DNA of 64,000 bases, taken from Endozoicomonas elysicola (lineage in GTDB: Bacteria > Pseudomonadota > Gammaproteobacteria > Pseudomonadales > Endozoicomonadaceae). The DNA lies in assembly GCF_000710775.1 (NCBI RefSeq), contig NZ_JOJP01000001.1:5485471-5549470 (forward strand), read 5' to 3'. Both the position numbers and the translations under genes were made by a program. Position 1 is the stretch's first letter. Each line of letters begins with the position of its first letter. This document shows positions 1 to 64,000 of the stretch, one piece after another. The notes below the pieces were generated by a model, which ran no database searches, had not been told where the DNA came from, and was given only the letters and a program-made list of their open reading frames with translations.

Positions 1-490
1 CACGAGCGCGAATCAGAACCTGCTTGAGCAGTGAGCGACTATGATCATCCAGAATCGCCAGGCTGATGCCGGAAAGATAATAAAGGTCAAAGGACTCGGC
101 CAGCTCTGCAACCTGATGCTCTTCCAGACCATGACTGAACAGTGCCCTGGCGGCAGAGTCATTGCGCCAGTAGCTGAAGCTGCGTTCACCGTACTGATCC
201 AGCTCGATCGCATAAAGGCCAGGCAGCTTATCGGCCAGCCGTACCACCCACTGACGATTGATATTCTCACTGTGGAAAAAATCAATCATCCGGTCACTGA
301 AATGATCGGTGCCAACAGCAGTAATAAAACTGACCTCTATTGTCCTGCTGCCCATTCGTGCAATGTAAATCGCAGTATTCAAAGAGTCCCCGGCAAAAGC
401 CTGTTTAAGCAGGCCATTTTCTGCAGGGGAAAGTTCGACCATCGACTCTCCAATACAGGCGATACGGCAAGTCGTTTGCTGACTGTCCAC
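1..490 (-). CDS. kdgK: 2-dehydro-3-deoxygluconokinase (KDG kinase), C-terminus beyond window
   Basis: PfkB-family sugar kinase that phosphorylates 2-keto-3-deoxygluconate to KDPG, the last dedicated step of hexuronate breakdown before aldolase cleavage. Translating the minus strand from a GTG at 490 gives an open frame of 163 codons to the window edge. It has the family's N-terminal signature: IGESMVELS near residue 14, GDSLNTAIYIARMG near 35 and ITAVGTDHFSDRM near 57. AAGAG lies about 8 nt ahead of the GTG; a TTG two codons upstream is too close to it. It follows uxuB by 19 nt in the same orientation, so it is the next gene of the operon. The ATP-binding C-terminal half lies outside the window. 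Confidence 0.85.
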   Translation of the reverse strand, partial: MDSQQTTCRIACIGESMVELSPAENGLLKQAFAGDSLNTAIYIARMGSRTIEVSFITAVGTDHFSDRMIDFFHSENINRQWVVRLADKLPGLYAIELDQYGERSFSYWRNDSAARALFSHGLEEHQVAELAESFDLYYLSGISLAILDDHSRSLLKQVLIRAR

Positions 491-509
491 AATCAATACT
501 CTTCAACAG

Positions 510-1991
510 TTAAGCAACAGGAAGCGCAGCAACACAGGCTTTTGCCCCTTTATCCATAAGCGCTCGATAGGCATGAACAACCTCCCCGACAAACGCCTCA
601 TCAGCAACCAGCTCTAGATCAAAGATCGCTTTAACCGACAAAAGGTTCTTCACTGTTTTTTCAGCATCACTGTCTCTATTGGCAATGTCATAAAGCTCCT
701 GCGCCATCGGGTCTCGAACATCAATGGTATTATTCTGCTCATCTCTGCCACCGACATAACGCATCCAGGAAGCCAGCCCGAGCGTGGTACAAATATTCGC
801 TTTCTGTTCTTTGCGCAGACAGACAAGCCCATTCAACCAGCGCTGGGGAATCTTCTGTGAACCATCCATGGCGATCTGCCAGGTACGATGTTGCAGTCCA
901 GGGTTCAAAAAGCGCTTTAGAAGGAGATCAGCATAGCTCTGAACATCTGTACCTTCTGGCATTGATAGAGTCGGAGCGGCTTCATTCAACATGTAATGAG
1001 CAATCATTCGGTAATAATCAGGATCAGACATGGCCTCGCTGACGGTGGTGTAATTGCCAAGGTAACCTGAATAAGCCAGAATGGAGTGACTGCCATTGAG
1101 CATTCGCAGCTTCATATCTTCATAAGGGGCAACGTTTTCAACGAATGTAACCCCCTCAATCTGATCCCACTCCGGGCGTCCCATACTGAACTTGTCTTCA
1201 ATCACCCACTGACGGAACTCCTCAGTGATAATGGCGCAGCCATCATGGATATTCAGTTTCTTGCTGACATATTCCAGATCCGCTTCCATTACTGCCGGAA
1301 CGATTCGATCCACCATGGTCGATGGGAAACAAACTTCTGCACGAATCCACTGAGCCAATTCCTTATTGATAGCTTCGGCGAACTGGATAACCGCAGTCTC
1401 CACCCGCTTGCCATTGTGGGGCATATTGTCACAGCTCATTACCGTAAAAGGCTGTACCCCCTGCTCCCGGCGAGATTTAAGTGCAGATACAATCAATCCC
1501 ATTGCTGACCTGGGATTATCCAGATTTTTAAGGTCATGAATGATTAAAGGGTTATCAACCATTAATGAGCCATCAGCTGGATTGAGCAGGTAACCTTTTT
1601 CAGTAATGGTCAGAGACACAATGCGAGTTGAGGGCTCAACCATCAGTTCTAACAGTGGTTTTCTGTCCTCTTCTGCCCAGAGCTGGTCAAGAGCACACTG
1701 AACTAGCTTGGTGACTTCACTGCCATCTGCTCTTTTTTCAGTAACCGTATAAAGACCATTCTGTTGCTTCATACCATCAACAAGGTCCTGCCCACCAAAA
1801 ATATTGGCAGAGACAATCCCCCAGGACATATCACCGGTTTTATCGATGGTTTCGTCGGTATAAAGCGCCTGATGAGCCCGGTGAAATGCACCAAGACCAA
1901 TATGAACAATTCCCGTCGTTAGCGCCTTGCGATTAAACTGGCCTTTATAAACAGAACTACCCAGTTCAACATTTTCACCTAGCTGGATCAT
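510..1991 (-). CDS. uxuB: D-fructuronate reductase / mannitol dehydrogenase family (UxuB)
   Basis: NAD-dependent reductase that interconverts D-fructuronate and D-mannonate in the cytoplasm. The N-terminal dinucleotide-binding segment VHIGLGAFHRAHQALY is diagnostic of the mannitol dehydrogenase/UxuB/UxaB family, and LRMLNGSHSILAY plus the C-terminal helical domain complete it. The open frame reaches up to 2075, but I chose the ATG at 1991 because GGAG stands 6 nt before it. This gives 493 aa, close to E. coli UxuB (486). The adjacent uxuA, kdgR and kdgK argue for UxuB rather than UxaB or mannitol dehydrogenase. Confidence 0.9.
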   Translation of the reverse strand: MIQLGENVELGSSVYKGQFNRKALTTGIVHIGLGAFHRAHQALYTDETIDKTGDMSWGIVSANIFGGQDLVDGMKQQNGLYTVTEKRADGSEVTKLVQCALDQLWAEEDRKPLLELMVEPSTRIVSLTITEKGYLLNPADGSLMVDNPLIIHDLKNLDNPRSAMGLIVSALKSRREQGVQPFTVMSCDNMPHNGKRVETAVIQFAEAINKELAQWIRAEVCFPSTMVDRIVPAVMEADLEYVSKKLNIHDGCAIITEEFRQWVIEDKFSMGRPEWDQIEGVTFVENVAPYEDMKLRMLNGSHSILAYSGYLGNYTTVSEAMSDPDYYRMIAHYMLNEAAPTLSMPEGTDVQSYADLLLKRFLNPGLQHRTWQIAMDGSQKIPQRWLNGLVCLRKEQKANICTTLGLASWMRYVGGRDEQNNTIDVRDPMAQELYDIANRDSDAEKTVKNLLSVKAIFDLELVADEAFVGEVVHAYRALMDKGAKACVAALPVA

Positions 1992-2064
1992 GATTAACTC
2001 CACGTTGCTGTCCCGCGATACATCGGGAACAAAGCTGCAACAGCAGCTCATCAGCTTATAATAC

Positions 2065-2871
2065 TTACCATTCAATCTGGGCTTTTGGCGGTGTGTTACC
2101 CAGCTCTTTAGAAATCTGTGCAGCTATCAACTTCATTTCATCAAGCAGTTCCTGATCCCTGTCGGATGTATGACGAAAGATAGGAATTGAAACGCTCATA
2201 GCCGCAACAATCTGATTCAAATGATTCCTTACCGGCACAGACATGCAACGCACACCATCCTCGTTTTCTTCATTGTCTATGCCAAACCCCTGCTGCCTGG
2301 TCTTCTCCAGGGCTTTCAAATAGTCAGGGTATTCAAGAATCGTTTTATCGGTGAACGCCTGATAGGGTCCTTCCCCCAGTATTTCCAGTACTTTTTCTTC
2401 ACTGTGATGCATGAGCATGACCTTGCCCATGGCGGTACTGTGAACAGGTGCAACCTGCCCAACCCGCGTAAACATTTGTAGATTATGTCTGGCGTTTATT
2501 TTATGGAGATAAACAACCTGATTGCCTTCCTGGACACCTAAATGGACAGTTTCACGACAAAAATCTGCTAATTTCTGCATCCAGGGATCAGCAATACGAG
2601 GGAGATCCACTTTTTCCAGAGCAAGAGATCCCAGGGAAAAAAGCTTCATGCTCAACTTATATTGATCATCCTGCTGCTTTTTAACGATGCCTATTTCCTG
2701 CAGGGTCTGCAGCATGCGAAAAACCATGGTTTTACTCATGCCTGTCGCCAGCGCCAGTTCTGTTACTCCTGAAGATGGCTTATCAGCCAATCTCTCAATC
2801 AGAGAGAAAGCTCGATAGATGCCAATAATAGGCTTCGAACTTTCCAGAGAATCCTTGTTTTGAGCTGACAC
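2065..2871 (-). CDS. kdgR: IclR-family transcriptional regulator, KdgR type
   Basis: A 268-aa IclR-family regulator: an N-terminal winged helix-turn-helix (about residues 15-75, with ATGMSKTMVFRMLQTL as recognition region) and a C-terminal effector domain. It resembles E. coli/Erwinia KdgR closely, for example in LFSLGSLALEKVDL, ETVHLG, YLHKINARHNLQM and STAMGKVML. KdgR proteins repress uronate genes and are released by KDG. The start is a GTG at 2871 with GGAG 7 nt upstream. It lies inside the operon it probably controls, between uxuA and uxuB, with a hairpin just upstream. The same family also holds activators, so its sign here is inferred. Confidence 0.85.
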   Translation of the reverse strand: MSAQNKDSLESSKPIIGIYRAFSLIERLADKPSSGVTELALATGMSKTMVFRMLQTLQEIGIVKKQQDDQYKLSMKLFSLGSLALEKVDLPRIADPWMQKLADFCRETVHLGVQEGNQVVYLHKINARHNLQMFTRVGQVAPVHSTAMGKVMLMHHSEEKVLEILGEGPYQAFTDKTILEYPDYLKALEKTRQQGFGIDNEENEDGVRCMSVPVRNHLNQIVAAMSVSIPIFRHTSDRDQELLDEMKLIAAQISKELGNTPPKAQIEW

Positions 2872-2894
2872 GTCATCACTCCATTCTGGAATTA

Positions 2895-2918
2895 GCCGAG
2901 CCCGTTACCTGGCTCGGC
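2895..2918 (-). terminator. Hairpin between uxuA and kdgR
   Basis: Perfect 8-bp inverted repeat (GCCGAGCC / GGCTCGGC) with an 8-nt loop in the 56-nt gap between uxuA and kdgR. On the minus strand it is followed by TAATTCC, not a real T-tract, so it is more likely a partial terminator or an mRNA-processing/stability element that sets kdgR expression relative to uxuA. Confidence 0.5.
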
Positions 2919-2927
2919 CCGGGTCTT

Positions 2928-3992
2928 TTACTTCAGTCGCTGCAGGCTGTCCCAAACACCCCAGATATACATAATCCCCAGAGCCCGGTCATAAAGCCCG
3001 TAACCCGGACGGCAGCTCTCATTCCAGATATGACGACCATGGTCTGGACGAACATAACCTTTATAGTCATTCTCGTGCAGTGCTTTCACAACATCATAGA
3101 TATCGATGTTGCCATCGCAGGTGCGGTGAGAGGTTTCAATGAAATCGCCATTTTCAAAAATTTTGACGTTGCGGATATGCATGAAAGCAATCCGGTCGGC
3201 AAATGATCTGACAATATCCGGAAGATCATTCTCGGGGTTTGCCCCCAGAGAACCGGTACACAATGTCAGGCAGTTACTTGGGTTATCCACAAGGTTCAGA
3301 AAGCGCTGAAGGTTTTTCTTACCGGTAATGATTCTTGGCAGACCAAAGATTGGCCAGGGTGGATCATCCGGATGAATAGCCATCTTGATATCATGCTGCT
3401 GTGCAAATGGCACAATTTCTTCAAGAAAGTACTTCAGGTTTTCCCAGAGCTGCTCCTCGGTCACATCTTTATAGGCTTCAAACAACTCTTCAATCCGAGC
3501 CAGACGCTCAGGCTCCCAGCCAGGCATGGTATAACCTTCAGAGCCTTTGGAAACCTTCTTGATCAACGCGACCGGGTCAACATCAACGACTTTGGAACTT
3601 TCATAAAACAGAGCCGTTGAGCCGTCTGGCAGTTCTTTAAACAGATCCGTCCGCGTCCAATCAAAGACCGGCATAAAGTTGTAACAGATGACCTTAACAC
3701 CCGCTTTTGCCAGGTTAACAATCGTCTCTTTATAGTTGGTAATGTACTGTTCTCTACTGGGCAATCCCAGTTTGATGTCCTCATGGACATTCACACTTTC
3801 AACAACATCGATATTGAAACCTTTCGCTTCAATCTCTTCTTTAACCGCCATGATTCTATCCAGCGGCCAAACTTCTCCCGCTGGCATATCGTGTAGAGCC
3901 CAGACAATCCCATCGCAACCGGGAATCTGCCTGATATCGGATAATGCTACGCTGTCATTGCCGGTACCGTACCAGCGAAATGTCATCTTCAT
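2928..3992 (-). CDS. uxuA: Mannonate dehydratase (UxuA)
   Basis: Dehydrates D-mannonate to 2-keto-3-deoxygluconate (metal-dependent, xylose-isomerase-like TIM barrel). At 354 aa it belongs to the shorter form of the family (E. coli UxuA has 394). Typical segments are the N-terminal MTFRWYG, GIVWALHDMPAGEVW near residue 29, the metal/substrate region IHPDDPPWP near 205, CTGSLG near 245 and PDHGRH near the C-terminus. It starts at 3992 (ATG AAG ATG ACA), 19 nt after the dehydrogenase gene. The upstream ribosome site is only AG-rich. It is the central enzyme of the operon. Confidence 0.92.
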   Translation of the reverse strand: MKMTFRWYGTGNDSVALSDIRQIPGCDGIVWALHDMPAGEVWPLDRIMAVKEEIEAKGFNIDVVESVNVHEDIKLGLPSREQYITNYKETIVNLAKAGVKVICYNFMPVFDWTRTDLFKELPDGSTALFYESSKVVDVDPVALIKKVSKGSEGYTMPGWEPERLARIEELFEAYKDVTEEQLWENLKYFLEEIVPFAQQHDIKMAIHPDDPPWPIFGLPRIITGKKNLQRFLNLVDNPSNCLTLCTGSLGANPENDLPDIVRSFADRIAFMHIRNVKIFENGDFIETSHRTCDGNIDIYDVVKALHENDYKGYVRPDHGRHIWNESCRPGYGLYDRALGIMYIWGVWDSLQRLK

Positions 3993-4011
3993 TGTTCTTT
4001 CTCTGTTCCAA

Positions 4012-5031
4012 TCAGTCGAATTTCAGGACAATTTTGCAAACGTCCTGCGGCCTGTTATCAATTAGATCCAGAGCCGTATTAACTTCGTCGTAAGGTAAAA
4101 TGTGTGAAATCAGTTTTTCCGGATTGAGAGCCCGTCGATTAAACAGCTCAACAACCTCCTTGAATTTATACGTCTGATGACGTGAGCCTCTAACATCCAG
4201 TTCTTTCAGGGTGATATTCAACTGGGCAATACGGGAGACATCCTGGGTAAAGCCAAGACACATCACCCGCCCGGCAACAGATGTAATCTCTACGGCCTGT
4301 TCAAAAGTTTTCGGCAGGCAGACAGCATCAATGGTGACATTGGATCCCATCCCCCCCGTAATTTCTCTGACAGCTTCCAGCACGTCGCACTCACTGGGAT
4401 TCAGTAAGTAATCAGCGCCCAGCTCTTCAGCGATTTTCAGACGCTGTTCGTTATAATCAGAAACAATACAGCGACCGCCTTTCAGCTTGGCCATTTCCAG
4501 CACACAAAGGCCGATAGGACCTGCTCCCATGATGAAAACAAAGTCATCCTTTCGTATATCTGCACGCCAGGTGATTTGAGCTGCAATGGTATAGGGCTCA
4601 ATCATCGCCGCAGTGGTGTAATCCAGACTGCTATCAAACCGGTATACCGCTTTTGCCGGTGCAACAAAGTATTCCTGGAAACCACCATCAACATGACAGC
4701 CTCGCACTTTCAATTCCGCACAGGCATTTGGCCGACCGGACTTACAGCCATAACATTCACCACAGCCAATCATGGGCTCAATGACCACCTTGTCACCGAC
4801 ATCCACATGGCTAACCTCTGAACCGACCGCCAGAACCTCTCCCACCATTTCATGGCCAACAACCCTCGGATAGGTCGCTACCGGTGAAGTCCCATGGTAG
4901 ATATGAACATCTGAGCCACATATACCTGCAGCCTTGATTTTGACCAACACATCATCGGCGTTCTGAATCTCTGGCTGCTCTCGCTCAACCACAGTCATTA
5001 CACCGGGCTTTTCCACAAGAAGTGCTTTCAT
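4012..5031 (-). CDS. Zinc-dependent medium-chain alcohol dehydrogenase, RspB-like
   Basis: Medium-chain Zn-alcohol dehydrogenase of 339 aa. Visible features: GICGSDVHIYHG (catalytic Cys), GHEMVGE (zinc-binding His-Glu), the structural-zinc cysteine cluster CGECYGCKSGRPNAC and the Rossmann motif GAGPIG near residue 170. The open frame extends to a TTG at 5055, but the family consistently begins MKALLVEKPG, so I chose the ATG at 5031. Sequence and neighbourhood resemble RspB/LgoD-type hexonate dehydrogenases. Oxidation of L-gulonate or a similar aldonate to fructuronate would feed uxuB and uxuA; this substrate is inferred. L-galactonate or another polyol acid is possible. Confidence 0.8.
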   Translation of the reverse strand: MKALLVEKPGVMTVVEREQPEIQNADDVLVKIKAAGICGSDVHIYHGTSPVATYPRVVGHEMVGEVLAVGSEVSHVDVGDKVVIEPMIGCGECYGCKSGRPNACAELKVRGCHVDGGFQEYFVAPAKAVYRFDSSLDYTTAAMIEPYTIAAQITWRADIRKDDFVFIMGAGPIGLCVLEMAKLKGGRCIVSDYNEQRLKIAEELGADYLLNPSECDVLEAVREITGGMGSNVTIDAVCLPKTFEQAVEITSVAGRVMCLGFTQDVSRIAQLNITLKELDVRGSRHQTYKFKEVVELFNRRALNPEKLISHILPYDEVNTALDLIDNRPQDVCKIVLKFD

Positions 5032-5055
5032 CTGCAATATCACTCTATCTATCAA

Positions 5056-6330
5056 TTAACCGAGCAGCAGGCTTGGCAAAAATAAGGTAATGGCCGGGAT
5101 ATACGTCACCAGCATCAATACGAACAGGCTAACCAGCAGGAAGGGAACACTGGCCTTGATCACCTCAACCATCGGTGTTTTGCCGATACTGGAGGCTACA
5201 AACATACAGACACCCACTGGAGGGGTGGTCAGGCCAATGATCAGGTTCAAAACCATGATGATGCCAAAGTGAATTGGGTCCACATCCAGAGGAACAACCA
5301 CTTTCAACAATACCGGGAACAGGATAACCAGGGCTGCGATGGTCTCCATGAAGGAACCAACGAACAGAAGCAGAAGGTTAATCAGAAGAAGAATAATCAG
5401 TTTGTTTGTCGAGATGCTCAGCAGGGCATCTGCGATCATCTGGGGAACCTGCTGACTGGTTAGAATCCAGGCAAACACATTGGCAAAACCGACCAGAAGC
5501 ATAATTGCAGCGGTTGCAACAATTGAGTCCAGCAAGATAGAAGGCAGTGCTCTTACGCTAAGCTCACGGTAGATGAACATGCCAACACAGATGGCATACA
5601 GTACCGCCACAATAGAGGCTTCGGTCGGTGTGAATATTCCCCCCAATATGCCAAACAGAATGATCACCGTCAGCATGATGGCCCAGAAGGCTTCCTTAAA
5701 CGTCGCACAACGTTCTCTTAATGTGGATTTCTGGCCTTTTGGGTGATTGTTTTTTCTTGAAATAAAGTAGGAAACAATCGCCATGCCCAAGCCGAGCAAC
5801 AGACCAGGTATCGCACCGGCAAGAAACATTTTACTGACGGAAATACCGGTAAGCGTGCCTGCAATAATCATAGGCAGGCTGGGTGGAATAATGGGTCCAA
5901 TGGTTGAAGAAGCAGCAGTGACTGCACAGGAAAAAGGAGCGTCATACCCTTCTTTCTTCATCGCCGGAATCATAATGCCGCCAATACTGGCAGTATCAGC
6001 AAGAGCGGTTCCTGAAATACCGGCAAACACCATGGAAGAGCCAATATTGGCAAGTCCAAGTCCACCTCGGATGTGACCCACCAGAGAGTTACAGAATTTA
6101 ATGATTCGATGGGTAATACCTCCACCATTCATCAAATTACCGGCAAGAACAAAGCCTGGGATACAGAGCAACGTAAATGAATCAATACCGGCATACATTT
6201 TTTGTGGAATAACCACAAGCGGAATATCACTGAGCAGCAGATAGATCATGGAGGCACCGCCCAGTGAAAAAGCCACGGGAACCCCAAGAAAAAGCAGTGC
6301 AAAAAAAACAACGAATAATATGACCGTCAT
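5056..6330 (-). CDS. dctM: TRAP transporter large permease subunit (DctM family)
   Basis: Large membrane subunit of a tripartite ATP-independent periplasmic transporter, the channel that drives solute uptake with the sodium gradient. It has 424 aa and about 12 hydrophobic segments. DctM hallmarks include the N-terminal LFLGVPVAFSLGG, GISGTALADTASIGGIMIPAM near residue 105, GPIIPPSLPMII near 147 and the C-terminal LIIGLTTPPVGVCMFV. It shares the operon with the small and binding subunits, separated from dctQ by 83 nt holding a hairpin. Its stop nearly abuts the upstream part of the dehydrogenase frame. Confidence 0.92.
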   Translation of the reverse strand: MTVILFVVFFALLFLGVPVAFSLGGASMIYLLLSDIPLVVIPQKMYAGIDSFTLLCIPGFVLAGNLMNGGGITHRIIKFCNSLVGHIRGGLGLANIGSSMVFAGISGTALADTASIGGIMIPAMKKEGYDAPFSCAVTAASSTIGPIIPPSLPMIIAGTLTGISVSKMFLAGAIPGLLLGLGMAIVSYFISRKNNHPKGQKSTLRERCATFKEAFWAIMLTVIILFGILGGIFTPTEASIVAVLYAICVGMFIYRELSVRALPSILLDSIVATAAIMLLVGFANVFAWILTSQQVPQMIADALLSISTNKLIILLLINLLLLFVGSFMETIAALVILFPVLLKVVVPLDVDPIHFGIIMVLNLIIGLTTPPVGVCMFVASSIGKTPMVEVIKASVPFLLVSLFVLMLVTYIPAITLFLPSLLLG

Positions 6331-6364
6331 ATTACATATCCATATCAGGTCTTTTCTAAAGATT

Positions 6365-6385
6365 GGCTGTTTGATTTAAACAGCC
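6365..6385 (-). other. Intercistronic hairpin between dctQ and dctM
   Basis: Perfect 8-bp inverted repeat GGCTGTTT / AAACAGCC with a 5-nt loop, in the 83-nt gap after dctQ. It lacks a clear T-run on the minus strand. Such structures commonly protect or attenuate message so that the binding protein is made in excess over the membrane subunits; that role is inferred. Confidence 0.5.
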
Positions 6386-6413
6386 AGTACAGATTCGAAA
6401 AATTAAAAAATAA

Positions 6414-6875
6414 TTATTTCTGTTTTCTTGATAAGAATTGACTCAAGGAAAACCAGGTTAAGAAGACTGCGGAAAACGCAATACTGCCATAAGGTAATAT
6501 CATTGTTATCTGCATTGCCGGCGATGTTTGAATCGTTCCCAGTTCTGCAAAGGTTATTCCGTGGTAACAGATAACAGCAAAGAAAATCACCAGCAGTATA
6601 TAAATACTTTTATCAAGAATAGCGCTGGTTTTTTCTGAGAACTTCTTAACAAGAATATCAACACTGACATATTCATTTCTTAATAAAGCCAGTGGGGCAC
6701 CAAAAGCAACACAGTAGATAAATAAAAATCGCGATGCCTCTTCTGTCCATGATGGCGATATTGGAAGAACAAAACGAGCCAATACCTGTAGTAATACGAT
6801 TAAGATGAGAGCAGTAAAAGATATTACTGCTCCAGCTCCTAATACCTTGAATAATATTTTATCAACTGCTCTCAT
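6414..6875 (-). CDS. dctQ: TRAP transporter small permease subunit (DctQ family)
   Basis: Small membrane subunit of the TRAP transporter, 153 aa with four hydrophobic segments (about residues 12-35, 48-68, 88-110 and 128-148). The family signature is visible in the second segment: PSWTEEASRFLFIYCVAFGA. It joins the binding protein to DctM. It starts 11 nt after dctP ends, so the two are probably translated from one message. Confidence 0.88.
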   Translation of the reverse strand: MRAVDKILFKVLGAGAVISFTALILIVLLQVLARFVLPISPSWTEEASRFLFIYCVAFGAPLALLRNEYVSVDILVKKFSEKTSAILDKSIYILLVIFFAVICYHGITFAELGTIQTSPAMQITMILPYGSIAFSAVFLTWFSLSQFLSRKQK

Positions 6876-6886
6876 CTTTACAGGCC

Positions 6887-7879
6887 TCAGTTTGTCGCAA
6901 TGATTCGCGTATAGATATCAAACTGGTCATCCGTCAGAATATCTTCCATAGATTCACTGACGATCTTCTGCAGGCCAGCCTTATCAATAGGCCTTATTTC
7001 CATTCCTCGATCAACCAAATCCTGCCTTGCTTTTTTGATGAACTCACCAAACTCAGATTTGGCATACGCTTCTGATTCAGCTGCAGCCTCCTTAACCACT
7101 GTCTGAAGCTCTTCAGGCAATTTATTCAACTGCTTTTCACCTGCTACAGCGTAAATCCATTGAATAACGTGTTCTGATTCATAGGCGTATTTCTGCACTT
7201 CATAAAAGCCGAGGCTGCTGATCAGATCATACGGGTTTTCCTGACCCTGAATGGTGTTTTGCTGCAATGAAGTAAAGACTTCCTGAAGAGCCATTGGCGT
7301 AGGTTTTGCACCGATGACTTCCCAGGTTTTTACAAACATGGGAACGTCAGGTACACGCAATACAAGACCATTCAAATCGTTGATGCTGTTTATATCTTTA
7401 TTCGTGGTCAGGTTTCTTGGTGCACGTTCATGATAATACAATGGAACAAGGCCCACTTTATCAGTAATGTTTTGCTCAATTTCCCGACCAATAGATCCAT
7501 CCAAAACCTTATTCATATGATCTAAATCACGAAACGCATAAGGTGCTGCCATCATCGCCGCTTTTGGTGCCCAGTTCTGCATGGTTTCACCCGCGAGAAC
7601 AATATCCAGAGTTCCAAGGCGGACAGAATTAATCATGTCGGTTTCTGAGCCCAGCTGTCCGTTAGGAAAAACTTCAACTTTCATTTTTCCATTGGACTTT
7701 TCTTCAACCAGGCTGGCAAATTTTAATGAGGTTTCATGCCAGATATGATCTGTATTGGCATTATGACCAAGCTTCCATGTAACAGTGTCGTCTTTCTTGC
7801 CAAAGAAGGCATCAGCAGGTGTCGATATAACCGCTGTTAATGCCATCGTAGTTGATAAAGCGGCAACAAGCTTTTTCAT
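6887..7879 (-). CDS. dctP: TRAP transporter substrate-binding protein (DctP family)
   Basis: Periplasmic solute-binding protein of 330 aa. A Sec signal peptide (MKK, hydrophobic core, cleavage near ADA-FFG at about residue 25) is followed by the DctP fold: LGHNANTDHIWHETSLKFA, VFPNGQLGSETDMI near 70, LVLRVPDVPMFVKTW with the carboxylate-binding arginine, and the GQENPYD motif near 214. It resembles the uronate/aldonate binders of the YiaO/UehA group. Given uxuA and uxuB downstream, a hexuronate or hexonate ligand is inferred. As first gene of the operon it sits below a long AT-rich control region. Confidence 0.9.
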   Translation of the reverse strand: MKKLVAALSTTMALTAVISTPADAFFGKKDDTVTWKLGHNANTDHIWHETSLKFASLVEEKSNGKMKVEVFPNGQLGSETDMINSVRLGTLDIVLAGETMQNWAPKAAMMAAPYAFRDLDHMNKVLDGSIGREIEQNITDKVGLVPLYYHERAPRNLTTNKDINSINDLNGLVLRVPDVPMFVKTWEVIGAKPTPMALQEVFTSLQQNTIQGQENPYDLISSLGFYEVQKYAYESEHVIQWIYAVAGEKQLNKLPEELQTVVKEAAAESEAYAKSEFGEFIKKARQDLVDRGMEIRPIDKAGLQKIVSESMEDILTDDQFDIYTRIIATN

Positions 7880-8033
7880 TTCGTTATGCCTTTTTTAAAA
7901 ATAATGTGCATGAAACTGAGGAGTGGCTATTTTCCGAGCAACTTTTAAATGACATCACCTCATTAATGGTGGAAGGATAATGCAACACACATGAAACAGT
8001 TTTTTTGATTTTTGTCATATTTGTGCAACTAAT

Positions 8034-8050
8034 GTGAAACAGCGGTTCAC
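8034..8050. promoter_or_regulatory. Candidate KdgR operator upstream of the TRAP/uxu operon
   Basis: GTGAAACAGCGGTTCAC is a near-palindrome matching the known KdgR pattern (TGAAACA, spacer, TGTTTCA) in most half-site positions. A weaker copy of the left half (TGAAACAG) lies at 7992-7999. Both are within 160 nt of the dctP start. The surrounding 7880-8212 stretch is strongly AT-rich and holds no gene I can support. Operator function is inferred from the pattern and from kdgR in the operon. Confidence 0.4.
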
Positions 8051-8212
8051 TTTTTTAGAAACAACAGTAAAAACAGTGCAAATTTAATACAATTACTCAA
8101 ACATGAACACAAAACAAACAAACCTATAGAAATTGAATTAATAATAACCAATTTAACGTTATTAACGACTAATGAGGCTATTAAATAAGCTGTTTAAAAT
8201 AACAACAATTAA

Positions 8213-8470
8213 CACTCTAATATTTCTAGTAACCTTCCCCCCAATAATAAGAAGCTAGAAATAGTCAGCTCCATATATCAGTTACTTAGCATTAAAAAAT
8301 CTCATAATTCCTGGGAACTGTTAAAGTTTCTTACCCAAGTTATTGATGGGTTTGCCTTCCTGATCAGCATCATCGGCTGCGCCATTGGTTTACTCGTTCA
8401 CTGTTCTTATCTGCATATTCTTACTTTCCCCTTGAACCAACACGGCAATGTCCTGAATAATAAAAACTGA
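8213..8470 (+). pseudogene. Start-less open frame with one membrane-like segment
   Basis: An 85-codon plus-strand frame runs from just after a TAA to a TGA at 8468-8470, but has no ATG, GTG or TTG at a useful position. Its translation reads like protein: a polar N-terminal part, then FAFLISIIGCAIGLLVH as a probable membrane helix. It could be the decayed C-terminal end of a gene or a chance frame. I recognise no family. Confidence 0.2.
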
Positions 8471-8513
8471 ATATTTTTCATATTTATAAACCTAAGGGAG
8501 TAGGAGAAGAAAG

Positions 8514-9593
8514 ATGAAAGGCGGCACGCTATGTAACTTTGTGATGACAGTGATGCTTCTGTTTCCACTACCTCTAAAAGCTCAGGAAGGGAACCAGCCG
8601 GTGAAACAGTTAACGGTCCTGCAGTTCAACATCTGGCAGGAAGGCACTGAAGTTAAGGGCGGATATGACGCCATCATTAATGAGATCGTGCGATCTGATG
8701 CAGACCTGATCGCATTGAGTGAAGTGCGCAATTACTGGTTCCGAAACCTTCACACCCGACTAGTTAACTCACTGAAGGAAAAAGGCTACCAATATTACGG
8801 TGAAAAGAGTGAGGACACAGGCTTACTGTCCCGCTATCCGATCATTGAACAGACCGCCCTGTACCCTGTGAGCTTTAACCACGGCTCCATTACCAAAGCA
8901 AAAATAAAAGTCGGTAATCGTACAGTAGCGTTTTACTCTGCTCACCTGGATTGGAAAAACTGCAGCCTATATCTTCCACGGGGCTATAACAGCAGTAACT
9001 GGCGGCAACTGGATGCCCCCGTTTTGAATATCGATGACATTCTCAAGGACAATAAAAAATCCAAGCGGGACGAAGCGATACAGGCTTTTATCACTGACGC
9101 CAATAAAGAAAGGAGCGAAGGTAACCTGGTCATACTCGGCGGTGACTTTAATGAGCCCTCTCATCTGGACTGGGTGCCCAGTACTCGAAACCTTTACGAT
9201 CATCAGGGGCTGGTTATTCAATGGCCAACAACCCTCAGTCTTGAAGCGGCTGGTTTTCAGGACGCCTATCGAGAACAATACCCTGATCCGGTTTCTCACC
9301 CTGGTTTTACTTTTCCATCGGACAATCCCGCCGTGAAAGTCAGCAAGCTGGCCTGGGCGCCAAAAGCGGATGAGCGGGATCGCATTGACTTTATTTTCTA
9401 TGACCCGTCACAAAACCTGTCACTGAAAGATATTGTCATTATTGGACCCAGCAGCTCCATTTTGAGAAATCAGCGCGTAGAGGAAATGAGTGATGATCCT
9501 TTCGTAGCTCCCGTTAATATCTGGCCTACGGATCATAAAGCGCTGTTAGCGACATTTTCGATGCCAGAGGATATAACAGCGGACAAGCCTTAA
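8514..9593 (+). CDS. Secreted endonuclease/exonuclease/phosphatase (EEP) family protein
   Basis: A 359-aa protein with a Sec signal peptide (cleavage near LKA-QEG at residue 24) and an EEP domain, the fold of DNase I, sphingomyelinases and inositol phosphatases. Catalytic landmarks are in order: LQFNIW (Asn), ALSEVR (metal-binding Glu), FYSAHLDW, GGDFNEPS (catalytic Asp-Asn), RDRIDFIFY and the final TDHKALLATF with the catalytic His. It should act in the periplasm or outside the cell. A purine-rich ribosome site (GGAGTAGGAGAAG) precedes the ATG. The substrate cannot be told from sequence. It is monocistronic, with its own terminator. Confidence 0.82.
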   Translation: MKGGTLCNFVMTVMLLFPLPLKAQEGNQPVKQLTVLQFNIWQEGTEVKGGYDAIINEIVRSDADLIALSEVRNYWFRNLHTRLVNSLKEKGYQYYGEKSEDTGLLSRYPIIEQTALYPVSFNHGSITKAKIKVGNRTVAFYSAHLDWKNCSLYLPRGYNSSNWRQLDAPVLNIDDILKDNKKSKRDEAIQAFITDANKERSEGNLVILGGDFNEPSHLDWVPSTRNLYDHQGLVIQWPTTLSLEAAGFQDAYREQYPDPVSHPGFTFPSDNPAVKVSKLAWAPKADERDRIDFIFYDPSQNLSLKDIVIIGPSSSILRNQRVEEMSDDPFVAPVNIWPTDHKALLATFSMPEDITADKP

Positions 9594-9650
9594 AAGACAG
9601 TCATACGATAACTATGGTTTGAAATGCTCCAGTTAATCAGGCAGGCATTA

Positions 9651-9677
9651 AAAACCCCACTCGAAGGTGGGGTTTTT
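9651..9677. terminator. Bidirectional rho-independent terminator
   Basis: AAAACCCCAC, a 6-nt loop and GTGGGGTTTT form a perfect 10-bp stem with A-run and T-run on opposite sides. It can end both the EEP gene (plus) and the TonB-dependent receptor gene (minus). Confidence 0.88.
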
Positions 9678-9714
9678 GGGTTAGCCTCAGATATTAAGGC
9701 CGAACGTAATCGGT

Positions 9715-11919
9715 TTAGAAGTCATAACTCAGGCTAACACCCCAATTACGGCCAGGCTGAGTTCTACGATCAATGCCCTGATCATCTGCAGGAATACCGG
9801 TTATATCCTGGTATAGCCAGTACTTCTTATCAAAGGCATTGAACAGCCCACCGCGAACCATCATGTTTTCCATTGGCTCATAGTACGCTGTCATATCTAC
9901 GACGGTGTAGCTAGGCGCATCCATATTGTCTTTATTTTCTTCAGACCAGTCGCCACCGGTTTTACCAGCTACGTGAGTTACATCCAGAGCACCACCCCAC
10001 TTTTCACTGGGTGCATCATAACCAAGGCCGACAATCGTTGTCAGAGGTGCTACTGTGTCCAGACTGCCTCCCGTATCCTTATTCTCACCATTTGCATAAG
10101 CAATGGAAAGGCGTGAGTACATGCCCACAGGTGCATTGAACGCTTCATCCAGATAAAGCATACCGGTAAATTCTGCACCATAGATTTCAGCATTACCTAC
10201 GTTTACTTTGGTTACCGTACCATCAGGGTATGCTGGATCGCTGGTATCTGTTCTTTCTTCAATGAAGTTGGTGTAGTCATTGTAGAAACCGGCCAGTTCA
10301 AGGCTACCAAACTGGTTTTCTGCACGAATACCCAACTCATAAGAGTTGCTCTCTTCCGCCTTCAAATCAGGATTAGGCAGCAACTCGTAACTGCCTCCTG
10401 TATATGAGTAATACAGGTCCTGTAACGTTGGCGCCTTGAAGCCTTGGCTGAACTGGGCATAAGTACTGAAACCCGGAGTCCAGTGATAAACACCGCCCAG
10501 CTTTGCAGTCACTGCATCATTCTTGCTCTCAGAGTAATCGCTATCACCACCAGGTGTAGCCTTGAACGCGTCGTAACGCAGCCCACCCGTAATCACAAGC
10601 GCATCATCCATCAGGAACATCTGGTCCTGAGCATAGAAACCCCACTTGGTGGAATCTGCTTCCGGAATTTCCGGAGTCTTTGGCGTCGACTCACCGGTAT
10701 CCAGATTGGTGTCGGTGTAATTCAGAGAGAAACTGTCTTTAGAGCCTGATACACCATACGTCAGTTGATGCATTGAAGAACCAAAGATTAACTCTTTGCC
10801 AAACTGGGCATCAAACTGATAGCTATCATCCTTACCGGTACGGTTACGATTACGGTTACCCTTGGCATCGGTATGATCCTGAGTATCATGGTTACTCTTC
10901 ACTTCCTGCCAGTTCAACTGCCAGTTCAAAGTATCAAACATCTGATTGCCAGCTAGCCACTCATGCTCAATACCCACACGTTTACGGCTATCTTCATCAA
11001 ACGCATGGTTATTGGTGTATGTGTAGCCTGGCATCATTGTATGGCCTTCATTACTCAATATGCGGCCTTCACCATCCCGCTTGAATAATTCACCAGTAAC
11101 ACCGATGCGATGGTCATCATTGACCTGATAGAACAGTTTTCCAAGAACATTGTTCTGCGAATAATTATAGGGGTTTGCCTGACCTCGATCCCTTCCCCAG
11201 ATATCAGCACCATCACCGTGAGTTGCTGTTTCTTTGCCATCGGTGTGGGTATAAATAAGCAGTGACTCCCAGTCACCGGAACGGTTTGCAAGCGTCAGGG
11301 TTTGCTTGAAGCTCTCATCCGCACTGTTATAGCCGGTTTTAAAGCCAGCGTAGGTATCATCACCAACACCTAAAAGGTCTTCAGGGTTTTTAGTGCGCAT
11401 AATAACCGCACCACCCAGCGCATCACTGCCATACAGGCTGGACGCCGGGCCTTTGTTGACTTCAATCGCAGCCAGCGTATCCATCTCAAACATATTCTGG
11501 CTGAACTTCATAACGTCCGCTTTAACACCAAGCCCAGTATCATAGGAGACTGGCTGCTCAACGCCATCTACCATTACCTTAACCCGGCTCTCACTCATGC
11601 CGCGAATAGTAAAACCTCCGACACCAAAGCGTCCGGTTCCACCAACACTGACACCTGGTACATACTTCACAGCATCTTGAATATCGGTAACCAGGTTGGC
11701 ATCCATCTCTTCAGAAGAAACAGAGGCAACCGAAGAGGATACATCTTCAATGTTCTGCTCTGTTCGTGTTGCGGAGACAACCACTTTATTAAGGACTGTT
11801 GCTTTTTCTTTTCCGGGGAGGGCTGTTTCAGCCAGAACAGGAGAGGTTTGGGCAAGAGAAACTGTGGCCGTCATCACAGCCAGCGCCAGCGTATTTTTTG
11901 AAAACTTCATTAATTTCAA
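9715..11919 (-). CDS. TonB-dependent hemoglobin/heme-type outer-membrane receptor
   Basis: Outer-membrane receptor of 734 aa. A signal peptide ends near VLA-ETA (residue 30), a TonB box KVVVSATR lies at about 45-52, then a plug domain (VPGVSVGGTG, FTIRGMSESRVKVMVDG, NKGPASSLYGSDALGG) and a 22-strand-type barrel ending in aromatic LSYDF. FKAPTLQDLY followed by NPDLKAEE matches the FRAP/NPNL region of the hemoglobin/transferrin receptor group. Ligand is probably heme or a heme protein, given the hut genes nearby. A Fur-like box lies 143 nt upstream. Its signal peptide shares KNTLALAVM and ATVSLA with the next receptor, which suggests common descent. Confidence 0.88.
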   Translation of the reverse strand: MKLMKFSKNTLALAVMTATVSLAQTSPVLAETALPGKEKATVLNKVVVSATRTEQNIEDVSSSVASVSSEEMDANLVTDIQDAVKYVPGVSVGGTGRFGVGGFTIRGMSESRVKVMVDGVEQPVSYDTGLGVKADVMKFSQNMFEMDTLAAIEVNKGPASSLYGSDALGGAVIMRTKNPEDLLGVGDDTYAGFKTGYNSADESFKQTLTLANRSGDWESLLIYTHTDGKETATHGDGADIWGRDRGQANPYNYSQNNVLGKLFYQVNDDHRIGVTGELFKRDGEGRILSNEGHTMMPGYTYTNNHAFDEDSRKRVGIEHEWLAGNQMFDTLNWQLNWQEVKSNHDTQDHTDAKGNRNRNRTGKDDSYQFDAQFGKELIFGSSMHQLTYGVSGSKDSFSLNYTDTNLDTGESTPKTPEIPEADSTKWGFYAQDQMFLMDDALVITGGLRYDAFKATPGGDSDYSESKNDAVTAKLGGVYHWTPGFSTYAQFSQGFKAPTLQDLYYSYTGGSYELLPNPDLKAEESNSYELGIRAENQFGSLELAGFYNDYTNFIEERTDTSDPAYPDGTVTKVNVGNAEIYGAEFTGMLYLDEAFNAPVGMYSRLSIAYANGENKDTGGSLDTVAPLTTIVGLGYDAPSEKWGGALDVTHVAGKTGGDWSEENKDNMDAPSYTVVDMTAYYEPMENMMVRGGLFNAFDKKYWLYQDITGIPADDQGIDRRTQPGRNWGVSLSYDF

Positions 11920-12061
11920 TCTGTACCAGTGTGGGCTTTGACAGCCACCAATATTGCTATTCTGACAGCCGACAATGACCGCCTACTACTTCTGATTCTC
12001 ATGCCAAAAATAAGCAATGAGAATAAACAATGCTGGCATCATAATTATAAAAACTATCAAA

Positions 12062-12076
12062 TGCAAATCATTATCA
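12062..12076. promoter_or_regulatory. Fur-like box upstream of the first receptor
   Basis: TGCAAATCATTATCA matches the 7-1-7 Fur pattern (TGATAAT, 1 nt, ATTATCA) at 13 of 15 positions on the opposite strand. The same 15-mer recurs upstream of the second receptor. It sits in the 323-nt gap between the two receptor genes, which otherwise holds only promoter-like AT-rich sequence. Confidence 0.75.
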
Positions 12077-12242
12077 TTTAGTTTGATATTGGCACAGACC
12101 CGCCTGGTATCCCTTCCAGGCCGGCTGGTAATCAGACGAATAGCATATCAAGACTGTCGTTTTATAGGCGTTCCTCCCTGTTTGTTTTCTCTTTTCCAGC
12201 ACAAACACTTAAGCGAATTCGATACATTTGTCGTGGCAGAGG

Positions 12243-14324
12243 TTAGAACATATATCGAAGGTTCAGGCGATAGCTGCGACCGGGTTGATACAGTTCCTGC
12301 CAGGCAACGCGATAGTATTTATCTGCCGCATTCTTAATCGTGAAATCAGCTTTCAGTCCTTTCAAGCTTCCAGAAGCCGGCTCATAACTCGCATAAAGAT
12401 CCACCAGGTCATAGCCTTCATACTGGCTAACGGTATTATCTGGATCGACCCTGTTCTGATCATTCACATGCGTATATCGTGTTCCTACTTTTACATCGCC
12501 CTGGAAAGCCAGGTAGGCCAGATCAGCTACGATCTTATCCGCTGGAATATTATCCAGTGCCAGACCTGTACTTTTGTCCTTGCCACGGGTCTGGCCATAA
12601 GAAAGTCCGGCTTCAACATTTTGGATACGATACTTTCCTGCTATTTCAAAACCTTTAAGCTCAGCATCTTCAACATTGATCCACGTTGTCTTACTGTCGA
12701 TCAATTGTCCAAACACCAGCTGAGGATCATAGGTAATTTGATTGATAAAATTGTTTACATCATTTTGGAAAAGGCTGGCATTCAGCTTAAGTTCATCACC
12801 CCCGAGGATTTCATTAAACTCCATACGGGCAGATAGCTCTTTATTCTTTGCTTCTTCTGGCTTCAAATCCGGGTTTGGCACAAATTCATTTTTGAAGAAT
12901 GGCCCCATGGAAAAGTGTGTACCTGTTGAAAACATCTCTTCCATGCCTGGTGCACGAAATGCTTCATTATAACTTGCGGTCAGAGTAAGCCATTCATTCG
13001 CAGACCAGATAACCCCCACAGAAGGAGACAATGCCTGATCGGTTTGTTTCTTGTTCGTTACATCCGATTCTGACCGATTATCTTCTGAAGAAAAATGGTC
13101 ATAACGAACGCCAGCCTGCAGTGTCCAGTCCCGGGCAATCGGCATACTTCCCTGGATAAAACTTCCCATGGTTGTAGACTGCCCATCCAGACCTTCAGGC
13201 CTGGAGTCTGAAGCACTTCCGGTGGTATCACGAACGGTCGTAATCGTGTTCTGGTAAGCATCCAACCCATAAACCAGCTCAATAGTGTTAACCATGGAAA
13301 GGTTAGTTAGAGCCAGGCCATTCGTTTTATAACGCGTATCGTCTTTCTGACCTTGAGAAATACGATCTTCTTTATAACGAGTGTCGTTGTAAAACAGCTG
13401 CAACTTACCATCAATTAATTCACTTTCAGGGTCAAACAACCAGGCAGCGGACAGGTTTGAGCTTTTCGAGTCTCTTTCCACCAGTGGCGAAGAGGTACCT
13501 TCATTTGCAGCAGGGTTACTCGGAACCAACCCGTTATACAGTAAGTGCTGGGCTTTAAATTCAAAACGACTATCGTTGTTTACATCCCAACCCAGTTTAG
13601 CCATACCTCCCTGCTCTCTGGATCCGGAGTTTTCTAAATCCTGGCCATTACCCAGCTCATAGTTTTCACCATCGTTGTAGTAACCATTGAGCAACCAGTC
13701 AACATCTCCCTGTATTCCATACACTGCACCACTGGTCAATGAACGACTGTTATTGCTGTGGTAACCCTGAGAAACATAGCCACCCAGACTTTTACCGTCT
13801 TCCAAAAGGTCCTGTGCATCCTTTGTGTTCTGAACAACAACACCCCCAATAGCACCGGACCCCCAAAGACTGCTTGATGGGCCTTTAACAACTTCAACCG
13901 ATTTCAGTAATTCAGGGTCAGTAAAATACGTTCCACGGTGACCATTTGAGAAATTCTGTCGGGCACCATCAACCACCTGAAGAACACGAGTACCGCCAAG
14001 GCCACGAATATTGATTCCCTGCGCACTGCCTCTTGGGCCACCAGTCACTGATACATTGGGTAGATATTCCATTAATTCCGGCACTGATGAAGCCTGTTGC
14101 TGTTCAATTTCTGCCTGATCAATCACTTCAATACTCTGGACGACATCAGAATGATCTTTTTCCGCCCTGGTTGCAGTAACTGTCACCTGCTTCAATAAAA
14201 CGGGTTTCGATTGAGCTTTATTTTCCTTCTCTGCCACTTCTTCAGCAAAAACGACCTGAGTAGAAGCAAGAGAAACCGTAGCGGCCATCACCGCCAGAGC
14301 CAGCGTGTTTTTCGGGAACATCAT
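12243..14324 (-). CDS. TonB-dependent heme receptor
   Basis: Outer-membrane receptor of 693 aa. Signal peptide to about residue 27 (VFA-EEV), TonB box QVTVTATR at about 46-53, plug domain with INIRGLGGTRVLQVVDGAR and VVKGPSSSLWGSGAIGG, then the barrel ending NLRYMF. The heme-receptor motif is clear: AFRAPGMEEMFS then VPNPDLKPEEA, the FRAP...NPDL pair that brackets the conserved His region in HutA/HmuR-type receptors. It is expected to work with the tonB-exbBD and hutBCD genes in this locus. A Fur-like box lies 131 nt upstream. Confidence 0.9.
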   Translation of the reverse strand: MMFPKNTLALAVMAATVSLASTQVVFAEEVAEKENKAQSKPVLLKQVTVTATRAEKDHSDVVQSIEVIDQAEIEQQQASSVPELMEYLPNVSVTGGPRGSAQGINIRGLGGTRVLQVVDGARQNFSNGHRGTYFTDPELLKSVEVVKGPSSSLWGSGAIGGVVVQNTKDAQDLLEDGKSLGGYVSQGYHSNNSRSLTSGAVYGIQGDVDWLLNGYYNDGENYELGNGQDLENSGSREQGGMAKLGWDVNNDSRFEFKAQHLLYNGLVPSNPAANEGTSSPLVERDSKSSNLSAAWLFDPESELIDGKLQLFYNDTRYKEDRISQGQKDDTRYKTNGLALTNLSMVNTIELVYGLDAYQNTITTVRDTTGSASDSRPEGLDGQSTTMGSFIQGSMPIARDWTLQAGVRYDHFSSEDNRSESDVTNKKQTDQALSPSVGVIWSANEWLTLTASYNEAFRAPGMEEMFSTGTHFSMGPFFKNEFVPNPDLKPEEAKNKELSARMEFNEILGGDELKLNASLFQNDVNNFINQITYDPQLVFGQLIDSKTTWINVEDAELKGFEIAGKYRIQNVEAGLSYGQTRGKDKSTGLALDNIPADKIVADLAYLAFQGDVKVGTRYTHVNDQNRVDPDNTVSQYEGYDLVDLYASYEPASGSLKGLKADFTIKNAADKYYRVAWQELYQPGRSYRLNLRYMF

Positions 14325-14455
14325 TGTCTTTCTGTACCAGTGTTAGTGTTATCAGCAAGCGGGTTACAACCCTGTCTGTTTTTTTATTTTTACGCTTCGG
14401 TAATGAGGGTTCCGAAGCAGTAGTGGGCGCCATCATATTGCCTATTTATACTTAA

Positions 14456-14470
14456 TGCAAATCATTATCA
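14456..14470. promoter_or_regulatory. Fur-like box upstream of the second receptor
   Basis: TGCAAATCATTATCA, identical over 15 nt to the box at 12062 and also followed by TTTAG. It lies in the 320-nt gap 14325-14644, where I see no other feature. Confidence 0.75.
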
Positions 14471-14644
14471 TTTAGCTTTGTATAAATATTTACAGAACGA
14501 AAGGGAAACTACAGTAAAAAAGACTAAGGGTTCAGGGAGTTAGGCTATCGTTTGTCCATCAGGGGGAGTGGATTCACAGGCGCTATAGTTCAGAGGCTTG
14601 GAAGTTTGATGGCCAGCATTGATTTTTTACACGACGGATAATTA

Positions 14645-15052
14645 TTACTTTTTACACTCATTTTTACCCAGAAATGGCCCAAGGCGGCGGGATAAACCGT
14701 GACGGTTTTTCGCAAACAATGAGTAGCCTATGTCGGCAATACAGGCGACACCCGGCCAGCGCAGAGGGGCAACAAAACAGCCCATACCGACGGCTTCCCA
14801 GGCAGCCAGCGTGGCATCAACACCTTTAACTATACGACCATCGGCCAATTTCGCATGAATAAACCGATCCAGCTCTACTACGTCAAATTCCGGATATTTT
14901 TCCTGAAAACCATCCTGTCTGATATCAACCAGCTTTAGGAGTCCTTTTCTGTTCTTTTTGGACAGGTGATCAATTTCACGCATGCACAGAGGACACTCCC
15001 CATCGTAGAACAACGTAACTGGCAGTGAGATTTCTTCTCTTTTTAGTACCAT
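14645..15052 (-). CDS. DCC-family (DUF393) thiol-disulfide oxidoreductase-like protein
   Basis: A 135-aa protein of the DCC family, named for the Asp-x-x-Cys-x-x-Cys motif. Here it is YDGECPLCMREI at about residues 15-26, a thioredoxin-like redox centre. The C-terminal half has the family's WPGVACIADIGYSLFAKNR segment. The open frame begins at 15151, but residues before the ATG at 15052 do not look like the family, and GGTGG stands about 8 nt ahead of that ATG. It runs opposite to tonB and shares a Fur-boxed intergenic region with it, so iron control is likely. Its substrate is unknown. Confidence 0.72.
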   Translation of the reverse strand: MVLKREEISLPVTLFYDGECPLCMREIDHLSKKNRKGLLKLVDIRQDGFQEKYPEFDVVELDRFIHAKLADGRIVKGVDATLAAWEAVGMGCFVAPLRWPGVACIADIGYSLFAKNRHGLSRRLGPFLGKNECKK

Positions 15053-15185
15053 AACTGTGACCACCGAAATTGAATGATTTCTTAGATGTTTAAGGGTCTT
15101 AAATGGACATTTTTTTTGTATTTTTACGGCCCAGATAGTGCTCCAGATCAAATAATCAACGGATATTACTAATTAGCACAAATAA

Positions 15186-15200
15186 TGCGAATTATTATCA
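15186..15200. promoter_or_regulatory. Fur-like box in the DCC gene / tonB divergent region
   Basis: TGCGAATTATTATCA followed by TTTAG, matching the 7-1-7 Fur pattern at 13 of 15 positions and closely resembling the two receptor boxes. It lies 83 nt ahead of tonB and 133 nt ahead of the DCC gene, so it could serve both directions. Confidence 0.72.
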
Positions 15201-15283
15201 TTTAGGTTATTGAACACATTTTATGCTTCGAGTAACCTACGCTCCTGTTATTAGGTCGATTAACACTATTACTGTTCCTGGTC

Positions 15284-15982
15284 ATGCCTAAAAAAGCCTT
15301 ATTCACATTGCTGATCTCCATTGCGACCCACGTGGCCGTCGTGGTTGCGCTGGACCACCAGGAATCTGAGCCCAGAACCATCCACATGGGCTCTATCCAG
15401 GCACCGGTATCCCTGAGTTTTTCAACGGTCAGTCAACCTAAACCACCGGTCGAAGAGCCGGTTGTTAAAGAAGAACCCAAGCCTGAGCCTGAACCAAAGG
15501 TCGTTCAGAAGCCGATAGAGAAGGCCAAGCCTGTTCTTAAAAAGAAAGAACCCAAACCTGAGCCTGTAAAGAAAAAACCAAAAAAAGTGGTTGAAAAGCC
15601 CAAGCCGATTGAGAAGAAACAACCTGAAGTTACTGAGCCTGCAGAGCCAGTAATGGAGAAAACCGTTACGGAAAAGAGCCAGTCCCCAGGACTGAGCAAT
15701 GAACCCGTGATGGTAACTGAGCCGGAAATACGTGACTGGGTTGAACCTCGTTATCCGAAGCTGGCTCAGCGGAGAAACCAACAGGGTGTGGTGATGCTGG
15801 ATGTGATTGTCGATGAGCGTGGAAGCCCTATTACTGTCGACATTCTTGAATCATCCGGTTACCCCGTCCTTGATAAAGCAGCGATTGATGCCGTTAAACG
15901 CTGGTCATTCAAACCAGAGCAGCGCAATAGCCGATTTGTGAAATCCCGGGTGCATATTCCCGTCGCATTTGAAATCAGTTGA
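15284..15982 (+). CDS. tonB: Energy transducer TonB
   Basis: TonB protein of 232 aa that carries proton-motive energy from ExbBD to outer-membrane receptors. It has an N-terminal membrane anchor (about residues 7-24, with the conserved SIATHVAVV), a long Pro/Lys/Glu-rich spacer (about 50-125, with repeated KPEP and KKP units), and the C-terminal receptor-contact domain with EPRYPKLAQRR and the GVVMLDVIVDERG strand. It opens the operon tonB-exbB-exbD-hutB-hutC-hutD, the same order as the V. cholerae tonB1 heme operon, so it is likely dedicated to heme uptake. Confidence 0.92.
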   Translation: MPKKALFTLLISIATHVAVVVALDHQESEPRTIHMGSIQAPVSLSFSTVSQPKPPVEEPVVKEEPKPEPEPKVVQKPIEKAKPVLKKKEPKPEPVKKKPKKVVEKPKPIEKKQPEVTEPAEPVMEKTVTEKSQSPGLSNEPVMVTEPEIRDWVEPRYPKLAQRRNQQGVVMLDVIVDERGSPITVDILESSGYPVLDKAAIDAVKRWSFKPEQRNSRFVKSRVHIPVAFEIS

Positions 15983-16016
15983 ATTTATAGCCGTCAGATA
16001 TTTAGCAGGTAACGCC

Positions 16017-16775
16017 ATGTTGACAGAACATCTTGCATCATTGGGAATCATGGCCTGGCCATTACTGATCACCTCCTGCCTGGGGCTGGCGATGATTCTT
16101 GAGCGGCTGGTGACTTATGCCCTGCTGCCATCCATGAACCGCAAGGGACTGACACAGCTGTTTAATGAAGTACGCCAGTGCTGTGGCTGTGAAAAGCATG
16201 CTGAAAGCAAAAACAATCTTTGCCAGAATCTTTGTAAGGGCAAAGGCATTCGTCAGGGCGTCGCTGTCCTCCTGAGCCACAACACCTGCGAAAAAGCAGT
16301 ACGTGAAGAGGTTGCAGGACTGTGGCTGCTTAAGCAAAAGCGTAGCCTGAATGCCTGGCTGAAGCCGTTGATGCTGATTGGCGTTCTGTCTCCTATGCTG
16401 GGCCTACTGGGTACAGTGCTGGGCATGATTGATATGTTTCGGGATATCGCTGCGGTGGCTGGTCCTGTTACTCCGGATATTCTGGCCGCTGGCCTGTGGC
16501 AGGCAATGTTTACCACCGCTTTTGGCTTGATGATCGCAATTCCAGCACTGGCTGCGGCCCATGGATTTGGTGTCTGGGCAAATCATTATCTCGCAAAACT
16601 GGAGTTTGCCCTGAACCACACCAATTTGTTGCTGGAAGGCTTGACCATGGACGACGACGGACTGGCAACAACACCTGCCGCATCCACAGTGAAAGGCTTC
16701 AACGTAAAAAAGGGCAGCGCCAGCTCTAACACTGGCCATCCAGAAATGCTTGATGCCGGAGCAGTAGCGGCATGA
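16017..16775 (+). CDS. exbB: ExbB proton-channel subunit
   Basis: Inner-membrane MotA/TolQ/ExbB-family protein that forms the proton channel powering TonB. The open frame goes back to a TTG at 15969 inside tonB, but the ATG at 16017 gives the usual short N-terminus and has AGG 7 nt upstream; length is then 252 aa. Membrane segments are visible near residues 10-30, 117-140 and 155-180. The last two carry LIGVLSPMLGLLGTVLGMI and the LWQAMFTTAFGLMIAIPALA core. A cysteine-rich cytoplasmic loop (residues about 50-75) is unusual. It overlaps exbD by 4 nt. Confidence 0.9.
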   Translation: MLTEHLASLGIMAWPLLITSCLGLAMILERLVTYALLPSMNRKGLTQLFNEVRQCCGCEKHAESKNNLCQNLCKGKGIRQGVAVLLSHNTCEKAVREEVAGLWLLKQKRSLNAWLKPLMLIGVLSPMLGLLGTVLGMIDMFRDIAAVAGPVTPDILAAGLWQAMFTTAFGLMIAIPALAAAHGFGVWANHYLAKLEFALNHTNLLLEGLTMDDDGLATTPAASTVKGFNVKKGSASSNTGHPEMLDAGAVAA

Positions 16776-17212
16776 TTCACATCAACGACATTGATGAAAC
16801 CAGCGCTTCACTCTCCATGGCGGATCTGACGCCGCTACTGGATGTGGTGTTTATCGTCATGGTGTTTCTGCTGTTCACTGCCAATGTGCAGACGCTGAGC
16901 CTGCCGGTGGAACTGCCCCAGGCAACCCAGCAGGAAGTTCCGCTAACCACGGCACCAAAAACACTGACAGTCAGTATCCTGGAAGCCGGTGAGCCCTGGG
17001 CTATTGGCGAACAGAAGTATGATCAGTGGGAAGTATTCGCTACATCACTGCTGGAAAAGGTCAAAGAAGCTCCCGACACCACAGTATTGATTGCCGGTGA
17101 TAAAGACGCCCCTCTGGGCAACCTTGTTAAGCTAATGATGTTTTTGAGCCAGCATAAGATTGAAGCTGCGCAAGTGTTGATGGAACAAGAAAATGGAAAA
17201 GGCGACTCATGA
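16772..17212 (+). CDS. exbD: ExbD proton-channel accessory subunit
   Basis: ExbD/TolR-family protein of 146 aa with one N-terminal membrane helix that carries the essential aspartate: MADLTPLLDVVFIVMVFLLF at about residues 16-35. A periplasmic domain follows. It starts with the ATGA overlap of exbB and ends with an ATGA overlap of hutB, which shows tight translational coupling. It partners ExbB and TonB. Confidence 0.92.
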   Translation: MIHINDIDETSASLSMADLTPLLDVVFIVMVFLLFTANVQTLSLPVELPQATQQEVPLTTAPKTLTVSILEAGEPWAIGEQKYDQWEVFATSLLEKVKEAPDTTVLIAGDKDAPLGNLVKLMMFLSQHKIEAAQVLMEQENGKGDS

Positions 17213-18126
17213 AAAAAACGTTTAAACCACTGTTTCTATCCAGCGTTATGGCTTTTGCTGCAGCCATGGGTGCCAACACTGCACTGGCTCATAATTCACA
17301 CGATAATCAGCGTATTGTTTCTGCCGGTAACGGGGTTACCGAGATCATCTACGCACTGGGCGCCGGTGACCAGGTAATCGCTGTTGACCAGACCAGCACC
17401 TGGCCAACGCAAGTCAACCAACTGCCAAGGCTCGGCTATCATAAACAGCTGTCTGCTGAGGGTATTCTGGCACTTGAACCTACCATGCTGATTGGTACGG
17501 AGGACATGGGACCACCTTCAACTCTGGCTCAACTGGAAAGCGCTGGTGTTGAGGTGGAAGCCCTGCCCCTGAAGCATACCGCTGAAAGCATTGAAAACCA
17601 GATCAAATCGCTTGCCGATATTCTTGGAAAAGAAGAACAAGGCAATGCACTCTGGGAAGATATTGAAGACTCTCTGGACGAAGCAAAAGCACTGGCCGCC
17701 TCTTATGAAGAAAAGCATGAGAAGAAAGTACCGGTTCTTTTTGTTCTAGCCATGGGCGGACGCTCTCCAACCATCGCAGGCACAGGTACTGCTGCTAATG
17801 CCATGATTGGCCTGGCAGGCGGGTACAACCCTGCGGCAGAACAGTTTAAAGGGTATAAGGCGCTTTCCAATGAAGCCATGCTGTTGCTGGCACCCGAGGT
17901 TATCATTTTCCCTGGGTCCACCAGTAACCCGGATATGACACCGGAAACACTGCTGGAGCAGATGCCTATCCTGAAGCAGACGCCTGCGGGTAAAAGCGGC
18001 CGGGTGGTTGCCATTGATGGTAATATGCTACTGGGCGGTCTCGGCCCAAGAACCGGAGACGTTGCATTGTCGCTGGCAAAATCTTTTTACTTAGACCAAG
18101 GTAATCCATCCTCCAATGAGTCGTAA
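17209..18126 (+). CDS. hutB: Periplasmic heme-binding protein HutB
   Basis: Class III solute-binding protein (305 aa) that passes heme to the ABC permease. A signal peptide runs to about residue 27 (ALA-HNS); a histidine-containing N-terminus, RIVSAGNGVTEIIYALGAGDQVIAVD and the long backbone helix around residues 120-165 fit the HutB/HmuT group. The tyrosine in LGYHKQLSAEGILAL is at the position used for heme iron in HmuT/ShuT proteins. The gene overlaps exbD by 4 nt and hutC by 11 nt. Confidence 0.9.
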   Translation: MKKTFKPLFLSSVMAFAAAMGANTALAHNSHDNQRIVSAGNGVTEIIYALGAGDQVIAVDQTSTWPTQVNQLPRLGYHKQLSAEGILALEPTMLIGTEDMGPPSTLAQLESAGVEVEALPLKHTAESIENQIKSLADILGKEEQGNALWEDIEDSLDEAKALAASYEEKHEKKVPVLFVLAMGGRSPTIAGTGTAANAMIGLAGGYNPAAEQFKGYKALSNEAMLLLAPEVIIFPGSTSNPDMTPETLLEQMPILKQTPAGKSGRVVAIDGNMLLGGLGPRTGDVALSLAKSFYLDQGNPSSNES

Positions 18127-19162
18127 TCATCAGGGGGCACTGCTGTTAACCGGGCTGGCAATCCTGCTGCCAGTCATGGTGATTGTGTCCATTGGGGTTG
18201 GCGCTGTACCAATTCCTGCAGGCGATATTCTGACCATTCTGTTTGATCGGTTAGGTTTCTCAGACAGCTCGATAAGTAATCAGTCAGCACTGATTATTGA
18301 GTCAATTCGCTTACCGCGAACACTGCTGGGTTTAATTGTTGGTGGTGCTCTGGCCGTGGCCGGTGCCTCCATGCAGGGACTGTTCAGAAACCCATTGGCT
18401 GATCCCAGTATTATTGGTGTATCCAGTGGTGCTGCTTTGGGTGCGGGGGTTGCCATCGTCCTCGGTGGGTTGTTGTTTGCCGGCGCACCTTCATTAATCC
18501 AAAGTTATAGCATTTCAATTCTGGCCTTTGCTGGCGGGGTATTGTCTACCTGGCTGGTTTATAAAGTGGGCACCACTGGAAATGGAACCTCTGTGGCCAC
18601 CATGTTACTGGCCGGTGTTGCTATCAACGCTCTGGCCGGTGCTGGTATGGGGATGTTGAACTACGTGGCCGATGACACCATGCTGCGTAACCTGACCTTC
18701 TGGCAGATGGGTAGCCTCGGTGGAGCCACCTGGGATCTGGTCATCATCTGTGCCACACTTCTGGTCCCTGTCATCCTGATCCTTGGTCGTTACGGGCTGG
18801 TTCTAAACGCCCTGCTACTGGGTGAGTCTGAAGCTCGCCATCTGGGTATCGATGTACAAAAAGTTAAGCTGAAGCTGATTTTCCTGACTGCGCTGGCAGT
18901 GGGTGTATCTGTTTCTGTCAGTGGTGTTATTGGCTTTGTTGGACTGGTGGTCCCCCACCTTATTCGATTAGCCGTTGGTCCTGACCACCGTATTCTTCTG
19001 CCAGCATCCGCCATGCTGGGTGGGATTCTATTACTGGCAGCAGACATGATTTCCAGAACCATTGTCGCCCCTGCAGAACTTCCTATTGGTATTGTCACTG
19101 CTCTGATGGGAGCCCCTTTCTTCCTGTCACTGTTGTGGCAGCAGCGTAAAAGGATTGTCTGA
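18116..19162 (+). CDS. hutC: Heme ABC transporter permease HutC
   Basis: FecCD/BtuC-family permease of 348 aa with about ten membrane segments. Typical segments: IRLPRTLLGLIVGGALAVAG near residue 61, GLFRNPLADPSIIGVSSGA near 88, LGIDVQKVK near 240 and GFVGLVVPHLIRLAVGPDHR near 271. It moves heme across the inner membrane with HutB and HutD. Its reading frame overlaps the end of hutB and ends just before hutD. Confidence 0.92.
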   Translation: MSRNHQGALLLTGLAILLPVMVIVSIGVGAVPIPAGDILTILFDRLGFSDSSISNQSALIIESIRLPRTLLGLIVGGALAVAGASMQGLFRNPLADPSIIGVSSGAALGAGVAIVLGGLLFAGAPSLIQSYSISILAFAGGVLSTWLVYKVGTTGNGTSVATMLLAGVAINALAGAGMGMLNYVADDTMLRNLTFWQMGSLGGATWDLVIICATLLVPVILILGRYGLVLNALLLGESEARHLGIDVQKVKLKLIFLTALAVGVSVSVSGVIGFVGLVVPHLIRLAVGPDHRILLPASAMLGGILLLAADMISRTIVAPAELPIGIVTALMGAPFFLSLLWQQRKRIV

Positions 19163-19163
19163 T

Positions 19164-19976
19164 ATGGCACCTGGTATGGCGTCTGCTATAAAAAACACAG
19201 CAGTAAATACTCTGGAAGTTCAGGGAATCTCGGTCCAGATCGAAGGCAGGAGCCTGCTTCAGGACATTAACCTGACCCTGAAGCCTGGTGAAGTCGTTTC
19301 TGTACTTGGCCCAAACGGTGCCGGTAAAAGTACGTTGATGAAAGTCATCAGTGGCGAGAGAAAGCCCTCCAGTGGGGATGTACTGATTAATGGTCGGAAT
19401 GACTGGCCATTGAATCATCAGGCGTTGATGCTGGGAGTATTGCCACAGTCATCATCACTGAGCTTTCCCTTTACTGTAGAAGAAGTGGTCCTGCTTGGCC
19501 GTATACCCTGTGCCAGTCATCATGATGAAAACCTGATGATTACCCGGGAGGCGCTTAAGAAAGTCGATGGCTTACACCTGAAGGATCGTCATTATACGAC
19601 CCTTTCCGGTGGTGAACGTCAGCGTGTTCATATGGCGCGGGTTCTGGCACAGATCTGGGATGAGAGTCCTCATGGCCAGCGCTATTTGTTGCTTGATGAA
19701 CCGACATCTGCATTGGACCCAGCCCATCAGCAGCTGACCCTGAAAATGGCAAGGCAAGAGGCGGACCAAGGTGTTGGTGTTCTGGTCATCATGCATGACC
19801 TGAATCTGGCCGCACGATATTCTGACCGGATTGTGATCCTCAAAGGCGGGAAAATGGCTGCAGAAGGCACACCTCATCAGGTACTGACACCAGAAACCAT
19901 CGGCCAGGTGTTTGATATTGAGGTCAGCGTGTCAGACCACCCCGCTTACCATTGTCCGCTTGTGGTAAATCACTAA
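19164..19976 (+). CDS. hutD: Heme ABC transporter ATP-binding protein HutD
   Basis: ATPase of the heme importer, 270 aa. Walker A GPNGAGKST, Q-loop LPQSSSLSF, signature LSGGERQRVH, Walker B YLLLDEPTSALD and the switch histidine in VIMHDLNLAARY are all present. The frame can begin at a TTG at 19155, but that overlaps the hutC stop. The ATG at 19164 has AAGGA 9 nt upstream and was chosen; a third option is the ATG at 19176. It closes the tonB-hutD operon and is followed by a strong hairpin. Confidence 0.92.
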   Translation: MAPGMASAIKNTAVNTLEVQGISVQIEGRSLLQDINLTLKPGEVVSVLGPNGAGKSTLMKVISGERKPSSGDVLINGRNDWPLNHQALMLGVLPQSSSLSFPFTVEEVVLLGRIPCASHHDENLMITREALKKVDGLHLKDRHYTTLSGGERQRVHMARVLAQIWDESPHGQRYLLLDEPTSALDPAHQQLTLKMARQEADQGVGVLVIMHDLNLAARYSDRIVILKGGKMAAEGTPHQVLTPETIGQVFDIEVSVSDHPAYHCPLVVNH

Positions 19977-19990
19977 CTGAGCTGTTCAAA

Positions 19991-20028
19991 CTGATAAGGC
20001 TTGATGCTGAGACATCAAGCCTTATCAG
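19991..20028 (+). terminator. Long perfect hairpin after hutD
   Basis: CTGATAAGGCTTGATG and its exact 16-nt complement surround a 6-nt loop, 14 nt after the hutD stop. There is no T-tract, so it may act as an mRNA 3'-end stabiliser or a weak terminator. It also lies 49 nt beyond the end of the convergent AAA+ gene. Confidence 0.65.
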
Positions 20029-20076
20029 AGTCTGTTGACGTTTCGTTGCAAGGTCCCGGCACTACAGAACAAAATA

Positions 20077-21630
20077 CTAAGCCGCTTCAGCAGCAGACTG
20101 CCTATTCCTGTGATCCACCTCTTTCCCGGCAGGAGCCAGACTCTTTGGCCCAAGGCTATGAGCAAACCTCTCAAACACTTGGGATATATACTTTTCAAGA
20201 GAACGCAGCCCTGGATCGTCATCGGTTTCAATAAACTCGGAAATCATTTCAAGCCCGCTCTCAGGCAGAGTAAAGTCTGCAAATAGCTTGCCTGCAGACT
20301 GATAACGCCTCTCTTTATTTGGGATCATGATTTCAAAGGCAATTTTCTTTTTCGCTTCGGTATTGAACCCTTCAAATACAACTTTATCCAGCCTGGAAGC
20401 TATTGCTTCAAGCTCTGGATCATGGGTACTTAACTCATGAATATCCCGATTACCAGCAAGAATAATGGTATCAGGTAATCGCACTTCTGTTTTCAAATAC
20501 GGGCTGTAATAAGAGCGGTTTGCCGGATCAAGCAGTTTCAACATAAATGACAGAACATCTTTACTTTTCTCATTTCCAGATATGAATAGCCGATCAAACT
20601 CATCAATCAACAGAATCTGGTTATGATGATTAACATCCTGACTCGAAGTTGTACGCGCAACAATCGCATCGAGAATTCTTCCTGCCTTGGCATCAGCACT
20701 TTCAAAAGGCGTACCGACAATATCATCAATACTGGCTCCATCCAAAGTGACTACCGCAAGGTTCGTCCCCATTGCTTCAGCAAGTTGCTTAGCCGCATAG
20801 GTTTTTCCCGTACCTGGTGCCCCTAAAAAATAGATCGGGTAATGACTGTCATAAATCGTTGAATCAGTCTGTTGATAAATCAGTTCAGAATGGGCAAACA
20901 GTTTCAATCTATCGGCTACGTGTGATGGATAATCCCGTAATACTTCATCAATTTTCTCCTCATCATACACCAACTCTTTAGAATAAAATGGAAGTCTCAA
21001 TGCTTTATCAAGAATTTTTTGAAGCCGAGCTAGTGCTTCACTGCTTGGACTCCTCCAGAAGCTATAAAATAGCTCATCCTCTATATAATGTTGCGTGCGT
21101 TTATCCAGTAATTTCTTTTTGGCACCATAGGCTATAATCAAATTTTCTTCTGCAAGTTTCGGTGCAAAAATCCCATAATAAACGTTCATACCAAAGGGGA
21201 TAGTTGTAGCTGCTGTTAACCCCACTCCTGCCCCTATACCCGCTGACATTAATATCCGAGTGAAAGCAGAAGAATGAAGCATATAATTGGAAATAGCGTC
21301 TTTGTAGGCATACGCAGTACCACCAACAATAAAAGCTACAGAATAAAAAGCAAGATAGGGTATTGATTCATATAGAGGGTACTCTCGTATCACCCAATCG
21401 TACTGACGCCTGGCTTCTGCACGCCCAGATTTTACCTGAGCCTCAATTGGCTGACCTGAGTGCCCTCCAGAAGCATTAAGGCGATCGAAAAATCGGTTAT
21501 TTGCCATGTATTGTCTTAAATAGCTTATATGTAATTTATCAGGCGTCACCGCAGTTTCATCTGCCTGGACCATGGGAAACAAAATAATAGAAATTATAAG
21601 ATAGATACCGAATTGCTTAAAAAGCTTCAT
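20077..21630 (-). CDS. Membrane-anchored AAA+ ATPase
   Basis: A 517-aa protein with a signal-like N-terminal hydrophobic segment (residues 7-22), two more hydrophobic stretches (about 90-108 and 124-152), and a C-terminal AAA+ module: Walker A GAPGTGKT at 270-277, Walker B ILLIDEFD at 339-346, sensor 1 Asn in LAGNRD near 394 and an arginine in ASRLDKVVF near 413. The AAA part resembles FtsH/Lon/YifB-type remodelling ATPases, but no protease domain is present. It sits alone between hutD and hutW on the opposite strand, and its codon use is AT-richer than that of the heme genes, so it may have been inserted. I know no specific function. Confidence 0.75.
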   Translation of the reverse strand: MKLFKQFGIYLIISIILFPMVQADETAVTPDKLHISYLRQYMANNRFFDRLNASGGHSGQPIEAQVKSGRAEARRQYDWVIREYPLYESIPYLAFYSVAFIVGGTAYAYKDAISNYMLHSSAFTRILMSAGIGAGVGLTAATTIPFGMNVYYGIFAPKLAEENLIIAYGAKKKLLDKRTQHYIEDELFYSFWRSPSSEALARLQKILDKALRLPFYSKELVYDEEKIDEVLRDYPSHVADRLKLFAHSELIYQQTDSTIYDSHYPIYFLGAPGTGKTYAAKQLAEAMGTNLAVVTLDGASIDDIVGTPFESADAKAGRILDAIVARTTSSQDVNHHNQILLIDEFDRLFISGNEKSKDVLSFMLKLLDPANRSYYSPYLKTEVRLPDTIILAGNRDIHELSTHDPELEAIASRLDKVVFEGFNTEAKKKIAFEIMIPNKERRYQSAGKLFADFTLPESGLEMISEFIETDDDPGLRSLEKYISQVFERFAHSLGPKSLAPAGKEVDHRNRQSAAEAA

Positions 21631-22040
21631 TAATTACAACCTTATTCAATTAGAATGATTTACCATTCGGATAGACAACATTTAATTTATTAAGGTTCAC
21701 AAAGAATACTTTTGAAATCCCCCATAAAGTAGGAAGATAGGTTATTGAAAAAAAAGCAACGAAACCAAAAATTCTAGTCAATTTTATTTATTAGTAAAAA
21801 TAATAAACTGCATATCGGAATAAAAATGTTTTACAAAAAAACCAACAATTTCAGTTTACGTTAGTACAATTGTATTTCATACAAGCACGCCAGAAACAAC
21901 TTGATATCACCTCACCTATTTAGCATCCAAAAAACGCAATCTCCTATCATGCAACCCCCATACCGCCAGCGGCAAACCGAAGTTTTACACCTGAATTTTG
22001 TTGATCTGTATCAATTGCGCACAACCGGATAAATACAAAT

Positions 22041-22059
22041 AATAACGATTCTCATTTTT
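22041..22059. promoter_or_regulatory. Fur-like box upstream of hutW
   Basis: AATAACGATTCTCATTTTT matches the 19-bp Fur consensus at 13 of 19 positions and lies 20 nt ahead of hutW. The rest of the 448-nt gap 21631-22078 is AT-rich, with no other feature that I can support; the AAA+ gene promoter must also lie there. Confidence 0.65.
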
Positions 22060-22078
22060 AAGTTAGAACGATCCAATT

Positions 22079-23458
22079 ATGGTTGCCAGACACACCCTGG
22101 GTCCCGAGCTGACCGGGATATCATCCCCTGATCCACTGAAGTTTGCCTTTGCCGGCAAAAAGTCAGCCCATACCCAAAGCGGCTCCATCCCAGTTCCTGC
22201 CGAGCAGACTCAGGATGTATACCGGCAACTGATGGATAGCCCTGCAAACCCGAAACTGCTTACTAATGGTAAGCGGCTTGCCTATATCCATATCCCTTTT
22301 TGTCGCACTCATTGCTCTTATTGTGGTTTCTTTCAGAACACCACGAAGAAAGATGAAATAGCCCGTTATGTTGATTACCTGGAACGGGAAATCCGCATGT
22401 CGGCACAGGATGCCTGGACACAGGAAGGCCTGTTTCATGGAGTCTATTTTGGCGGTGGTACCCCCACGGATCTAACACCAGAACAGATTCTTCGTCTTGG
22501 CAATGCGGTTCGCGAATCCTTGCCGCTGGCAAATGACGTAGAAATAACCTTTGAAGGTCGTTTTCATGGCTTTGACAATGACAAAATTGCTGCCTGCCTG
22601 GAATCAGGGTTTAACCGATTCTCCCTGGGAGCACAGAGTTTTAATACAACATTGCGCCGTCGCATGAGCCGTATCGATTCCGGTGAATTTCTACTGGAAC
22701 GGCTAGACTATTTTAACAGTCTGAATAACGCGGCAGTCGTCGTAGACCTGATGTTTGGTTTGCCTGGCCAAACCCTTGATGACTGGGAGCGGGACCTTTA
22801 TACCTTTCTGCAATCCAAAGCTCATGGTGTAGACCTTTATCAATTGATTCTGCTGGGTTCCAGCCGAATGAAACAGTCCATTGAAAAAGGTTCCATGCCA
22901 GAGCCGGCAAGCTCACCGGAGCGCGCTGAAATGTTCCGTATGGGCGTTGAAACCCTGAGTTCCCATAGGGTGGGCCGACTGAGTGTCAGCCACTGGGGAA
23001 GAGATACCCGCGAGCGGAACATATATAACCACGGCGTAAAGTCTGGTGCCGAGATCATGCCTTTTGGTTCCGGTGCCGGTGGTAACTTTGCCGGACACAA
23101 TGCCATGAGTCTTAGAGCCTTGCCGGCCTACTATGACGCGCTGGATGCCGGCAAAAAACCCATCATGATGATGAGTAAAGCAACAGGTAACAAACCGCTT
23201 CTGGGAACGATCGGCTCCGGATTTGACCGTGGCTGGCTGGAGATTGCCAAGCTTAACCATGCGGGTGGTGAAGGTATGAGTGACCACTGCATGCCTCTGT
23301 TCGAAGCATGGCAGGAAAACGGTCTGGCAACCATTCACCATGGCATTCTCGACCTGACGCTGCCAGGACAGTTCTGGAACGTCACCATGCACCAGGCACT
23401 GATTAATTTTCTTGAACAACATCCATTAGATGGACAAAACACGGAGAAAGCGGCATGA
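22079..23458 (+). CDS. hutW: Anaerobic heme-degrading radical SAM methyltransferase HutW/ChuW type
   Basis: Radical SAM protein of 459 aa in the HemN/ChuW/HutW family, which opens the heme ring without oxygen. The iron-sulfur motif is HIPFCRTHCSYCGFF (Cys75, Cys79, Cys82), followed by VYFGGGTPTDL (SAM-binding GGGTP) and FEGRFHGF. FNRFSLGAQSFN and LMFGLPGQTLDDW are standard HemN-family segments. It is coupled to hutX by a 4-nt ATGA overlap. In Vibrio the trio hutW-hutX-hutZ adjoins the tonB1 operon; hutZ is not in this window. Confidence 0.9.
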   Translation: MVARHTLGPELTGISSPDPLKFAFAGKKSAHTQSGSIPVPAEQTQDVYRQLMDSPANPKLLTNGKRLAYIHIPFCRTHCSYCGFFQNTTKKDEIARYVDYLEREIRMSAQDAWTQEGLFHGVYFGGGTPTDLTPEQILRLGNAVRESLPLANDVEITFEGRFHGFDNDKIAACLESGFNRFSLGAQSFNTTLRRRMSRIDSGEFLLERLDYFNSLNNAAVVVDLMFGLPGQTLDDWERDLYTFLQSKAHGVDLYQLILLGSSRMKQSIEKGSMPEPASSPERAEMFRMGVETLSSHRVGRLSVSHWGRDTRERNIYNHGVKSGAEIMPFGSGAGGNFAGHNAMSLRALPAYYDALDAGKKPIMMMSKATGNKPLLGTIGSGFDRGWLEIAKLNHAGGEGMSDHCMPLFEAWQENGLATIHHGILDLTLPGQFWNVTMHQALINFLEQHPLDGQNTEKAA

Positions 23459-23955
23459 CACTGGCCAAACAGGTGCAGGATATTCTGACTGAAAACCCAG
23501 CAATTTTATCGGCAGAAATTGCCAACCAGTTGAATGCCAGCGAACTGGAAATTATTCAGGTAATGCCTGCTGATATGGTGACATTAATCGATGCCAACCA
23601 TTATCTGGATGTACTGCGAGACATCAAAACCTGGGGTGAACTGACTCTGGTGATTGATGTGGATGGTTCTATTTTTGAAATGGTCGGCCATTTTCCGAAA
23701 GGCGGTGAGAAGTTCGGCTACTACAACCTAAGTGATCGACGCACGCCTCTTAAAGGACACCTGAAGGTTGATAATGTTGCCGTTATCGCTGTGGTTAGCA
23801 AGCCATTCCATGGAGTAGAAACCCGTTCCGTTCAATTCCTGAGTAAGCAGGGGCGTATGCTGTTTAAAGTTTACCTGCGTAGGGATAAAGAGAAGAACTT
23901 CTTCCCTGAGCAACTGGAAAAGTTTGAAGCGTTGAAAAAGCTGGCTATAGCATAA
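23455..23955 (+). CDS. hutX: Cytoplasmic heme carrier HutX
   Basis: HutX/ChuX-family protein of 166 aa that binds heme in the cytoplasm and delivers it for breakdown. Family segments include the N-terminal helical part ENPAILSAEIANQLNASELE, VTLIDANHYLDVLRDIKTWGE, GHFPKGGEKFGYYNL and the C-terminal FPEQLEKFEALK. It starts on the ATGA overlap with the hutW stop and is the last gene before a terminator, so hutW-hutX form a two-gene Fur-controlled operon. Confidence 0.9.
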   Translation: MTLAKQVQDILTENPAILSAEIANQLNASELEIIQVMPADMVTLIDANHYLDVLRDIKTWGELTLVIDVDGSIFEMVGHFPKGGEKFGYYNLSDRRTPLKGHLKVDNVAVIAVVSKPFHGVETRSVQFLSKQGRMLFKVYLRRDKEKNFFPEQLEKFEALKKLAIA

Positions 23956-23970
23956 GGCTGTCAAAAAACT

Positions 23971-23998
23971 ACAACCACTGGCTCTTGCCAGTGGTTGT
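23971..23998 (+). terminator. Hairpin terminator after hutX
   Basis: A perfect 12-bp stem (ACAACCACTGGC and its complement) with a TCTT loop, 15 nt after hutX. The tail is only TCTG, and the convergent OTU gene ends 40 nt beyond, so it may serve either strand. Confidence 0.65.
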
Positions 23999-24037
23999 TC
24001 TGAATATTAAATCAGCTCAGGCATTTAACCACTGATA

Positions 24038-25222
24038 TCACGTAGTAGATACATCAGTACTACTGCCAATCACTTGCTTTAGAGCTGCACTATAATGCTG
24101 ATGACTATTTTCAATATAGAGCGTACTCTTGGCTGTTTTACTCACATAGATCTGCTCATCTTCCCAATAAGTAAAGCCTGCCTGTTGATTATAATCGCAC
24201 CCTGCAATTAGTGTTAGATTGAGATCAAGCTCTTCTGCTAGAATTTTACCTTCAATATTATGTCGTCCCCAAAACTTACCTTTATCCTTTATTAAACATT
24301 TGTAACCATCGATAGAACTGTATGATGTAGACCCTAACTCTTCACCATTTTTCAAAATGGTTACTCTATACTTTTCTTTATCAGCAACCTCACATAACAA
24401 AGCTTTAAGAGCAAAATATGGAGAATATCCACTCTCTACCGGCTTTGCTTGCTCATCAATTTCTTCTTGGTATTTCTGTAATAAATCTTCTTTCATGTCA
24501 GGACTCAGCCCTTGCCATAATGCATCGTATAAACAATCTCCATCATCAATGGTAACTAGAATTAGATACTCACTTTTTTTATTAAATTCTTGTCTATAAC
24601 AATTAAAAACCCCCTCCAAAACTGTTTTGCATTGTTCTTTATCTTTTAATATTAATTGCGAGCTGATTTCTTCATGCCTTGAAAAATAGTTTGGGAACCT
24701 GTTTTTGAGATCTTGGAATAATTTCACCTGAGACTCAAAACCCGAATCACCGGGTCTAAAGTAGTTAGCCTCAAAGCTTTTCAAAAAATCCATAGCGCTC
24801 AAATTATTTACTGATAAAACAAGTTTTTCTTCATATACACACTTTGAACCTTCGGGCATAATTCGATCGTAAGCTACTCCTCCTCTTGTCCTTGTTGTAA
24901 TGAGGCCTTCTACTTCTTCAAAATTATGATTTCTACCTTTAAAATAATTATATGCTCTGCAACCAAAATAAGCCGTCTCTGCAATAAGAGTAAGGATTGG
25001 AAAAACAATATAAATGGCAGGACTTCTTTGCTGGATACCAATACCTGTACAAATACCACCAACAAGACAAATCCCTGATGCTGCCAGCTTCGACACAGTG
25101 CTGTGACTTTCCGATATAAAGAACCCTTTCCAGCTAGTCGCGGGACGAGACCGGTCAGCGCCAGTCTCTCTAATATCTATGATTGCAACTTCACTAGATC
25201 CCTCAATCCCGTTAGAGGGCAT
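24038..25222 (-). CDS. OTU-like cysteine protease with membrane segments (candidate effector)
   Basis: The C-terminal half of this 394-aa protein reads as an ovarian-tumour (OTU) deubiquitinase-type domain: catalytic Asp/Cys motif IDDGDCLYDALWQGLS with Cys230, a middle FWGRHNIEGKILAEELDL resembling the OTU WG...E...A..L block, and the catalytic histidine in NSHQHYSAAL (His376). The N-terminal half has two hydrophobic segments (about residues 45-63 and 68-88). The frame reaches 25279, but AGGAG 7 nt before the ATG at 25222 fixes the start. Bacterial OTU proteins usually act on host ubiquitin, which would suit an intracellular symbiont. No secretion signal is recognised, and the function is inferred. 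Confidence 0.72.
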   Translation of the reverse strand: MPSNGIEGSSEVAIIDIRETGADRSRPATSWKGFFISESHSTVSKLAASGICLVGGICTGIGIQQRSPAIYIVFPILTLIAETAYFGCRAYNYFKGRNHNFEEVEGLITTRTRGGVAYDRIMPEGSKCVYEEKLVLSVNNLSAMDFLKSFEANYFRPGDSGFESQVKLFQDLKNRFPNYFSRHEEISSQLILKDKEQCKTVLEGVFNCYRQEFNKKSEYLILVTIDDGDCLYDALWQGLSPDMKEDLLQKYQEEIDEQAKPVESGYSPYFALKALLCEVADKEKYRVTILKNGEELGSTSYSSIDGYKCLIKDKGKFWGRHNIEGKILAEELDLNLTLIAGCDYNQQAGFTYWEDEQIYVSKTAKSTLYIENSHQHYSAALKQVIGSSTDVSTT

Positions 25223-25291
25223 AAATAAACTCCTGCCATCTAAAATATTACTGAAATAGTTAAATAGCTTGATGCACACTCCACTACAGCA

Positions 25292-26389
25292 TTAATGCAT
25301 AGCTTTAACCAATACACCTACAACAGACTCAACCTGACCTCTGGTCATTCCCGGATATATAGGCAATGAAAGGCAGTGCTCAGACAATTGTTCACAAACC
25401 GGCAATTCATATTCACTGGCAAGTCCCGCCAGAGCCCTTTGCTTATTCAAAGGCAATGGGTAATAAATAGCACTGGAAACCCCCTTCCCGGCCAGACGCT
25501 TCTTGACCATATCTCTGCCAGAAGGCAAAACCACCGTAAATTGGTGATAGATATGCTCCTCTCGCTCTTCAGGACAAAGAATGTCTGTATCCTGCAGCAA
25601 CTCACGATACCATTCAGCAATCTTTCTACGGTCGTTATTAAATTCTTCAATATATTGAAGCTTGATTCTTAACAAACCAGCCTGAATTTCATCCAGACGA
25701 CTATTGTAGCCTGAGCACTCATGATAATACTGACATGCACTGCCATGATTTCGGAGCATCCGCACAGTTTCAGCTACCTGCAAGTCGCTGGTGATTACCA
25801 GTCCTCCATCACCAAAACCACCAAGATTCTTACTGGGAAAAAAGCTGAAAGCCCCCAGTAAACCATAGTTGCCTGTTTTTCGGGACTGATAGGAAGCACC
25901 AAAAGATTGAGCGCAATCTTCCAGCAACTTTAAACCGTGACGATCACAAACAGCCTGAATTTCATTAAGGGCAGCAGGCAAACCAAAAAGGTGGACAGCA
26001 AGAACAGCTCTACACCGGGAAGTAATACTGCGTTCCAGCTCTACGGGGTCAATATTGAACGTTTCGGAGTCTATATCGACCAGAACAGGTGTTGCCCCTA
26101 CCTGCATAATGGCCTCGACAGTAGCAAAAAAGGTAAACCCTGTCGTTAATACCTCATCTCCAGGACCAATACCGGCAGCATGAAGAGACAAAACAAGCGC
26201 ATCCGTACCATTAGCACAACTAATGGCATATTTAGCCCCCAAATACTGTGCAGCTTCCTGCTCAAAGGCTTCCACCTCTTCTCCCATGATAAAACGACCG
26301 CTACGCAACACCTGAACCGCTTTTTCTTCCAGCTTTTTCTGTATGGGACGATGCCATGCCAATACATCAACCATCGGTATTTTGTTCAT
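25292..26389 (-). CDS. DegT/DnrJ/EryC1/StrS-family sugar aminotransferase
   Basis: PLP-dependent aminotransferase of 365 aa that converts a nucleotide keto-sugar into an amino-sugar. Visible: the N-terminal FIMGEEVEAFEQEAA, CANGTDALVLSL, FTFFATVEAIMQVGATPVLV, EDCAQSFGA and the PLP lysine in FFPSKNLGGFGDGG. It lies 62 nt downstream of a Gfo/Idh/MocA oxidoreductase on the same strand. The pair matches the GnnA/GnnB arrangement that makes UDP-GlcNAc3N (3-amino lipid A sugar) or WbpB/WbpE-like O-antigen steps; the precise sugar is inferred. Confidence 0.88.
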   Translation of the reverse strand: MNKIPMVDVLAWHRPIQKKLEEKAVQVLRSGRFIMGEEVEAFEQEAAQYLGAKYAISCANGTDALVLSLHAAGIGPGDEVLTTGFTFFATVEAIMQVGATPVLVDIDSETFNIDPVELERSITSRCRAVLAVHLFGLPAALNEIQAVCDRHGLKLLEDCAQSFGASYQSRKTGNYGLLGAFSFFPSKNLGGFGDGGLVITSDLQVAETVRMLRNHGSACQYYHECSGYNSRLDEIQAGLLRIKLQYIEEFNNDRRKIAEWYRELLQDTDILCPEEREEHIYHQFTVVLPSGRDMVKKRLAGKGVSSAIYYPLPLNKQRALAGLASEYELPVCEQLSEHCLSLPIYPGMTRGQVESVVGVLVKAMH

Positions 26390-26451
26390 ACTTTTTGATT
26401 CATGGCTCCAATTATGCGGTGATAAATACTGGCTTCGGCTTTTACGTGCCG

Positions 26452-27396
26452 CTATAGACTCACACCTGTTTCAGCAATAATTTCAGAGATCTGATTTGCT
26501 GCATTCAACGCGTTTCTACCATCCTCACCACTGACTCTTGGCGGATTGGAAGCTTCAACACTCTGTAGGAAGTCTTCAATCTCCAGCTTCAGAGCGTCAT
26601 TACCCTGGTAGCTCTGCTCATTGCACTCGATAACAGGGATCCCTGGATGCTGCTCTCCTTCCCCTTTAAAAAAATGGCTGACTTTTAGTTCCTGGAAATC
26701 AACACAGATACAGGAGCTCTTCTGAAAGATACGCATCTTTCTTTTGCTTTTCTGACTGATTCGGCTCGCCGTTACATTCGCAACACAACCACAGGCAAAT
26801 GATAAGCGCGCCTGAGCAATATCAATGGTGTCAGATAAAACGGCACTTCCATTAGCCGCAATACCTATCAAAGGAGAGTCAACAATATTAAGAATGATAT
26901 CCAGATCATGAATCATAAGATCCATAATGACATTGATATCCATGGATCGCGGTTTGAATGAAGCCAAACGGTGAGACTCAATAAATCGAGGTTGTTTGAC
27001 TTTATCAGAGACACTGCCTAGCGCAGCGTTGTAACGTTCAAGAAAGCCAACCTGAAGAATCAGCTGTTTTTCTCGAGCCAGTCTAATCATTTCCTCTGCC
27101 TGTGATAAATTGCTGGCTATTGGTTTTTCTACCAACACGTGCACACCGGCTTTTAAAAAATCACGGGCAATGGTGTGATGCATGACCGTTGGCACTACAA
27201 CACTTACCGCATCTACCTGGCCAATCAGGTCTCTGTAGTCCCTGAAATAATGGGTGTTGCAATCACTGGCCACTCGCTGGCCACAAATCTCATTAATATC
27301 AGCCACACCGACCAGGTGACTGGACGCTAATCGGGCATATTTCTCAGCGTGGAATCTGCCAAGATAGCCCGCTCCGATGACTGCCGTTCGTAGCAT
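26452..27396 (-). CDS. Gfo/Idh/MocA-family nucleotide-sugar oxidoreductase
   Basis: A 314-aa NAD-dependent oxidoreductase with an N-terminal Rossmann motif (VIGAGYLGRFHAEKYA), the family's EKP motif in VHVLVEKPIASNLSQA near residue 90, and DLMIHDLDIIL near 163. GYLGRFHAEKYA recalls UDP-GlcNAc 3-dehydrogenases (GnnA). Being upstream of an aminotransferase, it would supply the 3-keto sugar. Lipid A or surface-glycan modification is the likely purpose; the substrate remains an inference. Confidence 0.82.
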   Translation of the reverse strand: MLRTAVIGAGYLGRFHAEKYARLASSHLVGVADINEICGQRVASDCNTHYFRDYRDLIGQVDAVSVVVPTVMHHTIARDFLKAGVHVLVEKPIASNLSQAEEMIRLAREKQLILQVGFLERYNAALGSVSDKVKQPRFIESHRLASFKPRSMDINVIMDLMIHDLDIILNIVDSPLIGIAANGSAVLSDTIDIAQARLSFACGCVANVTASRISQKSKRKMRIFQKSSCICVDFQELKVSHFFKGEGEQHPGIPVIECNEQSYQGNDALKLEIEDFLQSVEASNPPRVSGEDGRNALNAANQISEIIAETGVSL

Positions 27397-27501
27397 GCAC
27401 TTCCATCACTAATTGGTGGATAGAAGCAGTAAAGATAGACAGAAATCATAGTTCTGCTAGCGATTTTATATGGATAGCTGAAAAGAGGGTTCATTGAAAA
27501 T

Positions 27502-27527
27502 AAAAAAGGCAGCAAGAAATGCTGCCT
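27502..27527 (-). terminator. Rho-independent terminator
   Basis: AGGCAGCA, a 5-nt loop and TGCTGCCT, followed on the minus strand by TTTTTTATTTT. It ends the small secreted-protein gene that begins at 27936. Confidence 0.88.
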
Positions 27528-27552
27528 GGAAAGCACTGTTTTTGTAAAGAAA

Positions 27553-27936
27553 TCAGCTACGCTTACCGTAAACTTTTACTTCAGCGTACTTATGGCCACC
27601 GATAGCGGTTTTGTAGTCCATCTCGATCTTGTTGATAATGCGATCACCATCAATCAGACGATATGGCAGTGAACGCTTGCCTTTGTGCAGACGCTTGTTG
27701 ATGTGGATAGTCTGTGACTTGCCATTGCCAAAGACAACTTTGATTTTCTTCATGAAAATCGGAGCTCTGTCCACTTTGAATGCGATAGTGTCGTACTTAC
27801 CCTTGAAGCCACTAACATGGATTACATCCTGTTCGCTCTGAAAAGAAACACGACGCTCACCGAGCTTTTTCCAGTCATCGGCCATAACGCCAAAGCTCAG
27901 CACACTCATCAACACTAAGGAAAAAAGCTTTTTCAT
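27553..27936 (-). CDS. Small secreted protein of unknown function
   Basis: A 127-aa protein with a clear Sec signal peptide (MKKLFSLVLMSVLSFGVMA, cleavage before DDW at residue 20). The mature part is basic and beta-rich, with a pattern of short strands (VSFQSEQDVIHVSG, IAFKVDRAPIFMKKIKVVFG). It vaguely recalls DUF2541-like periplasmic proteins, but I cannot confirm a family. It is a single gene with its own terminator. Confidence 0.7.
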   Translation of the reverse strand: MKKLFSLVLMSVLSFGVMADDWKKLGERRVSFQSEQDVIHVSGFKGKYDTIAFKVDRAPIFMKKIKVVFGNGKSQTIHINKRLHKGKRSLPYRLIDGDRIINKIEMDYKTAIGGHKYAEVKVYGKRS

Positions 27937-28079
27937 GGTATTTATGATCCACTCTAATTCATATAAAAATCCGAGCGGATATTAAGGTAAAGAACCACTA
28001 TATCCCTAGTCAGTAGACACCAATAAAAATGACGGAATATCGCTATCCGTTATGCGATATTCCTTAACAGCCAATGAAA

Positions 28080-29426
28080 TCAAATACCGAAGAACGTAAA
28101 TTTCAGCACAAACAGCGTTGCTAATATCCACACACTGATACTGACTTCACTGGCCCTGCCTGCCAGCAGTTTTACCAGAGGATAAGCAATAAAACCGAGG
28201 GCAATGCCATTAGCAATAGAGAAGCTCAGTGGCATCATGATGGCGGTAATCAGTACCGGGCCAGCTTCAGTCAAATCATTCCAGTCAATATTCGCAAGGC
28301 TACCGGCCATCAATACTGCGACATAAATCAGGGCTCCTGCGGTTGCATAGGCTGGAACCATCGCCGCCAATGGCGAAAGAAACATACAAAGCAGAAACAA
28401 CACTCCTACAGTGACGGCTACCAGACCTGTTCGACCGCCTGCAGCCACACCTGATGCACTCTCTACATAGGAGGTAACCGTCGGTGTTCCCACCAGCGCT
28501 CCAGCCCAGGAAGCGGTTCCGTCTGTAATCATCGCCCGGTTCATATTTTGCATCTTGCCATTCTGATCAGCCAGGCCAGCTTTATCGCCAACAGCAATCA
28601 ATGTTCCAGTGGTATCAAACAGATTCACAAACATGAAAGCCACAATAACACCCAGCATCTCCGGTTTCAGGGCACCCATAATATCCAGCTTGCCAACCAC
28701 AGGTTCAAGGCTGGGCGGTGCAGAGTATATTCCCTGAAAGGCGATATCTCCGGCCATAAGGCCTATTCCCGAGACAACAACAATGGCTAACAGCACGGCA
28801 GCTTTAAAGCCACGGTAAGCCAGACCCAGAATCAACAGAAGGCTCAGACAGGCCATCACAGGGCTGAACTGCGTAATATCACCCAGCGTGATAATGGTCC
28901 CCGGGCTGGCAACCACAATACCGGCGTTTTTCAGACCAATCAGAGCGAGGAAAAGGCCGATACCTGCAGTAATACCCACTCGCAGCCCCTTCGGAATGCT
29001 GTCAATAATCCACTCACGGACTTTAAACAGGCTCAGCAGCATGAACCCAATACCACCCCAGAAAACAGCGCCCATGGCCTGTTCCCATGAGTAACCCATT
29101 CCCAGAACAACGGCATAGGCAAAGAAAGCATTCAAGCCCATACCGGGAGCGAGGCCTACCGGCCAGTTGGCATACAGGCCAATAGCGATGGAACTTAAAC
29201 CTGCGACAAGGCAGGTAGCCGCAAACAAGGCGCCTTTATCCATTCCTGCATCGGACAGCATGCCCGGTATCACAAACACCACGTAACACATGGTAATAAA
29301 GGTGGTGAAACCGGCCACCAGCTCTGTTTTTACCGTTGTATTATGAGCTTTAAGCTTGAACAGCCGATCCAGAAACGCTGGCTTATCATCTGCCGATGAT
29401 AGTGACTTCGTATCCACTGAGTTCAT
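28080..29426 (-). CDS. AzgA-type purine (adenine/guanine/hypoxanthine) permease
   Basis: NCS2-superfamily transporter of the AzgA subgroup, 448 aa with 12-14 membrane segments. Signature stretches: ELVAGFTTFITMCYVVFVIP near the N-terminus, GLAPGMGLNAFFAYAVV near residue 92, GITAGIGLFLALIGLKNAG near 150 and FVNLFDTTGTLIAVGDKAGL near 262. It imports purine bases by proton symport. It is divergent from xdhABC, with RutR-like boxes in between, so import and oxidation of hypoxanthine/xanthine are probably co-regulated. Confidence 0.87.
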   Translation of the reverse strand: MNSVDTKSLSSADDKPAFLDRLFKLKAHNTTVKTELVAGFTTFITMCYVVFVIPGMLSDAGMDKGALFAATCLVAGLSSIAIGLYANWPVGLAPGMGLNAFFAYAVVLGMGYSWEQAMGAVFWGGIGFMLLSLFKVREWIIDSIPKGLRVGITAGIGLFLALIGLKNAGIVVASPGTIITLGDITQFSPVMACLSLLLILGLAYRGFKAAVLLAIVVVSGIGLMAGDIAFQGIYSAPPSLEPVVGKLDIMGALKPEMLGVIVAFMFVNLFDTTGTLIAVGDKAGLADQNGKMQNMNRAMITDGTASWAGALVGTPTVTSYVESASGVAAGGRTGLVAVTVGVLFLLCMFLSPLAAMVPAYATAGALIYVAVLMAGSLANIDWNDLTEAGPVLITAIMMPLSFSIANGIALGFIAYPLVKLLAGRASEVSISVWILATLFVLKFTFFGI

Positions 29427-29530
29427 AGAAACTTCCAGTCCTGTATTTTTTATTTTTTATGCTCTGCGCATTGAGGATTTTTTATCCAGCCTGGCAAGAC
29501 TAACAAGTTGATCTGAATCAATGCAAATTT

Positions 29531-29546
29531 CTGACTTTATGGTCAA
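29531..29546. promoter_or_regulatory. RutR-like operator, distal copy
   Basis: CTGACTTTATGGTCAA compared with the RutR palindrome TTGACCA-NN-TGGTCAA: the right half is perfect and the left half has three mismatches. It lies in the divergent azgA/xdhA region, its centre 47 nt from the second box. Confidence 0.4.
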
Positions 29547-29577
29547 CAAAATTCACAGCTGATCCCTTGCTATTTTC

Positions 29578-29593
29578 CTGACCAGATAGTCAA
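29578..29593. promoter_or_regulatory. RutR-like operator upstream of xdhA
   Basis: CTGACCAGATAGTCAA differs from the E. coli RutR consensus TTGACCA-NN-TGGTCAA at only two of the 14 defined positions. It is 125 nt ahead of xdhA, and a RutR-type regulator is encoded at 53751. Direct binding is inferred. Confidence 0.5.
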
Positions 29594-29717
29594 ATTAATA
29601 AAAAGTAAAAAGCTGGAAATGTCATACAGCCTATCTAACGAAAGCTTCAACGAGCTGTCATGGCATTCTCGTCATAGAAAGTCATAATAAAAAGAATGAA
29701 AAAGGGACATTGCCATC

Positions 29718-31193
29718 GTGATTCGCTTTCTTCTAAACGATCGGCTCGTCGTAGTTGAGGACACCGCTTCAGACACCACGGTTCTTGATTATCTTCGAGG
29801 CAATACTGAAACGAGCTCTTCAAAGCCTGTGGCTGATGAAAAGCGTACTGGAACCAAAGAGGGCTGCTGCTCGGGTGACTGTGGCGCATGCACCGTTGTG
29901 GTCGGTGAGCCAGAAGGTGGACAGCTGAAATACAAGACTATGAACGCCTGTATTGCCCTGATGCCTTCGCTTCATGGTAAGCAGCTACTGACGGTAGAAG
30001 ATCTTGCAGGCTCTCACGAGGCCGACCAGCAAATTAAAAAGGGTGAGTTGCACCCTGTACAGCAGGCACTGGTTGATCACCATGGATCCCAATGTGGCTT
30101 CTGCACACCGGGCATTGTGATGTCGTTGTTTGCTCTTCACCATGAAAGTGCAGAAGACAAACCCGATGTTCTTGAAGCCCTTGGTGGAAACCTGTGCCGG
30201 TGCACCGGCTACCGCCCCCTGGTTGATGCGGCTAACAGCCTGGCCAATGCTCAACCAGATGATGAGTTTTTCAGAAACCGTGAGGAAACCCTGTCCAAGC
30301 TACAAACCATAGAGCAGCAAGGCAGTGTGAATGGTAACGGTGCATGTATTCCTGCCAGTGAAGATGAGCTCGCACAGTATCTGTTGGATAACCCTGACGC
30401 CAGAATTCTGGCCGGTGGTACCGATCTTGGGCTCGATGTAACCCAGCAACTGAAGAAAATTGAAAAACTGGTCTCCGTTAAGAATATTCCTTCTCTGCAG
30501 ACCATTCATGAAGATAACAATGAACTGGTAATTGGCTCTGCGGTCACTTATCGGAGCATAAAGTCCATATTTACAAAGTACTATCCTGAGTTTGCTCAAA
30601 TGCTGGATCGGCTGGGCTCCCAGCAGATACGTAATCAGGGAACCCTGGGTGGCAACATCGGCAACGCCTCACCCATAGGCGACACGCCTCCTGTTTTATT
30701 GGCTCTTGATGCGTCTCTGGATCTTCGTTACGGAGATAACATCAGGAATATCCCGCTTAACCAGTTTTTCCTGGATTACAAAAAGACCGAACTTACCTCG
30801 GGTGAATACATTGCCCGAATTCGTATTCCCAAAAAACCTCACCAGCTAAAAGTTTATAAACTCAGTAAGCGCTATGGTGATGATATCTCTACCGTCCTTG
30901 CCGCGATTAATCTGGAGACCAATGGTGATGGTCAAATAACAAGGGCAAGAGTGGCGTTGGGCGGCATGGCGGCCATTCCCAAGCGAGCGGAATTGTGTGA
31001 GCAGATTTTAACCGGATCACCACTGAATAACGAAACGCTCAGCCGGGCAAAAGCAGCTATCCGTCAGGAGTTCAAACCCATGTCGGATGTTCGGGCCAGC
31101 AGCGAGTACCGCCTTGAAGCTGCCTGTAATTTGCTGGAGCGTTATTTTATGGAACTGTCTGGCCAGAATGTAAGGATTATCTGTCATGCGTAA
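29718..31193 (+). CDS. xdhA: Xanthine dehydrogenase small subunit (2Fe-2S and FAD)
   Basis: XdhA of 491 aa. The N-terminal [2Fe-2S] domain has CCSGDCGACTVVVG (first cluster) and CGFCTPGIVMS with NLCRCTGYRPLV (second cluster). The FAD-binding domain begins near residue 210 with ARILAGGTDLGLDVTQ and continues with QIRNQGTLGGNIGNASPIGD. It passes electrons from the molybdenum subunit to NAD. The start is a GTG at 29718 with AAGGGAC upstream. It overlaps xdhB by 8 nt. Confidence 0.93.
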   Translation: MIRFLLNDRLVVVEDTASDTTVLDYLRGNTETSSSKPVADEKRTGTKEGCCSGDCGACTVVVGEPEGGQLKYKTMNACIALMPSLHGKQLLTVEDLAGSHEADQQIKKGELHPVQQALVDHHGSQCGFCTPGIVMSLFALHHESAEDKPDVLEALGGNLCRCTGYRPLVDAANSLANAQPDDEFFRNREETLSKLQTIEQQGSVNGNGACIPASEDELAQYLLDNPDARILAGGTDLGLDVTQQLKKIEKLVSVKNIPSLQTIHEDNNELVIGSAVTYRSIKSIFTKYYPEFAQMLDRLGSQQIRNQGTLGGNIGNASPIGDTPPVLLALDASLDLRYGDNIRNIPLNQFFLDYKKTELTSGEYIARIRIPKKPHQLKVYKLSKRYGDDISTVLAAINLETNGDGQITRARVALGGMAAIPKRAELCEQILTGSPLNNETLSRAKAAIRQEFKPMSDVRASSEYRLEAACNLLERYFMELSGQNVRIICHA

Positions 31194-33636
31194 ACTACCG
31201 GATCTGGCCAGTGAACTGAAACAGACTCATAAGCTCGATGGCAGCCCTGAGTTCAATGACAGCCATGAGCTGACGAACAGCCCTGAACTGATCATGAGCA
31301 AAGAAACTGAAACTCCGATTTCGGCTGACGAGCGTCACGCTCTTCACATGAGCGGAAACCGTTCAGCTAAACACGACAGTGCTCACCTTCATGTGACTGG
31401 TAAAGCACTCTATATTGATGATCGCCCGGAAATGGCCAACCAGCTGCACGCAGGATTTGGTCTTTCGACAGAAGCCCATGCAGAGATCATCAGTATTAAT
31501 TTTGATGAAGTATGGAATACTCCCGGTGTTGTGGCTGTCATAACCGCAGAAGACATTCCGGGTCACAAAGATATCGGCCCTGTTTTTCCGGGAGACATGC
31601 TGCTGGCTGAAGGCCGGGTGGATTATATTGGACAACCGATTTTTGCAGTGGCAGCAACTTCCCATAAAGCCGCAAAAAGAGCCGCTCGAAAAGCCGTTAT
31701 TGAATATCGCGCACTTGAAGCAATTCTAGGTATCGATCAGGCCATGGAACAAAACTCGTTTGTTCGGCCTGACCACACCATGAAGAAAGGCGATGCCAGA
31801 CAGGCCATCAGTCATGCCGATCACCAGCTGTCAGGACAGATGTCGAACGGTGGCCAGGAACATTTCTACCTGGAAGGGCAAATCGCCAGTGTTATTCCCC
31901 AGGAAGATGGTCAGCTTCATGTATACACGTCAAGCCAGCACCCTTCTGAGGTTCAGAAACTGGTCGCTGAAGTCATCGGCGTACCGCTGAGTAAAGTAGT
32001 GGCCGACGTCCGTCGCATGGGCGGCGGTTTTGGAGGTAAAGAAACCCAGGCAGCGGCCCCGGCCTGTATTGCCGCGCTTCTGGCAGTAAAAACCGGCAGA
32101 CCGGTCAAGTTTCGAGTTGATCGACAGCAGGATATGGTGTCTACCGGTAAGCGTCACCCTTTTCGCCATCGCTATAACGTCGGTTTTGATCAGGAAGGCA
32201 TGCTGGAAGGTGTTGATATCGAACTGGCCGGTGATGCCGGACACTCTCCGGACCTGACCGACGCCATTGTCGACCGGGCCATGTTCCACTCAGATAATGC
32301 CTATTATCTGAATAACGCTACCGTGATCGGTCATCGCTGCCGAACCAATACCGCATCAAACACAGCCTTCAGAGGCTTTGGTGGGCCTCAGGGCATGCTG
32401 GTCATTGAACGGATTATGGACGACATTGCACGCTCAACTGGTCTGGACCCTCTGGAGGTTCGCAAGAGAAACCTCTATGGCATTACGGAACGGAACACTA
32501 CTCATTATCACCAGCGGGTAGAACATAACGTACTGCATGATGTTATCGGTAAGCTGGAAGAAAGCTCTGACTACTGGCAACGAAGAGAAGCAATCAGCAC
32601 CTTCAACCAGCAGAGCCCGGTACTGAAAAAAGGACTGGCTTTGACACCGGTAAAGTTTGGTATCTCTTTTACCGCGAAACACCTGAACCAAGCCGGTGCT
32701 CTTGTCCATGTCTATACCGATGGCAGTATTCAGATCAACCATGGCGGAACAGAGATGGGCCAGGGTCTCTACACCAAAGTCGCCCAGATCGTAGCCAACG
32801 AGTTCGGCGTTTCTCTTGAACTGGTTCAGGTCACGTCGACCCGCACCGATAAAGTACCCAACACTTCACCCACCGCGGCATCCAGTGGCTCGGACCTTAA
32901 TGGCAAGGCAGCACAGGATGCCTGTCAGAAAATTCGGGATCGTCTGATCGAGTTTGCTGTTGAGCACTATGGTGTTTCAGATCAGGAAGTTTCATTCCAT
33001 GATAACGAAGTCCATCTGGGTGAACGTCAAATGCCGTTTGAAGGCTTTATTCAGGCCGCTTATCTGAACCGTATCTCTTTATCCAGCAGTGGTTTCTACA
33101 GCACTCCGGAAATTCACTACGATCGGGAAACAGCCAGTGGTCGGCCTTTCTATTACTTTGCCTGCGGGGCTTCCGTTTCAGAAGTGACAGTGGATACTCT
33201 GACGGGAGAGTACAAGGTTGATCGAGTGGACATTCTTCATGATGTGGGTCACTCACTGAACCCGGCCATTGACCAGGGGCAGATTGAAGGTGGTTTTATC
33301 CAGGGCATGGGCTGGATGACAACTGAAGAACTGGTATGGGACGACAGCGGACGTTTACTGAGCAACAACCCTGCTACCTATAAAATCCCAACCATTGAAG
33401 ATATACCACCGGTATTTAATGTTGAGCTGTTCCAGCAGGCGAACCCGAAGCACACGATCTATCACTCAAAGGCGGTCGGTGAGCCCCCATTTATGCTGGG
33501 TATGTCGGTGTGGTGTGCTATTCGGGATGCTGTCTCCAGCCTTGCTGATTATCAGGTAAATCCACAAATTGATGTGCCTGCCACCCCGGAAAGGGTATTG
33601 ACGGCAGTCACATCCATAAAAAATGCAGTGCTATAA
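31186..33636 (+). CDS. xdhB: Xanthine dehydrogenase large (molybdopterin) subunit
   Basis: Molybdenum-cofactor subunit of 816 aa that hydroxylates hypoxanthine and xanthine to urate. Recognisable parts: HVTGKALYIDD near residue 70, RMGGGFGGKE near 275, NTAFRGFGGPQGM near 388 (active-site Arg), the NHGGTEMGQGLYTK loop and the C-terminal KAVGEPPFMLG with the catalytic Glu. The N-terminus is about 35 residues longer than usual and made of three degenerate 18-nt repeats. An in-frame ATG at 31288 exists, but only the ATG at 31186 has a plausible TAAGGA site. Confidence 0.93.
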   Translation: MRKLPDLASELKQTHKLDGSPEFNDSHELTNSPELIMSKETETPISADERHALHMSGNRSAKHDSAHLHVTGKALYIDDRPEMANQLHAGFGLSTEAHAEIISINFDEVWNTPGVVAVITAEDIPGHKDIGPVFPGDMLLAEGRVDYIGQPIFAVAATSHKAAKRAARKAVIEYRALEAILGIDQAMEQNSFVRPDHTMKKGDARQAISHADHQLSGQMSNGGQEHFYLEGQIASVIPQEDGQLHVYTSSQHPSEVQKLVAEVIGVPLSKVVADVRRMGGGFGGKETQAAAPACIAALLAVKTGRPVKFRVDRQQDMVSTGKRHPFRHRYNVGFDQEGMLEGVDIELAGDAGHSPDLTDAIVDRAMFHSDNAYYLNNATVIGHRCRTNTASNTAFRGFGGPQGMLVIERIMDDIARSTGLDPLEVRKRNLYGITERNTTHYHQRVEHNVLHDVIGKLEESSDYWQRREAISTFNQQSPVLKKGLALTPVKFGISFTAKHLNQAGALVHVYTDGSIQINHGGTEMGQGLYTKVAQIVANEFGVSLELVQVTSTRTDKVPNTSPTAASSGSDLNGKAAQDACQKIRDRLIEFAVEHYGVSDQEVSFHDNEVHLGERQMPFEGFIQAAYLNRISLSSSGFYSTPEIHYDRETASGRPFYYFACGASVSEVTVDTLTGEYKVDRVDILHDVGHSLNPAIDQGQIEGGFIQGMGWMTTEELVWDDSGRLLSNNPATYKIPTIEDIPPVFNVELFQQANPKHTIYHSKAVGEPPFMLGMSVWCAIRDAVSSLADYQVNPQIDVPATPERVLTAVTSIKNAVL
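31243..31296 (+). repeat. Three tandem 18-nt repeats in the xdhB N-terminus
   Basis: Units at 31243-31260, 31261-31278 and 31279-31296 each start AGCC and encode Ser-(Pro/His)-Glu-(Phe/Leu) motifs. They lie in an N-terminal extension not expected in XdhB. Confidence 0.6.
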
Positions 33637-33662
33637 AAAGACCGATGTGAGAGGGACAGAGT

Positions 33663-34505
33663 ATGTGGATTGACGCATTGGCCAATCTTCAGAAAACCGG
33701 TGAGTCTGGAGTACTGGTTACCATTCTGGGTTCAGCAGGCTCTGCCCCCAGAAAGTCCGGTAGTAAAATGCTAGTCACTGCTGACCAGTGCTTTGATACC
33801 ATCGGTGGCGGGCAGCTGGAGTTTCTGTTGATCCAGAAAGCCCGGGAGCTGCTGCTTAATGATCATTCAGAGCCGGTTCTGGAACACTTCCCTCTTGGCC
33901 CCAAACTCGGGCAGTGCTGTGGTGGCAGCGTCAGTGCGCTGCTGGAACCCATCACCACCTGTGGTTTTCGAATCGCTCTGTTTGGCGCCGGCCATGTTGG
34001 TCATGCACTGGTGAATGTTCTGGCTCCTCTGGATTGCCAGATTACCTGGATCGACAGCAGAGCAGAGCTGTTTCCAGAGGAGATACCGGGAAATGTCCAG
34101 ATCTGTATCAGCGATCAGCCAGAGCTGGAGGTCGACAACCTGCCAGAGGGTACGTTTTTTCTGGTCGTCACTCACAACCACCAGCTGGACTTTGCCATTA
34201 CGGAAGCAACGCTGAAATATGACAAGAGTCGTTGGCTGGGAGTGATTGGCTCAGAAACCAAGGCAAAGCGTTTTCGTCAACGACTGGAACACAGAGGTTG
34301 TTTTTCACAAGCTGAAATTGATCATATGCATTGCCCGGTTGGACTGGAGAGTGTTGGTGGCCGAAAACCGGCTGAAATAGCCATTGCTATTGCGGCTGAA
34401 ATTCTGGCCGTACAAAATGGAAACAGGGGTGAAAAGAATAAAAAGCGGGAAGGCATTGCCTGGCAAGATATAAAAAAATTAATCACTCATAAAGTTGCAA
34501 TATGA
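33663..34505 (+). CDS. xdhC: Xanthine dehydrogenase accessory protein XdhC
   Basis: XdhC of 280 aa, which binds molybdenum cofactor, sulfurates it with a partner and inserts it in XdhB. N-terminal XdhC/CoxI domain: TILGSAGSAPRKSGSKMLV and TIGGGQLEF, then LGQCCGGSVSALLEP. The C-terminal Rossmann domain has LFGAGHVGHALV near residue 108 and GVIGSETKAKRFRQRL. A good ribosome site (GAGAGGGACAG) precedes the ATG, 26 nt after xdhB. The operon appears to end here; the next gene overlaps only if a doubtful early start is used. Confidence 0.92.
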   Translation: MWIDALANLQKTGESGVLVTILGSAGSAPRKSGSKMLVTADQCFDTIGGGQLEFLLIQKARELLLNDHSEPVLEHFPLGPKLGQCCGGSVSALLEPITTCGFRIALFGAGHVGHALVNVLAPLDCQITWIDSRAELFPEEIPGNVQICISDQPELEVDNLPEGTFFLVVTHNHQLDFAITEATLKYDKSRWLGVIGSETKAKRFRQRLEHRGCFSQAEIDHMHCPVGLESVGGRKPAEIAIAIAAEILAVQNGNRGEKNKKREGIAWQDIKKLITHKVAI

Positions 34506-34581
34506 GATTTGCCTACTTACATCCCTGTCCTTGAACTTTTGGTATTGGCGGCAGTCAATAGCTTTGTATAAAAAATCAAAG

Positions 34582-35880
34582 ATGGAAAAGATGTTAACTT
34601 ACCTTCAAGCAGTACTTCCCCAAACTTCTCAACATGTAAGTACAGCTGAACAAGTCGGGGTTGTTACCGGTCTGGGTGCCAGTCTTGCTTGCTGTTATTG
34701 CTTCGGGCTTAAAAGAGAGGCATCTGCCGCTCTTTGCCTTACCGGAATAGTTGTTGGTAGAGTGGGGGGAGATTGGGTTGATAAGAAAATCATTAACTAT
34801 GATGTAAAACCAGTCACGCCCTCCACTACTGAAACACTTAGCAACCTTTTACCTAACGACCTCGATCTTGACTTCAGTTTTATCAACACCAGGGAGCAGG
34901 TAGAAAAGCTTCTTCAATTAACACCTGCACCCGCCTCAACACCAGTTCCCCCGGGCACTCAAGGTTATGTTAGCAAGTGGTTGGATGCTCGAGGAGAGGC
35001 TTACGCAGTAAAAATTTTAAAGCCGATTAAAGAAAATGCACAATGGCTTACGCCCCAGAGAGGTGAAGCAGTTGCCGTGGGATTGCCTGAGCACCCAAAT
35101 GTTATTGCCCCCAAACATATTATTCTGAGAAATAATATTGATAAAAAATACTATTCTGTCAGTAACCAAAGTGATTTGCCCGCTGCCGATGAAAGTTCAT
35201 ATCAAGTTATGGCTATCATTTCTCGCTGGTGTGTGGGTAAAGACCTGTTTGAACAAGATGAAAAACCCTCTTTAGCATTTGCTAAGCGTGTTGGGAGAGA
35301 CGTGCTGAAAGCCATTGAGCACATTCACTTAAACAAACGTATACATAGAGACATAAAAACAGAAAATATTTTAAAAACTTCAACCGGATTTGCATTGACC
35401 GATTTCGGTCTTGCTCGTTACCTTGATGAAGGAACAAACGCAACGACACCATGTGGAACGGCTCACCAACTAGCTCCAGAATTTCACAGTCGAGAAGCTG
35501 AGTGCAAATATGGTGCTGGCTATGATTTATGGCAATTTGGTATTCTTATGTTAGAACTGGCTACAGGCTGGACACCAGAACACTACACCGATTATCCCGA
35601 GTATGCTCGTACTGTCAAAGAAACAAAGCAGAGTGTTCAAAATTTAACCGACCTGTCCGATGAGCAGAAGGCTGATAAAGCAAGACAAACGATTGCTCTG
35701 AAGAATGTGTTCGAATTTAATAGTCTGACTAATGATCAAAGAAAGAATTATATAGTTACTCGGTTCGGGAAGACGTTAGGTGAAAGCCCTGACTTTCAAA
35801 GCTTGATACTTAAGCTGTTGACCACAGAAAAGGACAGACTGAGCCTTGATCAGGTCAAATCGGATTTTGCTAAATTGTAA
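34582..35880 (+). CDS. Eukaryote-like Ser/Thr protein kinase with N-terminal hydrophobic region
   Basis: A 432-aa protein whose residues about 125-430 form a protein kinase domain: ATP-binding lysine in AYAVKIL (Lys144), catalytic loop HRDIKTENIL (Asp257, Asn262), DFG at 274-276 and the APE motif at 298-300, followed by YDLWQFGILMLELATG. All catalytic residues are kept, but the glycine-rich loop is atypical. Residues about 20-65 contain two hydrophobic stretches. The open frame extends to a TTG at 34495 inside xdhC; I prefer the ATG at 34582. Codon use is AT-richer than that of xdhABC. It has no visible partner gene, so an effector-like role is a guess. Confidence 0.78.
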   Translation: MEKMLTYLQAVLPQTSQHVSTAEQVGVVTGLGASLACCYCFGLKREASAALCLTGIVVGRVGGDWVDKKIINYDVKPVTPSTTETLSNLLPNDLDLDFSFINTREQVEKLLQLTPAPASTPVPPGTQGYVSKWLDARGEAYAVKILKPIKENAQWLTPQRGEAVAVGLPEHPNVIAPKHIILRNNIDKKYYSVSNQSDLPAADESSYQVMAIISRWCVGKDLFEQDEKPSLAFAKRVGRDVLKAIEHIHLNKRIHRDIKTENILKTSTGFALTDFGLARYLDEGTNATTPCGTAHQLAPEFHSREAECKYGAGYDLWQFGILMLELATGWTPEHYTDYPEYARTVKETKQSVQNLTDLSDEQKADKARQTIALKNVFEFNSLTNDQRKNYIVTRFGKTLGESPDFQSLILKLLTTEKDRLSLDQVKSDFAKL

Positions 35881-36012
35881 TGAGGAATTAGTGCACCACG
35901 GATCTGTCTGACAGGCTAAATTGATAGGATCACCCAACCCTATTGAATCACTGACAACTACACACGTAGAATGCCAAATCAAACTGATTAAAAATAAATA
36001 AGAATCTTGGCT

Positions 36013-36936
36013 ATGCTCACTTTTCTGCCGCTATGGGCTCGTGGTATCTGCTCGGCACTATTACTTGCTTTTAATACTCTCGTTTTGTGTATCCCGCTGC
36101 TTCTATTCAGCCTCAGTCGTTTTTTAATCCCCATAAAGTCATGGCACAAATTATGTACCCGTATATGCATCGCTATTGCTGAATGCTGGATCAGTATCAA
36201 CAGTGGTTGGATGAAACTCACTCGCCCTATGCTGTGGCAGGTTGAAGGCCTGGAAAGCCTCAAGAAAGATGAATGGTATCTTGTAACGTGCAATCACCAG
36301 TCGTGGGCAGATATTTTTATTGTTCAGCACCTGCTGAACCGCAGAATTCCCATGCTGAAATTCTTCCTGAAGCAGCAGCTGATCTGGGTCCCCGTCATCG
36401 GTTTATGTTGGTGGGCGCTGGACTTCCCTTTTATGAAGCGCTATTCACGAGCCTATCTGGAAAAGTACCCGGAGAAACGCGGTGAAGATCTTAAGGCCAC
36501 CCAGAAAGCCTGTGAAAAATTCCGGGATGTTCCTGTATCAGTTTTTAACTTTATGGAAGGAACCCGATTCACAGATAACAAGCACAGACAACAAAAGTCA
36601 CCTTTTCAATACCTGCTAAAACCACGAGCCGGTGGCGCTGGTTTTGTGCTTGGAGCAATGGGGCAACAGCTGCGCACATTGATTAATATCACCATTGTGT
36701 ACCAGGATGGGGTCCCATCATTCTGGGATTTCCTCTGTGGCAGAGATGACAAGATCAGAGTAAAAATTGAAAAACAGGAAATCTCTGACGCTTATCTTGG
36801 CAGAGATTACAGTAATGACGAGGAGTTCCGTGATCAGTGTCAACACTGGGTGAATGAGCTATGGACTCAAAAGGATCAATTGATCCTATCGATAAAGGAA
36901 AACCATACAAGAGAAGAGACTGCTGAGCATGTATAA
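36013..36936 (+). CDS. yihG: PlsC-family acyltransferase, YihG type
   Basis: Membrane acyltransferase of 307 aa, expected to acylate lysophosphatidic acid. The acyltransferase HX4D motif is in CNHQSWADIFIV (about residues 93-104), the second motif in FNFMEGTRFT and a late GGAGFVLGAM. An N-terminal membrane helix covers about residues 8-35. Length and motif wording match E. coli YihG (310 aa). The frame may also begin at a TTG at 36007; neither start has a strong ribosome site. It ends one base from the convergent MCE gene. Confidence 0.83.
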   Translation: MLTFLPLWARGICSALLLAFNTLVLCIPLLLFSLSRFLIPIKSWHKLCTRICIAIAECWISINSGWMKLTRPMLWQVEGLESLKKDEWYLVTCNHQSWADIFIVQHLLNRRIPMLKFFLKQQLIWVPVIGLCWWALDFPFMKRYSRAYLEKYPEKRGEDLKATQKACEKFRDVPVSVFNFMEGTRFTDNKHRQQKSPFQYLLKPRAGGAGFVLGAMGQQLRTLINITIVYQDGVPSFWDFLCGRDDKIRVKIEKQEISDAYLGRDYSNDEEFRDQCQHWVNELWTQKDQLILSIKENHTREETAEHV

Positions 36937-36937
36937 A

Positions 36938-39274
36938 TTAATGCAGCCAAATCTCCGGCTGCCACAGCAACCAGCTTTTTTTAGGTTCATCGGCAAGGTC
37001 AAAACGATGCCCTGACTGAATAGGCTGTTCTGGCTTTTCTGGTGTTGCAAAAGCGATCCCTCCCGCCAGGAGAGCCTCCAATGAATCTGCCCTGATACTG
37101 GTTCCCCGAAAGAGACCAACATCAATATCAATACCACTGACATTCCAGAACCGGCTATCATTGCTGATCAGTCTACGGTAGCGATCTTCAATATTAACAA
37201 TAATAACGACCTGATCAGCCGGGTTAGCCAGACGGTACCCGGTGACTTCACCAACCGGTACATCTCGATAATAGACTGGGCTGCCCCGCTGTATTGAACC
37301 CAAGCCTTCACTCAACAGCTCAAGAACCAGACCTTTTGCTTTTGGAATATCATCTGGCTCTCGGTGCTGACCAATAAACCTTGTTGTCTCTGGTCCCGGG
37401 ATGGCCGGCATTTCAACCTGAATATATGGACCGATGATCAAGGTTTCCAGATTCGATGTTCGAGCAAGCCCCAATTTTGGTTCAACCAGCCAGAAATGGA
37501 CGCCTTTTCTCATCAACCAGGCCTTATCATTATCAATCAATGCTTTAACAGTCACCCCCTGATTTTCTCTGCTGACCACTAAACGGGTAACCCGACCGAC
37601 TTCTACACCACGAAAGCGAATTTGAGTACCTTCACTTAAGCCATCAGCACGATCGAAGTGAATTTCTATCTCCTGATCACCACTGAGCGCAACGGTCTGA
37701 TCTGAAAATAGGGGAAATCTTGCTCCATTTTCTACTCTTTCCGCATCCGGTTTGCCTGTACTAAAGGCAACGCCTCCAGATATCAGGCTTTTAATGGAGG
37801 CCATATCAACACGAAAAGTACGCAGATCCCCCTCAAATTCAAGCCCACTGACATTCCAGAAGCGACTGCTCATATTAACCAGATGTTGGTAACGTGCTTC
37901 TATAAGAACCTGAATGGATAAACCACTGCCTTTCAAATCATAGGACTGAACAAATCCAACAGGAACGTTCCGGTACAAAACCGGGCTTCCTATATCGATA
38001 CCTTTCAGCGCATCTGTATCGAGCGTCAGACTCAAACCGATGGCCCCTATGGGTGTTGCCGGTCGGGTCTCCATACCTTTAAAGTGACTGACTGCCGAGC
38101 CTGCCTGCATCACCTTTTTATTGATATCCATTGCCACATACCGGCCACTGATCAACGTATCTAGGTCAGACACACCGTCCAGCCCCAGTTTGGGTTCAAC
38201 AACCCAGAATCGTGTACCAGCAACCAATGCAGGCTTTACTTCCGGCCTGACAATCGCTTCAGCAATGACACGGCTGACATCTTCGCTGACGTCCACAGAA
38301 CGAATCCGCCCTACCTCCTGACCATGAAAACGAATAGGTATGTTACTGTCGCCAAGAGAAACCCCGAGAGGGAACTCAATAGTAATGGGTATTCCCGCTT
38401 CGGCAGTGTCGTAGTCACTGTAAAGGGAAAACTCTGCACCACTTGAAACTACCGGCTTCACTTCTTCCCATTCAGGTGTATAAAAGGCCACACCACCCTT
38501 TAATATGGAAACCAGTGATTGAGCCTGTACTTCCAGGTTGGTCATATTAGCGGAAACTTTTAAGCCACCAGCACTCCAGAAACGGGTATTTTCATGCACT
38601 AACTTTGAAAACTCAGACTGAATGTAGATTTGTGTCTCTACGAAAAGACCATCTTCTGACAGGCCATAATCAAACACCTCCCCAACCTTTAGCTTTCGGT
38701 AGAAGACCGGACTGCCAATTTCCAGTGATGGAAGCTCGTCAGACTGTAATATCAAGCGAAGCCCATCTTTCCCCCCCATCATTCCCGGTGCTCTCTTCAA
38801 CGCTGTAAATTGTGCTTGCAAGGTACCTTCAGATGATGGGCTAAAGGCGATGTAGTTCCCGGTTATCAAGGTATCCAATCCAGAGACTTCAGTAAGACTC
38901 AGCTGTGGTTCTACCAGCCAGAAGGCACTGTTTTCCGTAAGGAGGGTTTGAAAGCGCTGATCCATTTTCACTGTCACATCAACCGCATCAAAGTCCTTAC
39001 TGGGAGAAAGGCGGGTAACGTGTCCAACAGGAATACCATTATGAAGGACTTCTGTTTTATCCACAGCAATCCCCCGACCATTCTCAAAACGGATCATGAC
39101 TTCGATTCCACCGTGATCCAGCTCACGCCAGAGCAACCAGCCTACTGCAATAAGAACCACCAGAGGTAATAGCCAGATAGGGGTCAAGTTTATCCGATCT
39201 TCAACATAAGCAGCTGCAGATGACTCACCACCCTCTGATCCACAATCTTCAGGGTGTCTGTTTTCCTGACTCAT
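36938..39274 (-). CDS. MCE-domain lipid transport protein (PqiB/LetB family), six MCE repeats
   Basis: A 778-aa protein anchored by one N-terminal helix (about residues 32-50), then six MCE domains recognisable by recurring units such as GIPVGHV, GSPVFYRKLKVGEV, RFHGQEVGRI, GSPVLYRNVPVGFV, RFRGVEVGRV and GSPVYYRDVPVGEV. Such proteins form stacked hexameric tubes spanning the periplasm to carry lipids between membranes. PqiB has three and LetB seven MCE domains, so six is intermediate. It is last in the operon after two PqiA-type genes, overlapping the second by 4 nt. Confidence 0.88.
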   Translation of the reverse strand: MSQENRHPEDCGSEGGESSAAAYVEDRINLTPIWLLPLVVLIAVGWLLWRELDHGGIEVMIRFENGRGIAVDKTEVLHNGIPVGHVTRLSPSKDFDAVDVTVKMDQRFQTLLTENSAFWLVEPQLSLTEVSGLDTLITGNYIAFSPSSEGTLQAQFTALKRAPGMMGGKDGLRLILQSDELPSLEIGSPVFYRKLKVGEVFDYGLSEDGLFVETQIYIQSEFSKLVHENTRFWSAGGLKVSANMTNLEVQAQSLVSILKGGVAFYTPEWEEVKPVVSSGAEFSLYSDYDTAEAGIPITIEFPLGVSLGDSNIPIRFHGQEVGRIRSVDVSEDVSRVIAEAIVRPEVKPALVAGTRFWVVEPKLGLDGVSDLDTLISGRYVAMDINKKVMQAGSAVSHFKGMETRPATPIGAIGLSLTLDTDALKGIDIGSPVLYRNVPVGFVQSYDLKGSGLSIQVLIEARYQHLVNMSSRFWNVSGLEFEGDLRTFRVDMASIKSLISGGVAFSTGKPDAERVENGARFPLFSDQTVALSGDQEIEIHFDRADGLSEGTQIRFRGVEVGRVTRLVVSRENQGVTVKALIDNDKAWLMRKGVHFWLVEPKLGLARTSNLETLIIGPYIQVEMPAIPGPETTRFIGQHREPDDIPKAKGLVLELLSEGLGSIQRGSPVYYRDVPVGEVTGYRLANPADQVVIIVNIEDRYRRLISNDSRFWNVSGIDIDVGLFRGTSIRADSLEALLAGGIAFATPEKPEQPIQSGHRFDLADEPKKSWLLWQPEIWLH

Positions 39275-39921
39275 TCAGCGGCACCTCCTGTGCAATCACT
39301 CTTCTCTACCCTTTGGCTCAGGCGTTGGTTATCCCATAAAAGGCGTGGGTCAAAGCTGTTAGAAGCAAGCATGGTGAGAGTAACGACAGCAGCAAATGCC
39401 CAGGCCCCAGCACCCGGCTCAACTTGCCCAAGCTGACCAAACTGAATCAATCCAGCCAGCAGAGAAATAATGAAAATATCCAGCATCGACCAGCGGCCAA
39501 TCCACGAAATAACCCGATACAGTCGTATTTTCTGCCTTATTCCCAACCCCATTTCATATCCAGATTGAATGGACAGAAGCAATACAGCCATTCCCAGTAG
39601 CTTCAGCAGAGGTATCAAGATACTGGCAATAAACACCACGGCTGCGATCATGAGCATATCGTTCTCAATCAGTTTTATGACTCCGGACATAATGGTGTCC
39701 GGTTCCCCCCCTTGGCCAAGCCAACTGATCGACATCATGGGTAAGGTATTGGCCGGTATATAAAGAAGTGCAGCTGCCAGCGTTAAAGCCCAGCATCTTG
39801 CTATGCTGTTCTGTCGCCGCATCCGAACCCGGCCACCACAACGGTAACATCGTTTCTGTGATTCAGGACATGCCAGATAACAGACAAGACAAAGCTTCAG
39901 ACCAAGATCAATACCATTCAT
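39271..39921 (-). CDS. PqiA-domain membrane protein, second half of a split LetA/PqiA
   Basis: A 216-aa protein with a zinc-ribbon-like cysteine group (CLVCYLACPESQKRCYRCGG) and four membrane segments containing LLYIPANTLPMMSI, the PqiA hallmark. E. coli PqiA/LetA carry two such modules in one chain; here they are two overlapping genes. The frame extends to 39960, but the ATG at 39921 gives a 14-nt overlap with the first module. It probably works with the MCE protein in inner-membrane lipid hand-over. Confidence 0.8.
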   Translation of the reverse strand: MNGIDLGLKLCLVCYLACPESQKRCYRCGGRVRMRRQNSIARCWALTLAAALLYIPANTLPMMSISWLGQGGEPDTIMSGVIKLIENDMLMIAAVVFIASILIPLLKLLGMAVLLLSIQSGYEMGLGIRQKIRLYRVISWIGRWSMLDIFIISLLAGLIQFGQLGQVEPGAGAWAFAAVVTLTMLASNSFDPRLLWDNQRLSQRVEKSDCTGGAAE

Positions 39922-40675
39922 TGATAACTGTTTTCCCTTCAACAACCTTTGCTCCTGCATCCCTACCCAGGGCTATCCATAATTTTGCCTCATTTAGCGT
40001 TATGCTGATGGCAATTTCGATCAGCATCAGCCCGGTGTAGCAAAATACCCCAAGACCAGCTTCGACTGTCGCCATATCGACCAGTTTTACTGCAGAGATA
40101 AGTACGCCTAGCATGTAGATTTTTGCCATTCCCCACTGGCAGAGAAAAAGGTAATCACGAAACAGAGACCGGGAAAATCGAGATCCATCCCTTAACAGAG
40201 ATGCCCAAATAATGGGTAGTAACATTATTAGTCGCAGCAGTGGGACTAGAATGACAAAAACAAATACCACCGTAGCAACAATTGGCAGGCCATTACGCCA
40301 CAGTGCAACCACTCCACCCCAGATAGTGCTGCTGTGCTGTCGCCCAGCCAGCTCTAATGTTAGAACGGGATAGATATTGGCAGGGATGTAGAGCAGTAAT
40401 CCGGTAATCACCAAAGCCAGCAGGGTTTGAATGCGATAGTAAGCATGTTTTTCCAGAGTACGAAAACAACGAGGACAAGCAGCTACCTGCCGCTGCTTTA
40501 ACACCGGGATAGATATCAACAGGTCACACTCCGGGCAAAGGAGTTCATGGGGTTGTTCGGCCTCTCGCCCCCCACTGTGCCGTTGAGTCAGCAGAGCCTG
40601 TAAGTATTTACCCAGTGCTTTACCCATTGCTTCATTTTCCATAACTAAACCCAGATCAAATAAGGCTATCTCCAT
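39908..40675 (-). CDS. PqiA-domain membrane protein, first half of a split LetA/PqiA
   Basis: A 255-aa protein with a zinc-ribbon (CPECDLLISIPVLKQRQVAA then CPRC) and four membrane segments. LLLYIPANIYPVLTLELAGR is the PqiA signature and VEAGLGVFCYTGLMLIEI the last segment. First gene of the three-gene lipid-transport operon. An in-frame ATG at 40642 is an alternative start; neither has a strong ribosome site. Confidence 0.82.
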   Translation of the reverse strand: MEIALFDLGLVMENEAMGKALGKYLQALLTQRHSGGREAEQPHELLCPECDLLISIPVLKQRQVAACPRCFRTLEKHAYYRIQTLLALVITGLLLYIPANIYPVLTLELAGRQHSSTIWGGVVALWRNGLPIVATVVFVFVILVPLLRLIMLLPIIWASLLRDGSRFSRSLFRDYLFLCQWGMAKIYMLGVLISAVKLVDMATVEAGLGVFCYTGLMLIEIAISITLNEAKLWIALGRDAGAKVVEGKTVINEWY

Positions 40676-40685
40676 GAATGAAAAG

Positions 40686-40717
40686 TTGGGAATACTTCGT
40701 CATTCTGGTGATATAAT
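40686..40717 (+). promoter_or_regulatory. Candidate sigma-70 promoter of the DeoR gene
   Basis: An extended -10 element TGATATAAT ends at 40717. The best upstream match is TTGGGA at 40686-40691, with a long 20-nt spacer. It would start a leader of about 215 nt before the DeoR-type gene. Confidence 0.4.
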
Positions 40718-40941
40718 CCCCCGCAAAATGCCCATTGATCGGTCTTCTGCATATCGAGTGCTATCAGTTCATCATTGCAAGGTAGCTCTGTAAGTTATGT
40801 CTTACGGGAAATTACTATCTCTGAATACTCATCGGCAGCAAGCATCATTACCGTTGGTCAAGTCCTGCAAACCTGATTTGCTACCTGAAAACACCAACAG
40901 ATCGGGCAAACAGATCATGCTCCATTTAAAGAGGTACAACT

Positions 40942-41703
40942 ATGCTCCCGGTTGAACGTCGCGAACACATTCTTGCTTTTGTTGAAGAAAAAGGCTGTGC
41001 CAATATCGAAGAAATGGCCGAACGTTTTGATGTGTCACAAATGACCATCCGTCGTGATATTCGTACTCTGGAGCAAGAAGACAAACTGCGTGTAACCTAT
41101 GGCGGCGCAGTCTCTAAAAGCTTCCTGATGGAAGACATCCCCTACGAAAAGAAAAACGCCGTTAATATCGAAGAAAAGAAGTCCATCGCCCATGAAGCAC
41201 TGAAGCAGGTGCGGGAAGGTCAGATCGTCCTCCTGGACTCTGGCACCAGTACAATGGCACTGGCTAAACTGATGATGCGCATGAAAGTGACTGTCATCAC
41301 CACTGACTTAAAGATCGCCCTTCAGCTGTCAGACTCTTCTACTGTTAAAGTGTTCACCACAGGTGGTAATGTCAGTGCCATCACCAAGGCACATACCGAT
41401 GTTGCAGCCCTGTCTTTCCTCGACAGCATTAATGCAGATATCGCCTTTCTGGCAACCAACAGCTGGAGCCTGAACAACGGTGTAACTACTGCTTCCAATG
41501 ATCATTACTACATTCGTCGTAAAATGATGGAGCGGGCCAATAAGACCGTTCTGCTGGCTGACTCCAGTAAATTTGGTGCTTCCAGCATGAAAACCATCAG
41601 CCGTCTGGAAGATCTTGACTGCATTATCACGGACAGCAAGTTTGATGATGAAAACCTGGCTGCAATCCGTGAAGCTGGTGGCAACATTATTCTGCCGTCC
41701 TGA
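40942..41703 (+). CDS. DeoR-family transcriptional regulator
   Basis: A 253-aa DeoR/GlpR-type repressor. The N-terminal helix-turn-helix has ERREHILAFVEEKG and MAERFDVSQMTIRRDIRTLE. The C-terminal sugar-phosphate sensing domain has VLLDSGTSTMALAK near residue 95, VITTDLKIALQL, TTGGNVS and a LLADSSKFG segment. It is followed by its own terminator and then a PdxA-family gene. DeoR regulators often accompany PdxA2-type four-carbon acid sugar genes, so that gene may be its target. Confidence 0.87.
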   Translation: MLPVERREHILAFVEEKGCANIEEMAERFDVSQMTIRRDIRTLEQEDKLRVTYGGAVSKSFLMEDIPYEKKNAVNIEEKKSIAHEALKQVREGQIVLLDSGTSTMALAKLMMRMKVTVITTDLKIALQLSDSSTVKVFTTGGNVSAITKAHTDVAALSFLDSINADIAFLATNSWSLNNGVTTASNDHYYIRRKMMERANKTVLLADSSKFGASSMKTISRLEDLDCIITDSKFDDENLAAIREAGGNIILPS

Positions 41704-41730
41704 AAAATCAGGTAGATAATGCAGATATAT

Positions 41731-41757
41731 AAGGGAGCCTGATGGCTCCCTTTCTTA
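41731..41757 (+). terminator. Rho-independent terminator after the DeoR gene
   Basis: AAGGGAGCC, TGAT and GGCTCCCTT form a perfect 9-bp stem followed by TCTTA. The ATG at 41742, the longest start for the PdxA frame, lies inside this hairpin and is therefore unlikely to be used. Confidence 0.83.
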
Positions 41758-41816
41758 TGACGTCCAATATTGCTGCTAAGCTGATATTCATTCTATTGTT
41801 TTCAGGCAGTCCAAGC

Positions 41817-42830
41817 GTGATCAATAGCGGCAATGCCCCCCTGATCTGCATCCCCATGGGTGATCCTGCCGGAATCGGTGCTGAGATCATTATCAAATCC
41901 CTGTGCAACCCGGAATTCAATACAACCTGCCGAGTGGTGGTGATTGGTGATCGCAGCTGGCTGGAACAAGCAGCCCATCTCTGTCAGAAGAAAGTGCATT
42001 TCCTATCCATCAATGGCTCCCCTGCTGACTTACACAATAACGGCCACATACATCTGCTCCACTCTCCCATTACCAATATAGAGAAGATTGTGTTTGGAAA
42101 AGTCTCTGCTGAATCCGGAGCTGCTGCATACCACTTCATTGAACAAGCTGTCCGCTACGTGAAAAACCTGGGCTATGGTTCAATCGCCACACCACCGATC
42201 AACAAGAAATCTCTTCGCGCAGCAAAAATCCCCCACATTGGACACACGGAAATTCTTGCATCGCTAACAGGTACGATTGACCCTGTTACGCTGTTTCAGG
42301 TAGCAGGACTGAGAGTCTTTTTTCTAACTCGCCATCTCTCTTTAAAGCAGGCCTGTAACGCAATCGTAGAAAGCACAGTGTTCAAGGGAGTTTTCAGAGC
42401 GTACCGGATTCTTCAATCTCTGGGTATCGTATATCCCTCTCTGGCCGTTGCTGGCCTGAACCCCCACTGTGGTGAAAATGGACTCTTTGGAGATGAAGAA
42501 GTCTGTGCCATTGAGCCAGCGGTCAGGAGGGCTCAACGGGAAGGGTTGAACGTAAGCGGCCCAATTCCGGCGGACTCTGTCTTTCATCAGGCACTTAATG
42601 GTGCTTATGATGGCGTGCTCTCCATGTATCATGATCAGGGGCATATCGCCACCAAGATGGTAGACTTCGAACGTACCGTTTCCATTACCTGCGGACTGCC
42701 GTTTCTCAGGACTTCAGTCGACCATGGAACTGCATACGACATTGCAGGAACAGGAAGGGCCAGTGAAGTCAGTCTGATGGAGGCCATTAAGGTAGCCATC
42801 CAGTATACGGCTGGCAGTCAGACTCTTTAA
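41817..42830 (+). CDS. PdxA-family 4-phosphohydroxythreonine / phosphothreonate dehydrogenase
   Basis: A 337-aa PdxA-family dehydrogenase. Conserved: IPMGDPAGIGAEI at the N-terminus, TPPINKKSLRAA, PHIGHTEILASLTG (metal-binding His), AGLNPHCGENGLFG, SMYHDQGHIATKMVDF and TSVDHGTAYDIAGTGRAS. The family includes vitamin B6 enzyme PdxA and PdxA2 enzymes of D-threonate/erythronate breakdown. The DeoR neighbour and absence of ksgA/surA suggest the catabolic type, but no DUF1537 kinase is in the window. The frame opens at 41742 within a terminator. I chose GTG at 41817, which gives the usual short N-terminus; ATG at 41757 is possible. Confidence 0.82.
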   Translation: MINSGNAPLICIPMGDPAGIGAEIIIKSLCNPEFNTTCRVVVIGDRSWLEQAAHLCQKKVHFLSINGSPADLHNNGHIHLLHSPITNIEKIVFGKVSAESGAAAYHFIEQAVRYVKNLGYGSIATPPINKKSLRAAKIPHIGHTEILASLTGTIDPVTLFQVAGLRVFFLTRHLSLKQACNAIVESTVFKGVFRAYRILQSLGIVYPSLAVAGLNPHCGENGLFGDEEVCAIEPAVRRAQREGLNVSGPIPADSVFHQALNGAYDGVLSMYHDQGHIATKMVDFERTVSITCGLPFLRTSVDHGTAYDIAGTGRASEVSLMEAIKVAIQYTAGSQTL

Positions 42831-42847
42831 ACCACACAGACATGCAG

Positions 42848-43237
42848 TTAGTAATCAGACTTATGCTTTAACAGTTCACGACGCTGCTTTTTATCAGGCC
42901 GATGGTCTGGTCTTGGCATTGCACCACGCAGCGCCTTCCGGTTTTCTGCAGCCTCTTCCCGAGCCTGAATACTTTCTGCAGTTTCCTCATACAGCTGTTG
43001 CGCCAGATCAGCTTTTTGCCGTTTGTCACTTAACGCCTTAACTTCTACGACTCGTTCATCCCAACCAGCCCGAAGCTTAATAACATCACCTACCCTGGGC
43101 TCCTTACCTGGCTTGCATCGCTGACCATTCAGGTGCACTTTGCCACCATCAATGGCTTCCTTTGCGATATTACGAGTTTTATAAAAGCGAGCCGCCCATA
43201 ACCATTTATCTAACCGGATCTTTTCACTATTACTCAT
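42848..43237 (-). CDS. hslR: Heat shock protein 15 (ribosome-associated S4 domain)
   Basis: A 129-aa S4-domain RNA-binding protein. The S4 motif is clear: IRLDKWLWAARFYKTRNIAK, then GGKVHLNGQRCKPGKEPRVG. A basic C-terminal tail (RPDKKQRRELLKHKS) matches E. coli HslR (133 aa), which rescues stalled 50S subunits after heat shock. The frame extends to 43276, but AGGGTG lies 5 nt before the ATG at 43237. It follows yrfG in the order known from enterobacteria. Confidence 0.9.
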   Translation of the reverse strand: MSNSEKIRLDKWLWAARFYKTRNIAKEAIDGGKVHLNGQRCKPGKEPRVGDVIKLRAGWDERVVEVKALSDKRQKADLAQQLYEETAESIQAREEAAENRKALRGAMPRPDHRPDKKQRRELLKHKSDY

Positions 43238-43329
43238 TCTGTCACCCTGACTGCTTTTGATCATGAAAAGTGCCACATTACGAGATTATATTCTCTTGAA
43301 GATGCCATCTTTTCAGGGCTGATAACGCT

Positions 43330-43983
43330 CTAAGAGACAAATAGTTCGCGGAAATCTTCAACCGCAGCATAAGCACCCGTATCCCATGCTCCTTTCTGGC
43401 TATCTGGATGACGAATCGCCAGTAATTCAGCAATACCATAAGTTTTTGCCGAGTCGAGAATACCGATATTGTCATCAATAAACAGGGCATGCTTCTTATC
43501 AAGACCAATATCTGCTTCAAGTGCTCGCCAGAAACTCTGATCTTCCTTGGGGTATCCGTAGTCGTGGGAGCTAATTAACTTATCAAAATAGTGCGCCATC
43601 GGGAGACGTTCCAGTTTCAAAGAAAGGCTGTCACGATGGGCGTTGGTGATCATAATCACCTGTTTACCATGATCTTTGATATTTTGCAGAAACTCATCGG
43701 CATAAGGCCTGAAAGAGATAAGATGAATGATCTCCTGTTTCATCGCCATAATATCCAGATCGAGTTCTGAGACCCAGTAATCCAGACAGTACCACTGCAA
43801 CTTGCCATAAATCTGCTCAAAGCGAGGGGACAGCTCTTCTTTGGCCTCTGTTAGAGTTATGCCATGTTTATCAGCGTATTTCTCAGGTACATACTCCTGC
43901 CAGAAATAATTATCAAAATGGAGGTCCAGTAGTGTTCCATCCATATCCAGCAGCACCGTGCTGATTTTAGTCCAGTCAATCAT
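43330..43983 (-). CDS. yrfG: GMP/IMP nucleotidase YrfG (HAD family)
   Basis: HAD-superfamily phosphatase of 217 aa. Motif I is LLDMDGTLLDL (nucleophile Asp near residue 13), with LHFDNYFWQEYVPEKYA characteristic of YrfG. Motif II is MITNAHRDSL, and motifs III/IV are YGYPKEDQSFW and ALFIDDNIGILDSA. It dephosphorylates purine nucleotides in E. coli. It is conserved next to hslR. Confidence 0.9.
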   Translation of the reverse strand: MIDWTKISTVLLDMDGTLLDLHFDNYFWQEYVPEKYADKHGITLTEAKEELSPRFEQIYGKLQWYCLDYWVSELDLDIMAMKQEIIHLISFRPYADEFLQNIKDHGKQVIMITNAHRDSLSLKLERLPMAHYFDKLISSHDYGYPKEDQSFWRALEADIGLDKKHALFIDDNIGILDSAKTYGIAELLAIRHPDSQKGAWDTGAYAAVEDFRELFVS

Positions 43984-44396
43984 AATGGCATCTCATCAAG
44001 AACATTTTGAGGCATCAAATAGCTATCAGGCCGGAGACAACTTCTGGAAAAAAAGATATCAAAAATGAGGTTGATAACTGTATATGTTTATCTATCCAAA
44101 GCGCTTTCTACTGCTTAAACAAATGTAAGCCAAACCGGGGCATAACTTGTCCCAGACCATATTATCAGTACGGTAATATGAATGAAATTCCGTGCTTTCA
44201 ACTCCAGGAAGGCTACAGTGGTCTAGGCTCTGTTTACATAGGGTTGTCGTGCACAGTGGCACGTAAAGCTGCCTTAACCAAGGCAAGGTGGTGAATATGT
44301 AGTGGTGCTACATTGAACCGCCGCAACGAAACTGGACGGCAGTTATACGTACCGCTGTGTCCTGTCTAAACACCAGAAATTCCGGGGTTACCAAAA
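43984..44396. other. Structured intergenic region without a supported gene
   Basis: The 413-nt gap between yrfG and a lipoprotein gene holds several hairpins. The best is 44287-44322: outer stem GGTGGT/ACCGCC (one G-T pair) and inner stem ATGTAG/CTACAT with a 5-nt loop. CGTGC/GCACG at about 44249-44264 and CCTT/AAGG beside it are smaller. A 95-codon frame here has no protein-like character. It may be an untranslated leader or an RNA, but I recognise no known RNA family. Confidence 0.3.
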
Positions 44397-45089
44397 ATGA
44401 AGTATCTATCCTTAACACTGGCTATGTTTGTATTAACATCATGTCTTACTGCTGCCAGTGCTGAGGCCAAGCAGAGAATACCTGAAACAAGGGTATCTCA
44501 GGCAGATCTAAGGGAGATAACCAACAGCAAGAAAACAGCAACAAGTAAAAGCTCTTTGCCAACAAAAGCTCAAGATAAGGAAGTACTCACTACGATTCTC
44601 GAAGATATATTTACCAGCGTGAGAGATCAGAATTACTCAAAACTTGCCTCCTTTTACAGCGAAGAAGCTCAAACCAACTTTAAGTATCGTTTTTTGAAAA
44701 AGGATAAAACCAGCAAGCTTCAGCAAGTCATTCCTGAAGTTATTGGTCGGATCGAAACGCTCCCACCTGCCGATTTTATTAACACCGTTTTTACCCATAT
44801 GTTTGACAAACTGACATTGAGCTTGGGGATGCCAATTAATATTGCCTACCCCAACATCACAAAAATTGAGTTTTCCAATAATGGAAAAGAAGCAATTCTG
44901 ACCTACGTAGAATCAGATGCCGATACCACTGACCCAGATGATATCTCTGAAGAAACAATGGAGTTCGTGAGAGTTGCAGGGGAGTGGAGACCACTGGGAT
45001 GGTTTCTTGAAGATACCCTGGATGAACTACTGAACCTTTTACTGCTGGCTCAGACTTTCGCGGAGAGTAGTCAGGCAATTGAAAAATAA
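44397..45089 (+). CDS. Exported protein or lipoprotein of unknown function
   Basis: A 230-aa protein with an N-terminal signal. Both a lipobox (LTSC at residues 13-16) and a signal peptidase I site (after AEA near residue 24) are possible. A Ser/Thr/Lys-rich linker follows to about residue 60, then a globular region resembling small NTF2-like exported domains: LEDIFTSVRDQNYSKLASFY near the start and FVRVAGEWRPLGWFLED near the end. That resemblance is only structural intuition. It stands alone before a MITE. Confidence 0.65.
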   Translation: MKYLSLTLAMFVLTSCLTAASAEAKQRIPETRVSQADLREITNSKKTATSKSSLPTKAQDKEVLTTILEDIFTSVRDQNYSKLASFYSEEAQTNFKYRFLKKDKTSKLQQVIPEVIGRIETLPPADFINTVFTHMFDKLTLSLGMPINIAYPNITKIEFSNNGKEAILTYVESDADTTDPDDISEETMEFVRVAGEWRPLGWFLEDTLDELLNLLLLAQTFAESSQAIEK

Positions 45090-45106
45090 CCCCCCTTCAC
45101 ACTGCT

Positions 45107-45132
45107 CCCTGGTTTGCTCTGGCTGACCAGGG
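45107..45132 (+). terminator. Weak hairpin after the exported-protein gene
   Basis: CCCTGGT and ACCAGGG, a 7-bp stem with a 12-nt loop, lie 18 nt after the stop. There is no T-tract. Confidence 0.35.
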
Positions 45133-45155
45133 GTCTGTCAACCTGAATGTAAAAC

Positions 45156-45352
45156 TAATACCAATTGCATTGTCTAAATCCCTATTGCGCTGTTGATCTG
45201 AACAGAAACCTGCGTTGAAGCTTCTCGCCATAGTTAATACCCATAGGGTATAAAGGCTATGACTCATCACTTCGCCCTTATGCCCTATGGCTATTGCCTT
45301 TCTGTCCAGCTCAACATGCTCATAACGGGGTTAGAAAACTTAATTGGTATAA
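45156..45352. repeat. MITE-like element, 197 bp
   Basis: The ends are inverted copies: T(A/T)ATACCAATT at both termini, and the similarity continues imperfectly for about 50 bp (TCTAA, CCC, TGTTGA and ACAGAAA blocks in the same order). The centre holds further palindromes (CCATAGGG / CCCTATGG). It has no coding capacity. It shares its terminal sequence with the element at 62580. Confidence 0.65.
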
Positions 45353-45414
45353 CACCCTGCTTCAAGCTCCCTCTATAATATCCAGGTACTCCAAACATAT
45401 ATCATCAGGAAACC

Positions 45415-46017
45415 ATGACGGTACAAAGTCCACACAAAAATAAGCCAGAGATTCAATCCTGCAGAGAAATTGCCCGTACCCGTCTGTTTCGGGTCGAAGA
45501 GCTGGATATCAAATTCTCGAACGGTGAAGAACGTATATATGAACGCCTGGGTGAATTTGATACAGGACATCAGGGCGTTATGGTGGTGCCACTGATTGAT
45601 CATCAGCATTTCATGATGATCCGGGAGTATGCTGCCGGAACTGAAGATTATCAGCTTACCCTCCCGAAAGGCCTGGCAGAGCCAGGAGAAACTCTGGAAG
45701 AGGGAGGGAATAGAGAGCTTAAGGAAGAGGTCGGCTTCGGAGCCCACTGCTGGCACCATCTGGGAGACTTTACCCTCTCACCGAACTACATGACTCGCAG
45801 CATTCATATTATGGTTGCGCAGAACCTTTATGAAGAGACGCTGGAAGGTGATGAGCCAGAACCACTGGAAGTTGAAACGTTTTCATTCGATCAGCTAATG
45901 GAACTTTGTGCCCGACCAGACTTCACTGAAGCAAGAGTCATTGCAGCATTGTTTCTGGTACGAGAGCAACTTCAAGCCGGTTTATTAAGACCTGTTGGCG
46001 ACTTCGACAAGCCCTAG
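45415..46017 (+). CDS. nudE: ADP compounds hydrolase NudE
   Basis: Nudix hydrolase of 200 aa acting on ADP-ribose, NADH and Ap3A. The Nudix box, starting at GLAEPGETLEEGG and continuing with NRELKEEVGFG, is complete. The flanking QLTLPKGL and FTLSPNYMTRSIHIMVA match NudE. It starts with a good ribosome site (ATCAGGA) just after the MITE, and cysQ follows 36 nt downstream, a neighbour pair common in gammaproteobacteria. Confidence 0.9.
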   Translation: MTVQSPHKNKPEIQSCREIARTRLFRVEELDIKFSNGEERIYERLGEFDTGHQGVMVVPLIDHQHFMMIREYAAGTEDYQLTLPKGLAEPGETLEEGGNRELKEEVGFGAHCWHHLGDFTLSPNYMTRSIHIMVAQNLYEETLEGDEPEPLEVETFSFDQLMELCARPDFTEARVIAALFLVREQLQAGLLRPVGDFDKP

Positions 46018-46053
46018 CCATCAGAAAACCATTTGGCAAAACGAGTACGGGAT

Positions 46054-46881
46054 ATGAATAACAACCTTGAGTCTTTAGCTCCTCAGATAATCAAGATTGC
46101 CCGTAAGGCAGGCAAGGCCATTCTGACCGTTTATCAGCAGGATGATGTCGGTATACAAACCAAGGCTGATGCTACCCCTGTCACCAATGCTGACCTTTCG
46201 GCTAATCTAGTTATCGTTGATGGTCTCAAACAGCTGTCTACCCAGTACCCTATTCTTTCTGAAGAATCAGAACATACGCCCTGGCAGGAAAGGAAAAACT
46301 GGCAGCGATACTGGCTAATTGACCCTTTGGACGGAACTAAAGAGTTTATTAACCGCAATGGCGAGTTCTCGGTCAATATCGCCCTGATCGAGAATAACTA
46401 CCCTCTGCTTGGTATTGTGCATATTCCGACGACTGATACCACCTACTGGGGAGGGAAAGGCCTTGGTGCATGGAAGCAGGATAAAGGTGCTGAAGCACAC
46501 GTTATATACCCCAGAAAGTTCACTCCAGAGCGGGAAGTCGTCGTACTTGGCAGCCGGAGCTATGGAACCGCAGAGTCCCGTAACTACCTCGACGCCTTAA
46601 AAGCTATTTACCCAAACCTTAAGTCTAAAAAAGTAGGAAGTGCTTTGAAAAGCTGCCTGGTAGCTGAAGGTCAGGCTGATATCTATCCGAGGCTTGGCCC
46701 TACCTCTGAGTGGGATACCGCTGCGGTTCAGGGCGTTGTTGAAGGGGTGGAAGGCTTATTTCTCAACCCTGCCGGTCAGCGTTTCTGCTATAACATGAAG
46801 GAAAGCCTTATTAATACAGACTTTCTCGTACTCGGTGATAAATCAATTCCCTGGGCTGACTTCTGGCCACCCGCTACTTAA
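46054..46881 (+). CDS. cysQ: 3'(2'),5'-bisphosphate nucleotidase CysQ
   Basis: Inositol-monophosphatase-family enzyme of 275 aa that removes the 3'-phosphate of PAP made during sulfate assimilation. Metal-binding motifs: LSEESEHTPW, WLIDPLDGTKEFINRNGEFS (WxIDPLDGT) and SEWDTAAVQGVVEG. A frame start at 46033 (TTG) is possible; the ATG at 46054 fits the family. It is probably cotranscribed with nudE and is followed by a terminator. Confidence 0.92.
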   Translation: MNNNLESLAPQIIKIARKAGKAILTVYQQDDVGIQTKADATPVTNADLSANLVIVDGLKQLSTQYPILSEESEHTPWQERKNWQRYWLIDPLDGTKEFINRNGEFSVNIALIENNYPLLGIVHIPTTDTTYWGGKGLGAWKQDKGAEAHVIYPRKFTPEREVVVLGSRSYGTAESRNYLDALKAIYPNLKSKKVGSALKSCLVAEGQADIYPRLGPTSEWDTAAVQGVVEGVEGLFLNPAGQRFCYNMKESLINTDFLVLGDKSIPWADFWPPAT

Positions 46882-46920
46882 GCTCTTGGCCACGTGAAAT
46901 CAACCAACGTAAATAAAGAC

Positions 46921-46950
46921 AGGCCGAGTAAAATTCGGCCTTCTTTCTTT
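46921..46950 (+). terminator. Rho-independent terminator after cysQ
   Basis: AGGCCGA, a 7-nt loop and TCGGCCT, followed by TCTTTCTTT. Confidence 0.85.
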
Positions 46951-46970
46951 AGCACCACACCTGCCAACCA

Positions 46971-47348
46971 TTAAAAGACATAATGAATGTCATCAACCTC
47001 AACCCTTGGCGCCCTGTCTGGTGGATTATCCACTTCTCCCTTAATAACTGCAGGGGATTTCAGCTTAACGCCTCTTTCGGGTAAAGCAGAGTCGTCAATC
47101 ACCACATTGATCTCACCAGTTTCTCCACGAAACAGGTATATTTTCCCTTTGATTTTTTTAACAATTTCACCAGAAATCTTAACCAGCTCGTCATCATCAG
47201 ATGCATTCAGAATTTCTTCAACGCTGTGTTTATGATACATGGGCTTTTCAAACATAACGCTCTCATCAAGCGCTAAACGTTTTTCCTGAGAACAGGCAGA
47301 TGCAACAAAACCTGACAGGATTATTCCTAATAAATATCCTTTTTTCAT
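46971..47348 (-). CDS. OB-fold (BOF/YgiW-like) lipoprotein
   Basis: A 125-aa protein with a lipoprotein signal (lipobox VASAC, Cys about residue 19) and a bacterial OB-fold domain: ELVKISGEIVKKIKGKIYLF, DETGEI-like strand, INVVIDD and VIKGEVD, as in YgiW/BOF proteins, which bind ligands in the periplasm. The open frame begins at 47411, but the ATG at 47348 (AGAGAT upstream) gives a correct signal peptide. Partner and ligand are unknown. Confidence 0.72.
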   Translation of the reverse strand: MKKGYLLGIILSGFVASACSQEKRLALDESVMFEKPMYHKHSVEEILNASDDDELVKISGEIVKKIKGKIYLFRGETGEINVVIDDSALPERGVKLKSPAVIKGEVDNPPDRAPRVEVDDIHYVF

Positions 47349-47647
47349 AGCATTTATCTCTATTCGATCCATTATCTGATTATTCGGCGATTCAGGATTA
47401 TGATGAAACATCCATTTAAATCATTGAAAATAAAAGCCATTTAATTTTCATAGTGAATCTTCAGTAACATCCATGCTCAATAAGACCAAGTTCAGGATAG
47501 CAAATACTTTCAAGGTTTGTTCAAAGAGACCTATCACCTGTCGATATATTTTTTAGCTTTTTCAGAGTGTTAGTAAATTAAAATAATTTCAGAGAATTGT
47601 TCTCTATCGCTAAAAAATACTGTCTGATCAATACAGAAGGCCCTGTC

Positions 47648-48937
47648 ATGCCTATTCAAAAGACTCAAAAGCCATTAGAAATATCCTATGCCATACTCCT
47701 GAGTACATTGTTAATTAATCAGTGCTTTGCTTCAGAAGAAGAATGTACCAATCTATATGAACACCACCAATACTCTGGCCAGGTATTTTCGTTGTGCTCA
47801 AACGATGGTGTATCTCAAGACTTCTTTGGTAATCAACATTTTGCTGATGACTCAATCACATCCATCCAGCTGGCTCCCGGTCATGCACTTGAAGCCTGTG
47901 AAGAGCCAGATGGGAATGGAGTTTGTCGAACCTATTACGATTCGACGGCAAATGTTGGAGAAGAACTTAATGACACATTCTCTTATGCCCGCCTGATTCA
48001 GTTCAACTATCGCGATTTTTATATGGCGTTCATGTCAGACCCCCAATATCCGTGGTCATGCAAAACATCGAATGAAAGTTGTGATGATCAGAATAAAGCC
48101 TGGCGGGAAAATACTAATCACATTCAGAGCCTGAATGCGCTAATGACCGATCTTGGTAAAGAGCAGCTTGCAGGCGTAGTCATCAATGGTGATTTGACAG
48201 CTTTTGGCCACGACTGGCAATTCAATGCTTACCAGGAGTTATACCATAAACAGTTACAAATGAATGTCTACCCGGGCTTGGGCAATCATGATATTTCAAA
48301 CAATGTTAATGACTGCTTTGTGAATAACTGCGCCTCCAGAATGATGCTTTATCTCAAAGATCACGTGCGAACGTTGAATGTCCGCAGTTTTGACTATCAT
48401 GATTCAGGAACTTATTACGAGTTTCCATCACTGAAAAGAAAATACAGTAAGAGCTTTGCTTACTCTTGGGATATTGGCGACATTCACTTTGTCCAACTGA
48501 ATAACTACCCGACCTATAAAAATCACTGGAATGGCTGGAACTTTGGTAAAGCCCGACGGGACTACTTTAATATTCAATCCGCCAGAGATTGGCTTATTAA
48601 TGATCTGGAACAGGCCAGTAATGAAGGGAAACATATTATTCTGAATTATCATATCTCTGGCTTTACCAATGATATAAAAGACATTCTGCGTAAATATAAA
48701 ATTTCCGCTGTTTTTGCCGGACACCTGCACTCCTATGTAGGTTTAGTCAATTTTCACACTCTCTGGAATTTCTATGGCCCAGGTCAGCACCTCCCGGTAT
48801 TTCTTGGGGGAGCAGCTGTCTTTCAGAAGTACATGCTGGTTCGGTTTAAAGAGGATTTCTTTGAAGTCAGTATTGTGAAAAGTTCTCAAGGTGCTAACTA
48901 TCAACTTGTGAAAGAGGGAGTATATCCACTGTACTAA
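47648..48937 (+). CDS. Secreted metallophosphoesterase with an N-terminal crystallin-like domain
   Basis: A 429-aa exported protein. Signal peptide ends near FAS-EEE (residue 29). Residues about 32-118 look like a beta/gamma-crystallin or I36-inhibitor fold (CTNLYEHHQYSG, SITSIQLAPGHALEAC, paired cysteines). The calcineurin-like phosphoesterase follows: SDPQ at 130-133, NGDL at 180-183, GNHD at 212-215, NYH at 333-335 and GHLHS at 358-362. All metal-binding residues seem present. The start at 47648 has AAGG about 9 nt upstream; the frame opens earlier at 47597. It may hydrolyse host or environmental phosphoesters; the substrate is unknown. Confidence 0.78.
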   Translation: MPIQKTQKPLEISYAILLSTLLINQCFASEEECTNLYEHHQYSGQVFSLCSNDGVSQDFFGNQHFADDSITSIQLAPGHALEACEEPDGNGVCRTYYDSTANVGEELNDTFSYARLIQFNYRDFYMAFMSDPQYPWSCKTSNESCDDQNKAWRENTNHIQSLNALMTDLGKEQLAGVVINGDLTAFGHDWQFNAYQELYHKQLQMNVYPGLGNHDISNNVNDCFVNNCASRMMLYLKDHVRTLNVRSFDYHDSGTYYEFPSLKRKYSKSFAYSWDIGDIHFVQLNNYPTYKNHWNGWNFGKARRDYFNIQSARDWLINDLEQASNEGKHIILNYHISGFTNDIKDILRKYKISAVFAGHLHSYVGLVNFHTLWNFYGPGQHLPVFLGGAAVFQKYMLVRFKEDFFEVSIVKSSQGANYQLVKEGVYPLY

Positions 48938-49109
48938 ACTCCCCTATACCACATTTTCAAACGGAAAGCCGTTCGTGCTATTCCCTCAGACCAATTCCTC
49001 ATTCTGTGCCCTTCGAAAAGTATGGCGATAAGACAGACTGAACCCCTTGGCCTGAGGGCGGGATCAGATCATAATCCTTCACTGAATTAACAATAAGAAT
49101 AGTGAAGTC

Positions 49110-49742
49110 ATGTCAAAAACTATCAGTCTTACTTTCTGGGTGCTTGCTCTTATTTATATCCTGCTAATGAACCAACTGCCTGTTGCACTAGCATTAGTAT
49201 CAAAAGCAGCTCCCATTCTTCTGCTATTGATTCCTGTCTGGAAACTTCTTGCCGGTAAATTACGGTTAGGCATGGTAATAGCAATTCTGTTTTCTGCAGG
49301 GGGGGACATTCTGCTGGCTCTTGATGGCGCGGTTGGAAATTTCTTTGTCCCTGGTTTAGCCAGCTTCTTAATAGCACAAGTGACTTATGCCATTTTATTC
49401 TGGCAGCATTCCAAATTTCATCGACAGCGTCTGTGGCTGGCTGCTGGCTATGTACCCATTGCTTTCATTCTTGCCTGGTTTATTTTGCCTGCCAGTGGAG
49501 AACTCCTTATTCCAGTAACTGCCTACTTAATGGCCATCAGTGCCATGGTTCTTGGAGCAGCTTTCTGCAATCGACCATGGCAATGGTTGTTTGTTGGTGC
49601 CAGTACGTTTGCTCTATCTGACAGTCTGATTGCCATCAATAAATTTATTGAGCCTCTGCCTTATGCCGGTGTTGCCATTATGCTGACCTATTACCTGGCT
49701 CAGTATATGATTGTGAGCGGGATGATTAAGCCAGAAGATTAA
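49110..49742 (+). CDS. YhhN/TMEM86-family membrane protein (lysoplasmalogenase-like)
   Basis: A 210-aa protein with about eight membrane helices. The YhhN family is recognised by LVSKAAPILLLLIPVWKLL, LFSAGGDILLAL (with conserved Gly-Asp) and GASTFALSDSLIAINKF. Eukaryotic members cleave the vinyl-ether bond of lysoplasmalogens. It is 5 nt upstream of the racemase gene, so the two are cotranscribed. Confidence 0.83.
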   Translation: MSKTISLTFWVLALIYILLMNQLPVALALVSKAAPILLLLIPVWKLLAGKLRLGMVIAILFSAGGDILLALDGAVGNFFVPGLASFLIAQVTYAILFWQHSKFHRQRLWLAAGYVPIAFILAWFILPASGELLIPVTAYLMAISAMVLGAAFCNRPWQWLFVGASTFALSDSLIAINKFIEPLPYAGVAIMLTYYLAQYMIVSGMIKPED

Positions 49743-49747
49743 AACCT

Positions 49748-50470
49748 GTGAAGACTATTGGATTACTGGGCGGAATGAGTTGGGAGTCCACTGCGTATTA
49801 TTACCGGCTCCTGAATGAAGGCGTGAAAGAGGCTCTGGGCGGACTGCACTCAGCAAAAATATGCCTCTACAGCGTAGATTTTGCAGAAGTGGAACAACTA
49901 CAGCATCAGGGGAAATGGGAAGAAGCCGGCGCCTTGCTCGCCAATGCAGCAAAAGGGCTGGAGGCTGCTGGTGCAGAAGGGCTGATGATCTGTACCAATA
50001 CCATGCATAAAGTGGCTCCCGCCATTGAGCAGGAGATATCGATCCCACTACTGCACATCGCCGATGCTACGGCTCAGTTGCTGGTCGCTGAAGGTATCAA
50101 AACCGTGGGTCTGCTGGGTACGGCATTCACTATGGAACAAGACTTCTACAAAGGCCGGTTAACTGAGCACTATGGTCTTCAGGTTATCACGCCAGATAAG
50201 CTCCAGAGAAAAGTGGTCCACAATATTATCTATAACGAGCTCTGCTTGGGGGATATTCAGGAATCATCCCGTCAGTCCTATATCGATATTATTAACAACT
50301 TGAACGACTTGGGAGCTGAGGCCGTGATCCTGGGGTGTACTGAGATTGGCCTTTTAGTCCAACAGCAACACGTTTCCATTCCACTGTATGATACAACTCG
50401 AATTCATGCAGAATCTGCTGTGAAATGGATGCTTCAAGAGCCGGACTCAGTTGCTGGCAACCTATTATAA
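49748..50470 (+). CDS. Aspartate/glutamate racemase family protein
   Basis: A 240-aa cofactor-independent amino-acid racemase. The two catalytic cysteines are in LMICTNTMHKV (near residue 83) and VILGCTEIGLLV (near residue 197); the N-terminus IGLLGGMSWESTAYYYRLLN is typical of the YgeA/RacX group, which often has broad specificity. Start is GTG. Its end overlaps the convergent lipoprotein gene by 37 nt. Confidence 0.87.
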   Translation: MKTIGLLGGMSWESTAYYYRLLNEGVKEALGGLHSAKICLYSVDFAEVEQLQHQGKWEEAGALLANAAKGLEAAGAEGLMICTNTMHKVAPAIEQEISIPLLHIADATAQLLVAEGIKTVGLLGTAFTMEQDFYKGRLTEHYGLQVITPDKLQRKVVHNIIYNELCLGDIQESSRQSYIDIINNLNDLGAEAVILGCTEIGLLVQQQHVSIPLYDTTRIHAESAVKWMLQEPDSVAGNLL

Positions 50471-51024
50471 GGCAGTCGATGTATTAACGTCGGTAGTCTG
50501 GAGGGTGTATTCCACCTGTCCCGTAAAAAAATATGTGCATGGGCCAGCCCCTTTATCGATCGGTTGGTAGGGGGATTGATATGCACCACCCACTCAAAGC
50601 CTGCTTCACTGAATAGCTCTGGAAAGTGTAGCTTTAGCAGCTCCTCTGATTTCTGTTCCAGGGCACCTCGGTCCCAGAATGGATCTGTGGAAAACATCAA
50701 CAGCTGGTAGACACCATCTTCCAACCAATATCCATAATTATTAGTTACCAGCCGGTATTGTTCAGGACACCCCTTCTCGACACACCAGACAGCCTTATGT
50801 TTATCCATACCAAAGATATTCTGATAGACAGAGAACTCCGGCGAAAGATTCTGCGCCTTCAACCCAGCAAGGTACTCATCATAAATACGCTGACCTTCTG
50901 CTGTCCTTACCGGCAGGAGCTGTCCTGACTTAATCTGCTGCCAGGTAACGGCTTCAGTGAGGGTTCCCTGGTGGCACCCAAAGAGTACCAAGGCAAGAAA
51001 TGCTGGCTTAACAAGACTTTTCAT
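50434..51024 (-). CDS. Putative lipoprotein of unknown function
   Basis: A 196-aa protein with a lipoprotein signal: MKSLVKPAFLALVLFGC, lipobox LFGC and Cys17. The mature part has no family I recognise; a conserved-looking block is NRSIKGLAHAHIFLRDRWN near residue 152. Its 3' end overlaps the racemase gene on the other strand. Translation and signal peptide make it believable as a gene. Confidence 0.62.
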   Translation of the reverse strand: MKSLVKPAFLALVLFGCHQGTLTEAVTWQQIKSGQLLPVRTAEGQRIYDEYLAGLKAQNLSPEFSVYQNIFGMDKHKAVWCVEKGCPEQYRLVTNNYGYWLEDGVYQLLMFSTDPFWDRGALEQKSEELLKLHFPELFSEAGFEWVVHINPPTNRSIKGLAHAHIFLRDRWNTPSRLPTLIHRLPYNRLPATESGS

Positions 51025-51249
51025 ATTCCAAGTCAGTCAGTTTCGATAACTCCACTATAGACCGGACAATGAACACGGAGCTTCAGATATGCGCACCAAA
51101 CAGAGTCACTTTTATGCCTGTTTTTTGGGCAGGTAACATATTTAACGCTACGGCATAATTCTCAACGGCTCTTCAATCACCGCACTCCAAGAGTCAACAG
51201 ACGAAAAAACAAATAGTTAGAAGCCATATTCTTTTACCTGATAAAAAAT

Positions 51250-51265
51250 CTGACTAATTGGCCAG
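51250..51265. promoter_or_regulatory. Weak RutR-like box upstream of the NCS2 permease
   Basis: CTGACTAATTGGCCAG matches TTGACCA-NN-TGGTCAA at 10 of 14 defined positions, 91 nt ahead of the permease gene. It lies in the 331-nt gap 51025-51355, where a TTTAGTCAGC half-site at about 51295 is the only other signal. Confidence 0.35.
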
Positions 51266-51355
51266 CTAATTGCTTAAGCACTAAAAGCTGATGATTTAGT
51301 CAGCAATTAACAATCCTGACAATTATAAAAAACAAGCAGCTGAAAGGGGAAACAT

Positions 51356-52756
51356 ATGAACAGTGAACAGGCAGAAGCTGGAAATCAGGATCTTATCTAT
51401 CAACTGGATGACCGGCCACCAGCGCCGCAGGCGTTTTTCGCCGCCCTTCAGCATGTTCTGGCCAGTTTTGTCGGTGTGATTACTCCGACACTGATCATTG
51501 GTGGTGTCCTTGGCCTCGGAGAACACATTCCCTACCTGATCAGCATGGCGCTGATCGTCTCTGGAGTAGGTACCTTTATTCAAGCCCGACGGTTTGGGCC
51601 TGTTGGTGCAGGCATGATCTGCCTTCAAGGTACAAGCTTTGCTTTTCTGGGTTCTGTACTCGCTGCCGGATTTATTGCCAAAAGTCAGGGAGGAGGCCCT
51701 AACGAGATTCTCTCTCTGATTTTTGGTATCTGTTTTCTGGGTGCATTTGTGGAAATAGTCCTGTCCCAGTTTCTTGATAAACTGAAAAGAATCATTACGC
51801 CCCTGGTAACCGGTATTGTCATCACCATTATCGGAATTTCACTCATAAAGGTGGGCATGACCGATCTGGCTGGAGGGTTCAAAGCGCCCGACTTTGGAAG
51901 CCTGCAGAACCTGGCACTGGGTGGTTCGGTACTGGCAGTCATCATTATGCTCAATCGATCCAGTAACCAATGGCTGCGACTGTCGTCCATTGTCATTGGT
52001 TTGATTACCGGTATGGCTCTGGCCCTGTTTATGGGTAAAACCAGTACTGCAGCCATTATGGAATCAATTTCGCAACAACCATGGCTCAGCATTCCTGTTC
52101 CCTTTAAATATGGCTTCTCTTTTGACTGGGTCGCCTTTCTGCCCATTGCCATCATTTATCTGATCACAGCTATTGAATCTACCGGAGACCTGACCGCTAA
52201 CTGCATGATCTCCAAGCAGCCCATTCAGGGAGAAAACTACCTTCGTCGTATTAAAGGCGGTGTTCTGGGTGATGGTTTCAACTCCATGCTGGCTGCTGTT
52301 TTCAACACCTTTCCCAACACCACCTTCAGCCAGAATAACGGGGTTATTCAACTGACGGGTGTGGCCAGCCGTTATGTTGGTTATTTTGTGGCTGGCATTC
52401 TGGTCATTCTCGGCTTGTTCCCTGTGGTAGGAGCCATCCTGCAGCAGATCCCCAAGCCTGTACTGGGTGGAGCAACACTGGTTATGTTTGGCACCGTTGC
52501 TGCCGCCGGGGTCAAGATTCTTGCAGCAGAGCAACTGGACCGCCGAAAGCTGCTGATTATGGCTGTCTCTTTCGGGATTGGACTGGGTGTTACGCTGGTA
52601 CCCGATCTGTTGAAAGAAATGCCGAAAGTGGTGCAGAACATTTTTGGCTCGGCAGTCACTTCCGGAGGCCTCTCTGCCATTCTCCTGAGTCTTCTCCTGC
52701 CCTCTGATGAGACGAATGAAGAACACGTTTCTCCTGCGGTTGCCGAGCAGGTCTGA
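51356..52756 (+). CDS. NCS2 xanthine/uric acid-type permease
   Basis: Nucleobase:cation symporter-2 protein of 466 aa with about 14 membrane segments. Signature stretches: ALQHVLASFVGVITPTLIIGG near the N-terminus, GPVGAGMICLQGTSFAFLG near residue 80, the substrate-site glutamate in ITAIESTGDLTANC, and NTFPNTTFSQNNGVIQLTGVASR. The QNNG motif and length match the XanQ/UacT/PbuX purine group more than UraA. Near a Tsx-like porin and RutR, it probably brings xanthine or urate into the cell. Confidence 0.88.
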   Translation: MNSEQAEAGNQDLIYQLDDRPPAPQAFFAALQHVLASFVGVITPTLIIGGVLGLGEHIPYLISMALIVSGVGTFIQARRFGPVGAGMICLQGTSFAFLGSVLAAGFIAKSQGGGPNEILSLIFGICFLGAFVEIVLSQFLDKLKRIITPLVTGIVITIIGISLIKVGMTDLAGGFKAPDFGSLQNLALGGSVLAVIIMLNRSSNQWLRLSSIVIGLITGMALALFMGKTSTAAIMESISQQPWLSIPVPFKYGFSFDWVAFLPIAIIYLITAIESTGDLTANCMISKQPIQGENYLRRIKGGVLGDGFNSMLAAVFNTFPNTTFSQNNGVIQLTGVASRYVGYFVAGILVILGLFPVVGAILQQIPKPVLGGATLVMFGTVAAAGVKILAAEQLDRRKLLIMAVSFGIGLGVTLVPDLLKEMPKVVQNIFGSAVTSGGLSAILLSLLLPSDETNEEHVSPAVAEQV

Positions 52757-52796
52757 CGTTTCCGCCATCTATTAATTCCTAATTCCAAGAACCCAC

Positions 52797-52820
52797 CGCT
52801 GAAGGCTTAGGTCTTCAGCG
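52797..52820 (+). terminator. Hairpin between the permease and porin genes
   Basis: CGCTGAAG and CTTCAGCG with an 8-nt loop in the 110-nt gap. No T-tract follows, so read-through into the porin gene is likely. Confidence 0.5.
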
Positions 52821-52866
52821 TCAGGGAAGCTTTGTCCTGAAAATAACAACCCAAAAGGAAGCCACC

Positions 52867-53622
52867 ATGAAAATGAAAAAAACAATAACTGCCTTTGCCT
52901 CTGTACTGGCACTGACCTCTATAAATGCTGAAGCTAAAACCCTCTGGAGTGATAACAGTATCAGCCTGCTCTATGGCTCAACCTTTGAAGGTGCTGAAGA
53001 GGATAAGAAAAAGGTTACCTTGACCCTAGAGCATGCCAGTGGCCATAGCTGGGGGGATGTATTCTTCTTTATGGATCGCTTGAGGGCAACGGAAGGGGAT
53101 AACAACAGTGAAGTCTGGTCAGAACTGCATCCACGCTTCAGTATTCCCAAATTGACGGGAATGGACTGGGACAGTGGGCTGATCAAAGATTTTTATCTCT
53201 CAACACAGATTGAAATGGGCAGCAATAAAAACGTTAACCAGACTAACTATCTGGTCGGTGCAGGCGTTGACTTCGATGTGCCCGGATTCAAGTTCCTGAA
53301 GGTGAACGCATACGGTCGATCCAATGAAAACTACGACAGTAACTACCAGGTTTCTCCCGCATGGGCAGTACCCTTTGACCTCGGCAACCAGAAGTTTCTC
53401 TTTGATGGCTGGATCGACTGGGTCAGTAAAACGAAAAATAACGGCGCAGATGTTACCTCAAACTGGCAGACCCATCTGCAACTCAAATATGACCTGGGTA
53501 ATCTCTGGGGCAGTGAGCATACCGTTTATGTAGGCACCGAATATCGTTATTGGCACAACAAGTTTGGCGTAAGTGGCTGGAATGAACGAGTGTGGCAGGG
53601 CTTGATAAAAGTGCATTTGTAA
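52867..53622 (+). CDS. Tsx-like nucleoside/nucleobase outer-membrane channel
   Basis: A 251-aa outer-membrane protein: signal peptide to about residue 23 (AEA-KTL), then short amphipathic beta strands and conserved Tsx/OmpK segments (SISLLYG, LEHASGHSWGDVFFFMD, WSELHPRFS, KDFYLSTQIEMG, YRYWHNKFG), ending VHL. Tsx forms a 12-stranded channel for nucleosides. A ribosome site (AAAAGGAAG) precedes the ATG. Placed between an NCS2 permease and rutR, it likely provides outer-membrane entry for the same bases. Confidence 0.83.
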   Translation: MKMKKTITAFASVLALTSINAEAKTLWSDNSISLLYGSTFEGAEEDKKKVTLTLEHASGHSWGDVFFFMDRLRATEGDNNSEVWSELHPRFSIPKLTGMDWDSGLIKDFYLSTQIEMGSNKNVNQTNYLVGAGVDFDVPGFKFLKVNAYGRSNENYDSNYQVSPAWAVPFDLGNQKFLFDGWIDWVSKTKNNGADVTSNWQTHLQLKYDLGNLWGSEHTVYVGTEYRYWHNKFGVSGWNERVWQGLIKVHL

Positions 53623-53642
53623 TATCGAAACATACTGCTTTT

Positions 53643-53702
53643 GAAGTATCATACTGGCTTGGTATCACCCTCCCGGCATGCCGGTATCAGGAATGATACT
53701 TC
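53643..53702. promoter_or_regulatory. Nested inverted repeats upstream of the RutR-type gene
   Basis: GAAGTATCAT at 53643 pairs with ATGATACTTC at 53693. Between them lie two direct GGTATCA copies (53661 and 53683) and a perfect 12-bp palindrome CCGGCATGCCGG (53673-53684). It may end the porin message, or be an operator for the regulator downstream. Confidence 0.5.
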
Positions 53703-53750
53703 TTCTCTCATCACCTGAGGTTACAACCATTAGCAGGATTGAATGAGCAT

Positions 53751-54395
53751 ATGGAAGCAGTTGCGAAAAAATACCGTCCCGGCAAGATCCGGGAAAATAA
53801 TAAAAAAAGCATTCTGGCCGCTGCCGAACAAGAGTTTGTGACCCACGGCTTCAAGGGCGCTACCATGCAGCGTATCGCTGAACGGGCAAACCTTCCCAAA
53901 GCCAACGTTCACTACTACTTCAGCAATAAGCTCTCGCTCTATGCTGCCGTTCTGTCAAATATCTTGAAGCTATGGGATCAGAGCTTTAACAGCTTGAGTC
54001 CCGAGGATGCCCCAGAAGAAGCACTGGCAGCCTATATACATACCAAAATCATGTTCTCCCGAAAGAATCCCCTGGCATCCAGAATCTTTGCCCAGGAGAT
54101 CATCAATGGAGGTCCTCACCTCACGGCGTATTTTGGAGAGGATTACCGGAAATGGTTTCGTGGACGGGCACAGGTATTCAAGGCTTGGTCTGACCAAGGA
54201 AAAATGGACCCGGTCGATCCTGTGCACCTGATCTTTCTGCTCTGGTCATCCACTCAGCATTATGCAGACTTTTCCTACCAGATCGCACAGGCCCTTGGGA
54301 AAGATAAGCTCGAGCAGTCTGACTACGATCAGGCAACAGAGACGTTAACCCGGATAGTTCTGAAAGGGCTGGGCATTACTCCAAACCAACGTTAA
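53751..54395 (+). CDS. rutR: TetR-family regulator, RutR type
   Basis: A 214-aa TetR-family regulator (E. coli RutR has 212). The helix-turn-helix is in AEQEFVTHGFKGATMQRIAE and LPKANVHYYFSNKLSLYAAV, and the C-terminal part QEIINGGPHLTAYF, WSSTQHYADFSYQI matches RutR, which senses uracil or thymine and controls pyrimidine and purine genes. A TTG start at 53739 is an alternative. RutR-like boxes occur upstream of xdhA and of the nearby permease. No rutABCDEFG pyrimidine operon is in the window. Confidence 0.82.
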   Translation: MEAVAKKYRPGKIRENNKKSILAAAEQEFVTHGFKGATMQRIAERANLPKANVHYYFSNKLSLYAAVLSNILKLWDQSFNSLSPEDAPEEALAAYIHTKIMFSRKNPLASRIFAQEIINGGPHLTAYFGEDYRKWFRGRAQVFKAWSDQGKMDPVDPVHLIFLLWSSTQHYADFSYQIAQALGKDKLEQSDYDQATETLTRIVLKGLGITPNQR

Positions 54396-54414
54396 CGCTA
54401 CTTGAAAAATCGGC

Positions 54415-54732
54415 CTATCTCGCCTCATTCCAGCGACGGAAGGTCGATATCATTGCCTGAGCAGCCCTGTCATCACGGATATGGTCAGGTAGCTTATTGT
54501 ATTCCTGCCAGCTGCGGTAATGCTCAATAAGCGCTTTAGGCGCAAGTTCACGATAAGTTTCCGGATTCTTACGACCATATTCCCACTTCTGAAAAGCTGT
54601 GCGAATTGAGTTCAACCCCACTGAGGAATGATGGCAATCCGAACCCTCTTTATCCATAAGTGCATGAGCAGATGGGCTTAATAACAAGAAAGACACGATT
54701 ACCATGGAAAATGTATATTGAAACAAAGTCAC
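54415..54732 (-). CDS. Small secreted protein of unknown function
   Basis: A 105-aa protein with a signal peptide (cleavage near AHA-LMD at residue 24). The mature part is helical and tryptophan-rich (FQKWEYG, HYRSWQEYN, FRRWNEAR), with repeated aromatic-charged units. No family recognised. It is convergent to rutR. Confidence 0.6.
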   Translation of the reverse strand: MTLFQYTFSMVIVSFLLLSPSAHALMDKEGSDCHHSSVGLNSIRTAFQKWEYGRKNPETYRELAPKALIEHYRSWQEYNKLPDHIRDDRAAQAMISTFRRWNEAR

Positions 54733-54804
54733 AAGACTACTCCATGTATTTATAATGATACTTTTTTAAGAATAGGCAGGTAACCCATGCTTTGCGAAGC
54801 TTAG

Positions 54805-55455
54805 CTAAACTTCTGTTTCCTTTTTTTTATCCAATTGAAGTCCCATTCGATCAAGGAGCTTTCCTCGATACAATGGATCACGATGCAGCTCAATCTCAGT
54901 AGCCTTTGCGGGCCCAATAGTTAACTGCGAAGAGAAAAGCTTCTGCTGCCCGGGCTTCCAAATTGAACTGGGATCAACAGATACGCAAAATTTTTTATTT
55001 TTACTATCGGAATCAATCACCTTATGAAAACCATAAAATCCCCTACACTCATCCAGTGGCCTTGCCTCAATTAAGACCATTGCTTGCTTTTTAAAGCCAT
55101 GTTCATAACAGGACGTAAATTCTAAAATAACCTCAGTCTCAGCACGGGATTTCACTTTAAAAGAATCGATTAGAGCGCATTGTCTTGGGGTAAATATAGA
55201 TGTTTCACTAAAAGATTGAACTTTGGCACATGATCTTTTATCCAAACCCAAATTTATCAGGTCATTAGTGATAGCAGGTTGTCTTTCCTGAACACTTGGC
55301 CCACTGCCAGTATGCTCTCTAGTACTCCTTCCATCAAAAGACCTTAAGCCCAATCGATTAGTCCCAGCTGATAAATTATTTAACCCTCCTGATATTAAGG
55401 GGTTTCGCTGAATAGCTGGAATAGGAAAACCTGGTACGAAATAACAATTGCTCAT
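54805..55455 (-). CDS. Hypothetical protein
   Basis: A 216-aa protein with no recognised domain. The N-terminal 60 residues are rich in Pro, Ser, Gly and Asn; the rest contains six scattered cysteines and mixed alpha/beta character. The frame opens at 55545, but the residues before the ATG at 55455 look like translated AT-rich leader. There is no clear ribosome site. AT-rich codon use resembles that of the OTU and kinase genes. It could be a lineage-specific or secreted protein. Confidence 0.5.
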   Translation of the reverse strand: MSNCYFVPGFPIPAIQRNPLISGGLNNLSAGTNRLGLRSFDGRSTREHTGSGPSVQERQPAITNDLINLGLDKRSCAKVQSFSETSIFTPRQCALIDSFKVKSRAETEVILEFTSCYEHGFKKQAMVLIEARPLDECRGFYGFHKVIDSDSKNKKFCVSVDPSSIWKPGQQKLFSSQLTIGPAKATEIELHRDPLYRGKLLDRMGLQLDKKKETEV

Positions 55456-55617
55456 AGTGATCAAAATCAGGAAATTGTGAATCTTTAGATTATCTTCAGT
55501 TTTGATAAAAACAAGCAATGCAAAAGTATTTAGTATGAAGATCAATTCATTATTTCTTATTTTAATATGGAGTTCATTGTTATGAACTCCATATTTATAG
55601 TTGTAGATAGGTAGGTC

Positions 55618-55983
55618 TCAGTTAATGTGTAAACCATTATTACTTGCTATCTTCACCCTGCAATCGTAAGCATTGGCCATCATAGTGACCGAACTCAAAA
55701 AACCAAATGGCCTATACAGGTAAAGAGTATCCGCTCCCATATCCACAGCCTTTATACTCATCTGATTGATAGTACCCCAAACCATATCCCGATCACTGTG
55801 CAGCCAGTAATCGTAAAAATGCCCTTCTGAGCCATAAACCGTACCTTTAAGTTCACAGCCTTCAATACGATCCGTTTCGTCCCAGACAACCTGAACTTTT
55901 CCGGACTCTTCCGTTGGAAAGGTAATGCAGCCCGTCAGGCTCAACGACACCATCAGCCCAAGAAGGCACTTCTTAACAATCAT
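55618..55983 (-). CDS. DUF4156-family lipoprotein
   Basis: A 121-aa lipoprotein: MIVKKCLLGLMVSLSLTGC with lipobox LTGC, then a small domain with VQVVWDETDRIEGCELKG, GSEGHFYDYW and AVDMGADTLYL, wording typical of the DUF4156 (YjeI-like) family. The frame begins with a TTG at 55995; the ATG at 55983 gives a normal signal. Function unknown. Confidence 0.68.
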   Translation of the reverse strand: MIVKKCLLGLMVSLSLTGCITFPTEESGKVQVVWDETDRIEGCELKGTVYGSEGHFYDYWLHSDRDMVWGTINQMSIKAVDMGADTLYLYRPFGFLSSVTMMANAYDCRVKIASNNGLHIN

Positions 55984-56089
55984 AAGGGTTATCAATCAGA
56001 TGAGAAATGTCGGCAGTATAAGGAAAAGCAGTAATAAGAGAATAAGTGAAAATCACCCAAACCATCTGAGCAAGAGTAAGGTGTATTGC

Positions 56090-56116
56090 AAAAAATAATG
56101 CCCCGACTGGCGGGGC
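56090..56116 (-). terminator. Minus-strand terminator
   Basis: GCCCCG, a 5-nt loop and CGGGGC, followed on the minus strand by ATTATTTTTT. It is 8 nt after the TGA of a short minus-strand frame and upstream of the DUF4156 gene. Confidence 0.72.
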
Positions 56117-56123
56117 TATAATC

Positions 56124-56246
56124 TCAGTACTTCCTCGTTGTTGTTATTATTTCCTTGGGGTGGCCATCCTTGGCCTGTACTTCCTTCCTGGAACCGGTAC
56201 TGAGTTGTTTCCTTTCAACGTTATATATCCACTTTGCATGCCAACT
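56124..56246 (-). pseudogene. Short minus-strand frame ending at a terminator; possible gene remnant
   Basis: A 40-codon frame without ATG ends with TGA 8 nt before a good terminator. Its translation is protein-like (VERKQLSTGSRKEVQAKDG, Lys/Thr-rich end). A second frame with an ATG at 56239 codes 30 residues and ends TAA TAA. Either a tiny gene or the remains of one would explain the terminator; no family recognised. Confidence 0.2.
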
Positions 56247-56438
56247 CTATCTATTCTCTTGACTACCAATGGCTGGAAGAAAAATCACAAATTTACAAAA
56301 TCTATATATTTGGGTATTTGTTACTCGCTACTGTCACCAAGAGAAACAAATAAACAGAGAGTGCTATCTTAATAGCGACCTTTTTAACGAAATCCTTTAG
56401 AAACTTTCTAACTGGCAGCTATACAAAAGGTATTTTTA

Positions 56439-56675
56439 ATGGAAAAAATGTTCGAGCGCTTGCAGTTCGGCTCATGTGAAATATGTGGTTTAGCTCAGCT
56501 ACCCGAAGAATTATCCTGTCTCATGGTACCGCTAGATGCCAAAAGAGTCCGTTTTTTTACCTTATTTTATTGTTCTGATAATCCACTCTGCCACAATAAA
56601 GCCCTTGATAGACTGTCAGAAAAGGAACGACAAGCTCAACATCAAAATACCCCGGTGTTCTTTGGAAAGATTTAG
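56439..56675 (+). CDS. Small cysteine-containing protein of unknown function
   Basis: A 78-aa protein preceded by AAAAGG at 9 nt. It contains a CEIC pair and a YCSDNPLCHNKALDRL segment, which could form a zinc site (four cysteines and a histidine). No family recognised. The upstream gap 55984-56438 holds only the terminator and short frames noted separately. Confidence 0.55.
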   Translation: MEKMFERLQFGSCEICGLAQLPEELSCLMVPLDAKRVRFFTLFYCSDNPLCHNKALDRLSEKERQAQHQNTPVFFGKI

Positions 56676-56695
56676 TTCAGTTATCCCCATAACAC

Positions 56696-57976
56696 TTATG
56701 TATCTGTTGCCGTAAACCGTATTGATTCCGATAAAGGCCCCATTAAATACCCCAGTAATGTCCGCTTTCCTGCCAAGATGTTTAGCTCAACAGTCATTCC
56801 CGGTATCAACTGACTGTTTTCATCAAAACCCGAACTTTCTGTTTCTATCATTGCCTTGTAATAGTGCTTCGCAGTGACATCATCCTTATAGGTATCCGCG
56901 CTGACTTCCAGAACCTTACCTTTAAGAGAGCCATAGGTCGTGTAATCGTAGGCAGACACACGAACATTAACCTCCTGCCCCGGCCAGACTTTCGCTCGAT
57001 CATAAGGAGCCACCATCGCCTCTACCATCAGTGGAACACCATCTGGAACAATTTCAGCCAGTACTGCACCTGGCGGCACCACTTCACCAATAGTATTAAC
57101 GTGCAGAGTATGCAGGGTGCCGGTAACAGGAGCCGCTACTTTTTCACGAACTTCCCTTTCCCGAGAGGAACGAATCTGCTCCTGAATCTGGGCTATTTCC
57201 AAGCGTATTTTGTTGTAATCATGCTGCGCTTCTTCACGAAAATCATTAACCAGCTTGGTTTTCTTCAGTTGTAACTCAGACAGACGGGCATCAATCACTG
57301 GAATCTGCTTCATCGACTGGTTAATTCGGGTTTCGATCTTCAGCAGCACCATCTTTTTTTCCAGCTGATTCTGAACTGAACCTGCTCCTTTACGCAAAAG
57401 AGTCGAGAGGATATCCAGTTGCTTCTGGGCAACTGCTCGCTCGTTGTTCATATCGTTGATTACCTGACCAAGCTCTGAAAGCTGGGCTTCTTCTTTATTG
57501 ATCTGCTGACGAACAATGGATATCTGCCCATTCAACTTTTTAATACGCTTTTTATGCAGTTCCAACTCATTGAGGTAGTATTCGTCATTCAGCGATATCT
57601 GCTCAATGGAAGCGGTGAGGTCTTCTCCGGTCATTTCCGCATACAGCCGTTGTGCCTTTGCAACCAAGCCTCTGAGCTTCTGCTTCAGAATACTGATGTT
57701 TTCGGTCAGGGTAGGATTCATTACTGAAAACAACACCATATCCTTGCTGACACGCTGCCCTTCTGTAACGTGTAACCCCGTGAGAATGCCACCTTCCAGG
57801 TGCTCAACGACCCGGTTATTACTGAATGTTGTCACTCGCCCATCACTCTTAACCACGACATCGATTTCAACAACGGCAGACCAGATCAGAAAGAACAACA
57901 CGATAAAGCTGATTGTAAAAATAATGGAGTAGCGGGTGAATAATCGATATTGCATACGGTTCAGCAGTGGTTTCAT
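56696..57976 (-). CDS. HlyD-family membrane fusion protein of a type I secretion system (SiiD/LapC-like)
   Basis: Periplasmic adaptor of 426 aa linking the ABC ATPase to TolC. One N-terminal membrane helix (about residues 16-36), EHLEGGILTGLHVTEGQRV as first lipoyl half, a long coiled coil (about 75-275), the second lipoyl half (KVAAPVTGTLHTLHVNTIG) and a beta-barrel with the C-terminal PGMTVELNILAGKRTLLGYL, typical of HlyD. It overlaps the SiiA-like gene by 4 nt, so the two are coupled. Confidence 0.88.
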   Translation of the reverse strand: MKPLLNRMQYRLFTRYSIIFTISFIVLFFLIWSAVVEIDVVVKSDGRVTTFSNNRVVEHLEGGILTGLHVTEGQRVSKDMVLFSVMNPTLTENISILKQKLRGLVAKAQRLYAEMTGEDLTASIEQISLNDEYYLNELELHKKRIKKLNGQISIVRQQINKEEAQLSELGQVINDMNNERAVAQKQLDILSTLLRKGAGSVQNQLEKKMVLLKIETRINQSMKQIPVIDARLSELQLKKTKLVNDFREEAQHDYNKIRLEIAQIQEQIRSSREREVREKVAAPVTGTLHTLHVNTIGEVVPPGAVLAEIVPDGVPLMVEAMVAPYDRAKVWPGQEVNVRVSAYDYTTYGSLKGKVLEVSADTYKDDVTAKHYYKAMIETESSGFDENSQLIPGMTVELNILAGKRTLLGYLMGPLSESIRFTATDT

Positions 57977-58581
57977 GACTCTTTCTCCACTACTTTGATG
58001 ATGACTTCATTACGCTGGTCAGTTCCGGAATCATCCAGTCTGATTTTAATATTCTCTGAAGGGATACCTAGCTTGGTCATAATGGCCCGAACCAGTGTTA
58101 TTCGACTGAAAGAAACTTCATAGGTAACCGTTTTGGCAATTCCGGGATCATTAAGCAGGCTGATAATGTAAATCGTCTTATCCTGAATACTGTCCAGGTT
58201 TTCTTTCAGCCACTTATCCAGCTCAGCTCTTGCCGTTTCAGCCAGACGGGAATTAAAATCCTGATACTTAATGCGTATCAGTTTATCCTTAACATCTACG
58301 CTGGCTTGACTCTCCAGCTGAACTTCCAATGCTTCAGAAATAATTTCCTTATCAAAATCAGCCTCCACAGAAGCCTGCTGCCCTATATCCAAAGCATCCC
58401 GGGTACCCGCACTCTTTTTATCGGTTTCAATGGCAGATTTGGCGATATCAAATCCCACCTGCACACTCAGTGCCGTGACTACCAGAATCAGTACAACCAC
58501 CAGAAATACGAATACAAGCAGCGTCGTTGACAACGCATCCACAAATCCAGGCCATGGGTTACTTTCGGGTTGTTTCGCCAT
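57973..58581 (-). CDS. SiiA-like MotB/ExbD-type proton-channel subunit
   Basis: A 202-aa membrane protein with a single N-terminal helix (about residues 17-42) preceded by ESNPWPGFVDALSTTL, where Asp15 is at the position of the essential proton-carrying aspartate of MotB and Salmonella SiiA. A periplasmic domain with peptidoglycan-binding-like OmpA features follows (IYIISLLNDPGIAKTVTYEV, SRITLVRAIMTKLGI). SiiA (about 210 aa) pairs with SiiB to energise export of the giant adhesin SiiE. Here it heads a coupled pair with the HlyD gene. Confidence 0.8.
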   Translation of the reverse strand: MAKQPESNPWPGFVDALSTTLLVFVFLVVVLILVVTALSVQVGFDIAKSAIETDKKSAGTRDALDIGQQASVEADFDKEIISEALEVQLESQASVDVKDKLIRIKYQDFNSRLAETARAELDKWLKENLDSIQDKTIYIISLLNDPGIAKTVTYEVSFSRITLVRAIMTKLGIPSENIKIRLDDSGTDQRNEVIIKVVEKES

Positions 58582-58830
58582 TATGCTCCACCGGCGGATC
58601 AGCAGAATTTGGATTAATGACTACCTGAAGAACCGAGCAGGTCATCAGTACAAGCGTGTCGTCCGAAAAATTGTCTTCTTATTTATCGTCTAACCTCCCT
58701 CCTTCTTGATGAACACTGCATTTTTTGACCACTTATAAAGTGGTGAAACCTCATTACAGTTCTCTCTGTTCAGGCCGATGCAAATTGGGATGATTTCCAG
58801 CATAAAACGGATACAGACGGAACTAACCTT

Positions 58831-60096
58831 ATGAAGCTGAAATGTCTGGTGGGGGTTTCTTCACTACTGTTTCTGGTCCCAACTCATGCACTCACATTGA
58901 CAGAGGCAGTTGAAAGGGCTCTGGAGTTCAATCCGATTGTCAAATCTCTCGGCGCCTCCGTTGATGTGAATAAAGCTCGATTAAGTCAGAGCTATTCTGA
59001 TTACCAACCCTCGATTACCTGGCAAGCTGAAGCTGGCAAAACCCGAAGCACTGGTAATAAGTGGCAGGACAAAACCAAATCCACCGTGATGCTCAACCAG
59101 GTTCTGTACGATTTTGGCCGTATTTCCAATACCGTCGACTCCAGAAAGCACAAGCTGACCGCCGCAGAGCATACGTTCAGTGACGGAAGTGAGAAGCTTG
59201 CACTGATTACGACCAAAGCTTATCTGGAAATTCTCAAGCTTGAAGAAGTTATTGACTTTATTGAAGAGAACATCGCCTTTTATAAGCGTTTCCTGGGTAT
59301 TCTTGAAACCAGAAATGAAGCAGGCGCAGCCAGTAAGTCTGATGTTCAGCGCCTGACCAGTCTGAGCCAGAATGCAGAGCTGGAGCTGATTCAATACAAA
59401 ACCGATCTGACATTTGCCAGAAAGACATTTAAAAGCCTCACAGGCATCGAACCTGATAATCTGACCACTCCGGTGCTTGATGGCATTGTGATTGAGCATT
59501 CTCTGGAGCAGCTGGTCGCATTTGCCATTAGCAAGAGCTACCAGATCCAGGCGCTGAAGGCCAACATCAATTCTGCTGAAGAGAACAGAGACAAAGCTAA
59601 ATCAGACCTTTATCCATCATTCGGTATCAAACTCGAAACCAGCAGGGAACACTCCCTCGACACATCAGAAACCTGGAAGACCACAGAATCGGGTTTAGTA
59701 ACCATGACCTATAAGCTCTGGGATGGTTTTAAAACCCGCCGTAAAGTGGATGAAAGTAATGCCAGAGTGATGCAAGCAGAGTATCGCCTGCGGGAAGCGG
59801 CATTAACTCTGGAAAAAAAAGTAGAGGAAGCCTACAGCTCAACTTTAAAGCTGATGGATGAAAAGGTCGTGAATGACCGAGCGATGGAAACCAACCGGGA
59901 AATCGTTGACCTCTATTACAAAGAGTTTGAATTGGGTGAAAAAACATTGCTGGACATAACCACTGCCCAAGGCGATTACCACATCAGTCGAATTCAAAGC
60001 GCTGTATTCCAGTATGACTTTTACAAGAGCGTATTAGACATCCGTTTTTATCTGAATGATGTCATCAATACGATTCGAAGTTTGCAGGATAGCTAA
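58831..60096 (+). CDS. TolC-family outer-membrane channel of type I secretion (SiiC-like)
   Basis: Outer-membrane efflux protein of 421 aa. Signal peptide (cleavage near THA-LTL at residue 20), then the duplicated helical/strand TolC pattern: LTEAVERALEFNP, LNQVLYDFGRI, ETRNEAGAASKSDVQRL and a second half with TYKLWDGFKTRRKV and FELGEKTLLDITTAQGDY. It is divergent from the siiA-hlyD pair, the 249-nt gap holding both promoters, and is followed by the SiiB-like gene. Confidence 0.88.
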   Translation: MKLKCLVGVSSLLFLVPTHALTLTEAVERALEFNPIVKSLGASVDVNKARLSQSYSDYQPSITWQAEAGKTRSTGNKWQDKTKSTVMLNQVLYDFGRISNTVDSRKHKLTAAEHTFSDGSEKLALITTKAYLEILKLEEVIDFIEENIAFYKRFLGILETRNEAGAASKSDVQRLTSLSQNAELELIQYKTDLTFARKTFKSLTGIEPDNLTTPVLDGIVIEHSLEQLVAFAISKSYQIQALKANINSAEENRDKAKSDLYPSFGIKLETSREHSLDTSETWKTTESGLVTMTYKLWDGFKTRRKVDESNARVMQAEYRLREAALTLEKKVEEAYSSTLKLMDEKVVNDRAMETNREIVDLYYKEFELGEKTLLDITTAQGDYHISRIQSAVFQYDFYKSVLDIRFYLNDVINTIRSLQDS

Positions 60097-60158
60097 AGCC
60101 TTCTGAACCCAAGCTTACTCTGGATTAGAGAAAAGCAGACAAAAAGGTAAACAGGGAC

Positions 60159-61601
60159 ATGTCTGAGCTGCATATTGCCGACCCGAAGAGGATCGTTGGC
60201 TTTCTAAAAAAGATGAGCTGTGTTGTTGTTGCTACTGTAGCACTGGTTTACTTCACCCGGGATTTCTTTGGTCCAGCCCTGATGTCCAACCTGCCACTGA
60301 ACGGCACCATCTTGTTTGTTTTTATCCTTGGATCTTTTCTCTGCTTTCTCTATGTTACTCATCTGAAAGATGATGTATTGGTTATATCCAGCCTAGATGA
60401 CATCCTTTTTGGGGATGAAGAGAGTCAGCCACCCAAGCTGAAAATGCACCTGATGTCGACAACCGTTGTTCTGCTCAGAAACAACGTTGCCTCATTGGGC
60501 CTGATCAAACTCTCTGCACCAGCGACCAGAGCACTGATCGACTCTCTTCAAGACAGCCTTGATGAAAAGATTGCCTTTATTCGTTACTTCACAGACTTAC
60601 TGGTTTTTATCGGACTGCTCGGTACCTTCCTCGGTCTGACCATTACCATCGGTTCCATCGGTGGTATCCTGGCGGACCTGGCTCAGGGCCTAGGTGGTGA
60701 TGTTGATATTATGACCACTCTGGTAAAGCTCATCAAAGGTCTTGAAGGCCCTCTCGGTGGTATGAGTACTGCGTTCGGATCATCGTTGATGGGGCTGAGT
60801 ACTTCCCTAGTATTGGGCATTCTTCAACTCAACCTAAATAAAGCCAGCAGCTACTTCTCTTCAGCTATGGAAAACTGGCTTGCCCAGCATACTGTTGAGC
60901 ACCTCGCCGGTGGTGGAATGAGTGTTGGTGGTTCACAGACTATAAGCACTGCCCAAGCACCAGTCATTGATAACAGTCAGTTAAGTCAGATCAATCAGCA
61001 GCTGGGTAATATATCCACTATTTTGAAAGGCATTGCAGAGAATGGCTCTATCGGTGAAAAACAATGGACAACACTGACGGATCTGATCAGCAGCAACCAT
61101 AAAGAAATGATCGAGCACACATCCCTGATCACTGGTTCCGTAAAACAGGCAGGGGAGCACATCGAAAATGTAGCCGAGCTTCAGTCTGGCCAATTAGCAG
61201 AGACAGAATTACAGCGCAAAGAAACTGAAAAAATCCGCCAGTTATTCACTACACAGACCGATGCCAGTATCGAAGCGCTTGGAGCAGTTCAGGAAAGCAA
61301 GCACCGTCTGGTTCAAATTGTCACAGCATTGCTTAATGAGCAGAAAACGCTTCATCAAAGCCAACTGAAGACCAGTGAAGGCATGGCTGGAGTAAAGGAT
61401 ACTCTCAAAGAAAAAATCGTCAGTTCCTCAAAAGAATTCAATGATGTTGCCAGCCAGATAGATGGGTGCTCGGAGCAGTTACAAAGCCTCTCAGAAATTG
61501 TTCAGGAAGAAAACCAGAAAACAGAGAAACGCCAGTCCAGACTGGACAAGCTTTTCAATGCCCTGACTAAGGCAGTCATTGATCTCAAAGATAAAATCTA
61601 A
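60159..61601 (+). CDS. SiiB-like MotA/TolQ/ExbB-type proton-channel subunit
   Basis: A 480-aa inner-membrane protein with helices at about 20-34, 50-67, 146-170 and 200-222. The last two hold the MotA/ExbB core: DLLVFIGLLGTFLGLTITIG and GPLGGMSTAFGSSLMGLSTS. A long predicted coiled coil (about residues 270-480) follows, longer than in ExbB and like SiiB (about 464 aa). Together with the SiiA-like protein it should form a proton-driven motor attached to the type I exporter. Confidence 0.8.
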   Translation: MSELHIADPKRIVGFLKKMSCVVVATVALVYFTRDFFGPALMSNLPLNGTILFVFILGSFLCFLYVTHLKDDVLVISSLDDILFGDEESQPPKLKMHLMSTTVVLLRNNVASLGLIKLSAPATRALIDSLQDSLDEKIAFIRYFTDLLVFIGLLGTFLGLTITIGSIGGILADLAQGLGGDVDIMTTLVKLIKGLEGPLGGMSTAFGSSLMGLSTSLVLGILQLNLNKASSYFSSAMENWLAQHTVEHLAGGGMSVGGSQTISTAQAPVIDNSQLSQINQQLGNISTILKGIAENGSIGEKQWTTLTDLISSNHKEMIEHTSLITGSVKQAGEHIENVAELQSGQLAETELQRKETEKIRQLFTTQTDASIEALGAVQESKHRLVQIVTALLNEQKTLHQSQLKTSEGMAGVKDTLKEKIVSSSKEFNDVASQIDGCSEQLQSLSEIVQEENQKTEKRQSRLDKLFNALTKAVIDLKDKI

Positions 61602-61614
61602 AAGCTGATCATTC

Positions 61615-62601
61615 GTGAAAAGACAACTCCCCCAACTACTCTGGTGTCTTGCGGCATCAGTTGCAGCTGCTGAAAGACCAGAATTTATATTCCCTGTAGA
61701 TTGTGACTATGGCATTGACTGCGTCATTCAGAATTATGTAGATAATGACCCGACAGAGGCATATAGGGAATACCAATGTGGCCAGCAGACCTATGATGGC
61801 CATACCGGGACTGATATCAGAATCATCAATCTGCCTCAAATGAACTCAGGCGTAGCAGTGCTGGCTGCTGCTGATGGAAAAGTCGTTGCAACCCGTGATG
61901 GGGTCGCTGACACATACCTTGATCGTAAGAAACGTGATGAAATCAGTAAAACCGGGCTTGGAAATGCGGTAGTTATTGAGCACCCAAATGGCTGGAGAAC
62001 TATTTACGGACACCTCAAAGAAGGTAGCCTGATGGTTCAAAAGGGGGACATTGTCACCAGCGAACAAAAGCTGGGAGACATTGGCCTGTCAGGTTTAACC
62101 GAGTTCCCTCATGTCCATTTTCAAGTTCAATACCTTGGACAAACAACAGATCCCTTTACCGGAATACAGCGATTCTCCGTATGTGGAGATAACACTGACA
62201 ACCTCTGGAGTATGGATGCTTTCAAGCAGGTAACCTATGAACCTGGTTTTTTACTGGATCATGGGTTCAATGACCAACCACCTGCAAATTATAAGGATAT
62301 AGAAAGCGGTGAGTTTAATAACGGTATTGATGAAGGCAGCGATCACCTGTTCTTTTGGGTAAGACTCATTGGACTAGCAGCAGGCTCTCAAATAACCCTG
62401 AACATCACGTCACCAGATAACGAAACGGTAAAGTCCAAAACATTTGATAAACTCAAAACAAGTAAGGCACAAATCTTCTATTACGTAGGGATCAAAAATC
62501 CGGAAGAGCAGTCTGGGAACTGGGTTGGCGAACTGATTTTGAAACAGCCATCACTACCAAAAAGTAGAAAGTCTTTCTCTTATACCAATTCCGCCTTCTA
62601 A
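61615..62601 (+). CDS. Secreted M23-family (LytM) peptidase
   Basis: A 328-aa protein with a signal peptide (cleavage near AAA-ERP at residue 19) and an M23 domain: the HxxxD zinc motif HTGTDIR (His63, Asp67), YGHL (His133) and HxH in FPHVHFQV (His166, His168). All catalytic residues are kept. Residues about 235-312 form a second beta-rich domain (DHLFFWVRLIGLAAGSQITL), unlike typical LytM tails. Start is a GTG 13 nt after the SiiB-like gene. Its last residues YTNSAF and stop come from a MITE end. It may open peptidoglycan for the secretion machine. Confidence 0.82.
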   Translation: MKRQLPQLLWCLAASVAAAERPEFIFPVDCDYGIDCVIQNYVDNDPTEAYREYQCGQQTYDGHTGTDIRIINLPQMNSGVAVLAAADGKVVATRDGVADTYLDRKKRDEISKTGLGNAVVIEHPNGWRTIYGHLKEGSLMVQKGDIVTSEQKLGDIGLSGLTEFPHVHFQVQYLGQTTDPFTGIQRFSVCGDNTDNLWSMDAFKQVTYEPGFLLDHGFNDQPPANYKDIESGEFNNGIDEGSDHLFFWVRLIGLAAGSQITLNITSPDNETVKSKTFDKLKTSKAQIFYYVGIKNPEEQSGNWVGELILKQPSLPKSRKSFSYTNSAF

Positions 62602-62744
62602 ATATGATATCGAGCAAACTATTATGGACTGCTGGGCGAGGCGGAATGACGAGTAATAGCAGGGCTATTGCGAGGAATTCCAACGAAGAGCCAGCTGTTC
62701 AGAATAACTGCGCAGTTCATGTTTAGAAGGTGGAATTTGTATTA
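62580..62744. repeat. MITE-like element, 165 bp, between M23 and ABC genes
   Basis: The 28-nt ends are inverted repeats identical at 24 positions, beginning T(T/A)ATAC(C/A)AATTCC and carrying CCTTCTAAA. The left end encodes the last six residues and stop of the M23 gene; the right end supplies the TAA of the ABC gene (62742-62744). Its interior has no gene. The terminal sequence resembles the element at 45156. Confidence 0.72.
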
Positions 62745-64000
62745 CATCGTCGATGCTGCAGAAGATTGAGAGAGTTCGTCTAAAACACGGTTTCGGCTGT
62801 CATCAGCAATGATGCGCCCTTCTGCCATCACAATAATCCGATCCACCAGCTGTAGCAGATTCATCCGATGTGTGATGAGAATCAGGGTTTGGTTCTCTTG
62901 CATCATACCGGGCAAGCGCTCACAAAAGAGTGTTTCAGTGTAATTATCATAGGCGCTGGTTGGCTCATCCAGAATAGTAAGTCGACTTCGTCGCAGAAGA
63001 GCTCGGGCCAGACAAAGCGCTTGCCGCTGGCCACCGGAAAGATTTTCCCCACGCTCAAGCACTCGATGAGCATACCCGCGGGAACACTGACGTACAAAGC
63101 TATCGATGCCTGCAACATGACAAGCCTCATCCAAACGTTCCGTGGATACAGAGCTTTTACCAAGCATCAGGTTGCTTTTCAGCGTACCGCTGAATACTGA
63201 TGGTTTTTGTGGTGCAATAGCGCAGTGGCTTCGATAATGGTCCAGATTCAAATGACACAGATTCTGCCCATCAATCAGAATATTACCTTCTGAGGGCTCA
63301 ACCAGTCCCTGAAGCATTCGGATCAACGTACTCTTACCAGAACCTGAGGCACCCAGTATGGCAACACGCTCTCCCGGCTCGATCTTAAGGTTAATATCCT
63401 TAAGAACCTCAGACTCAGAAGCAGAGTAGCGATAAGAGACCTTGTCAAATTCTATAAAGCCTCTAAGGGTGGGTACATTTATCTTGTCGTGGCCATCATC
63501 TTCACCAGACAGGCCAAGTAACTCATTAATCTCTCGCAGTGATTTCAGGGAGAAGCTCAACCGGTTAACAGCCATGGCCAGATTCATCAATGGCGCAATG
63601 GCTCGGCTACCCAGAATAATGCAGGCAAATAGTGAGCCTGGGGAAATATTGCCACTATGAATTTGATAAACTCCAAGAACCAGCATTCCAATCACAACGC
63701 ATTGAGTCGCACTGGCTACAACCGTATTGAGTAAAACATTCGACTGCTTACTCATTAATGAAGCGCTGGCCGAGTTAGTCACCAGCCCTCGCCAGCGAGC
63801 CAGGGCTTTGCGTCCTGCTCCCAGTGTTTTAATAGCCTCCAGTTCTGAGCTGACTTCATAGAGGAAAGTGCTCTTCGCATTATTCACCTTGGTCAGTTGA
63901 TTTGCCTGCTCACGCGAACGCCGATAGCTGAAGATCGTGATGGGTATCAGGCAGGCAGCAATGACCAATGGAACCATCACCATTACTCCACCAATCAAAC
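62742..64000 (-). CDS. Type I secretion ABC transporter (SiiF/LapB-like), N-terminus beyond window
   Basis: C-terminal 418 residues of an ABC exporter fused to its membrane domain. Part of the membrane domain is visible (to about residue 150 of the fragment), then the ATPase: FDKVSYRY, Walker A GASGSGKST, Q-loop IAPQKPSVFSGTL, signature LSGGQRQAL, Walker B LTILDEPTSAYD and switch His in LITHRMNLLQLVDRII. LapB/SiiF exporters move large RTX-type adhesins; the diagnostic N-terminal C39-like domain lies outside the window. It runs convergent to the M23 gene, with a MITE between. Confidence 0.88.
   Translation of the reverse strand, partial: LIGGVMVMVPLVIAACLIPITIFSYRRSREQANQLTKVNNAKSTFLYEVSSELEAIKTLGAGRKALARWRGLVTNSASASLMSKQSNVLLNTVVASATQCVVIGMLVLGVYQIHSGNISPGSLFACIILGSRAIAPLMNLAMAVNRLSFSLKSLREINELLGLSGEDDGHDKINVPTLRGFIEFDKVSYRYSASESEVLKDINLKIEPGERVAILGASGSGKSTLIRMLQGLVEPSEGNILIDGQNLCHLNLDHYRSHCAIAPQKPSVFSGTLKSNLMLGKSSVSTERLDEACHVAGIDSFVRQCSRGYAHRVLERGENLSGGQRQALCLARALLRRSRLTILDEPTSAYDNYTETLFCERLPGMMQENQTLILITHRMNLLQLVDRIIVMAEGRIIADDSRNRVLDELSQSSAASTM

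Follow-up and report, generated by a model that had tools for sequence, protein, structure and literature searches.

A type I secretion locus with a SiiA/SiiB-like gene pair and a neighboring giant RTX gene in Endozoicomonas elysicola

Introduction

In Salmonella, SiiA and SiiB form a proton channel, SiiF complexes with SiiB, and SiiA binds peptidoglycan, as stated in passages of one review (PMC12607715). Among the literature matches listed, judged by their titles and passages, a motor-linked type I secretion system (T1SS) has been described from Salmonella only. We analyzed a 64,000-base stretch of the Endozoicomonas elysicola genome (here called the window; bases 5485471-5549470 of a 5,569,560-base contig, in an assembly of two contigs), the end of which carries genes resembling those of Salmonella pathogenicity island 4 (SPI-4). 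Do these genes constitute a motor-linked T1SS outside the enterobacteria, and if so, what would the system handle?

Gene layout and the secretion trio

The initial annotation described six open reading frames (ORFs) here, for HlyD, a MotB-like protein, TolC, a MotA-like protein, an M23 peptidase, and an ABC transporter, and all six were found where it had placed them. On the reverse strand, the gene for a candidate SiiA/MotB-like stator protein (57973..58581) is followed by that for an HlyD-family periplasmic adaptor in the SiiD position (56696..57976), with the HlyD start and the MotB-like stop sharing 4 bases. On the forward strand lie the genes for a TolC-family outer membrane channel in the SiiC position (58831..60096), a SiiB/MotA-like protein (60159..61601), and, 13 bases farther on, an M23 peptidase (61615..62601). 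These two units diverge from a 249-base intergenic region (58582..58830). The two divergent units with an added LytM peptidase that had been proposed are thus both present, and there is also a third unit, on the reverse strand, which converges on the TolC/MotA-like/M23 unit. It consists of a giant RTX gene outside the window and, 43 bases downstream of it on the same strand, the gene for an LssB-like type I secretion permease/ATPase in the SiiF position (62742..64000, running past the window end). This ABC gene starts 844 bases past position 64000, so the window holds only part of it.

The secretion trio was assigned by family profiles. The HlyD protein matched TIGR01843 at 306 bits (cut-off, 208.65), and the TolC protein matched Pfam OEP (E = 2.2e-51) and, at 203 bits and thus under the cut-off of 225, TIGR01844. 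The complete ABC gene, read past the window end, encodes 700 amino acids (aa); TIGR03375 matched it over positions 3-695 of 696 at 615 bits, which is under the cut-off of 693.1.

Predicted regulatory sites were of little use. Sigma-70-like sites numbered 5 in 6.7 kb, fewer than the shuffle mean of 9.5, so predicted promoters were unusable; none was listed in the intergenic region. Terminator-like sites (12, versus 5.4 in shuffles) were set aside because none falls between two genes of the locus. RNA elements were absent from 55500-64000 at the Rfam gathering threshold.

The MotA- and MotB-like pair

The two putative motor proteins were recognized from their architecture and from distant profile matches; Pfam yielded no family above cut-off for the MotB-like ORF and none up to E = 0.1 for the MotA-like ORF. 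The MotB-like protein has a predicted transmembrane (TM) helix with D15 inside the motif NPWPGFVD, a low-confidence linker (residues 43-98), and a predicted OmpA-like domain (residues 99-202). Its structure model is modest (mean pLDDT, 59.6; pTM, 0.47; built from 3 rows) and matches the SiiA structure 6qvp on a par with generic OmpA and Pal domains. The match is unspecific, since 15 rows have a higher Z score, most of them within 1. SiiA is likewise built of a TM helix, a disordered linker, and an OmpA-like (peptidoglycan-binding) domain, and the SiiA-like architecture and fold suggested for this protein agree with these predictions. The structure 6qvp was absent among the listed matches of profile searches of PDB sequences with two alignments (A3 and A7), as was SiiA among those of searches with two single MotB-like sequences; the best match of the profile was 8vvn, a MotB-related chain (E = 6e-4). 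Two arginines, R160 and R165, are invariant in 11/11 sequences and have the spacing of SiiA Arg162 and Arg167, which are needed for peptidoglycan binding. The structural end points (98-198 in the MotB-like protein to 109-204 in SiiA) leave the register of the two pairs unfixed, and they suggest that Arg160 may lie off SiiA's Arg162.

The MotA-like protein has four hydrophobic regions with the conserved segments GLLGTFLGLT and PLGGMSTAFGSSLMGLS, followed by a heptad-repeat tail of ~210 aa. This tail, earlier described as a long coiled coil, has a heptad-like period of 3.54 at a strength reached by 0 of 2000 shuffles. Because the structure model had a pLDDT of 40 and was discarded, the fold was judged from the alignment and hydropathy only. 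All 27 rows that the MotA-like profile gave among PDB sequences (best E = 0.019) fall within profile positions 237-477, in the tail; they were rejected as real kin and taken as coiled-coil noise. The nearest large sequence family is the widespread pair of a MotA/TolQ/ExbB protein and a PRK09039-type protein (e.g., on Sinorhizobium pSymB). This pair resembles that of E. elysicola in its adjacent MotB-type partner but differs in that the partner is larger and a T1SS is absent from the flanks examined. The NCBIfam PRK09039 model scored 33.1 bits at the locus, far under its cut-off of 305.

A giant RTX protein gene adjoins the exporter

A giant adhesin gene had been predicted past position 64000, with Ig-like or cadherin repeats. 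When the sequence there was inspected for a large secreted candidate, a very large repeat protein gene was indeed found next to the ABC gene, but it is of the RTX type. The ORF runs without a stop for 6400 aa until the contig ends, and its N-terminal part, 1944 aa with a start codon, lies at the opposite end, where the contig begins. Aligned with the intact Endozoicomonas cretensis orthologue, the two pieces account for its residues 1-1944 and 2465-8862, indicating that the contig break falls inside the gene. About 520 aa are unaccounted for and are missing from the assembly or else deleted in the genome. No exact overlap of 20-2999 bases was found between the contig ends, which also fail to abut in frame; six-frame translation of the second contig gave 1 GGxGxD match, versus 75 in a single 9.6-kb segment of the RTX gene.

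Over 8344 aa of the protein, Pfam recognized PF00353 repeats (24, 45, and 51 stretches in three pieces) and no other family, including any adhesive domain, and the first 420 aa matched no Pfam or NCBIfam family up to E = 0.01. The intact orthologues of E. cretensis and Kistimonas asteriae, counted from the chosen start codon, have 8862 and 8883 aa (870 and 868 kDa; pI 4.05; cysteine-free). GGxGxD motifs number 185 and 195, respectively, and a unit motif is matched 66 and 68 times, at a median spacing of 101 aa. A nonrepeat N terminus of ~400 aa and the C-terminal end are common to the three genomes compared. Adjacency and conserved linkage suggest the RTX protein as the substrate of the exporter, and by analogy with T1SS giants in general, it may be adhesive. 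RTX and adhesin COGs are enriched in an Endozoicomonadaceae symbiont, according to passages of one report (PMC8755941).

The LapA/LapBCE-LapDG and BapA-type systems likewise combine an LssB-like ABC protein, HlyD, and TolC with a giant repeat protein. Lap-type retention was considered and rejected. The first 420 aa of the RTX protein had no match to the LapA retention module (Pfam and NCBIfam; E = 0.01), in a search whose NCBIfam model catches the genome's own Lap/Bap-like protein weakly (22.7 bits; cut-off, 50); that protein belongs to a separate Lap/Bap-like locus elsewhere in the genome. The single LapG-type match (PF06035) in the genome, at C1:5318620, lies ~223 kb from the locus. Lap-type release is therefore unlikely. 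MotA and protons go unmentioned in the passages seen of a BapP paper (PMC12153261), as do MotA, SiiA, and protons in those of a paper on an Escherichia coli T1SS/RTX locus (PMC12758282).

Conservation within Endozoicomonadaceae

The six genes occur in the same arrangement in both E. cretensis (record OODV01000369.1) and K. asteriae, with 60-95% protein identity. Between the window and E. cretensis, dN/dS ranges from 0.014 to 0.087 for the six genes, at a dS of 1.2-2.3, which is near saturation. Synteny and dN/dS rule out chance or misannotation as the origin of the locus.

The MotA-like protein was matched in 15 of 56 genomes (its own included), and the neighborhoods of all matches were examined. 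Eleven genomes of the family (window included) and G037, a genome of the same taxonomic order, carry the T1SS block around this gene. The remaining matches comprise ZorA proteins, encoded in G041 and at second loci of G037 and G034, and the MotA-like genes of G039 and G052, near which a T1SS is absent. Screening of the family with the MotB-like profile (13/37 genomes matched) added G792 and G793, which carry the same block, and the MotB-like gene adjoins HlyD in all 13 genomes. In the tree of MotA-like proteins, the 11 family rows of the T1SS-linked clade group at 100/100, and the deep divergence within the family points to long residence in Endozoicomonadaceae.

Two groups differ in gene content. 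The M23-bearing clade comprises the window, G008 (of the same genus), G018, G028, G025, G021, and G022; six giant ORFs measured whole span 6340-8888 aa stop to stop, and in G022 the ABC/RTX unit lies ~16 kb from the remaining genes. The second clade, without M23 in the stretches examined, comprises G034, G011, G004 (block divided between two contigs), and G006, plus G792 and G793, which are outside the tree and were assigned by gene content. In this group, RTX ORFs have 1459-2250 aa (G034, G011, G004, G006, and G792), and the RTX part of G793 is fragmented.

The M23 protein itself matched PF01551 above cut-off (E = 1.2e-18). The metal site of M23 peptidases has the motif H..D, then HxH. Its residues are present in the M23 protein, and H63, D67, H133, H166, and H168 are invariant in 7/7 aligned copies. 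Long-form M23 proteins (>200 bits) occur in 8 of 37 family genomes, 7 of which have the MotB-like gene. In the eighth, the draft genome G031, M23 has HlyD and a giant, partly masked RTX gene as neighbors, and whole-genome searches for the MotA- and MotB-like proteins were both empty. M23 without the motor in G031 and the motor without M23 in the second clade indicate that each can occur alone.

Occurrence outside the family

The MotB-like profile matched 31 of 370 genomes of the class, scoring 298 bits with its own protein and 39.6 with the next best. For the MotA-like profile, searched across the phylum, 164 of 397 genomes matched, with 686 and 206 bits, respectively; both counts include the window's own genome. 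Among the 59 loci kept from these searches (L059-L117; flanks of ~1.5 kb examined), HlyD, TolC, RTX, or strong ABC matches were found only at the window's own. Outside Endozoicomonadaceae, the T1SS-linked arrangement was found in G037 and in one Arcobacter plasmid. On this plasmid, a 25.7-kb gene is followed by genes for ABC, HlyD, MotA-like, MotB-like (NPWPSFVD), and TolC proteins. The expectation of a T1SS-linked MotA/MotB-type pair outside the enterobacteria is thereby borne out. A Providencia rettgeri plasmid carries a decayed relative: its giant gene has invasin domains, its SiiB-like gene is split over two frames (L058:9532-9999 being a MotA-like piece), and its TolC-family gene is short; no MotB-like match was found in it, and tblastn of the MotB-like protein against plasmids gave zero matches. 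Among the literature matches listed, no title or abstract opening names a SiiAB-type T1SS in Endozoicomonadaceae.

Proposed mechanism and alternatives

We consider it reasonably probable that the locus encodes a SiiAB-type motor-assisted T1SS for one giant RTX protein, in which the motor governs retention or release and M23 opens the wall. T1SS chains leave the cell C terminus first. The ABC, HlyD, and TolC proteins would accordingly export an RTX chain of ~8.86 kaa with its C terminus leading. The MotB-like protein (one TM helix carrying Asp15; wall-binding OmpA-like domain) would join the MotA-like protein (four predicted TM segments; cytoplasmic heptad tail) in a stator-like 5:2 complex that is driven by protons and docks on the exporter without being the power source of export; SiiAB is counted among pentamer:dimer motors in passages of one paper (PMC12204202). 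Proton motive force would cause the conserved nonrepeat N-terminal module of the RTX protein to be held in, or freed from, the TolC/HlyD channel, so that the fiber remains surface bound or is shed. M23 would cut peptidoglycan open, giving room for the wall-anchored assembly. The unspecific SiiA match, the modest MotB-like model, the finding of RTX repeats alone in the giant protein, and the occurrence of M23 and motor genes apart from each other weigh against this scheme. The holding and releasing role is proposed by analogy with Salmonella SiiAB: in the passages seen, the uncoupler CCCP reduces SiiE retention (PMC6272769), and how SiiAB uses proton motive force is called unclear (PMC12607715).

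The motor might instead power or assist export itself, pulling or threading the chain. The motor genes share units with HlyD and TolC, and the neighboring RTX genes of six relatives are very large, both of which would suit such a role. However, deletion of siiA and siiB in Salmonella lowers invasion and leaves SiiE secretion intact, according to passages of PMC12607715, and the motor is kept with the much shorter RTX proteins of the second clade, making an export motor unlikely. The pair could also belong to a Zorya-like defense system or another envelope motor that merely neighbors a T1SS. ZorA/ZorB, as described in passages of PMC11890865, likewise combine a MotA-like protein with a long cytoplasmic tail and a MotB-like wall-binding partner. 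For the two proteins of the window, PADLOC matched ZorA/ZorB profiles alone (lowest E values, 4e-6 and 4e-4), other T1SS-linked MotA-like proteins reach up to 42 bits with these models, and the best PDB sequence match of the MotB-like profile, 8vvn, is MotB related. The scores are nevertheless marginal (24 and 18 bits for the MotA- and MotB-like proteins, versus 515-755 for three ZorA proteins) and the tree sets ZorA apart from the T1SS-linked clade, on which grounds Zorya membership was rejected; with the constant HlyD neighbor of the MotB-like gene, they leave this whole reading very improbable.

A further question is how close the kinship with SPI-4 is. The gene-set match to siiA-F held for the T1SS trio, the MotA/MotB-type pair, and the giant repeat gene; this likeness is drawn from the part list and from the SiiA-like layout and predicted fold. 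It did not extend to gene order, with three units in place of the siiA-F order, or to cargo, since SiiE has 53 BIg domains and is non-RTX, whereas the Endozoicomonas giant consists of RTX nonapeptides. The M23 peptidase is an additional part. A true SPI-4 orthologue (SiiA, SiiB, SiiC, SiiD, and SiiF proper, with the substrate swapped and spread by horizontal transfer) would fit the shared part list, the similar size and layout of SiiA, and the SPI-4-like remnant in Providencia; these differences, together with the deep divergence inside Endozoicomonadaceae, make it distinctly unlikely. We assign a similarly low likelihood to a bolder form of the motor-assisted reading, in which a rotary proton motor, coupled to the T1SS via tail and stator, acts as a winch that turns, pays out, or releases an RTX fiber of ~0.87 MDa, with M23 licensing its place in the wall and a lineage independent of SPI-4.

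This conserved yet divergent version with another cargo class would separate what the motor needs (an exporter and a large tethered repeat chain) from the peculiarities of SiiE, and the locus is a candidate for a system by which marine animal associates contact their hosts. Natural comparisons are offered by motors with RTX proteins of 1.5-2.3 versus 6.3-8.9 kaa and by loci with versus without M23. In genome G011, the MotB-like and TolC genes are separated by an extra gene, whose 2146-aa product has cadherin-like and RTX domains, and a gene resembling it is present in G004.

Additional large genes and related secretion loci

The giant RTX gene adjoining the window locus is the site of the chromosome assembly break (loci L003 and L004, at the ends of contig G000:C1), and approximately 520 aa of its product are unaccounted for when measured against the orthologue. 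The same genome carries a second type I secretion (T1SS) locus, of the Lap/Bap-like kind (G000:C1:4446000-4465999; L142), which encodes an OmpA-family protein and includes a large adhesin-like gene with Ca repeats.

Loci of the clade with T1SS genes and the motor pair but without the M23 gene include an additional gene of ~2.1-2.5 kaa (L043:2237-8674 in G011; L044:13045 onward in G004), which encodes RTX and cadherin-like domains in L043 and possibly represents a second substrate. In the draft genome G031, which yielded no match to the MotA-like or MotB-like motor protein, an M23 gene of the window-locus kind adjoins HlyD and a giant RTX gene that includes a masked stretch (G031:C99; L165).

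The Arcobacter plasmid CP146529.1 (65957-90166; L057) encodes a T1SS with MotA-like and MotB-like genes following a 25.7-kb single gene; the MotB-like product contains the motif NPWPSFVD, and an EAL-domain gene is also present. The Providencia rettgeri plasmid NZ_CP077318.1 (62497-82652; L058) carries a decayed SPI-4-like remnant, comprising a giant gene with an invasin domain, a SiiB-like gene split over two frames, and a short gene of the TolC family; the ORF after this last gene resembles a transposase when judged by eye. The MotA-like query also matched the ZorA genes of Zorya loci in G037 (L049), G034 (L050), and G041 (L051).
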